DNA of 21,156 nucleotides, from the IMG/VR virus record IMGVR_UViG_3300017824_000068, positions 1 to 21,156 of that record, one strand, 5' to 3'. The translations under genes were made by a program, and so were the position numbers. This DNA is from a virus. The first letter of the stretch is position 1; each line of letters opens with the position of its first letter. A model generated the notes under the pieces. It made no database searches and was not told the origin of the DNA. It saw only the letters and a list, made by a program, of their open reading frames with translations. Of the stretch, positions 1 to 21,156 are shown piece after piece.

Positions 1-520
1 CCATACCAGTTGCTCTTGTGGCAAGAGTATTTCCAAAATTATTAACACTTAATGCAAATCCTGTACCTGCTTGTATACTGGCTTCAATAGTGCCGACATA
101 TTTCATCATTGCTTCACCGGCATAATTTGCCGCAGTTCTCAATAATACAAAACCTGCTGTGCCTAGTGCTGAAGTTAATGATGTAAAACTTCTTGCAAGA
201 CTTACACGTCTTTTGTGTGCATCTATTTGTGCGCCTCGTTCAATACGTAGATTGTCTATAATGCCTTTTCTTTCTTTGTTTTCGTTTTTGAGGTTGTTTG
301 CAAATTCGTTTGCAGTTCTTTTAACATCTTCGAAAGTGCCTTTGCCTTTTCCAGTATTGTTGATTGTGCTTGTTGTACCTTTGCTGGTACTACCACTACC
401 ACCCAGTTGATTTAAAACTTTGACTAATTGTGCGGCTGTTTTTTCCGTGATAAAATCAGGTATTCCGTCTACCTTAAATTGACTGTTATTACCACCTATT
501 TCAGTTAATGTTATTGCCAT
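1..520 (-). CDS. Partial structural protein, possible tail tape measure
   Basis: The minus strand is open from an ATG at 520 to the left edge, giving about 173 residues of the N-terminus (MAITLTEIGG...); the C-terminus lies outside the window. A Ser/Gly/Thr-rich linker at about residues 41-60 is followed by a charged, probably helical stretch (about 61-105) and a more hydrophobic Ala/Gly-rich stretch (about 110-150), a composition seen in tail tape-measure proteins. It diverges from the gp26-like gene with the frameshift signal; such chaperone genes usually lie next to the tape-measure gene, which favours that role. A late -10 element on this strand (585-592) lies upstream. The ribosome binding site is poor (a GGA about 10 nt before the start). 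The role is inferred from composition and context; another tail or baseplate structural protein is possible. Confidence 0.5.
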   Translation of the reverse strand, partial: MAITLTEIGGNNSQFKVDGIPDFITEKTAAQLVKVLNQLGGSGSTSKGTTSTINNTGKGKGTFEDVKRTANEFANNLKNENKERKGIIDNLRIERGAQIDAHKRRVSLARSFTSLTSALGTAGFVLLRTAANYAGEAMMKYVGTIEASIQAGTGFALSVNNFGNTLATRATGM

Positions 521-555
521 TAATCACGAATCCAATTAAAACTAGTTTTTACGAA

Positions 556-563
556 GATAAATA
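556..563 (+). promoter_or_regulatory. Late promoter -10 element (GATAAATA)
   Basis: GATAAATA differs from the T4 late consensus TATAAATA only at the first base. The expected start of transcription is near 569, leaving a leader of about 44 nt to the gp26-like gene, with GGAG at 604-607. AATTAAAAC at 534-542 resembles the upstream element of the other two late promoters in this window but sits 3 nt closer. The element overlaps, face to face, a minus-strand copy at 585-592. Confidence 0.65.
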
Positions 564-584
564 CTTTCCTAGTTATGTTATAAC

Positions 585-592
585 TATTTATC
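585..592 (-). promoter_or_regulatory. Late promoter -10 element on minus strand (GATAAATA)
   Basis: The plus-strand sequence TATTTATC reads GATAAATA on the minus strand. The expected transcript starts near 579 and gives a leader of about 59 nt to the partial gene starting at 520. No ATTAAAAC-type upstream element is seen on this strand. It is only 22 bp from the plus-strand -10 at 556-563 and points toward it. Confidence 0.5.
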
Positions 593-612
593 AAAACAGA
601 TTTGGAGCAAAA

Positions 613-1506
613 ATGAGTGATACCAACACACAAAATACAGCACAAAATCCGCTGAAAGGATTTTTTAGAAACCCAGGATTATATATTTCTTTACCCAGTG
701 GAGGAGCATTTTATGAACCTGGCACAGTTAAATTTGACAGGGGCGAAGAATTAGCAGTTTATCCTATGACAGCACAGGACGAAATGATAACAAGAAGTCC
801 AGATGCATTGCTCAACGGAGATGCTGTATACAAAGTTATTGCTAGTTGTGTTCCAGGCATTTTACAGCCAATGGATTTAACAGCCAAAGATGCTCAGGCA
901 CTTATGATTGCTATTAGATGCACCACTTATGGCGAAGACCAAGAAATTGACCAAACTTGTCCGGAGTGTAGAGCAGAAAGCAAATACAATATGAATTTGC
1001 GTGATGTTATAGCAAACATTGAACCGTTTAAAGACAACCACGAAGTCAAAACAGCAAACGGTTTAAGTATTGTGCTAACACCAATCAGTTACGATTCAAC
1101 ACTTGCTACTAGTAGATACACATTCGAAAATGCATCTATTTTAGCCAGTATGGCGAATGTAGCAGATGAAGATGCTGTCACACAAACAGAAAGAATGGAA
1201 ACATTCAGAAATGCTTTTGCCAAAATGGCAAACTTAAATTTAAAAATTATGCTGGATAGTATTAAGTCAATTACAATTAAATCTGCAGAGCAAGGCTCAC
1301 AAGACACAGTTGTCACAGACGATAAGCATATTACAGAATTCCTAAACAACTGCGATGCTAAGACCAGTAAGCAAATAGAAGAAGCAATAGCAGAATATAA
1401 CAGTACAATGAGTGCCGAAACTTTATCTGCTGTATGCGGAGAGTGTGGACACGAATATGAAACACCATTGGAGTTCGATCCTGTAAGTTTTTTCACAGAG
1501 TCCTAA
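613..1506 (+). CDS. 26: gp26-like baseplate/tail-assembly protein, zero-frame product
   Basis: A 297-residue protein resembling the T4 gp26 family of baseplate hub proteins in its N-terminal region (GLYISLPSGGAFY, residues 22-34) and overall layout. The start at 613 is preferred over an in-frame ATG at 508 because GGAG lies 5 nt before it, and because 508 would overlap the divergent gene and sit upstream of the late promoter. It carries two CxxC pairs (C116/C119 and C275/C278) that could bind one metal ion as a zinc ribbon. T4 gp26 is shorter (about 208 residues). The last codons contain T TTT TTC, and the TAA stop lies inside a 9-bp stem, so a fraction of ribosomes should shift to -1 and read on to 1736. 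By analogy with lambda G/GT, the short product and the longer fusion may together act as tail-assembly chaperones. The gp26 call is by recognition, not by search. Confidence 0.75.
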   Translation: MSDTNTQNTAQNPLKGFFRNPGLYISLPSGGAFYEPGTVKFDRGEELAVYPMTAQDEMITRSPDALLNGDAVYKVIASCVPGILQPMDLTAKDAQALMIAIRCTTYGEDQEIDQTCPECRAESKYNMNLRDVIANIEPFKDNHEVKTANGLSIVLTPISYDSTLATSRYTFENASILASMANVADEDAVTQTERMETFRNAFAKMANLNLKIMLDSIKSITIKSAEQGSQDTVVTDDKHITEFLNNCDAKTSKQIEEAIAEYNSTMSAETLSAVCGECGHEYETPLEFDPVSFFTES

Positions 1507-1545
1507 GTACGGAAAACCCTGAACTGATCCAGGAGCACTTAGGAC
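1488..1545 (+). promoter_or_regulatory. Programmed -1 ribosomal frameshift signal
   Basis: The slippery heptamer T TTT TTC (1488-1494) is in the correct phase for tandem -1 slippage: the zero-frame codons are AGT TTT TTC. A 5-nt spacer (1495-1499) follows, then a perfect 9-bp stem: GTCCTAAGT (1500-1508) pairs with ACTTAGGAC (1537-1545). Inside the 28-nt loop, CCTG (1518-1521) can pair with CAGG (1530-1533), extending the structure. The zero-frame TAA (1504-1506) is buried in the stem. The -1 frame has no ATG, GTG or TTG between its last stop (1458-1460) and ATG at 1596, so the downstream segment has no evident start of its own. Confidence 0.85.
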
Positions 1546-1736
1546 GACTTAAAACAGATTCAGACGACCTACTAAAAGCCTTAACTCTGATTGTTATGAA
1601 CTACGAAGGTGGTATCAGTTATTCTGAAGTTTGGGAAATGTCGCATCGACAAAGAGAAGTTGCTATAGAGCAATTGATTAAAAAGAACGATGCCATCAAA
1701 GCATCTCAAGGCATAGCAACACAAAAACAATTATAA
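1494..1736 (+). CDS. -1 frame extension of the gp26-like protein (T-like domain)
   Basis: After a -1 slip at TTT TTC, translation resumes at 1494 (HRVLSTENPELIQ...) and adds 80 residues before TAA at 1734-1736, for a predicted 374-residue fusion with the gp26-like protein. The segment is hydrophilic and probably helical; its centre reads YEGGISYSEVWEMSHRQRE. A short helical domain reached only by frameshifting just before tail-fibre or tape-measure genes is the hallmark of lambda GT-type chaperones. T4 has gene 51, a hub assembly factor of about 249 residues, directly after gene 26; this extension lies in the matching place but is much shorter, so homology to gp51 is not claimed. An internal start at ATG 1596 would give only 46 residues and has no ribosome binding site. 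Confidence 0.75.
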   Translation, partial: HRVLSTENPELIQEHLGRLKTDSDDLLKALTLIVMNYEGGISYSEVWEMSHRQREVAIEQLIKKNDAIKASQGIATQKQL

Positions 1737-1752
1737 ACAATTAACACTTTAT

Positions 1753-1770
1753 AGACACTTCGTGTCTTTT
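1753..1770 (+). terminator. Weak hairpin terminator candidate
   Basis: AGACAC (1753-1758) and GTGTCT (1762-1767) form a 6-bp stem with a 3-nt loop, followed by a short T run to 1770. It lies 17 nt after the frameshift-extension stop, which suits an intrinsic terminator or mRNA 3'-end stabiliser, but the T run is short. Confidence 0.4.
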
Positions 1771-1840
1771 AAAACTGCATTCAATCGTTTCGTTTCACTC
1801 AACTCTTTCATTTGTTTTAAAGTTTTTTTGATATAAACTT

Positions 1841-2043
1841 ATCTCGATAGTGGAGTCATAATTCACCCTTGCGGGTGAAAAATAAGTCTCATCTCGATGA
1901 GTATCGTCATCTCTAACCCAGGTGCTATAAAGAGGTGGTGAGCCTTATCCCCTCATACACTACTGTCACGAATCTCACGGAAACCAATATAACCTGGTAG
2001 AGTTCAGTTATATTGACTGCAGGTTGCTTTTTCTCAGAGCCTG
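1841..2043. ncRNA. Candidate structured noncoding RNA, strand unknown
   Basis: This part of the 499-base gene-free stretch is visibly richer in G+C than the flanking genes and full of complementary segments. CGATA (1845-1849) pairs with TATCG (1902-1906) and encloses two hairpins: TTCACCC/GGGTGAA (1862-1868/1873-1879) and CTCAT/ATGAG (1888-1892/1897-1901), a possible three-way junction. A second domain is closed by CTCTA + CCAGGT (1911-1915, 1918-1923) pairing with ACCTGG + TAGAG (1992-1997, 1998-2002). Within it GTGAG (1938-1942) can pair with CTCAC (1974-1978). CAATATA (1985-1991) can pair with TATATTG (2009-2015), giving an H-type pseudoknot. CAGG/CCTG (2020-2023/2040-2043) ends the region. 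I recognise no known family; tRNA, tmRNA and hammerhead cores were looked for and not found. Either strand could be transcribed as the 3' end of a flanking operon. Confidence 0.45.
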
Positions 2044-2235
2044 ATCATTTAATACTGTTTGTCGTTTGTCTGTATTTCATTTAACGCCATACATTCCAGA
2101 ATCTCGCACCGTGTTTAACGGATTGTCAAGGAAATCGATATTATGTGCCTCGATGGGGTGGTGTATGGACCTATGTGTAGCCTTGTGTGTTTTTTATTGC
2201 CAGGTGTGCCGTAATGTTTGCTGTTGCAAAAATAG
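2044..2235. other. Rest of the intergenic stretch, nothing recognised
   Basis: Between the structured core and the GIY-YIG gene I see no convincing gene, tRNA or terminator. A 79-codon plus-strand reading frame runs through here from 2066 to 2305, but it overlaps the 3' end of the GIY-YIG gene, has no ribosome binding site and looks random (Cys-rich). A TTGACA on the minus strand (2124-2129) has no -10 at a suitable distance. Confidence 0.5.
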
Positions 2236-2661
2236 TTATCTATCTTTTAATGCTTCTTTTAAAATTTGTGAACCGCCGACTCTAACGTTGATAATTCCGT
2301 TGTAATAATCGTCGCTCAGTAATACTTTGTGTTTGAATTGTAGTTCTGCTTCAATGTAACTTGCTACTCCTCTACTAGGGCAATATTCTAATATCTCTCT
2401 AGTAAATTGGTCTTCGCCTAGTTCCTTAACATCTTCTTGTAGATGGTCACTACTGCCCCAATAGTCTCGCCAGTCACTTTCTTTAGTGCCACGTCTTTTG
2501 TTCTTTCTGCCTTTTAAAGGAGGTTTGGTCGTTTTGAATTTGGCAAGTTTTTTACCAATATACTTCATACCATTTTGATTGTTTGTGATTAAGTACACAA
2601 ATGCTTCGCAATCTTCCGGAAGTGTGTCTACTACTTTTCCCTTGTAAACCCAATCGCTCAT
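2236..2661 (-). CDS. GIY-YIG domain endonuclease, SegE-like
   Basis: A 141-residue protein with the GIY-YIG signature near the N-terminus: FVYLITNNQNGMKYIGKK (residues 22-39), with 'VYL' and 'YIG' replacing the eponymous triplets. A basic stretch follows (residues 48-59), and EAELQFKHKVL further on fits the helix carrying the catalytic Glu (E104 or E106). The length matches small stand-alone GIY-YIG proteins of T4-like phages such as the SegE-like group, which are often homing endonucleases. The start overlaps the gp46 stop by one base (TAATG), so it is translationally coupled and is last in the 55-47-46 operon. There is no intron around it. It could be a domesticated repair or recombination nuclease rather than a selfish element. 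Confidence 0.75.
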   Translation of the reverse strand: MSDWVYKGKVVDTLPEDCEAFVYLITNNQNGMKYIGKKLAKFKTTKPPLKGRKNKRRGTKESDWRDYWGSSDHLQEDVKELGEDQFTREILEYCPSRGVASYIEAELQFKHKVLLSDDYYNGIINVRVGGSQILKEALKDR

Positions 2662-4427
2662 TAGTTTACATACTCCGTATCGGTATTGTAACTAGTGAAG
2701 CCTCCCTCTTTGATTACGGTTAGTACATTGTTTACTCTGCCTTGTAATTCTTCTCTATGACTGATTAAGTAAATGTTTTTGTTTTGTTCTCTGCTCATCT
2801 TCTTAAGTATACTAAGAGCATTTTCAACACCTACACCGTCTAATCCACTGTCTATGAGTTCGTCTATGCAAAGGAAATTCATAGGCTGATTAAGACTCTC
2901 ATATATGTCTCTGAATGCCCAACTAAGGCTTAAAATGAGTCTATTTCGCTCTCCTCTACTGAGGTTATCAAAGTCTAAGTCACGTCCAAACTCTGTAATT
3001 TCTACACTTAAATCACTCTTAAATTTAACATCGTGTGGTAATCCTATGCGTTCTAGGTAGTTTGCGAGCCTATGATTTAAGAACATTAAGTTTTGGTCAA
3101 TTATACGTCTTCTAATAAAACTATCTTTAGAAGTCAATAACTTATATAAGAAATCTTGATGTTCACGTAATTCGTTAAGGTCATTTACGGTGTCCCAACT
3201 AATAGTTTGTAATCCTGTATCTTCTAATGTTTTAATTTGTTCTATGTAAGGATTCTCTAATGCCATAGCATCTTTTAATTGTTGAGCAATATTGTTTAAA
3301 TTGTTTTGATGTGCTATTGCTTCTTCCTTTGTGCTGTAAAATACTTCTGGCTTTTCAGCAATATCGCCTACTTCATCTATCTGTTGTGTAAGTTTAGTAA
3401 TACCTTCGTCCAATTCTTTAAAATGTTCTTCTTCTTTTGCTAATTTGTTTTGTAAGTCTTTTGTGTATTCTTCGTGTGTGTCCAAATGTGCTGTAGGTTG
3501 CTCACAAGCAGGGCAAACACCTTCGTTTGCTTTTTCAATATGCTCTTTGATTTCTTGTATTCTGCTGTCTGACCTTTTGAGACTAGACACATTAGAGTCT
3601 AAATCTTTTTGCAGTTGTTTTTTTAAGTTAGTCTTTTCAATTATATCACTTAATGCTGTATGTGATTCTAGTTCAGCATCAATATCTATTTCTTGTAGAG
3701 TTGAAATAGCAGTTTCAAAGTTAGCAATTTTATCATTGTTGTTTTTTTGCCAAGCCTTACTGCGGCTTTCTATGTCTTTTATACTTTTTTCTACTCTGCT
3801 ATTACTTTCTTTAACAGCATTTATTCGTATTTCTTCTTCTTTGATAGCATCTCTAGTATCTTTTAATCTAACTTTTAATATTTCTGCTTTTTCACTAAGT
3901 TCAGTGATGCCTAACAGTTGCTCAATCATAGCACGTTGGTCATTTGCTTTCATACCTAAGAAAGGTTCAGTGTAGGTGTTTAAGGCAACAATATGTTTGA
4001 ACATATTATGACTAAAACCAATTAGTTTTTCTATATCTTTTTGCGTCTCTCTGCTGTCGCCCTGTTGCTCTTGGTCTTCTTTTTCTTCGCCATTCACATA
4101 AAACTTTAAAAAGTTAGGGCGTCTTGCTCTTTCTATTTTGTATTCAATGCCATTCTTTTCAAACTCCACACTCACAACCATATTCTTACCATTTGTTTTG
4201 TTGATAAGATTATCACGTCTGATGTTTGTTAATGCTTCGCCGTATAATGCATAACTGAGTGCATTGATAATAGTAGTTTTACCTGTACCGTTTCTGCTAC
4301 CGTCTCCGCCTAGGTCTAAATTATTACCTAAAACCAGTGTAAGTGTTTCACTGTCAAACCTTACTCCTTGTGTGTTGTTGCCAACACTCATAAAATTCTT
4401 TACAGTTAATGATTTAATCTTTAGCAT
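2661..4427 (-). CDS. 46: gp46 recombination endonuclease subunit (Rad50/SbcC-like ATPase)
   Basis: A 588-residue SMC-type ATPase partner of gp47; in T4 the pair resects DNA ends for recombination-dependent replication and host DNA breakdown. Visible motifs are a Walker A loop NGTGKTT (46-52), long coiled-coil arms (about 170-300 and 310-400) flanking a zinc hook CPAC (C305/C308), an ABC signature LSRGERNRL (489-497), Walker B FLCIDEL (518-524), a D-loop SGLD (527-530) and a switch His in LISHREE near the C-terminus. The length is close to T4 gp46 (560). The gp47 stop lies one base before this start. All catalytic elements appear intact. Confidence 0.97.
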   Translation of the reverse strand: MLKIKSLTVKNFMSVGNNTQGVRFDSETLTLVLGNNLDLGGDGSRNGTGKTTIINALSYALYGEALTNIRRDNLINKTNGKNMVVSVEFEKNGIEYKIERARRPNFLKFYVNGEEKEDQEQQGDSRETQKDIEKLIGFSHNMFKHIVALNTYTEPFLGMKANDQRAMIEQLLGITELSEKAEILKVRLKDTRDAIKEEEIRINAVKESNSRVEKSIKDIESRSKAWQKNNNDKIANFETAISTLQEIDIDAELESHTALSDIIEKTNLKKQLQKDLDSNVSSLKRSDSRIQEIKEHIEKANEGVCPACEQPTAHLDTHEEYTKDLQNKLAKEEEHFKELDEGITKLTQQIDEVGDIAEKPEVFYSTKEEAIAHQNNLNNIAQQLKDAMALENPYIEQIKTLEDTGLQTISWDTVNDLNELREHQDFLYKLLTSKDSFIRRRIIDQNLMFLNHRLANYLERIGLPHDVKFKSDLSVEITEFGRDLDFDNLSRGERNRLILSLSWAFRDIYESLNQPMNFLCIDELIDSGLDGVGVENALSILKKMSREQNKNIYLISHREELQGRVNNVLTVIKEGGFTSYNTDTEYVN

Positions 4428-4428
4428 A

Positions 4429-5442
4429 TTAAATTTCTATATCGTTGTAAATGTCTATCAGCATTTGTCTGTTAATTGTATTGCTTTCTACAGTTTCTAA
4501 TTGTTGTAACACAATTTGATTCACAGTTTCAAAATGAATATCTTCTTCTACATATTCTTCTGATTCTTCTTTTGCAGGTATAAGACTAAGTTCTCTTACC
4601 CCAAATTGTTTACTAAATGCTTCTTTGATAAATGTTGCTTCTTCATAACTGATAGGCACATCTATTTTTACTCTTGCATAAGTGTTTTCATTTAGTAATG
4701 AATCTTTCTCATCTAACAGTTGCTTTAGTCCACAACTTACATATCTAGGACAATCGGGCCAGTTTACAAACACAGGCTCTTCGCCCCATTCTAAAAACAT
4801 TGCACCACGTTCATTGTCAAATACATCTGCATAATTGTGTGGGAAAGCATTGCCTATATAATGTATGTTGTTTTTGTATTGACGTTTGTGAAAATGTCCA
4901 CTAAACACATACTCAGGACCTTCTAAATGTTCTGCTTTTATACCACCGTGGTCTGGCATCTCTACCATTGCATTCATTTTAAAGTACGGTAATTCAAAAT
5001 GACCAAACATATACTTAACTTGCATTTTTGCAACTTTTTTATGTTCATCGCCTACAAGCCAAGGAATAATAGCACAGTCTCCTTGTTCCATTATCTCATC
5101 TACCATAACAAAGTTAGGCAAGTCTCTGGCAAACTCCATACTGTTGAGTTCACGTTTGTCTCTGTAAAATAAATCGTGATTGCCTGTTATAAAATATACA
5201 GTCTCAAATGCGTCATTAAGTTTCTTTAAATCTTTCCAACTTGCATTTAGTGTTGCTACGTTTACACTTGCACGTTGATGATGCCAGTCACCTAAAAACA
5301 AACAGGTCTCTGCTCCTCTGGCGTGAGCCTCGGCAATAAACCAGTCTATAAATTTATTACAGTCTCGTAGGTGTACACCACTATTTGACTTCAAGCCGTA
5401 GTGTATATCTGTGAATACTGCGGCGTGTTTAAATAGATTCAT
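4429..5442 (-). CDS. 47: gp47 recombination endonuclease subunit (Mre11/SbcD-like)
   Basis: A 337-residue metallophosphoesterase nuclease, the catalytic partner of gp46. The five phosphoesterase motifs are in order: DIH (12-14), GDWHH (51-55), GNHD (87-90), GHFE (147-150) and SGHFHKRQ (181-188), which supply the two-metal site. The length equals the T4 family norm (about 339). The start overlaps the end of the gp55-like gene by 14 nt, and its stop is one base before gp46, so 55, 47 and 46 are translated as a coupled block, as in the T4 gene neighbourhood. An acidic stretch near residues 290-305 precedes the C-terminal gp46-binding part. Confidence 0.97.
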   Translation of the reverse strand: MNLFKHAAVFTDIHYGLKSNSGVHLRDCNKFIDWFIAEAHARGAETCLFLGDWHHQRASVNVATLNASWKDLKKLNDAFETVYFITGNHDLFYRDKRELNSMEFARDLPNFVMVDEIMEQGDCAIIPWLVGDEHKKVAKMQVKYMFGHFELPYFKMNAMVEMPDHGGIKAEHLEGPEYVFSGHFHKRQYKNNIHYIGNAFPHNYADVFDNERGAMFLEWGEEPVFVNWPDCPRYVSCGLKQLLDEKDSLLNENTYARVKIDVPISYEEATFIKEAFSKQFGVRELSLIPAKEESEEYVEEDIHFETVNQIVLQQLETVESNTINRQMLIDIYNDIEI

Positions 5443-6289
5443 CTAAATTGGTATTTTCCTGCTTTGCTAATTCTCTGTTTGCTTTAACTTCTTCTTCGTG
5501 TTTGATTTGTCTTGTGAAACTTGGCAACTGCCCTGCTTCGATAAGTAAATCATCTCTGATGTTTTGATTACGTTTTTCAATATTCAAAACCCTTGTAAAA
5601 CTATTAGTAATTGCGGCAGTATAATAAGCAAATGGATTATCCGATTTTGCTTCATTAAACTGTAAACCAATTTGTGCTAATTGAACTAATGCCTGCCCTC
5701 TCATTTCGTCAACGTAAGTGTATCCTCTCCAGTTGGCTCTTTGACTGTAACGTTCGACTAACTTCAAAAACATATGACCTAACTTGGGAGTAATAGTTCC
5801 TTTTGTTAAATCAAACTTACCACTCTTAGGACCACCGTTCCAATGACTTCTTGCAACTTCAATAAGTTCGTCATCTTTAAAGGCATAATGTTTAAATGGT
5901 AAAAAGTTTAGTTTTACTTTTGTTTCTGCAATGTTCTTAGGATTGTTTTTCCTTCCTGGTTCATCAGGTATGTGGTCAAAATCCATAACTCTAAAAGTTA
6001 ATTCTTCCAAAGCAAAACTATCAGGGTCAACAATAAATTCTTTTTGTCTAGGTTTCTTGTTTGCTGGGCCACTGTATTCTGCTACTGCGGCTTTATAGTT
6101 TACTTCTTTAAGTTTTTGTGATTTATTGATTCTTGCAGTTTGGATTGCGTTATCATCAATCTCATCTACGTGATTCACAATAACGTCAAAATCATAGTGG
6201 TTTTGTGATTTAACCCAACAAAACGACATTTTGCTTTTGTGAATCTCTAATAAGATATCTTTATTATTAAGATAATTTGTTTTAGCCAT
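5429..6289 (-). CDS. 55: gp55-like sigma factor for late transcription
   Basis: A 286-residue protein starting MAKTNYLNNKD. The start at 6289 is chosen over an upstream in-frame ATG at 6316 because GGAGA lies 4-8 nt before it and because 6316 falls inside the -10 of the promoter. The C-terminal third has the sigma region 2 look of phage late sigma factors: NPFAYYTAAITNSFTRVLN followed by a basic stretch EKRNQNIRDD (about residues 217-246). It is longer than T4 gp55 (185) because of an added N-terminal part, as in marine relatives. In T4, gp55 with gp33 and the gp45 clamp directs host RNA polymerase to late promoters that have only a -10 element. Synteny with 47 and 46 supports the call. It probably reads the GATAAATA elements described here. 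Confidence 0.8.
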   Translation of the reverse strand: MAKTNYLNNKDILLEIHKSKMSFCWVKSQNHYDFDVIVNHVDEIDDNAIQTARINKSQKLKEVNYKAAVAEYSGPANKKPRQKEFIVDPDSFALEELTFRVMDFDHIPDEPGRKNNPKNIAETKVKLNFLPFKHYAFKDDELIEVARSHWNGGPKSGKFDLTKGTITPKLGHMFLKLVERYSQRANWRGYTYVDEMRGQALVQLAQIGLQFNEAKSDNPFAYYTAAITNSFTRVLNIEKRNQNIRDDLLIEAGQLPSFTRQIKHEEEVKANRELAKQENTNLDESI

Positions 6290-6315
6290 TTGTTCTCCAA
6301 ATATATTTTTAAACA

Positions 6316-6344
6316 ATTATAGTACACTTTTACGGCATTGTCAA
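6316..6344 (-). promoter_or_regulatory. Host sigma-70-type early promoter for 55-47-46 operon
   Basis: On the minus strand TTGACA (6339-6344) is followed by exactly 17 nt and TATAAT (6316-6321), a perfect consensus. Transcription should start near 6309, leaving about 20 nt of leader before the gp55-like start at 6289. It fits early expression by unmodified host RNA polymerase. Confidence 0.9.
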
Positions 6345-6366
6345 GTATTACTTATGCTTTTCTTTA

Positions 6367-6399
6367 TATTAAAACGTGTTTTATTGATAACGATAAATA
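6367..6399 (+). promoter_or_regulatory. Late promoter with upstream element for baseplate operon
   Basis: GATAAATA at 6392-6399 is the late -10 element; the start is expected near 6405, giving a 15-nt leader that contains AGGAG (6409-6413) before the ATG at 6420. TATTAAAACGTGTT at 6367-6380 lies 11 nt upstream and recurs identically, at the same spacing, before gp25 (16322-16335). The early promoter for the gp55-like gene is 23 bp away, pointing the other way. Confidence 0.75.
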
Positions 6400-6419
6400 C
6401 TGTTTATTAGGAGAACTTA

Positions 6420-7223
6420 ATGGCAGACCAACAAACAGTTATTACAAATCAAGTAGGAGACAGACGTCTTAGTCCTACTGATTGGCGAGCAAAAATAGGT
6501 CCGTACAAAAAAGCAGACTTTGACCAAATATTTGGTCCTAACTTGAAAAACAAAGAAATGAGACAGATCCTAGGTCACGGCGAAGGAGAAGAATCAGGAA
6601 ATAGAAATGATACACTATTAGCACCACTTAAAGAAATAGGCGGCATCATATATCCATATACTCCTACAATACTTGTGACAGGACAAGCAAACTATAATGA
6701 AATGACGTTTACTCATTATAACTATCCTATATACAGTTTTATGCACAGCACACCGCCTGTGTTCACAGTGAGTGGACCGTTTACAGCAAATAATGTAAAT
6801 GAGGCAAGATATTTATTAGCAGTTTTAAACTTTTTAAAAATAGCAACAAAGGCTCAGAACGGAAGAGGAGCAATGAACACAGGATTTAGAGTGCCTCCTG
6901 TGTTAGCATTTAGTTACCTAGGCCCAAATGGTTATGACAAAGTTCCGGTTGTTGTTAGAACTTATTCTTATCAGTTAAGAGACGATGTGGATTATGTACC
7001 AGTCGATACTCAAGACTATTTTGCAACTAAGGCAATATATAAAGAAGAAGCAGACAATCTATTTTTACATCAACGAGATGGTTCAGATAACTTTACAACT
7101 TATGTGCCGAGTAGTGTTGATATATTAATAGATTTAGCACCACAGTATAATCCTGCAGAATTGAGAAAAAGGTTTGACTTAGATCTGATGACTCAAGGTT
7201 CATTAGGAGGTAAGTATACATAA
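6420..7223 (+). CDS. 48: Baseplate tail tube cap, gp48-like
   Basis: A 267-residue protein likely to sit between baseplate and tail tube. The middle (VFTVSGPFTANNVNEARYLL, 124-143) and the end (a segment starting YVPSSVDILIDLAPQYNP, then RKRFDLD and MTQGSLGG) resemble gp48-type tube-cap proteins of marine T4-like phages; VFTWDL in T4 gp48 occupies the comparable place. It is shorter than T4 gp48 (364). The alternative is gp54, the tube initiator, since both share a tail-tube fold. It is first in a late operon, has a strong AGGAG, and its stop overlaps the next start by one base (TAATG). Confidence 0.6.
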   Translation: MADQQTVITNQVGDRRLSPTDWRAKIGPYKKADFDQIFGPNLKNKEMRQILGHGEGEESGNRNDTLLAPLKEIGGIIYPYTPTILVTGQANYNEMTFTHYNYPIYSFMHSTPPVFTVSGPFTANNVNEARYLLAVLNFLKIATKAQNGRGAMNTGFRVPPVLAFSYLGPNGYDKVPVVVRTYSYQLRDDVDYVPVDTQDYFATKAIYKEEADNLFLHQRDGSDNFTTYVPSSVDILIDLAPQYNPAELRKRFDLDLMTQGSLGGKYT

Positions 7224-7519
7224 TGTCAGCAACCAAAAACAGTTTTGTTAAAAATGCAAAAGAAAGAGACTTTTATTTAGATATAAATTATTTAAATCTC
7301 AAAGGATTCAAACCATCTGTAACAGACGTTACTATTACAATAGACAAAAGAACAGAAAATAGACCAGACTTACTTGCTCACGAATTATATGCTGATTCGA
7401 ATCTATGGTGGGTGTTTACATTAAGAAACCCAGACCTTTTAAAAGACCCAGTTGGAGATATGGTGGCTGGTTTAAAAATTAAGGTACCTACTTTAGAAAG
7501 AGTACAAGAAAGGTTATAA
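7223..7519 (+). CDS. 53: Baseplate wedge protein gp53
   Basis: A 98-residue protein with the gp53 core: ENRPDLLAHELYADSNLWW (residues 45-63), then RNPDLLKDPVGD and a C-terminal KIKVPTLERV. The pattern 'RPDLLA-x-LY-x(4)-LWW', then 'NP-x-DP', is typical of gp53, which joins wedges into the hexagonal baseplate. T4 gp53 is about twice as long, so this is the compact form seen in marine relatives. Both ends are coupled to neighbours through one-base TAATG overlaps. Its place just before hub genes and gp5 matches the T4 order 53-5. Confidence 0.8.
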   Translation: MSATKNSFVKNAKERDFYLDINYLNLKGFKPSVTDVTITIDKRTENRPDLLAHELYADSNLWWVFTLRNPDLLKDPVGDMVAGLKIKVPTLERVQERL

Positions 7520-10518
7520 TGTCATTAGATAATTATTCAGGTCCAAGTAGAGAATGTCCGTTTGTACAAGGCGGCTTTATACCTTCTAATGTCCTAGACG
7601 AATATTCCACAGTTACTTACAATTTAAAGTTGTATATGTTAGGCTTAAAGTCTATTGTTAGTGGAGCAGGTGAAGGTGGGTTAGGACTAATTAGGGACGA
7701 AGATAATGAATTAATTATTGCTCAAACAGGCGTAACAGATATTAAAATAGATGATTTAGTTATTCAATCTGTAATAGGAGGAGGAGGTGAAGCAGGATCG
7801 TCTAACAGTATAGGCACAGACATAACTTTTAAACTTACTCAGCCTTTACGTTGCGATTTAATGGAAAGACTTTTAGCGGCTCAAGAAGCCTTAAATTTAA
7901 AACCCTTCCAAGAGTTTCCATTATTTTTAGAAATAGGATTTACAGGAGGGCAACAATTTCTTAATAGTAATGGAGAGAAATATGAAGCACCAACTAAAAT
8001 TTTAAGAATTTTATTTTCAGATTTTGATTTGCTTATTCAAAGTAATTCAACAGAATATCAATTTAGATGTGTAGGGTATGAAGACGGTTTATTTAAAGCG
8101 GCAAAAGACCGAAGAGAATCTTTGAATAAATTTCAAATAGTTTATCAAACAATAGGAGAAGGGTTAAGACACTTAGGAGATGCTTTTACTAGATTAAATC
8201 GAGATGCATATAGTGATAAAATCAGAGAAACCAAGGAAGTTTTAAACGAACCGCCAGGTCAAACACCATATGATATACACGAATTTGACACTTCGAAGAT
8301 TTATCCAGAGGCAGGCGAATCAGCAGTTAGCCAAGAAGAACAAAGAATTTTACAAAATTGGCCCTCATCTCTTTTGAATTTAGAAAACAAAATCGAAACT
8401 TACAAATATTCTCAAAATGTTTTGGTAGATATGAGCGAGTTGGATTTGGAAAAACAAGAAAGCCTTACAATAGCACCTACGGCTGATCCTAATCCAGGAT
8501 TTAATTATCTTGTGTCTAGTTTCCCAGCACAGACAGATATTGTTACAGCCGCACAGAAGTTGGTGCTAAAAGATCCTCAATTTAACGACAAAACCGTAAG
8601 AGTAGAAAGAGGCAAAAGCATTTCAGATATTAAAAAAGCAATACCAAAAGATTTTGATTTTTCACAAGGAGCAGTATGGTGGTTCGATGTACACACTGAT
8701 GTAGCACCAATTGGATTAAATTATGTACACAATAGAGTTGCTTATAAGTACACACATAAAATTTCCTTAAGAAGAGTTTATGCATCTATGTTTTTAAATA
8801 CAGACGAAATGCTTAAAATACCTGAGGAAGGAAAGTTAAACATTCAAAAAGAACTTAATGCCATAACACATAGATATTATCCATATATTTTTACAGGTCA
8901 AAACGACCAAATATTAAATGCTAGAATATATGATAATTCTGGTAGTGCGATGATGTTGACATTGCCTTCCGGTGGTGTAGATTTAAAATCTAGAATCAGG
9001 CAAAGTGAATTAGCAAAAAAAGATGAAAATGAAATTGCCGCAGAATTTGAACAAAAATATCTTGCTGGTGTTTTAAGCCAATTAGACGTTGCAAAGTATG
9101 TTACTAAATTACAAACACAAGTAGAAGATGTAATTGTAAAAGGTGCTCAAGCAACTGTACAAGATTTTCAACGTGTTGTTACGTTAGCAAGAACAAAAGG
9201 TTTCAGTGCGTTATTAGGTGGCGATATTGATTTTGTAAACACTAGAATAGATCCAAAACTATTAGGAAGAATTAGTCCAATCGGAGAAGCAATTACAAAA
9301 TTTGACGAACGTCTGAACAAAGCAAAGTCGTTGGTAGAAGATATTAGAAACCTAGAAGATACAATTAGTGATGAATTTGGACAAGTAGGCGAAGATATAA
9401 TGAAAGACTTCTTGGCAAAAGCCACAGATGTTGAAAATATATTTAAACAAAAGATTGAAGAATTTACAGGTCCGTTGAGGTCAGGTCTACTTGCTCCTAT
9501 ACAAGAACAATACGATGCATTTAAAAATGATATGCAAGGCATATTAACAGACAATGGACCATTATTAGGAAACTTGGGAATCGAAGATGAATTCCAAGAA
9601 TTTTTCGATAATGTGTTTGACCCCGTAGACAGTTTACTTTCTGAAATAAACAGCACATTAGATAGCCTTACAGACTTTGATGGGTTATTAGGAGATATGA
9701 TAGAAGGGTTTGCAGATCCTAGAGTTATAGAATTAAGTGAAGATGACATTCCAGTAAAATATTTAGATGATATTTTAGAAGTGGGTGGGTTTGACAAAAT
9801 TAGAGATATGAATGACTTACCTAAAGGCGTTACAACAGGTCCTGATGTAGACAAAGTGGTTGCAGATGAAGACAAAGTAGGAGACCTTAGTATAACTAAA
9901 AATGCTATGGAGTTATTATATCACCAAAACACATATCCAGCATTCTTAAAAACAGTAGAATTAGAAATAAAAGGAGACCCATATTGGTTACCAGGCACTA
10001 TTAAAACTTCAGGCCCTAAACAAGAAGTACCAGGAATGACAAAGGTTACAGAAGCACTACTCAATAAAAATACATATTTGCCTAGTTATTTTGAAAGGTA
10101 TTTCATCTTTAGTTTTGCAACACCAGACTATGATGTAGCATTAGGAAAAGCATCAACGCCAAACCACGGAAGGTATACAGGTTATTATATTGTAACAAAT
10201 GTAGAGCATAATTTTACAGGAGGATTATACACTTGTAGAATTACTGGATCGAAGAATGAAAGGATAGCACACCCTAAGAAGTTAAATAGTGAAGTCGAAG
10301 AAAATAATTCAGATGAAGGACCAATTGAATTCGAAAGGCCTCTAAACATCACAATGCCTATATATTATCAAGAAGGCGGTGAATACGACGGACAATATTT
10401 AGACGCCGCAGGGGAATTTTGGACAACAGAAGAAATACAAGAATGGCAAAGCAGACAAAATTCAGATGATAGTAATAACAATGCAGAAAATCCAGTTGAC
10501 ACAGGCGGAGATGGCTAA
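7519..10518 (+). CDS. Large baseplate hub-like structural protein
   Basis: A 999-residue protein between gp53 and gp5. The N-terminal part (VLDEYSTVTYNLKLYML, 25-41; a segment around TDITFKLTQPLRCDLMERLL; FPLFLEIGFTGG) looks like the beta-rich hub domains of the gp27/gpD type. The C-terminal end (YYIVTNVEHNFTGGLYTCRI then a SKNERI motif) is typical of tail hub proteins that hold the spike. Between them lies a long charged, coiled-coil-like region (about residues 490-740). T4 gp27 is 391 residues, so this would be a hub protein with a large central insertion. Adjacency to the gp5 spike agrees. Exact homology is inferred; 'large virion structural protein' is the safe call. Confidence 0.6.
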   Translation: MSLDNYSGPSRECPFVQGGFIPSNVLDEYSTVTYNLKLYMLGLKSIVSGAGEGGLGLIRDEDNELIIAQTGVTDIKIDDLVIQSVIGGGGEAGSSNSIGTDITFKLTQPLRCDLMERLLAAQEALNLKPFQEFPLFLEIGFTGGQQFLNSNGEKYEAPTKILRILFSDFDLLIQSNSTEYQFRCVGYEDGLFKAAKDRRESLNKFQIVYQTIGEGLRHLGDAFTRLNRDAYSDKIRETKEVLNEPPGQTPYDIHEFDTSKIYPEAGESAVSQEEQRILQNWPSSLLNLENKIETYKYSQNVLVDMSELDLEKQESLTIAPTADPNPGFNYLVSSFPAQTDIVTAAQKLVLKDPQFNDKTVRVERGKSISDIKKAIPKDFDFSQGAVWWFDVHTDVAPIGLNYVHNRVAYKYTHKISLRRVYASMFLNTDEMLKIPEEGKLNIQKELNAITHRYYPYIFTGQNDQILNARIYDNSGSAMMLTLPSGGVDLKSRIRQSELAKKDENEIAAEFEQKYLAGVLSQLDVAKYVTKLQTQVEDVIVKGAQATVQDFQRVVTLARTKGFSALLGGDIDFVNTRIDPKLLGRISPIGEAITKFDERLNKAKSLVEDIRNLEDTISDEFGQVGEDIMKDFLAKATDVENIFKQKIEEFTGPLRSGLLAPIQEQYDAFKNDMQGILTDNGPLLGNLGIEDEFQEFFDNVFDPVDSLLSEINSTLDSLTDFDGLLGDMIEGFADPRVIELSEDDIPVKYLDDILEVGGFDKIRDMNDLPKGVTTGPDVDKVVADEDKVGDLSITKNAMELLYHQNTYPAFLKTVELEIKGDPYWLPGTIKTSGPKQEVPGMTKVTEALLNKNTYLPSYFERYFIFSFATPDYDVALGKASTPNHGRYTGYYIVTNVEHNFTGGLYTCRITGSKNERIAHPKKLNSEVEENNSDEGPIEFERPLNITMPIYYQEGGEYDGQYLDAAGEFWTTEEIQEWQSRQNSDDSNNNAENPVDTGGDG

Positions 10519-12530
10519 TGGCAAAAATAACTAGAACAAATAGACAAACTCCTTCAGAAAGAGTAGCCAACAAAGATGAAAAATTTTATGGAGTCTACAA
10601 ATGCGAAGTTGTTAATACATCAGATCCTAACAGAGATGGCAGACTGTTTGTAAAAAATCAATTAGTAGGCGATAGTTTTTGGGTAACCTGGACAACACCT
10701 TTTGGTGGAGTTGCTAATAACAATCCAGTTGAAGGCGGAACAGAATATGCAGAAACACAAACCAGTTATGGTATGTGGATGGTGCCACCTGATATAGGAA
10801 ATGAAGTTATTGTAGCATTTGAAGGAGGAGATATTAATAGAGGATTTTGCCTAGGATGTGTGCAACCTTCACAAATGAATCATATGGTACCTGGTATCCC
10901 TGCAGGTGTTACCCACGACGGAAATGTACTACCAGTCACAGAAAAAGACAAAACGTCTAATGAAAAACAAGATACAGCATACAAGTACAGAACAGGCTCT
11001 AATAAATTAGATGCAGACGGAGGCGCTCACGCGGCGCACGATCCTTTAACGGCGGTGCTAGAAGCACAAGGCATTAGTACTGATTGGCCAAGGGGTCTAA
11101 CAAGTAGTGGTGCTAGAAGAGAATCGCCCAGTCAGGTATTTGGTATTTTGACTCCAGGTCCACTGAAGTCAGTATCAGGAACAAGAGATGGCGGACACCA
11201 ATTTATTTTAGATGACCATCCAGACGACAGCCAAATAAGATTGCGTACAAAAAATGGTATGCAAATTTTATTACACGACACAACAGATACAATCTTTATT
11301 ATAAACAAATTTGGCACAGGTTGGATCGAGATAGATGGACAAGGAAATATGGATTTCTTTGCAGACGGAAATTTTAGTGTTAGAGCAAGGGGAGATGTAA
11401 ATTTAAGAGGCGATAATAATGTAAACATAGAAGCAGGTGGCGATGTTAATATTAAAGCAAGAAATGATAATCCTGTACCTAGCGAAATAGATGGATTAAG
11501 TTTAAGTATAGAAGGCGGCAAGCCTAAAGTAGGACTTAAACTTTCTAGCAAATATGGAATTATTCACCCTGCAGATAACCTAGGTAGAGGAGACCCAATT
11601 TGGGAAACACTACAATTAGGCAGAATGCACAGTAAAGGTGGTCGAGTAAATATACACGGCGTAAACGGAATGAATTTGAGAAACGATTACGGTGGTGTTA
11701 GAATTAGCAGTAAACAAGGCAAGGTAGGGTTAAGAGGCAAGCCTGTAAATATTCATTCTTATGGTGTAATGGGAATTAAGTCTAGCATACCGTTGCCTGA
11801 TCCTTCTTTACAAAGCCAATTGGAAAATGCCTATGGGGCAATAGAGGGTGCTATAGGAGATGCGGCATCAGGATTACTAAATGGCGAAGGACTTAATTTA
11901 TCTAACCCATTAGAAGCATTTATTCCTAGAGGAGGTTTACAAGTAGACATAGTAGGAGATATTGTTATTAATAACGGTATTACTCCTGGTACTGTGAAAG
12001 ATGCTGTACTGGATGGCGATTTAGAAGAAGCGGCTACATCAGCCGCCGCGGCACAGTTTATACCAGGTAACTTCTATATGAACAGTATGGGATTGATGTT
12101 ACAAACAGCACCTTTAGGTATTATGTTGAATACTGCCCCTATACCAACAATGAAGTCTGCTAGTAGTGTAGGAAATGCTAGAAAGCCAAGTTCATCAAGA
12201 AAAACAAACACAATAACAACTCAAAGCAGTATAGGACTAAGCCTTGGAGGAGCAGTAAACATCAAACGTGTTGCACAACAAGGTGCAGGTATAGGCTTAG
12301 ACAGCATCAAAGAAAGAGTTATAGGCACTATAGCAGAAGGTTTAGTAGGTGGCGGCTCTCCGTATGCATCTACACCGTCTGTATTACCAGAAATGCAAGG
12401 AGCACCAGACAGTATTATTTCAAGATGGAATAGTTACCAGCCTAGTCCAAGTAGAAAAGATTTAGGTTCTAATCCTTTATTTAAAGCAGTAAGTGGGTTC
12501 TTGACCAAAGTTACAGGCGGAGATGGGTAA
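10518..12530 (+). CDS. 5: gp5-like baseplate spike protein, no lysozyme domain seen
   Basis: A 670-residue central-spike protein. Residues about 20-130 form the OB-fold domain of the gp5/VgrG family (FYGVYKCEVVNTSDPNRDGR, then MWMVPPDIGNEVIVAFEGGD and GFCLGCV). About 200-320 resembles the VgrG/gp5 stalk: FGILTPGPLKSVSG, GHQFILDDHPDDSQIRLRT, then 8-residue repeats GDVNLRGD / NNVNIEAG / GDVNIKAR that build a triple-stranded beta-helix. T4 gp5 has a lysozyme domain between OB and helix; none is recognisable here. The C-terminal 350 residues are Gly/Ala/Ser-rich and not assigned. The start overlaps the previous stop by one base (TAATG). Confidence 0.85.
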   Translation: MAKITRTNRQTPSERVANKDEKFYGVYKCEVVNTSDPNRDGRLFVKNQLVGDSFWVTWTTPFGGVANNNPVEGGTEYAETQTSYGMWMVPPDIGNEVIVAFEGGDINRGFCLGCVQPSQMNHMVPGIPAGVTHDGNVLPVTEKDKTSNEKQDTAYKYRTGSNKLDADGGAHAAHDPLTAVLEAQGISTDWPRGLTSSGARRESPSQVFGILTPGPLKSVSGTRDGGHQFILDDHPDDSQIRLRTKNGMQILLHDTTDTIFIINKFGTGWIEIDGQGNMDFFADGNFSVRARGDVNLRGDNNVNIEAGGDVNIKARNDNPVPSEIDGLSLSIEGGKPKVGLKLSSKYGIIHPADNLGRGDPIWETLQLGRMHSKGGRVNIHGVNGMNLRNDYGGVRISSKQGKVGLRGKPVNIHSYGVMGIKSSIPLPDPSLQSQLENAYGAIEGAIGDAASGLLNGEGLNLSNPLEAFIPRGGLQVDIVGDIVINNGITPGTVKDAVLDGDLEEAATSAAAAQFIPGNFYMNSMGLMLQTAPLGIMLNTAPIPTMKSASSVGNARKPSSSRKTNTITTQSSIGLSLGGAVNIKRVAQQGAGIGLDSIKERVIGTIAEGLVGGGSPYASTPSVLPEMQGAPDSIISRWNSYQPSPSRKDLGSNPLFKAVSGFLTKVTGGDG

Positions 12531-13309
12531 TGACTACTTATATCGGACAACTGGATGATTTAGATGTAAAGCCGGCTCCATATCAAACTCCCAAGACAGT
12601 ATTTGCAGGAATTGGATACACAGCAGAAGGAGTTCCTCAATATAAAAAAATATCAGTAAAACCAGAAACGTTTTATGATCCTGTAACACTTACACTAAAT
12701 GACGAAGGCGATGAAGTGTTAGACAATATGTTTGATTTTTTTCCACTGGATCTAGCAAATAGAGGTGTAGTTGGATTTTCACACAAATTAACAGAAAGTG
12801 AAAAAAGAGAAAAAGTTATTGCTTACAATAAAAATAGTTTCCTGGATCCTTCATCGAATAAAATACAAGAACTTATTTTAAAATATAAAGATATATTAGT
12901 GCCCACTTCGACATTTGGTCTTATAAATTTTGATTTGAATAATATACCACAGAGTTTTATAAAAATTAAAAAAGAAGACATAACATTGGTAAGTTTAATT
13001 TTACCTATAATGCCAACACCATCTCGCGAAATATTTCAATTAGATAAAAACAAAGCACAACAAACAGTACAAAAAAATGTTAAAACCCTTTTAACACAAA
13101 GAATGTTTAACAGTTTAGTTGGTTGTGCAATGTTACTTACAGAATCAGATTTTGTTGCCAACCAAGGCATACAAAGTTTAAACAAAGGAATATACAATGA
13201 GTTTCCTACTTTACTACTTAGAGAAGTAGATGAAATAGTAAATTCTCAAGAATATACTTATTTTTATAACCTAATGAAATATTATACTTTTGTAAATTCA
13301 GCAAGTTGA
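12530..13309 (+). CDS. Conserved-looking baseplate-operon protein, unknown function
   Basis: A 259-residue protein that I do not recognise. The N-terminus (MTTYIGQLDDLDVKPAPYQT) is extended and polar, the middle is Lys-rich with VTLTLNDEGDEVLDNMFDF, and the C-terminal third appears helical. There is no signal peptide or membrane segment. It is the last gene of the late operon, coupled to gp5 by a one-base overlap, which points to a baseplate or hub accessory role. Its 3' end overlaps the convergent coiled-coil gene by 28 bp, so transcripts of the two strands are antisense to each other there. No terminator is visible. Confidence 0.75.
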   Translation: MTTYIGQLDDLDVKPAPYQTPKTVFAGIGYTAEGVPQYKKISVKPETFYDPVTLTLNDEGDEVLDNMFDFFPLDLANRGVVGFSHKLTESEKREKVIAYNKNSFLDPSSNKIQELILKYKDILVPTSTFGLINFDLNNIPQSFIKIKKEDITLVSLILPIMPTPSREIFQLDKNKAQQTVQKNVKTLLTQRMFNSLVGCAMLLTESDFVANQGIQSLNKGIYNEFPTLLLREVDEIVNSQEYTYFYNLMKYYTFVNSAS

Positions 13310-13515
13310 TTTTTTAAAATATTCAACTCGCTTTGTAAGTCAGCCGCTTTTACCAATGCTCTGTACTTTTGCTCTTGCTCTTCTGCAACAGACTTTTCTA
13401 ACATTTCAATTCGACTTCTTAGATTATTGCACTCGTTGTTTTTTTCAACAAGCATAACTCTAAGTTCTTCTTCGAGTGTATTGTTAGTATATTTTTTTAT
13501 AATTGATTCGGTCAT
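13282..13515 (-). CDS. Small coiled-coil protein
   Basis: A 77-residue protein, almost wholly charged heptad-like sequence from EEELRVMLVEKNNECNN to the end, predicted as one long coiled coil. There is no recognisable domain. Its start overlaps the stop of the upstream gene by one base (TAATG), so it is coupled to it. It is the last gene of the minus-strand cassette and converges on, and overlaps by 28 bp, the late baseplate operon. Confidence 0.65.
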   Translation of the reverse strand: MTESIIKKYTNNTLEEELRVMLVEKNNECNNLRSRIEMLEKSVAEEQEQKYRALVKAADLQSELNILKNQLAEFTKV

Positions 13516-13775
13516 TATCTTGCTTGTGAGACAATTTGTTTGATTTGTACTAATTCGGTGATATCTTCAAACCTCTTAGTCCTATAATTGTTTAATTCAA
13601 CTATAGCATATTTTTTAGTTTTTGTATCATATACACCTACTGCTTTAATAAGACCTGTGTCCGGATCTTTATCTACACATTCTGCAACACGTCTATCTGC
13701 AGATTTATTTGGAAGTGTTGACACAATTTTATTGTATGTATCGATGATACGCCTATCGAGTTTACTGTATGACAA
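13515..13775 (-). CDS. Small protein with TTG start, unknown function
   Basis: An 86-residue protein starting at a TTG (13773-13775) with AAAGGAG 7 nt upstream; no ATG fits better, since the reading frame begins SYSKLDRRI directly after it. It includes DKDPDTGLIKAVGVYDTKTKKYAIVELNNY, cut here as DPDTGLIKAVGVYD then KKYAIVELNNY: a short beta-rich part, with predicted helices at both ends. I do not recognise the family. The ribosome binding site overlaps the stop of the preceding 51-residue gene, suggesting coupled translation. Confidence 0.65.
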   Translation of the reverse strand: MSYSKLDRRIIDTYNKIVSTLPNKSADRRVAECVDKDPDTGLIKAVGVYDTKTKKYAIVELNNYRTKRFEDITELVQIKQIVSQAR

Positions 13776-13787
13776 AAGGTTTCTCCT

Positions 13788-13943
13788 TTAGATTTTAGTC
13801 ATTTCTACTAAGTAGCCTAATGCAAGAAGTTCATCTGTTCTTTGATGTGCTTCTTGCCCCTTATAAATTCTCTTATCAGTAATCCAATTTGCATTGTTTC
13901 CTTTAACTGAGAACTTGTCAATATATTTAATTTTATATTGCAT
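13788..13943 (-). CDS. Very small protein (51 residues), unknown function
   Basis: An ATG at 13941-13943 opens a 51-residue frame (MQYKIKYIDKFSV...LGYLVEMTKI) ending in TAA at 13788-13790. It fills the gap between two co-directional genes, ends inside the ribosome binding site of the next one, and begins 22 nt after the previous stop. The composition (Lys/Tyr/Ile, mixed strand and helix) is like a real small phage protein. It lacks a clear Shine-Dalgarno sequence, so translation may depend on the upstream gene. Confidence 0.6.
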   Translation of the reverse strand: MQYKIKYIDKFSVKGNNANWITDKRIYKGQEAHQRTDELLALGYLVEMTKI

Positions 13944-13964
13944 AAAGGTACAATAAATGTGGCA

Positions 13965-14495
13965 TTATGATGCCTGTTTGACTTCCTTCATTAGTAATGA
14001 ACTTTCTGAAGGAAAAACTTCTTTGAATCCCATATCAGCAACTTGAAAAAACTTAGTGCCGTGAATAGTTCTTTCTGCAACAATGTCGCCTACTGAAAGT
14101 GAGTGCATATCTCTGTATGTAATTACTTCACCATCTTTACGAGTGATTGTTTTCCATTTGTAATCCAAAACGTGTTTATCAAATACAATATCTTCTTCGG
14201 TTTCTTCATCATAGTAATAACCGTTAAGTATCTTAAATACTTCTTCTAGGTCGTTTACTAGATATTCTTCCATTTGACCCCGCATCAATCCTGCATTTTC
14301 AGTGACCTTACACACTTTGGTGTAATGTGCAAAATCTTCAGGCTGAAATCCTTCTTTTCTAAAACTCATAGAATTTCTCATATGAGCCTCGTAAATTGGG
14401 AATTTTTCTTCAGCACCTTTATGACCCCTGTCATTGCTGTTGACATAGTCTCTTACTTCTTTGTTGATTTTGATTTGATAAATTTCGTAAAACAT
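13965..14495 (-). CDS. Hypothetical protein, marine-phage type
   Basis: A 176-residue acidic protein starting MFYEIYQIKINKEV, with VNSNDRGHKGAEEKFPIYEAH (cut: NDRGHKGAEEKFP) near residues 19-38 and HYTKVCKV at about 58-65. I have an impression of similar unassigned proteins in marine T4-like phages, but can name no function. The C-terminal part (DMHSLSVGDIVA, then FFQVADMGFKEV) looks like a small beta-barrel. AGGAG lies 5 nt before the ATG, and a perfect host-type promoter (14527-14555) lies just upstream, so it heads its own early transcription unit with the small genes that follow. Confidence 0.7.
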   Translation of the reverse strand: MFYEIYQIKINKEVRDYVNSNDRGHKGAEEKFPIYEAHMRNSMSFRKEGFQPEDFAHYTKVCKVTENAGLMRGQMEEYLVNDLEEVFKILNGYYYDEETEEDIVFDKHVLDYKWKTITRKDGEVITYRDMHSLSVGDIVAERTIHGTKFFQVADMGFKEVFPSESSLLMKEVKQAS

Positions 14496-14526
14496 AAAAA
14501 CTCCTACCTTTTTAAATTATACATAT

Positions 14527-14555
14527 ATTATACTAAATTCTAAGGTATGTGTCAA
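14527..14555 (-). promoter_or_regulatory. Host sigma-70-type early promoter inside accessory cassette
   Basis: Minus-strand TTGACA (14550-14555), a 17-nt spacer and TATAAT (14527-14532) form a perfect consensus, as at 6316-6344. Transcription should start near 14520, about 25 nt before the ATG at 14495. It separates 13282-14495 from the upstream peptidase gene, which ends 4 nt before the -35. Confidence 0.9.
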
Positions 14556-14558
14556 CCC

Positions 14559-14966
14559 CTACCAAAACATTTCTAACAGTTTTTCTTCTAAACCGTATGC
14601 TTCTATTTCCCAGGGTTTCTTTCTGTATGGAGTTTTTGAGTGGTCTTGTCTACACCACGTTTCTGTGCTAGGGTGTAAATCTCCCCTTATAAATTGTTTG
14701 GCGTGTACTAATTCGTGTGCTAGGTTAAGTGCTATTTCGTGTGCAGGGAGTTGACGTTTGCCGTGTTTCCTGCATATTTCTATTTCTGCAATCTTTTTAT
14801 CGCCCCAACATAACCCTAAATGGCCGCCATCGCAATGTGTAACTACACTTATATCCACAGTTACATCACGTCTAATTCTAGGCATAAGATGATGTATTAC
14901 ATCATCAGCAAATTGGGTCAGTCTTTTCTTTTGTTTAACTCTACCTTCAATGTTTAAAATTATCAT
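14559..14966 (-). CDS. Zincin-like metallopeptidase (SprT-like)
   Basis: A 135-residue protein with the zinc-binding and catalytic motif HELVH (residues 84-88, in LAHELVHAKQF) and a downstream Glu in PWEIEAY (E120 or E122) that could be the third zinc ligand. This is the minimal zincin core, as in SprT-like or small phage peptidases; cysteines at 53, 65 and 105 do not form an obvious zinc ribbon. The N-terminal 70 residues form the expected helix-sheet lead-in. The target is unknown. The start overlaps the end of the SGNH gene by 20 nt, so the two are co-translated. A cytoplasmic role (no signal peptide) is likely. Confidence 0.7.
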   Translation of the reverse strand: MIILNIEGRVKQKKRLTQFADDVIHHLMPRIRRDVTVDISVVTHCDGGHLGLCWGDKKIAEIEICRKHGKRQLPAHEIALNLAHELVHAKQFIRGDLHPSTETWCRQDHSKTPYRKKPWEIEAYGLEEKLLEMFW

Positions 14967-15726
14967 TATTTTTTATCCATTCGCCTAAAGTTTTTGCTAT
15001 GTATCTATGTCCTTTTGGACTTGGATGATGCCAAGAATCAGGTTGAGACCATAAGCCTTCGTACCCTTTCTTTTTATCCTCGTGCAACACATTACCACTT
15101 AGTGGGTCGTTATTACCAGCCAAACCCAATAAGTTTGTTAATGTAGAATCATTATAGCACCAGAAATTTTCTCTGTCAACAGTAAAATGTCTACTTAAAA
15201 TGTGTTCTGACGCATTTTCTATGTCTATGTCTTTTGTAACATCTACTAGGGCATTGTTTTGACACACTTTAATACCTTTGCTTTTGCAAACTTCTTGTAT
15301 TAAAATTATTTGGTCAAGATGTTGCCTAACAATATCTTCTTCATAAAGTAAAGATATTTCTCTACTTGCAGTCAACATAGTTTTTAATCTGCTTGGTAAA
15401 GTGAGAATATCAAAATTACTCATTTGATTTATCGATCCCATTGTCCAGTTAGGATCGGCATAATAAAACCTGTGAGGATTACTCCAACTTATAATAACTA
15501 AGTCGTCTTTTTTAATATCTGGAAGTATTTTGAAAAAATGATTTACAATTTCTTGATTACCAAATCCACTTACAGCACAACTTTGGGAAGGACAGCCTAA
15601 TTCTTTTCCTATTATTCCTCCCCAGCCGATTGTGTCTCTTACATACTCTGGATCACCATCTACAATGGTTGTACCATACATAAAACTACACCCAAACCCC
15701 CAAATTTTATTAAAGTTCAATGCCAT
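14947..15726 (-). CDS. SGNH-hydrolase-like esterase
   Basis: A 259-residue protein starting MALNFNKIWGFGCS. The start at 15726 is preferred over an in-frame ATG at 15819 because the longer form would overlap the upstream gene by over 100 nt. SGNH blocks are visible: FGCS (block I, S14 as nucleophile, Cys in place of the usual Asp before it), SGFGNQ (block II Gly), SWSNPHR (block III Asn) and DSWHHPS (block V Asp and His). Such enzymes remove acyl groups from polysaccharides, lipids or other esters; in phages they may modify surface glycans. There is no signal peptide. It overlaps the stop of the nucleosidase-like gene by 17 nt. The substrate is unknown. Confidence 0.7.
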   Translation of the reverse strand: MALNFNKIWGFGCSFMYGTTIVDGDPEYVRDTIGWGGIIGKELGCPSQSCAVSGFGNQEIVNHFFKILPDIKKDDLVIISWSNPHRFYYADPNWTMGSINQMSNFDILTLPSRLKTMLTASREISLLYEEDIVRQHLDQIILIQEVCKSKGIKVCQNNALVDVTKDIDIENASEHILSRHFTVDRENFWCYNDSTLTNLLGLAGNNDPLSGNVLHEDKKKGYEGLWSQPDSWHHPSPKGHRYIAKTLGEWIKNNDNFKH

Positions 15727-16267
15727 AATCTGTTTTGAATATAGTTTTAAATATATCTTGCCCTGTATTAAAGTTCTCTTTCCATTGAGCAGACTGGTCG
15801 GCACCTCCCACAATATCACTAATCCACTTGTATGATGTAAAATGTTTGTTCATATTATGACAAACTTTTGCTAATGCGTATGCCTCCATATCAACACAGT
15901 CTACTTCTATAGCAGGTTTTGTTAATTGAAATTGGTCAAACGTCATACAGGTTTTGCCATCTACAAAATCTTCATTGAAATCAAACTGTTGAATATCTTC
16001 GTATGGCGTATGCCCTAACGGAACTCCTAAAGGTCTACAATCTATGTCTCCTTGCAAGAATTTAGTACATTTAAGTAACCCTCTAAAGTCAGGATTTATA
16101 CCTCCAGCACTTCCGTAGTTTACTACGTTTTCTATGTCTGGATTATCGCATAGATATTTCGTGAGTTTCCAGGCGGCATTTACTTTGCCTATACCTGTGT
16201 ATAATGTGTGTTTGTATTCGATGTCCTCTAATTCGGACTTTAATGCAACTACCAATAATGTGTTCAT
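15710..16267 (-). CDS. MTA/SAH nucleosidase-like protein (phosphorylase superfamily)
   Basis: A 185-residue protein of the purine nucleoside phosphorylase/MTAN fold. It shows the N-terminal strand VALKSELED with E12 (the catalytic Glu12 position of bacterial MTAN), TGIGKVNAA (24-32), VVNYGSAGGI (48-57), VDMEAYALA (125-133, the ribose-binding Met-Glu) and a motif ISDIVGGAD (149-157) with the Asp that protonates the purine. Such enzymes cleave methylthioadenosine or S-adenosylhomocysteine, recycling methionine and relieving inhibition of methyltransferases. It is shorter than the usual 230 residues, mainly in the middle. It is first in the cassette, has no clear Shine-Dalgarno sequence, and only a weak TATAAA-type -10 is seen upstream on its strand. 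Substrate specificity is not visible. Confidence 0.75.
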   Translation of the reverse strand: MNTLLVVALKSELEDIEYKHTLYTGIGKVNAAWKLTKYLCDNPDIENVVNYGSAGGINPDFRGLLKCTKFLQGDIDCRPLGVPLGHTPYEDIQQFDFNEDFVDGKTCMTFDQFQLTKPAIEVDCVDMEAYALAKVCHNMNKHFTSYKWISDIVGGADQSAQWKENFNTGQDIFKTIFKTDYGIEL

Positions 16268-16321
16268 ACTTGTACTTATCTACGACTAAAAAATAGATAT
16301 TTTTATACAGGAAAATGTGCG

Positions 16322-16354
16322 TATTAAAACGTGTTATAATTAATTAGATAAATA
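16322..16354 (+). promoter_or_regulatory. Late promoter with upstream element for gp25-gp6
   Basis: TATTAAAACGTGTT (16322-16335), 11 nt, then GATAAATA (16347-16354), identical in both boxes and spacing to 6367-6399. By T4 geometry transcription would start at about 16360, the A of the gp25 ATG. An overlapping TGTTATAAT (16332-16340) looks like an extended -10 for host sigma-70 and would start about 13 nt earlier. Confidence 0.75.
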
Positions 16355-16359
16355 TCAGT

Positions 16360-16773
16360 ATGGCAACATTTAAAGGTTTTAGTACAGTAGATAGAATTGG
16401 ACCTCCTTTTAATTTAGAAGATTTAGAATTAGTCAAGCAAGACATTTTAAATCAACTTAAAACATCAAAAGGGGAAAGAGTTATGCTACCAGAGTTTGGT
16501 AGTATTATACCTGATTTGTTAATGGAGCCTTTAACAGAAGCAACCATTGGTTTTGTTAAAGATGACGTTACAGAAATTGTAAACGCAGACCCCAGAGTAA
16601 ATTTACTTAATTTAAATGTTTCCGCAATGGACAACACATTAAGATGTGAAATTCATTTGGAATATAAACCAGACCTTACAGAAGATATACTTGTAGCAGA
16701 ATTTGAAGCAACTACAGGCGTATCACTGAATAGTGGTGGAATTGAATCCACTCAAGGCACAACAACGTATTAG
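16360..16773 (+). CDS. 25: Baseplate wedge protein gp25
   Basis: A 137-residue protein of the gp25/GpW-lysozyme-like wedge family, found in all contractile injection systems, where it nucleates the sheath and joins the gp6 ring. The conserved core GERVMLPEFGS (38-48) matches the family's E-P-x-[FY]-G motif, and the length equals T4 gp25 (132). There is no Shine-Dalgarno sequence before the ATG, and the late -10 ends only 5 nt upstream, implying a leaderless mRNA. gp6 starts 8 nt after its stop. Confidence 0.95.
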   Translation: MATFKGFSTVDRIGPPFNLEDLELVKQDILNQLKTSKGERVMLPEFGSIIPDLLMEPLTEATIGFVKDDVTEIVNADPRVNLLNLNVSAMDNTLRCEIHLEYKPDLTEDILVAEFEATTGVSLNSGGIESTQGTTTY

Positions 16774-16780
16774 GTAGAGT

Positions 16781-19700
16781 ATGGCGCAGGACATAAGACA
16801 AAATAATTTATTCGCCGCAGAAGATTGGCAGACAGCCTATAAGGCATTCACTAACGTAAATTTTAAAGCATACGACTTTAACACAATACGTCAGTCTATG
16901 ATTACATATATCAGGGAAAACTATCCTGAAAAATTCAATGACTACATAGAAAGTTCAGAATTTATTGCAATTATAGAATTGTTAGCATACCTAAGTCAAA
17001 ATTTAGCATTTAGGGTAGACCTTAACACCAGAGAAAACTTCTTGTCAACTGCTGAAAGCAGAGAAAGTGTGTTACGTCTGGCAAAAATGTTAGGTTATGC
17101 ACCTAAACGTAATACAGCAAGTGCCGGCATAATGAAAGTAACAGCAGTACAAACTACTCAAGACGTCACAGACAGTTTTGGCAGAAGTATTGCTAACGAA
17201 CGTGTTAATTTTGATGATGCATCAGAAAGCGAAAGTTATGATAAATTTATCAGCATAATGAATGCTTCATTAAGTACATACAACAAGTTTACAAAACCAG
17301 TTGCCAAAGAAATAATAGGCGGCATAAGTTCAGAATTATATCAAGTTAATAGTATACCAGGAACAAACGTAACATTCCCATTCAGTTTAACATTAAACGG
17401 CACAGGTGTTCCATATGAAATGGTAAGTGCAGAGTTCAGCGAATCTAAAGCATTTAAAGAAAAAGCACCAGATCCAGATGCACCATTCCAACTAATTTAT
17501 AGAAATGACGGCAGAGGTCTATCAGGCAGTAATACTGGATTCTTTTTGATGTTCAAACAAGGAACATTAGAATACCAAGACGCAATTTTTGATAAGCCTA
17601 TAAAAAATAATCAAGTATCAATAGACCAAACTATGATTAATGAAAGTGATGTTTGGGTACAAGAAATAAACAATGCAGGAGAAGTGTTAAATCAGTGGAA
17701 TAAAGTTCCTAATCTAATTGGTCAAACATTGTTTTATAACAACTTAGCATTAGATAATAAAAGAGTATATGCAGTAGACAGTGGCTTTGAAGATAATGTT
17801 ATAGTTAAATTTGCTGACGGTAACTTTGGTGCTATACCAGTCGGTACATTCAGAATGTGGTACAGAAGTAGTGCCGGCACATATCAAACAATTAACCCAA
17901 CAGATGCAGTTGACAAACAAATTAATATTCCATATACAGATGCAAACGGAAACAATCAAGTATTAACATTGTTCTGCAGTCTACAATATACAGTTTCTAA
18001 CGGTACTCCTGCTGAAAGCATACAAAGTATCAAACAACGAGCACCACAAGTATACCAATCACAAGATAGAATGGTATCAGCACAAGACTATAATGTTTAT
18101 CCTTATGCAGTTAATAACAATATATTAAAATTAAAAGCAATTAATAGAACACACTCAGGTCACAGTAGATTTATTGACATAAACGACCCAACAGGCAAGT
18201 ATCAAAGTGTAACTGTTTATGGTGAAGATGGACTGCTTTACAAAGAAGACGCCAAAGACGTAAACATTATTAATATAGATGGTAGTACAGTTTTATCAGA
18301 AGTAGTAGAATCATTAATTACAAGTAAACTGAGCAACAGTCATTTAAAAAACTTTATATATGAAGATTACAGAAATATTCATTTAGCAGACGACAGTTTA
18401 ATTTTTGATTTAACCAGAAACTACTCTGTGATTAAATGGGTAACACAACCAAATAGAGCAACAAGCACAACAGGTTATTTAACAATAGATACTGGTGGTA
18501 CTCCAACAGTACTTAAAAACAATCAAGTAGGCGACGTGTATAGACAAATACAAGAAAATGCAAGAATAAAATTCCAAAGTCCTACGGATAGTTCAAAATA
18601 CAAATGGGTTGTTATAAAAGATATACAGAATAACGGAGGACTAATTACTAGTTCAAGTGCAGGTAAAGGTCCAATCACAATGTCAACATCCTTAGAGAAT
18701 GGCTGGAGAGCAACAGAATTAGTTGTTAGTGTGCAACCTAACTTAATAGAAAATATCACAACGGCTATTACTACTGAGATAAGTTCAAAAAGAGACTTTG
18801 GTTTAGGGTATAATCCTAATCCTTCAGGAGCATCGCAAACACATTTCTTTGTAATCAATAACTCGATTCTACAAAAAGACGCAGAGTATAGTGCTGATTT
18901 AAGTACAGGTGCTTGTTGGATTGCCAAGTTCGAATACGAAGAAGGTTCATCAGATGACGACTACTCATTTAAAATGACCACAAGAGGTAAAAAACTTTTG
19001 TTTGAAAGTTTTGAAGATGTACAATTTATTGATGCAGATGAAAATTATACAGTTGACCCTGCAACAGGTAATGTTAAAAAAGATGTTATTGAACTGTTAG
19101 ATAATAACAGTAAGCCAAGTATTGAAGAAACTTACTATTGGGTAGATACTAATGCAGACGGTGTAGGTGATGCTTGGCAATTAAAAGATACAAATAACTA
19201 TTATACTCCAACAGGAAATAGTCCTGAAATTGTTCTCAAAAACAGAGATGTTAGAGCAAACGAATTAAGTATTAAAATGATTTCTAACTTTGGCTTATTA
19301 CAAGGTGGCGATGCTAACGTTAGTGTGTCAGACACATACAGTGGTAACGAATTTATAAGTCCTATCACCGTAGAGATGAGTGTTAATAGTCAAACAAATT
19401 CAAATGGACAAGCAGTAGTAAAACCTAATTCAGGTAAAATTACAAACTTGCCAAATAGTGTAGAAATACCTTTGAGCAAATTTGCATCAAATGTACAAGG
19501 CGGTGCAAACAGCAACATTGCGTATGTGGTTGTAGATAGCACAGGCACAAACACATATAGAGGTAATGTTTCCACAACCAGTTTACAAAGAGCAAATGCA
19601 CAAATACAAGGCTCAGTTGATGTTACAAGTAACACCACAATTAAAGTTAATGAGTTTGATTCTAAAAGAACATTAGGGTTAGGAAATCAAGACGTACTTA

Positions 19701-21156
19701 AAGTAAAATATTCAGATACTAGAGAAAGATTAGATGAAAATATTAGATTTGATATTTCAGACAAGTTTACATACGCAGACGGATATATAGATTACAGAAA
19801 AATTGAAGTGCTACCGGTCGACACAGACTTTGATGGCGTACCAGATGAACCACTTGCATTCAGTAGATTTGTAGATCCAGACGATTTAGTATTTTTTGAA
19901 AATCAAAAAGATTTACAAGGTAACGACTTTATCAGACCTATCAAAACAGGTATATTAGATTACAGAGCAGAAACAAGTGCAATAGTAGATTTCTTAAATG
20001 AAAACTTAGCACCAGGTTCAAATGTATTAGACCAAACAGACTTTACACAATTTACATTAATATTAGTACCTACAAAAACTTTTGCTCAAACATATTTAAC
20101 AAACAACAAAGCAAAATTACACGGCAAGAAAGTGTATGTAGCAGATACAAAAGAATTATTTGACTTACAGATTGAATTCACAGATTCAACTAATGTTATA
20201 CTAACAGACAGTCAAAGTTATACAGTAAAGAATGGAAGATCTTTCACACAGAATACCAACACTACATACCGCCCAGTAAGTTTTAAATGGGAACACGTTG
20301 CTCCTAGTGACATAAGAATAGATCCTAGTATTAGTAATATTGTAGAAATGTTTGTTTTAACAAGAACATATTATTCAGAAGTTTTAAAATATAAAAACTC
20401 AACAGAGTTAGGTAAAACTTTCCCACTTGGTCCAACTTCTGAAACATTATCACAAAACTTTAGTGACTTAGAAAAATATAAGAGTATTTCAGACCAAATA
20501 ATTTATAGAAGCGGAAAGTTCAAAGTGTTATTCGGCACAGAAGCACTTCCAGAATTACAAGCAACATTTAAAGCAATCAAATTGCCAAGTGTTACAATTA
20601 GTGATAACGAAATTAAGAGTAGAGTTAAACAAGCAATAGACCAATTCTTTAATATACAGAATTGGGACTTTGGTGAAAGTTTTTACTTTACAGAATTAAC
20701 AGCATACGTTCACACTCAAACAAATGATGTATTAGGTAGTTTAGTAATTGTACCTAAGGATCCAAGCAGAAGATTTGGAGACTTGTTTGTGGTGAGATGT
20801 GAACCAGACGAAATTTTTATGAGTACAGCGACAGTAAGTGATATAAAGATAGTTTCAGACTTTAACCAAGAAACTTTACAGCAGATTGGTTCAGCAGTAC
20901 AAGGTGCAACAGCAGGAGCAACTGCTGATAACGGACCTTATGCAATTAACGGATACTATCCTTTATATGCAACAGCAGACGCGGCGTCAGAGGCAGGTGA
21001 TGGCACTAGCCATTCACACACGTTCTTTGGACAAACATTCTATATGCCTAATGGTGTAACTTACTACCACGGCACTTATAATGTAAGCAACGATGGGTTA
21101 AATAGTAGTAACACAGGAGGAACCAGTACTAGCAGTGGAGGTTCAAGTGGAAGTAG
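16781..21156 (+). CDS. 6: Baseplate wedge protein gp6, very large, cut by the window
   Basis: The frame is open from ATG 16781 through the right edge, at least 1458 residues, against 660 in T4. The N-terminus (MAQDIRQNNLFAAEDW; YIESSEFIAIIELLAYL, 55-71; FRVDLNTRENF, 77-87) is the conserved gp6 start of marine T4-like phages; gp6 forms the inner ring that links wedges. Further signs are QDYNVYP with SGHSRFIDIND near residue 460, and a C-terminal gp6-like part around IKSRVKQAIDQFF (about 1280). Two calcium-loop-like motifs occur: DTNADGVGD (789-797) and DTDFDGVPD (1014-1022). Near the window end a His-rich stretch (SHSHTFFGQTFYMP, then YYHGTYN) and a Ser/Gly linker suggest an added domain. It is translated with gp25 (7-nt gap, weak AGGTAGAG). 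Confidence 0.92.
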   Translation, partial: MAQDIRQNNLFAAEDWQTAYKAFTNVNFKAYDFNTIRQSMITYIRENYPEKFNDYIESSEFIAIIELLAYLSQNLAFRVDLNTRENFLSTAESRESVLRLAKMLGYAPKRNTASAGIMKVTAVQTTQDVTDSFGRSIANERVNFDDASESESYDKFISIMNASLSTYNKFTKPVAKEIIGGISSELYQVNSIPGTNVTFPFSLTLNGTGVPYEMVSAEFSESKAFKEKAPDPDAPFQLIYRNDGRGLSGSNTGFFLMFKQGTLEYQDAIFDKPIKNNQVSIDQTMINESDVWVQEINNAGEVLNQWNKVPNLIGQTLFYNNLALDNKRVYAVDSGFEDNVIVKFADGNFGAIPVGTFRMWYRSSAGTYQTINPTDAVDKQINIPYTDANGNNQVLTLFCSLQYTVSNGTPAESIQSIKQRAPQVYQSQDRMVSAQDYNVYPYAVNNNILKLKAINRTHSGHSRFIDINDPTGKYQSVTVYGEDGLLYKEDAKDVNIINIDGSTVLSEVVESLITSKLSNSHLKNFIYEDYRNIHLADDSLIFDLTRNYSVIKWVTQPNRATSTTGYLTIDTGGTPTVLKNNQVGDVYRQIQENARIKFQSPTDSSKYKWVVIKDIQNNGGLITSSSAGKGPITMSTSLENGWRATELVVSVQPNLIENITTAITTEISSKRDFGLGYNPNPSGASQTHFFVINNSILQKDAEYSADLSTGACWIAKFEYEEGSSDDDYSFKMTTRGKKLLFESFEDVQFIDADENYTVDPATGNVKKDVIELLDNNSKPSIEETYYWVDTNADGVGDAWQLKDTNNYYTPTGNSPEIVLKNRDVRANELSIKMISNFGLLQGGDANVSVSDTYSGNEFISPITVEMSVNSQTNSNGQAVVKPNSGKITNLPNSVEIPLSKFASNVQGGANSNIAYVVVDSTGTNTYRGNVSTTSLQRANAQIQGSVDVTSNTTIKVNEFDSKRTLGLGNQDVLKVKYSDTRERLDENIRFDISDKFTYADGYIDYRKIEVLPVDTDFDGVPDEPLAFSRFVDPDDLVFFENQKDLQGNDFIRPIKTGILDYRAETSAIVDFLNENLAPGSNVLDQTDFTQFTLILVPTKTFAQTYLTNNKAKLHGKKVYVADTKELFDLQIEFTDSTNVILTDSQSYTVKNGRSFTQNTNTTYRPVSFKWEHVAPSDIRIDPSISNIVEMFVLTRTYYSEVLKYKNSTELGKTFPLGPTSETLSQNFSDLEKYKSISDQIIYRSGKFKVLFGTEALPELQATFKAIKLPSVTISDNEIKSRVKQAIDQFFNIQNWDFGESFYFTELTAYVHTQTNDVLGSLVIVPKDPSRRFGDLFVVRCEPDEIFMSTATVSDIKIVSDFNQETLQQIGSAVQGATAGATADNGPYAINGYYPLYATADAASEAGDGTSHSHTFFGQTFYMPNGVTYYHGTYNVSNDGLNSSNTGGTSTSSGGSSGS

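Follow-up and report, generated by a model that had tools for sequence, protein, structure and literature searches.

At the beginning of the window, by which we mean the whole stretch of 21,156 nucleotides of viral DNA that was analysed, lies a gene for a gp26-family protein, and its stop codon is overlapped by a second reading frame that has no start codon near its 5' end. How can this second frame be translated? Xu et al. reportedly described in 2004 a conserved -1 frameshift in tail assembly chaperone genes (lambda G/GT, P2 E/E+E'), and frameshifted TAC genes in T4-like phages are said to have been treated by Vladimirov, Gautam and Davidson in 2022, so that the idea as such is already published. 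In a later review, G-T frameshifting is described as conserved in long-tailed phages except T4 (Atkins et al. 2016, PMC5009743). Here it is argued that a predicted -1 programmed ribosomal frameshift very probably makes a short (TAC-N) and a long (TAC-NC) tail-assembly chaperone in a jumbo phage of the T4 superfamily; that ribosomes slip, how often they do so, that the products are chaperones and which proteins they bind, we infer.

Results

The cassette in the window

The heptamer TTTTTTC is placed with the phase T TTT TTC in the frame of a 297-aa ORF, whose start is most likely at 613, with GGAG at 604-607, and not at 508, where a longer ORF begins. After a spacer of 5 nt follows an outer stem, in which 1500-1508 (GUCCUAAGU) pairs with 1537-1545 (ACUUAGGAC) in 9 perfect base pairs, and in which an inner stem is nested. 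The 63-nt stretch with the stem has a minimum free energy of -15.0 kcal/mol and a folding z-score of -1.81. The zero-frame stop codon is inside the stem, while the -1 frame is open from 1461 to 1736, gives 80 residues past the heptamer, and has no ATG, GTG or TTG from its upstream stop to about 20 codons into the extension. The parts are:

613..1506, +: TAC-N, gp26-family, short zero-frame product of 297 aa (PF12322, phrog_150, AF2 model, GGAG 604-607 before ATG 613)
1488..1494, +: slippery heptamer T TTT TTC (in phase; TTTTTT[C/T/G] in 190/192 homologous loci)
1495..1499, +: 5-nt spacer (sequence)
1500..1508, +: presumed stimulatory stem, 5' arm (folding; covariation in relatives; z-score minimum over 75 lineages)
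1504..1506, +: zero-frame stop codon TAA within the stem (sequence)
1518..1521, +: inner stem, 5' arm (folding)
1530..1533, +: inner stem, 3' arm (folding)
1537..1545, +: presumed stimulatory stem, 3' arm (folding, covariation)
1494..1736, +: TAC-C, -1 frame extension of 80 aa without a start of its own near the 5' end, helical in the model (open frame, conservation, codon-position-3 substitution excess)

An earlier note had given this anatomy, from heptamer and 5-nt spacer through the 9-bp stem, the inner stem and the stop codon in the stem to the open -1 frame, and all its coordinates were confirmed. The heptamer alone is ordinary, with 8 copies in the window where 12.5 are expected. From this follows that its significance rests on comparison among relatives.

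Conservation of the slippery site

Three IMG/VR scans with gp26-family queries, together with named phages, gave 192 assessable loci, which include many close relatives and correspond to 75 lineages after dereplication, with 131 different contexts of 80 nt. In 190 of the loci TTTTTT[C/T/G] is in phase at a C-terminal FF, and the -1 frame stays open across the site: 186 have TTTTTTC, 3 TTTTTTT and 1 TTTTTTG. The conservation of heptamer and -1 frame among homologues, which the earlier note had proposed to check, is in this way borne out. The 2 loci without the site are L055, which has an in-phase A AAT TTT instead, and Pseudomonas phage Cygsa01 (L029, 1072-1982), which has no slippery site and a TAATG overlap. 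Because the site is missing and the overlap is present, Cygsa01 may have switched from frameshifting to reinitiation. Loss of the heptamer with a separate start retained had been named beforehand as the pattern that would speak against a frameshift; it was found in this one case, as an exception to the 190. Cygsa01 is also the only named relative assessed in which a gp26-gp51 pair is adjacent and yet lacks a slippery site.

Among named phages, those with the gp26-like protein nearest to that of the window are Sinorhizobium phage Phosso, Agrobacterium phage Atu_ph07 and Pseudomonas phage PA5oct, followed by 121Q-type and GAP32-type phages, and its identity to the named jumbo relatives is 25-36%. 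Since the closest named relatives are jumbo myoviruses, the virus is not a marine T4-like phage proper, the group to which the earlier note had pointed, although the site is shared with cyanophages. Nine named phages have a T6 or T7 site where the C-terminal FF is encoded, from which the -1 frame leads into a small ORF; this ORF has an annotation of its own, except in PA5oct, where it has none. The cassette and its position are the same in the loci of Atu_ph07, Phosso, PA5oct, 121Q, GAP32 and SCTP-2; what differs is the annotation, which has a baseplate hub or hypothetical protein and an unconnected small ORF, or nothing. In some 121Q-type relatives (L192-L194, L196, L203, L204) the zero-frame stop comes 36 nt past the heptamer, so that the short product has a longer and different tail.

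Translation of the -1 frame

When substitutions in nine pairs of relatives are counted by -1 codon position, the numbers are 116, 65 and 266. The first residues past the heptamer (R.RLL..PEEI) are conserved, and this holds also for GAP32 and SCTP-2, whose small ORF is annotated to begin only downstream of them. Judged by these sequence patterns, the -1 frame is coding.

A coding frame might be read as a separate protein, by reinitiation or from its own start through translational coupling, in which case there would be no fusion. In public annotations such a small gene stands by itself in 121Q, GAP32, Phosso, Vibrio 2.275.O, XacN1, SCTP-2 and P-SSM5, ATGA overlaps occur in Phosso and Atu_ph07, and Cygsa01 has TAATG and no heptamer. 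A possible start codon within 12 codons of the site is found in 42 of the 75 lineages, which is a point against frameshifting, but a recognisable Shine-Dalgarno sequence accompanies it in only 4 of these, and the other 33 lineages have no start codon within that distance. In the window group and in PA5oct there is none near the beginning of the extension. Nor is a separate protein in line with the conservation of residues that precede the annotated starts, or with a heptamer that hardly any locus has lost. We consider this alternative very improbable.

The T run and the downstream stem

The site is a run of six T, and slippage during transcription can yield frame-shifted mRNA, from which a -1 product could be made by ordinary translation. 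However, 187 of the 190 loci have a run of exactly 6 and 3 a run of 7, longer runs do not occur, and in 186 the next base is still C. A fixed run length together with a kept C fits tandem slippage of tRNA-Phe from UUC to UUU.

The region downstream of the heptamer also bears on the choice between transcript and ribosome. In close relatives a covarying stem is found 5-6 nt past the heptamer; in 14 such relatives it has 19 two-sided compensatory cells, as high a count was reached in 0 of 500 shuffles, and slid registers gave at most 4. Over the 75 dereplicated lineages, the folding z-score has a single sharp minimum exactly 5 nt past the heptamer (-1.49 +/- 0.18), while beyond 15 nt its mean stays between about +0.3 and -0.4. 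It is a point against that some lineages have no predicted stable stem, the z-score being below -1.5 in 40 of the 75. The conservation of the stem, another check proposed in the earlier note, is therefore seen as covariation in close relatives but not as a clear stem in every lineage. A stem at fixed downstream spacing fits pausing of ribosomes, and slippage in transcription is very improbable as the source of the -1 product.

Codon choice at the FF motif

The residue before FF is variable (N, D, S, H, G, Y, T or A), but its codon always ends in T and is followed by TTT. From the codon usage of the sequences themselves, a T-ending codon at this position would be expected in about 25 of 66. Other FF pairs in the same ORFs are slippery in 0 of 17 cases, and Fisher's test gives p = 5e-18, a value that is generous on account of shared ancestry. 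The 66 sequences of this test were picked as having the site; as only 2 of the 192 loci are without it, the selection bias is small. In T4, Marfa and WG01, FF is encoded as TTC TTT after a G, which is non-slippery, and from this follows that the protein motif does not force the heptamer. That the conservation reflects the FF motif only, or that a sequencing error has split one ORF, is hardly credible, since FF is indeed kept in the protein even in T4 gp26, but T4-type genes keep it with non-slippery codons, the preceding codon ends in T across eight residue types, the motif predicts free synonymous variation at FF where the comparison displays the opposite, and the same split recurs in 190 records with 131 unique 80-nt contexts.

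Relation to T4 gp26 and gp51

The 297-aa protein matches PF12322 (E = 2.8e-17) and phrog_150, baseplate hub (E = 3.6e-20), and hhalign aligns it with nearly the whole of T4 gp26, including FF (E = 1.5e-5, probability 80%). The PF12322 match supports the earlier proposal that the lambda G/GT architecture here occurs in a gp26-family gene. T4 gp26 and gp51 are both full-length members of PF12322 (E = 9e-64 and 4e-52, respectively). The small ORF of the cyanophages is phrog_634, which T4 gp51 matches C-terminally, in residues 147-246, and hhalign places the cyanophage extension on gp51 residues 207-244 (E = 6.8e-5). Because gp51 combines a full PF12322 match with a C-terminal match to phrog_634, the best reading is that it is a paralogue of gp26 to which an extension is attached, so that the short and long forms would be two genes in T4. 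The earlier claim that T4 has genes 26 and 51 in place of a fusion is right in that the genes are separate; they are, however, not the two halves of one protein.

Membership of PF12322 is thus common to the window gene and the T4-like gp26/gp51 genes, and a TTTTTTC site leading into a small gp51-like ORF is shared with cyanophages and further members that do not have the gene pair of the T4 type. T4 itself differs: its short form (gp26) and its long form (gp51) are paralogues with a gene each, and there is no slippery site. Among the phages examined with a divergent 51/26 pair (T4, Marfa, WG01, Acj9, Stupor and AS-gz) the heptamer is missing, whereas it or a close form is kept in phiAS5, S13, VmeM-32, RL38J1, LG08 and the cyanophages. 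The PRFect paper (PMC10885494), where it paraphrases Vladimirov et al. 2022 on T4-like TACs, agrees with this picture, as does the exception that Atkins et al. 2016 make for T4, and a passage of the Adele paper (PMC12846349) treats poly-T sites as known in TAC-N genes of T4-like phages.

The jumbo extension is weakly similar to the cyanophage extension in hhalign (probability 17%, E = 0.0015). In the profile comparison with T4 gp51, which the earlier note had advised, it had no match, and its predicted structure had no significant match in the PDB. That the jumbo TAC-C is homologous to the cyanophage/gp51 type is only suggestive, the main argument for it being the shared position.

Protein models and proposed mechanism

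The AF2 model of TAC-N has a pLDDT of 83.8. Its matches in BFVD are predicted baseplate hub assembly proteins from many phages (best E 2e-23), with no significant solved-structure match in the PDB. The model of TAC-C is a helical domain (pLDDT 87.8), also with no significant PDB match. Sequence and fold searches of the PDB gave nothing credible for either domain; the HK97 TAC 2ob9 appeared in the fold searches with E = 5.9 only. In the PA5oct record, neighbouring structural proteins are marked as seen by ESI-MS/MS and the gp26-family protein is not so marked, a hint at most that it may be missing from the completed virion.

Consider now ribosomes that translate the gene from 613. Most of them would end at 1504-1506 and release TAC-N of 297 aa. 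A smaller share would pause at the stem, which lies 5 nt further on, and move back from T TTT TTC to TTT TTT; their product would be TAC-NC of 374 aa, with the helical TAC-C domain at its end. By analogy with lambda gpG/gpGT (PMC5009743), TAC-N would coat the tape measure protein, a few copies of TAC-NC would recruit tail-tube subunits via TAC-C, and both would leave before the tail is completed. A two-form tail chaperone, as the earlier note had suggested, is judged the best reading of the conservation, the covarying stem, the coding -1 frame and the gp26/gp51 homology.

Neighbouring genes and a noncoding element

Next to the TAC gene lies a divergent ORF that is a candidate for the tape measure protein by its position and its hydrophobic glycine-rich segments. 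This and three further genes of the window are:

2..520, -: N-terminal part of a candidate tape measure protein, truncated at the end of the contig (place in the gene order, hydrophobic segments rich in glycine)
2236-2661, -: SegE-type GIY-YIG endonuclease gene (PF19835, E = 6e-34)
14559-14966, -: small metallopeptidase-like protein with HELVH motif, among baseplate genes (weak PF14891 match)
15710-16267, -: nucleoside phosphorylase-like protein, among baseplate genes (PF01048, E = 1e-13)

In the relative L013 the tape measure candidate has 959 aa (29-2908, minus strand) and is likewise divergent from the TAC gene, and PA5oct, 121Q, GAP32 and Phosso have an ORF of 700-830 aa in this position, several of them annotated as structural. 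The candidate had no match in Pfam, PHROG or named phages, and no similarity by BLAST to the neighbouring ORF of PA5oct, the only pair tested. The baseplate genes of the window, at 16360-21154 and 6420-13309, encode gp25-like (PF04965) and gp53-like proteins, a gp5-like hub with OB domain, and a gp6-like wedge protein (phrog_10646) of at least 1458 aa that runs off the end of the contig.

Between the TAC-C stop and the GIY-YIG gene, the noncoding stretch 1745-2235 is strongly conserved. Its core, 1905-2160, is 91-94% identical in DNA to the phages L228, L229 and L231, although identity to the window is only 37-38% for their TAC-N and 42-71% for their flanks. An exact 20-mer of the element occurs in 14 IMG/VR contigs, and the GIY-YIG gene lies about 300 nt from it in the loci where both are seen. 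A hairpin near 1861-1883 has compensatory changes (CCC/GGG to CCT/AGG), while folding z-scores of the whole element are not significant. The core has no match in Rfam or named phages, and Rfam has 0 matches in the whole window. A hairpin near 1752-1768, directly after the extension, looks plausible as a terminator but is absent from the output of the terminator scan and was rejected. The noncoding element is a candidate for a new structured RNA or for an element linked to homing endonucleases, and may be more novel than the frameshift cassette.

Discussion

Like lambda G/GT and P2 E/E+E', the gene in the window appears to give a short protein and a rarer -1 frameshift fusion, with an extension that has no independent start. 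The heptamer is nearly that of P2, T TTT TTG (PMC3091744), but P2-like phages have no conserved downstream stem (PMC3091744), whereas the lineage of the window has one. The window gene further differs from these systems in that its short protein is large (297 aa), belongs to the gp26 family and has CxxC pairs, and in gene order, the candidate for the tape measure being encoded divergently. Pfam and PDB scans of the window proteins gave no link to lambda G or T.

The principle is already known, and the cassette of the window is a well-supported addition, mostly unannotated in jumbo phages. The jumbo-phage part may be undescribed so far, its coverage by Vladimirov 2022 being uncertain. One tentative scenario, which we hold to be possible but rather less than probable, is that the -1 frameshift is ancestral and near-universal in the T4 superfamily, jumbo phages included, that lineage-specific stems perhaps tune the ratio, and that T4 is a derived exception which arose by gene duplication.

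The analysis extends the tail-chaperone frameshift to jumbo phages, whose records split or miss the second product, and fits with why T4 seemed an exception among long-tailed phages. For annotation it gives the rule that an in-phase TTTTTTC should be sought at the C-terminal FF of a PF12322 protein. A further suggestion is that members of the gp26 family which carry the label 'baseplate hub' act as chaperones in assembly and are not parts of the virion.

What the first reader, a model, noticed from the sequence alone, without database searches (positions are those of the whole stretch)
1841..2043. Structured RNA candidate with a three-way junction and an H-type pseudoknot
A G+C-rich island in an AT-rich genome contains seven complementary segments that fit into one fold: a closing stem 1845-1849/1902-1906 around two hairpins, an 11-bp stem with a 2-nt bulge (1911-1923/1992-2002), and a pseudoknot stem 1985-1991/2009-2015 that can extend to 9 bp only by breaking 2 bp of the former. 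This could be a switch, a 3'-end protector against nucleases, a regulatory RNA or a remnant of a self-splicing element. The GIY-YIG gene nearby is suggestive but proves nothing.
Basis: partly seen in the sequence, partly recalled or inferred. Interest (0 to 1): 0.7.

Follow-up and report, generated by a model that had tools for sequence, protein, structure and literature searches.

The report
Conserved structured RNA in marine phages
Next to a nuclease gene in uncultured marine phages lies a real, strongly conserved folded RNA of about 350 bases, of which only a 103-base piece of distant bacterial relatives was known before (Rfam Methylobacterium-1, function unknown); its job is still open, and two of its short segments change together in an unusual way.

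Summary
Homologs occur in >100 uncultured viral contigs. On 39 distinct sequences an 81-pair model is 88% paired (slid controls 32-46%), with 44 compensatory pairs (slid controls 13-19). I add a second crossing helix (D), a 5' domain and a covarying hairpin with an almost invariant 16-nt loop. G-U/A-C balance, A-rich loops and helix D place the RNA on the minus strand (about 2182 to 1836), downstream of a SegE-like GIY-YIG gene. It is noncoding, one copy per record. Rfam RF01712 "Methylobacterium-1" is a 103-nt fragment of the same class: two alphaproteobacterial RNAs found by my phage-based model score 104 and 94 bits with RF01712 in the same register. The window itself does not reach RF01712, so this is a phage branch with added domains. 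Bacterial copies sit near integrase genes. Strangest feature: two direct repeats, identical in 39/39 sequences at 7 columns that vary between lineages, with no third partner found. Best guess: a trans-acting noncoding RNA of mobile elements; function unproven.

The parts
1836..2182 (-). Structured noncoding RNA (5' end near 2182, 3' end near 1836; ends inferred from conservation, not mapped)
   Evidence: Conserved in >100 viral contigs; 81-pair model with 303 compensatory cells against 89 shuffled and 23-64 slid; indels mostly not multiples of 3
2050..2182 (-). 5' domain: stems 2162-2168/2087-2093, 2150-2154/2134-2138, 2119-2121/2109-2111, 2072-2076/2051-2055; 2130-2133/2094-2097 weaker
   Evidence: 98.8, 90.8, 100, 100 and 75.7% of cells paired
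2020..2043 (-). P1 hairpin: 4-bp stem CAGG/CCUG with a nearly invariant 16-nt loop CUCUGAGAAAAAGCAA
   Evidence: 100% of cells paired, 3 of 4 pairs compensatory; strongest covariation in the larger set; most loop columns invariant or nearly so in the 60-sequence alignment
1985..2015 (-).
   Evidence: 7/7 pairs with both-side changes, 93.9% paired; >=5 pairs in 90% of 59 diverse members against 39% when strands are swapped between members
1911..2002 (-). Helix B 1998-2002/1911-1915 plus GGU/ACC (1992-1994/1921-1923), crosses A
   Evidence: 4/5 outer pairs compensatory; >=6 pairs in 66% natural against 24% swapped; middle 3 pairs not conserved
1938..1978 (-). Helix C 1974-1978/1938-1942
   Evidence: 100% paired, 3/5 pairs compensatory; strong covariation in the larger set; >=5 pairs 75% natural against 23% swapped
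1932..1954 (-). Helix D 1951-1954/1932-1935, crosses C (second pseudoknot)
   Evidence: 86.5% paired in the close set, only one-side changes there; in 60 diverse members >=5 pairs in 97% against 76% swapped; exists only if G-U is allowed on the minus strand
1888..1901 (-). Twin repeat R1 (window CUCAUCGAGAUGAG)
   Evidence: Identical to R2 in 39/39 sequences at 7 columns that vary between lineages; constant differences kept
1838..1850 (-). Twin repeat R2 (window CUAUCGAGAUAAG)
   Evidence: As R1; a matched core of >=7 nt found in 58% of 113 members against 2.7% of chimeras between different core types
1862..1879 (-). Hairpin F between the two repeats
   Evidence: 79% of cells paired
1753..1821 (+). 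Two conserved hairpins (1814-1821/1768-1775 and 1753-1758/1762-1767), probably terminators of the + strand baseplate operon, not part of the RNA
   Evidence: 96.5 and 100% paired; each followed by a T run on the + strand; the simple terminator scan did not list them, so the role is inference
2236..2661 (-). SegE-like GIY-YIG endonuclease gene directly upstream of the RNA on the same strand
   Evidence: Pfam PF19835 SegE_GIY-YIG E 5.8e-34; linked in 50/64 loci fetched by an RNA sequence pattern only

Best explanation
A single-copy, trans-acting noncoding RNA of about 350 nt encoded on the minus strand of a T4-like marine phage, belonging to a class of mobile-element RNAs of which Rfam's Methylobacterium-1 is a 103-nt fragment. 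Shown by sequence comparison: conservation, extensive base pairing with two crossing helix pairs, an almost invariant 16-nt loop on a covarying stem, noncoding evolution, and homology of the class to RF01712. Inferred: it is transcribed behind or together with gp55-gp47-gp46-segE, folds into a compact pseudoknotted body that presents the invariant loop and the twin repeats, and works in infection as the RNA part of an RNP, the loop binding something common to all members and the twins binding a lineage-specific partner in two copies.
For: Conservation in the intergenic region. Covariation with shuffle and slide controls and, in the larger set, pairs that change between all four Watson-Crick types. 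Strand: G-U 47.5 against A-C 26.3 in supported pairs and unpaired A 0.40 against T 0.22 on minus; helix D only on minus; RF01712 matches on the same strand. Class link: L248 and L250 score 104.5 and 94.1 bits with RF01712 (cut-off 40) and were found by model R1 in the same register; L223 scores 49.9. One copy in each of 12 viral records with a match, up to 268 kb. Downstream genes vary while the RNA stays. Bacterial copies lie near tyrosine or serine recombinase genes.
Against: No transcript data exist here, so expression, ends and strand in vivo are unproven. No minus-strand promoter-like site was found between 1650 and 2700. Single-sequence folding is not more stable than shuffles. The trans role is inferred from variable neighbours; the steady upstream segE gene in most phage members would also fit a cis role.
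Confidence: 0.6

Rival explanations
1. A cis-acting 3' untranslated element of the gp46/segE messenger: the fold stabilises or processes the end of the operon transcript, or regulates segE.
For: Directly downstream of segE on the same strand in 50 of 64 independent loci, often within 0-60 nt of the alignment boundary.
Against: In L126 segE lies on the opposite strand, and about a dozen further pattern loci and the bacterial loci have no segE next to the RNA by this ORF scan (L101 may be an exception, a 142-aa + ORF lies upstream). An almost invariant loop and a 350-nt architecture exceed what a 3'-end protector needs.
Confidence: 0.17
2. RNA partner of the SegE-like nuclease: an RNA that guides or restrains the endonuclease (the resemblance to HEARO/omega RNAs of IscB is from my own knowledge, a lead only), the twins being a specificity element.
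For: Linkage to segE; recombinase genes near the RNA in the bacterial islands examined; twin repeats vary by lineage.
Against: Members exist without segE nearby; segE relatives occur in many isolates, and the six isolate or single-cell records searched have no RNA match; the twin core does not recur in its contig beyond chance (2 against 2.2).
Confidence: 0.08
3. DNA-level element (cruciforms or protein-binding repeats) rather than an RNA.
For: Twin direct repeats would suit a DNA-binding protein; hairpins could form in DNA.
Against: Crossing helices and the G-U excess on one strand point to RNA; the class is modelled as RNA in Rfam.
Confidence: 0.05

Closest known systems
Methylobacterium-1 RNA (Rfam RF01712; Weinberg et al. 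2010, PMC2864571)
   Same: Same strand, order and register: upstream hairpin, P1-like hairpin with an A-rich loop, helix A, then the ACCGU segment that starts helix C. L223, L248 and L250 match RF01712; L248 and L250 were found by model R1 without being in it.
   Different: RF01712 covers 103 nt and ends at the 5' strand of C; it lacks B, C, D and the twin-repeat module. Its P1 loop is short (GAGAAAUAAC in L248/L250) against CUCUGAGAAAAAGCAA. The window does not reach it even at E 10.
GOLLD and ROOL RNAs (PMC12286853)
   Same: Large ornate noncoding RNAs of phages and prophages with unknown function.
   Different: No Rfam match; no tRNA in the window; shorter; oligomerisation untested.
Abundant ~800-nt noncoding RNA of Vibrio phage ICP1 (PMC7567579)
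   Same: Long orf-less transcript of a lytic phage, function unknown.
   Different: Longer; not compared directly here; none of 50,697 phage records showed the conserved loop at the sensitivity used.

Membership tests
Methylobacterium-1 RNA (RF01712) | Covariance-model score at or above the curated 40 bits | tested here: not met
   Window: no match up to E 10. Met by L223, L248, L250 of the same class. So I file the window in the wider class, not in RF01712 as curated.
Methylobacterium-1 RNA (RF01712) | Order: hairpin, P1-like hairpin, helix A, CCGU segment | tested here: met
   Window stem 2072-2076/2051-2055, P1 2020-2043, A 1985-2015, UUCCGUGAG; same register in L248/L250
Methylobacterium-1 RNA (RF01712) | P1 loop of the GAGAAAUUA kind | tested here: not met
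   Window loop is CUCUGAGAAAAAGCAA; shares GAGAAA only
GOLLD / ROOL | Match to the Rfam models | tested here: not met
GOLLD / ROOL | Self-assembly into RNA cages | not testable with these tools
   needs mass photometry or cryo-EM
Group I intron | Rfam intron match and interruption of a gene | tested here: not met
   the element lies between convergent genes
manA / wcaG marine phage RNAs | Match to the Rfam models | tested here: not met
   no match at the gathering cut-off or up to E 10

The most novel reading that the evidence does not exclude
The twin repeats are a lineage-specific address: the RNA docks two copies of, or pairs with, a partner whose recognition sequence changes quickly (host RNA or protein, or a phage protein), making this a specificity system carried by phages and islands and unlike any described phage RNA.
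Probability: 0.12. Interest if true: 0.9.

Novelty: new variant of a known kind. Interest (0 to 1): 0.62.

Why it matters
A 103-nt orphan motif from 2010 turns out to be one piece of a larger pseudoknotted RNA class found mainly in uncultured marine phages and also near integrase genes in bacteria. This gives the class a strand, extent, structural model and genomic setting, and points to bacterial members for experiments. The twin repeats that change in step give a sharp, testable clue to a sequence-specific partner.

Tried and rejected
Single-sequence folding: uninformative. Blastn of phage isolates with whole RNAs and with the loop: none. Plasmids: chance-level matches; one alphaproteobacterial plasmid read, only 17 bits; the Vibrio plasmid hits were not opened. 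RF01712 in 297 genomes of the order of Alsobacter: none. L228 and L251 look like chance matches in reading frames. Third partner for the twins by mutual information and elsewhere in the contigs: none. Automatic RNAalifold structure for model R1 missed helix A, so R1 is mostly a sequence profile. The first crude swap test of helix D was inconclusive; the anchored one is used. My loop regex was wrong (one A too few) and is not used as evidence; one search failed on the same kind of error. The longest-repeat test is not significant per sequence; the evidence for the twins is their fixed position and the chimera control.

Full report
Observation. Folding of the window alone gives no excess stability on either strand, so the sequence by itself could not decide. 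The Rfam scan at curated cut-offs is empty and up to E 10 gives only four weak matches.

Homologs. A search with the GIY-YIG protein returned 80 viral loci. The intergenic region aligned to about 30 of them over some 400-570 nt, mostly at 70-87% identity. With a profile, all but two of the pattern loci match. Average identity to the window falls to about 50-60% in the far clusters.

Structure. On 39 distinct close sequences (alignment A2) I counted an explicit 81-pair model, with pseudoknots, on the minus strand: 88.0% of cells paired (shuffled 78.9; slid 32-46), 44 pairs with changes on both sides (26.4; 13-19), 303 compensatory cells (88.8; 23-64). The model was derived from the window, so it is expected to beat slid versions somewhat for that reason; the compensatory counts are the stronger evidence. 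In diverse members A, B and C exceed strand-swapped controls, and D does so in the anchored test. Pairs that change between all four Watson-Crick types appear in P1 and C in the larger set.

Strand. G-U against A-C in supported pairs is 47.5 to 26.3 on minus; unpaired residues are 40% A and 22% T on minus; D needs G-U on minus and vanishes on plus; RF01712 matches on that strand. I take the RNA to be on the minus strand; this is a comparative inference.

Not coding. 325 of 366 indels in the RNA part are not multiples of three, and open runs are near shuffled lengths.

Setting. The minus strand carries late sigma factor gp55, gp47, gp46 (SbcD/SbcC-like) and a SegE-like GIY-YIG gene, then the RNA; the + strand carries a baseplate gene that converges on it. 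Conserved hairpins at 1753-1821 are followed by T runs on the + strand and are probably terminators of that operon (inference). Among RNA loci fetched by pattern and with 500 nt upstream, 50 of 64 have the GIY-YIG gene upstream on the RNA strand. Each of 12 viral records with a match has one copy. Melnitz, HTVC008M, three further isolates and a single-cell virus record show no match.

Link to a known motif. Bacterial loci L223 and L227 match RF01712 with 49.9 and 36.4 bits on the RNA strand. Model R1, built from phage and a few bacterial members (L223, L227, L209, L202, L235), was then run on 385 alphaproteobacterial genomes and found L248 and L250, which were not used to build it. These score 104.5 and 94.1 bits with RF01712 in the same register. 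Hence RF01712 is a fragment of this class. The window does not reach RF01712, so it is not filed as a member of that family as curated.

Bacterial settings. Tyrosine integrase genes lie near L223/L256, L252, L253, L255 and L257, and a serine recombinase gene by L235, consistent with islands or prophages. One Polynucleobacter contig carries two copies.

Twin repeats. R1 and R2 flank hairpin F. In 39/39 sequences they agree at 7 columns that vary between lineages (R1 offset -2 with R2 offset -1, and offsets 1, 2, 3, 4, 9, 10; one further flanking column agrees in 37/39), while fixed differences, an inserted base and G against A, are kept. This argues against simple homogenisation. In 113 members a matched core of 7 or more is found in 58%, against 2.7% of chimeras between different core types, with about 20 distinct cores. 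No internal third partner and no enrichment in the contig. I have no demonstrated mechanism for this; a partner bound in two copies is my best guess.

Function. Steps shown: RNA structure, strand (comparative), class, setting. Steps inferred: transcription, trans action, RNP, partner. Literature found by search: Weinberg 2010 (PMC2864571) for the fragment; PMC12286853 and PMC7567579 for other large phage RNAs of unknown function.

Noticed in passing
L037, L039, L041, L045, L048, L051, L052, L071, L072, L078, L080, after the GIY-YIG gene: Another intergenic region of several hundred nt at the same place with the same twin-repeat/hairpin 3' module (ACTCACATGAAG ... AATCTACATGAAG, seen by eye) but a different core; model R1 does not match them, some match the profile weakly at its 3'-module end. 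Possibly a second RNA type sharing a module.
   Followed up: partly
L042, L047, L054, L073, L074, L076, L077, L079, after the GIY-YIG gene: Instead of the RNA, a short apparently coding stretch beginning ATGGC follows a conserved AT-rich leader.
   Followed up: no
L255 9527-10282 (-) and L257 7985-8614 (+): Two RNA loci in different bacteria share a protein with the motif IRLWFEFYKLA (or IWFEFYKLA), no Pfam match.
   Followed up: no
window 2236-2661: The SegE-like GIY-YIG protein is annotated as NAD synthetase in many phage records (phrog_447), apparently a propagated misannotation.
   Followed up: no
window 1689-1705: Terminator-like hairpin with T run on the minus strand, inside the end of the + strand gene; could end the RNA transcript, but 0.7 such sites are expected by chance in the stretch scanned.
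   Followed up: no

Follow-up and report, generated by a model that had tools for sequence, protein, structure and literature searches.

The locus described here raises the question whether late promoters of a T4-like phage can carry a second conserved element upstream of their -10 box, and what might recognise it. The window, i.e. the whole stretch of 21,156 bp that was analysed (IMG/VR virus record IMGVR_UViG_3300017824_000068), displayed a T4-like gene order: hub gene, gp46, gp47, gp55, a virion structural gene starting at 6420 (below, the 6420 gene), gp53-like, gp5-like, gene 25 and gene 6, the names of genes 53 and 6 being assigned by synteny with phage PA5oct. According to gp55, the closest isolates were PA5oct-type Pseudomonas jumbo phages (46.7% identity), which shared the local gene order; no near DNA relative was found among isolated phages. 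The lineage comprises T4-like phages that are widespread and uncultured. The gp55 of the window was assigned to the family by profiles phrog_12791 (3e-80) and phrog_234 (1.7e-22). The features considered were as follows.

535 to 552, plus strand: third palindrome, ATTAAAAC-TA-GTTTTTAC, 21 nt before the GATAAATA of the hub gene (from the sequence; shift also seen in relatives)
556 to 563, plus strand: GATAAATA, late -10 box of the hub gene (from the sequence)
585 to 592, minus strand: GATAAATA opposite the 556 box, serving the leftward tape-measure-like gene (from the sequence and relatives)
613 to 1506, plus strand: baseplate hub gene, start at MSDTNTQ (T4_baseplate PF12322, phrog_150)
5429 to 6286, minus strand: gp55-like late sigma factor, with an apparent insert of ~125 residues after conserved segment 1 (phrog_12791/phrog_234; alignments, model)
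6368 to 6385, plus strand: 18-bp palindrome, ATTAAAAC-GT-GTTTTATT, 24 nt (start to start) before the GATAAATA of the 6420 gene (from the sequence; fixed offset in relatives)
6392 to 6399, plus strand: GATAAATA, late -10 box of the operon of the 6420 gene, gp53 and hub (late-box class known from T4)
6420 to 7223, plus strand: virion structural gene (phrog_12050), first in the baseplate hub operon (profile match)
16323 to 16340, plus strand: 18-bp palindrome, ATTAAAAC-GT-GTTATAAT, 24 nt before the GATAAATA of gene 25 (from the sequence and relatives)
16347 to 16354, plus strand: GATAAATA, late -10 box of gene 25 (from the sequence; ATG 13 nt after its G)
16360 to 16773, plus strand: gene 25, baseplate wedge subunit (phrog_43/phrog_261)

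The string TATTAAAACGTGTT was located, as the sequence-only reading had stated, at 6367-6380 and 16322-16335, each time 11 nt before GATAAATA (6392-6399 and 16347-16354), and no further copy was detected in the window with up to two mismatches. A weaker copy, AATTAAAACTAGTT, claimed before position 556, was real as well (534-547), its gap to GATAAATA being eight nt rather than 11. Taken alone, GATAAATA was not significantly frequent in the window (four seen, 1.75 expected by shuffling) while its pairing with the upstream box was significant. The two main copies had only this box and the -10 octamer in common; spacers and flanks differed, which rules out a recent duplication. The box at 585-592 displayed no palindrome in the window species; most relatives did (13/15 non-redundant).

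Non-redundant alignments revealed that the 14-nt string first noticed covers the left portion of an imperfect palindrome of 18 bp, ATTAAAAC-NN-GTTTTAAT, located at -24 to -7 counted from the G of GATAAATA. This corresponds to -37 to -20, with a centre at about -28.5, in T4 late numbering, where the late box conventionally spans -13 to -6 (PMC1524935). The consensus halves ATTAAAAC and GTTTTAAT were complementary at 8/8 positions and exact palindromes (ATTAAAACTAGTTTTAAT) were encountered among the copies. Counted from the G of GATAAATA, positions -24 to -17 and -14 to -7 had a high information content and positions 5' of -26 a low one; of the three main promoter classes, two displayed lower values in the 2-bp centre, and the six bases just 5' of GATAAATA were less conserved. 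Like a palindromic operator, the element thus comprised two complementary half-sites with a conserved centre spacing, the left half being best conserved. The -35-like element initially proposed was real, conserved and overlapping -35, but not one-sided, as the palindrome reaches -20.

Relatives' loci were gathered by gp55 similarity, without use of the motif, which yielded 80 loci. TTAAAAC (at most one mismatch) preceded 66 of 135 distinct GATAAATA sites by exactly 23 nt, start to start; other spacings were found zero to five times each. Control octamers (TATAAATA, AATAAATA, CATAAATA, GATAAATT, GATTAATA and six others) gave no comparable signal in the gp55-relative loci. When 171 GATAAATA sites were scored with a matrix, 75 displayed the palindrome at offset 24, eight at offset 21, three at offset 23 and two at offset 29. 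Conversely, 110 of 111 palindromes scoring at least 15 were in register with GATAAATA, and degenerate palindromes in the same register were found on a more distant contig (G002).

In an unbiased cross-gene test, the matrix was trained on promoters of one gene and applied to gp55-selected promoters of others, all shuffle controls ranging from 0.2 to 2.6%. A matrix trained on gene 25 recovered the element at 12 of 16 promoters of the 6420 gene, with the same offset, and at 13 of 15 tape-measure-like promoters (12 with the same offset, one shifted by one), against 0.4-0.5% in the corresponding shuffled controls; training on tape-measure-like promoters recovered 19 of 20 gene 25 promoters. None of 18 portal promoters was recovered. 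Together with the control octamers, this test ruled out a chance origin. Sorted by downstream gene, the box was present at 60/60 promoters of gene 25, 38/52 of the 6420 gene (at most one mismatch) and 20/25 of the tape-measure-like gene, fractions biased upward because some loci came from a motif scan. The absence of upstream conservation at other late genes, which according to the sequence-only reading would have reduced the two matches to duplication or chance, was thus not encountered at several late genes and did apply to a second class of them. Spacing was nearly fixed at non-orthologous late promoters, as had been suggested, and not fully so, the hub gene being shifted by three bp: its whole palindrome lay closer (offset 21) in the window and in relatives, although one relative (L167) displayed it at the usual spacing.

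The element was carried by the wedge gene (gene 25), the hub gene, the 6420 gene, the probable tape-measure gene and the phrog_11259 gene, and was lacking from portal and fibre genes, so that it characterises a subset of late promoters rather than late promoters generally. Four long contigs, G024 (122 kb), G031, G032 and G026, themselves chosen from the motif scan, displayed nine to 13 listed GATAAATA sites apiece, and on each contig four to six of these had the element. These preceded gene 25 and the 6420, tape-measure-like, hub and phrog_11259 genes, plus a 3,304-codon ORF in G032; the phrog_11259 and 3,304-codon ORF copies were weak and the hub copy of G026 was so degenerate that it could not be scored. 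No palindrome accompanied the portal, tail-fibre, gnd-like (identified by eye) and other GATAAATA sites, and the element was absent from about half of the late promoters within the same genomes. On the four contigs the strongest copies were situated in divergent regions. Weaker ones in the same register also separated co-directional genes (phrog_11259 gene), and the element is therefore not simply a divergent early-promoter device; these co-directional cases, like the register of 110 of the 111 strong sites with GATAAATA, also disfavoured a terminator.

Several other traits of these regions were observed. The structural regions of three of the contigs harbored giant ORFs of 5,900 codons (G031, 9794-27496; homologous to a large PA5oct ORF), 7,187 codons (G026, ~33-55 kb) and 6,778 codons (G024, 69678-90014). 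At the portal promoter (L156, L162, L175, L190 and others), GATAAATA was nested in the 17-bp spacer of a sigma70-type TTGACA-N17-TAATAT, and the portal gene appears, from its sequence, to have overlapping early and late promoters. The late promoters of the hub and tape-measure-like genes were face-to-face (535-592 in the window, and in relatives) with their -10 boxes ~20-30 nt apart, so that the predicted 5' leaders of both genes overlap. Towards gp55 in the divergent region, HATAAATA followed the palindrome at offset 29, and a TTGACA...TATAAT promoter came next (L155, L157, L161, L164, L170 and L141 near position 9,900; L193 near 6,787); a single palindrome may serve both directions. In 57 of 60 orthologous promoters (including the window, 16347-16362, L155, L156 and L160), the ATG of gene 25 was situated exactly 13 nt downstream of the first base of the late box. 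In HTVC008M this distance was also displayed by nine of the 17 ATGs lying within 40 nt of a late box, and in T4 by none. With T4 spacing, transcription would start at the A of this ATG, and leaderless late mRNAs are thus predicted.

Three candidate readers of the box had been put forward: host alpha subunits, a late co-activator or the long N-terminal part of gp55. UP elements, bound by alpha subunits, lie at about -40 to -60, and conservation ended here at about -37, which is why alpha subunits fit poorly. The long part of gp55 turned out not to be a plain extension. The N termini of T4, Syn9 and HTVC008M gp55 consist of a YVNNKELL-like segment, and this segment 1 (YNYVNNKELL in T4, TNYLNNKDIL here) was followed, before the sigma2-like part, by ~125 apparently inserted residues in gp55 of this lineage and of PA5oct, absent from T4 and Syn9; segment 1 and the insert were placed by manual reading, the automatic alignment having gapped segment 1 differently. 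An AlphaFold model built with 28 relatives (mean pLDDT 67, pTM 0.58) had block means of mostly 76-91 over residues 21-160 and below 50 in the sigma2 part, and presents the insert, with partial confidence, as an alpha/beta domain. Foldseek returned no match with E <0.001 for this model and VIA-align none with Z >=5, the latter mostly testing residues 223-285 and barely the insert.

These data bear on the view that the element is a true -35 element, in which the gp55 insert, or an equivalent of gp33 on the beta flap, would contact TTAAAAC (-36 to -30) and, secondarily, TTTAAT (-25 to -20). TTAAAAC does occupy the canonical -35 position, the left half is the better conserved one, and the insert with its partly confident fold is lacking from T4 and Syn9 gp55. 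However, PA5oct, which is like this lineage in gene order, GATAAATA box and long gp55, has the same insert and displayed no conserved element at its 27-28 GATAAATA sites, with at most one vestige-like site, before its phrog_11259 homologue. A -35 element is thus not found wherever the insert is, the insert alone is no explanation, and gp55 as reader of the box is disfavoured. Neither does a rigid one-sided contact agree with the symmetry and the 3-bp shift, nor a general -35 element with its absence from about half of the late promoters of the same genomes; the gp55 model had no PDB match, though the fold comparison barely tested the insert. We consider such a -35 element unlikely. The symmetry could also be mimicked by a component of the late polymerase that touches the DNA at two distinct places.

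The reading tentatively preferred is that the palindrome provides the half-sites for a sequence-specific regulator, which would most likely be a dimer encoded by the phage, at a tail and baseplate subset of late promoters. The symmetry of the site suggests a dimer, its preferred distance to the -10 box suggests a contact with the polymerase, and its restriction to a subset of late genes suggests a separate regulon. The putative dimer would bind the 18 bp at -37 to -20, immediately 5' of the gp55-type -10 box, and would touch the gp55-RNA polymerase, a contact that would account for the spacing. Its effect would be positive, a site-bound factor helping beside or instead of the non-specific sliding clamp. 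A fuller version, in which a phage activator at the palindrome switches on a tail and baseplate regulon via the gp55-polymerase as a second tier of late control, replacing the clamp partly or wholly, is regarded as a doubtful possibility. For a bound protein the shift at the hub gene would amount to about a third of a helix turn and would be awkward for a rigid activator contact; because of this shift, and because no convincing binder was found, confidence in the regulator falls short of one half.

That shift would be tolerable for steric blocking, and an operator at which a dimer on -37 to -20 blocks the gp55-polymerase, delaying or limiting low-copy tail and baseplate genes relative to capsid genes, was considered. 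The site coincides in part with the footprint expected of the polymerase, a repressor that covers the polymerase site could equally be served by near-fixed spacing, and the genes concerned encode wedge, hub and probable tape-measure proteins, parts of low copy number in T4, while portal and several fibre-like genes are without the site. Yet blocking needs no preferred distance and 75 of 88 matrix-scored copies, at unrelated genes, were at offset 24; owing to this spacing an activator is more likely than a repressor, and the operator is judged rather doubtful. Exploitation by the phage of a host transcription factor site seems quite improbable. The outer TTAA-N8-TTAA recalls the CtrA boxes (TTAA-N7-TTAA), and Sinorhizobium phage Phosso displayed three weakly similar sites, including one at gene 25 and one at the gene beside gp55; but the gap is eight and not seven, the inner AAAAC/GTTTT is conserved, unlike in CtrA boxes, and 110 of the 111 strong sites are on late promoters. 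Least credible by far is an absence of any regulatory meaning. Orthologous promoters are related by descent and the sequences are AT-rich, but mere shared ancestry or composition is contradicted by the cross-gene test against shuffles, by the negative control octamers and by flanks that vary beside conserved halves.

Returning to the putative regulator, HTH_3 proteins were absent from 14 records, and an incomplete Pfam/PHROGs scan of 71 proteins of the 122-kb relative listed 25 families, none of them a clear regulator. Two long contigs with several copies of the element encode a small protein of winged-helix type, HTH_39 (L207:6852-7115, on G024; 83288-83542 on G028). Its homologue was not found in PA5oct and was also present in HTVC008M, which has no element, and the protein is a weak candidate.

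Known systems resemble this arrangement in part. As in T4, an ATAAATA-type -10 box precedes structural genes and a phage-encoded gp55-family sigma gene lies beside 46/47. T4 late promoters, whose mechanism (gp55, gp33 and the gp45 sliding clamp) is reviewed in PMC2988020 and PMC7892883, show no conservation at -35 according to the same articles, in agreement with the statement of the sequence-only reading that they need only the -10 box. The tail and baseplate class departs from this description; the portal class is without a palindrome. In the T4 genome no upstream element was found at late boxes, and ten weak hits of the palindrome matrix were unrelated to GATAAATA. Whereas the T4 clamp is not bound to a specific site and gp55 carries the hydrophobic clamp-binding tail SPSLDFLYEAND (SLDFLYE), a conserved palindrome was found here and no counterpart of this tail was visible by eye at the gp55 C termini; phmmer detected no gp45 homologue in one partial contig. 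The present element would work like the MotA box of T4 middle promoters, a phage protein's DNA site whose centre is near -30 and which keeps a preferred distance to the -10 box. MotA boxes, however, are asymmetric and act with a sigma70 TATAAT and AsiA, whereas the element is palindromic and accompanies the late box GATAAATA. Phage Mu Mor and C are alike in being phage-encoded dimers that bind an inverted repeat and thereby activate one class of promoters. The Mor element has 16 bp (PMC4390567); Mor binding is centred at -43.5 on sigma70 promoters, in contrast to about -28.5 on gp55-type promoters here.

The late box of cyanophages and pelagiphages (Syn9, S-PM2, HTVC008M) is NATAAATA (PMC2984593), and no upstream palindrome was found at the late boxes of Syn9 and HTVC008M. 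Neither Phosso nor Vibrio phage 2.275.O displayed a clear element, the three best sites of Phosso being suggestive only. Comparative work on late promoters of T4-like phages and cyanophages describes the octamer alone in its accessible portions (PMC1524935, PMC2984593), and among the openly licensed papers searched none was found to describe an element of this kind.

In textbooks, late transcription of T4 exemplifies a single short box combined with a sliding clamp activator that binds no specific site. The palindrome described here looks like the landing site of a putative, probably phage-encoded regulator. A dedicated second element confined to some late promoters would, if true, imply that late genes are divisible into groups under separate control; the 18-bp palindrome would serve as a bait for fishing out the regulator and as a signature by which uncultured phages can be searched for late promoters of tail and baseplate genes.
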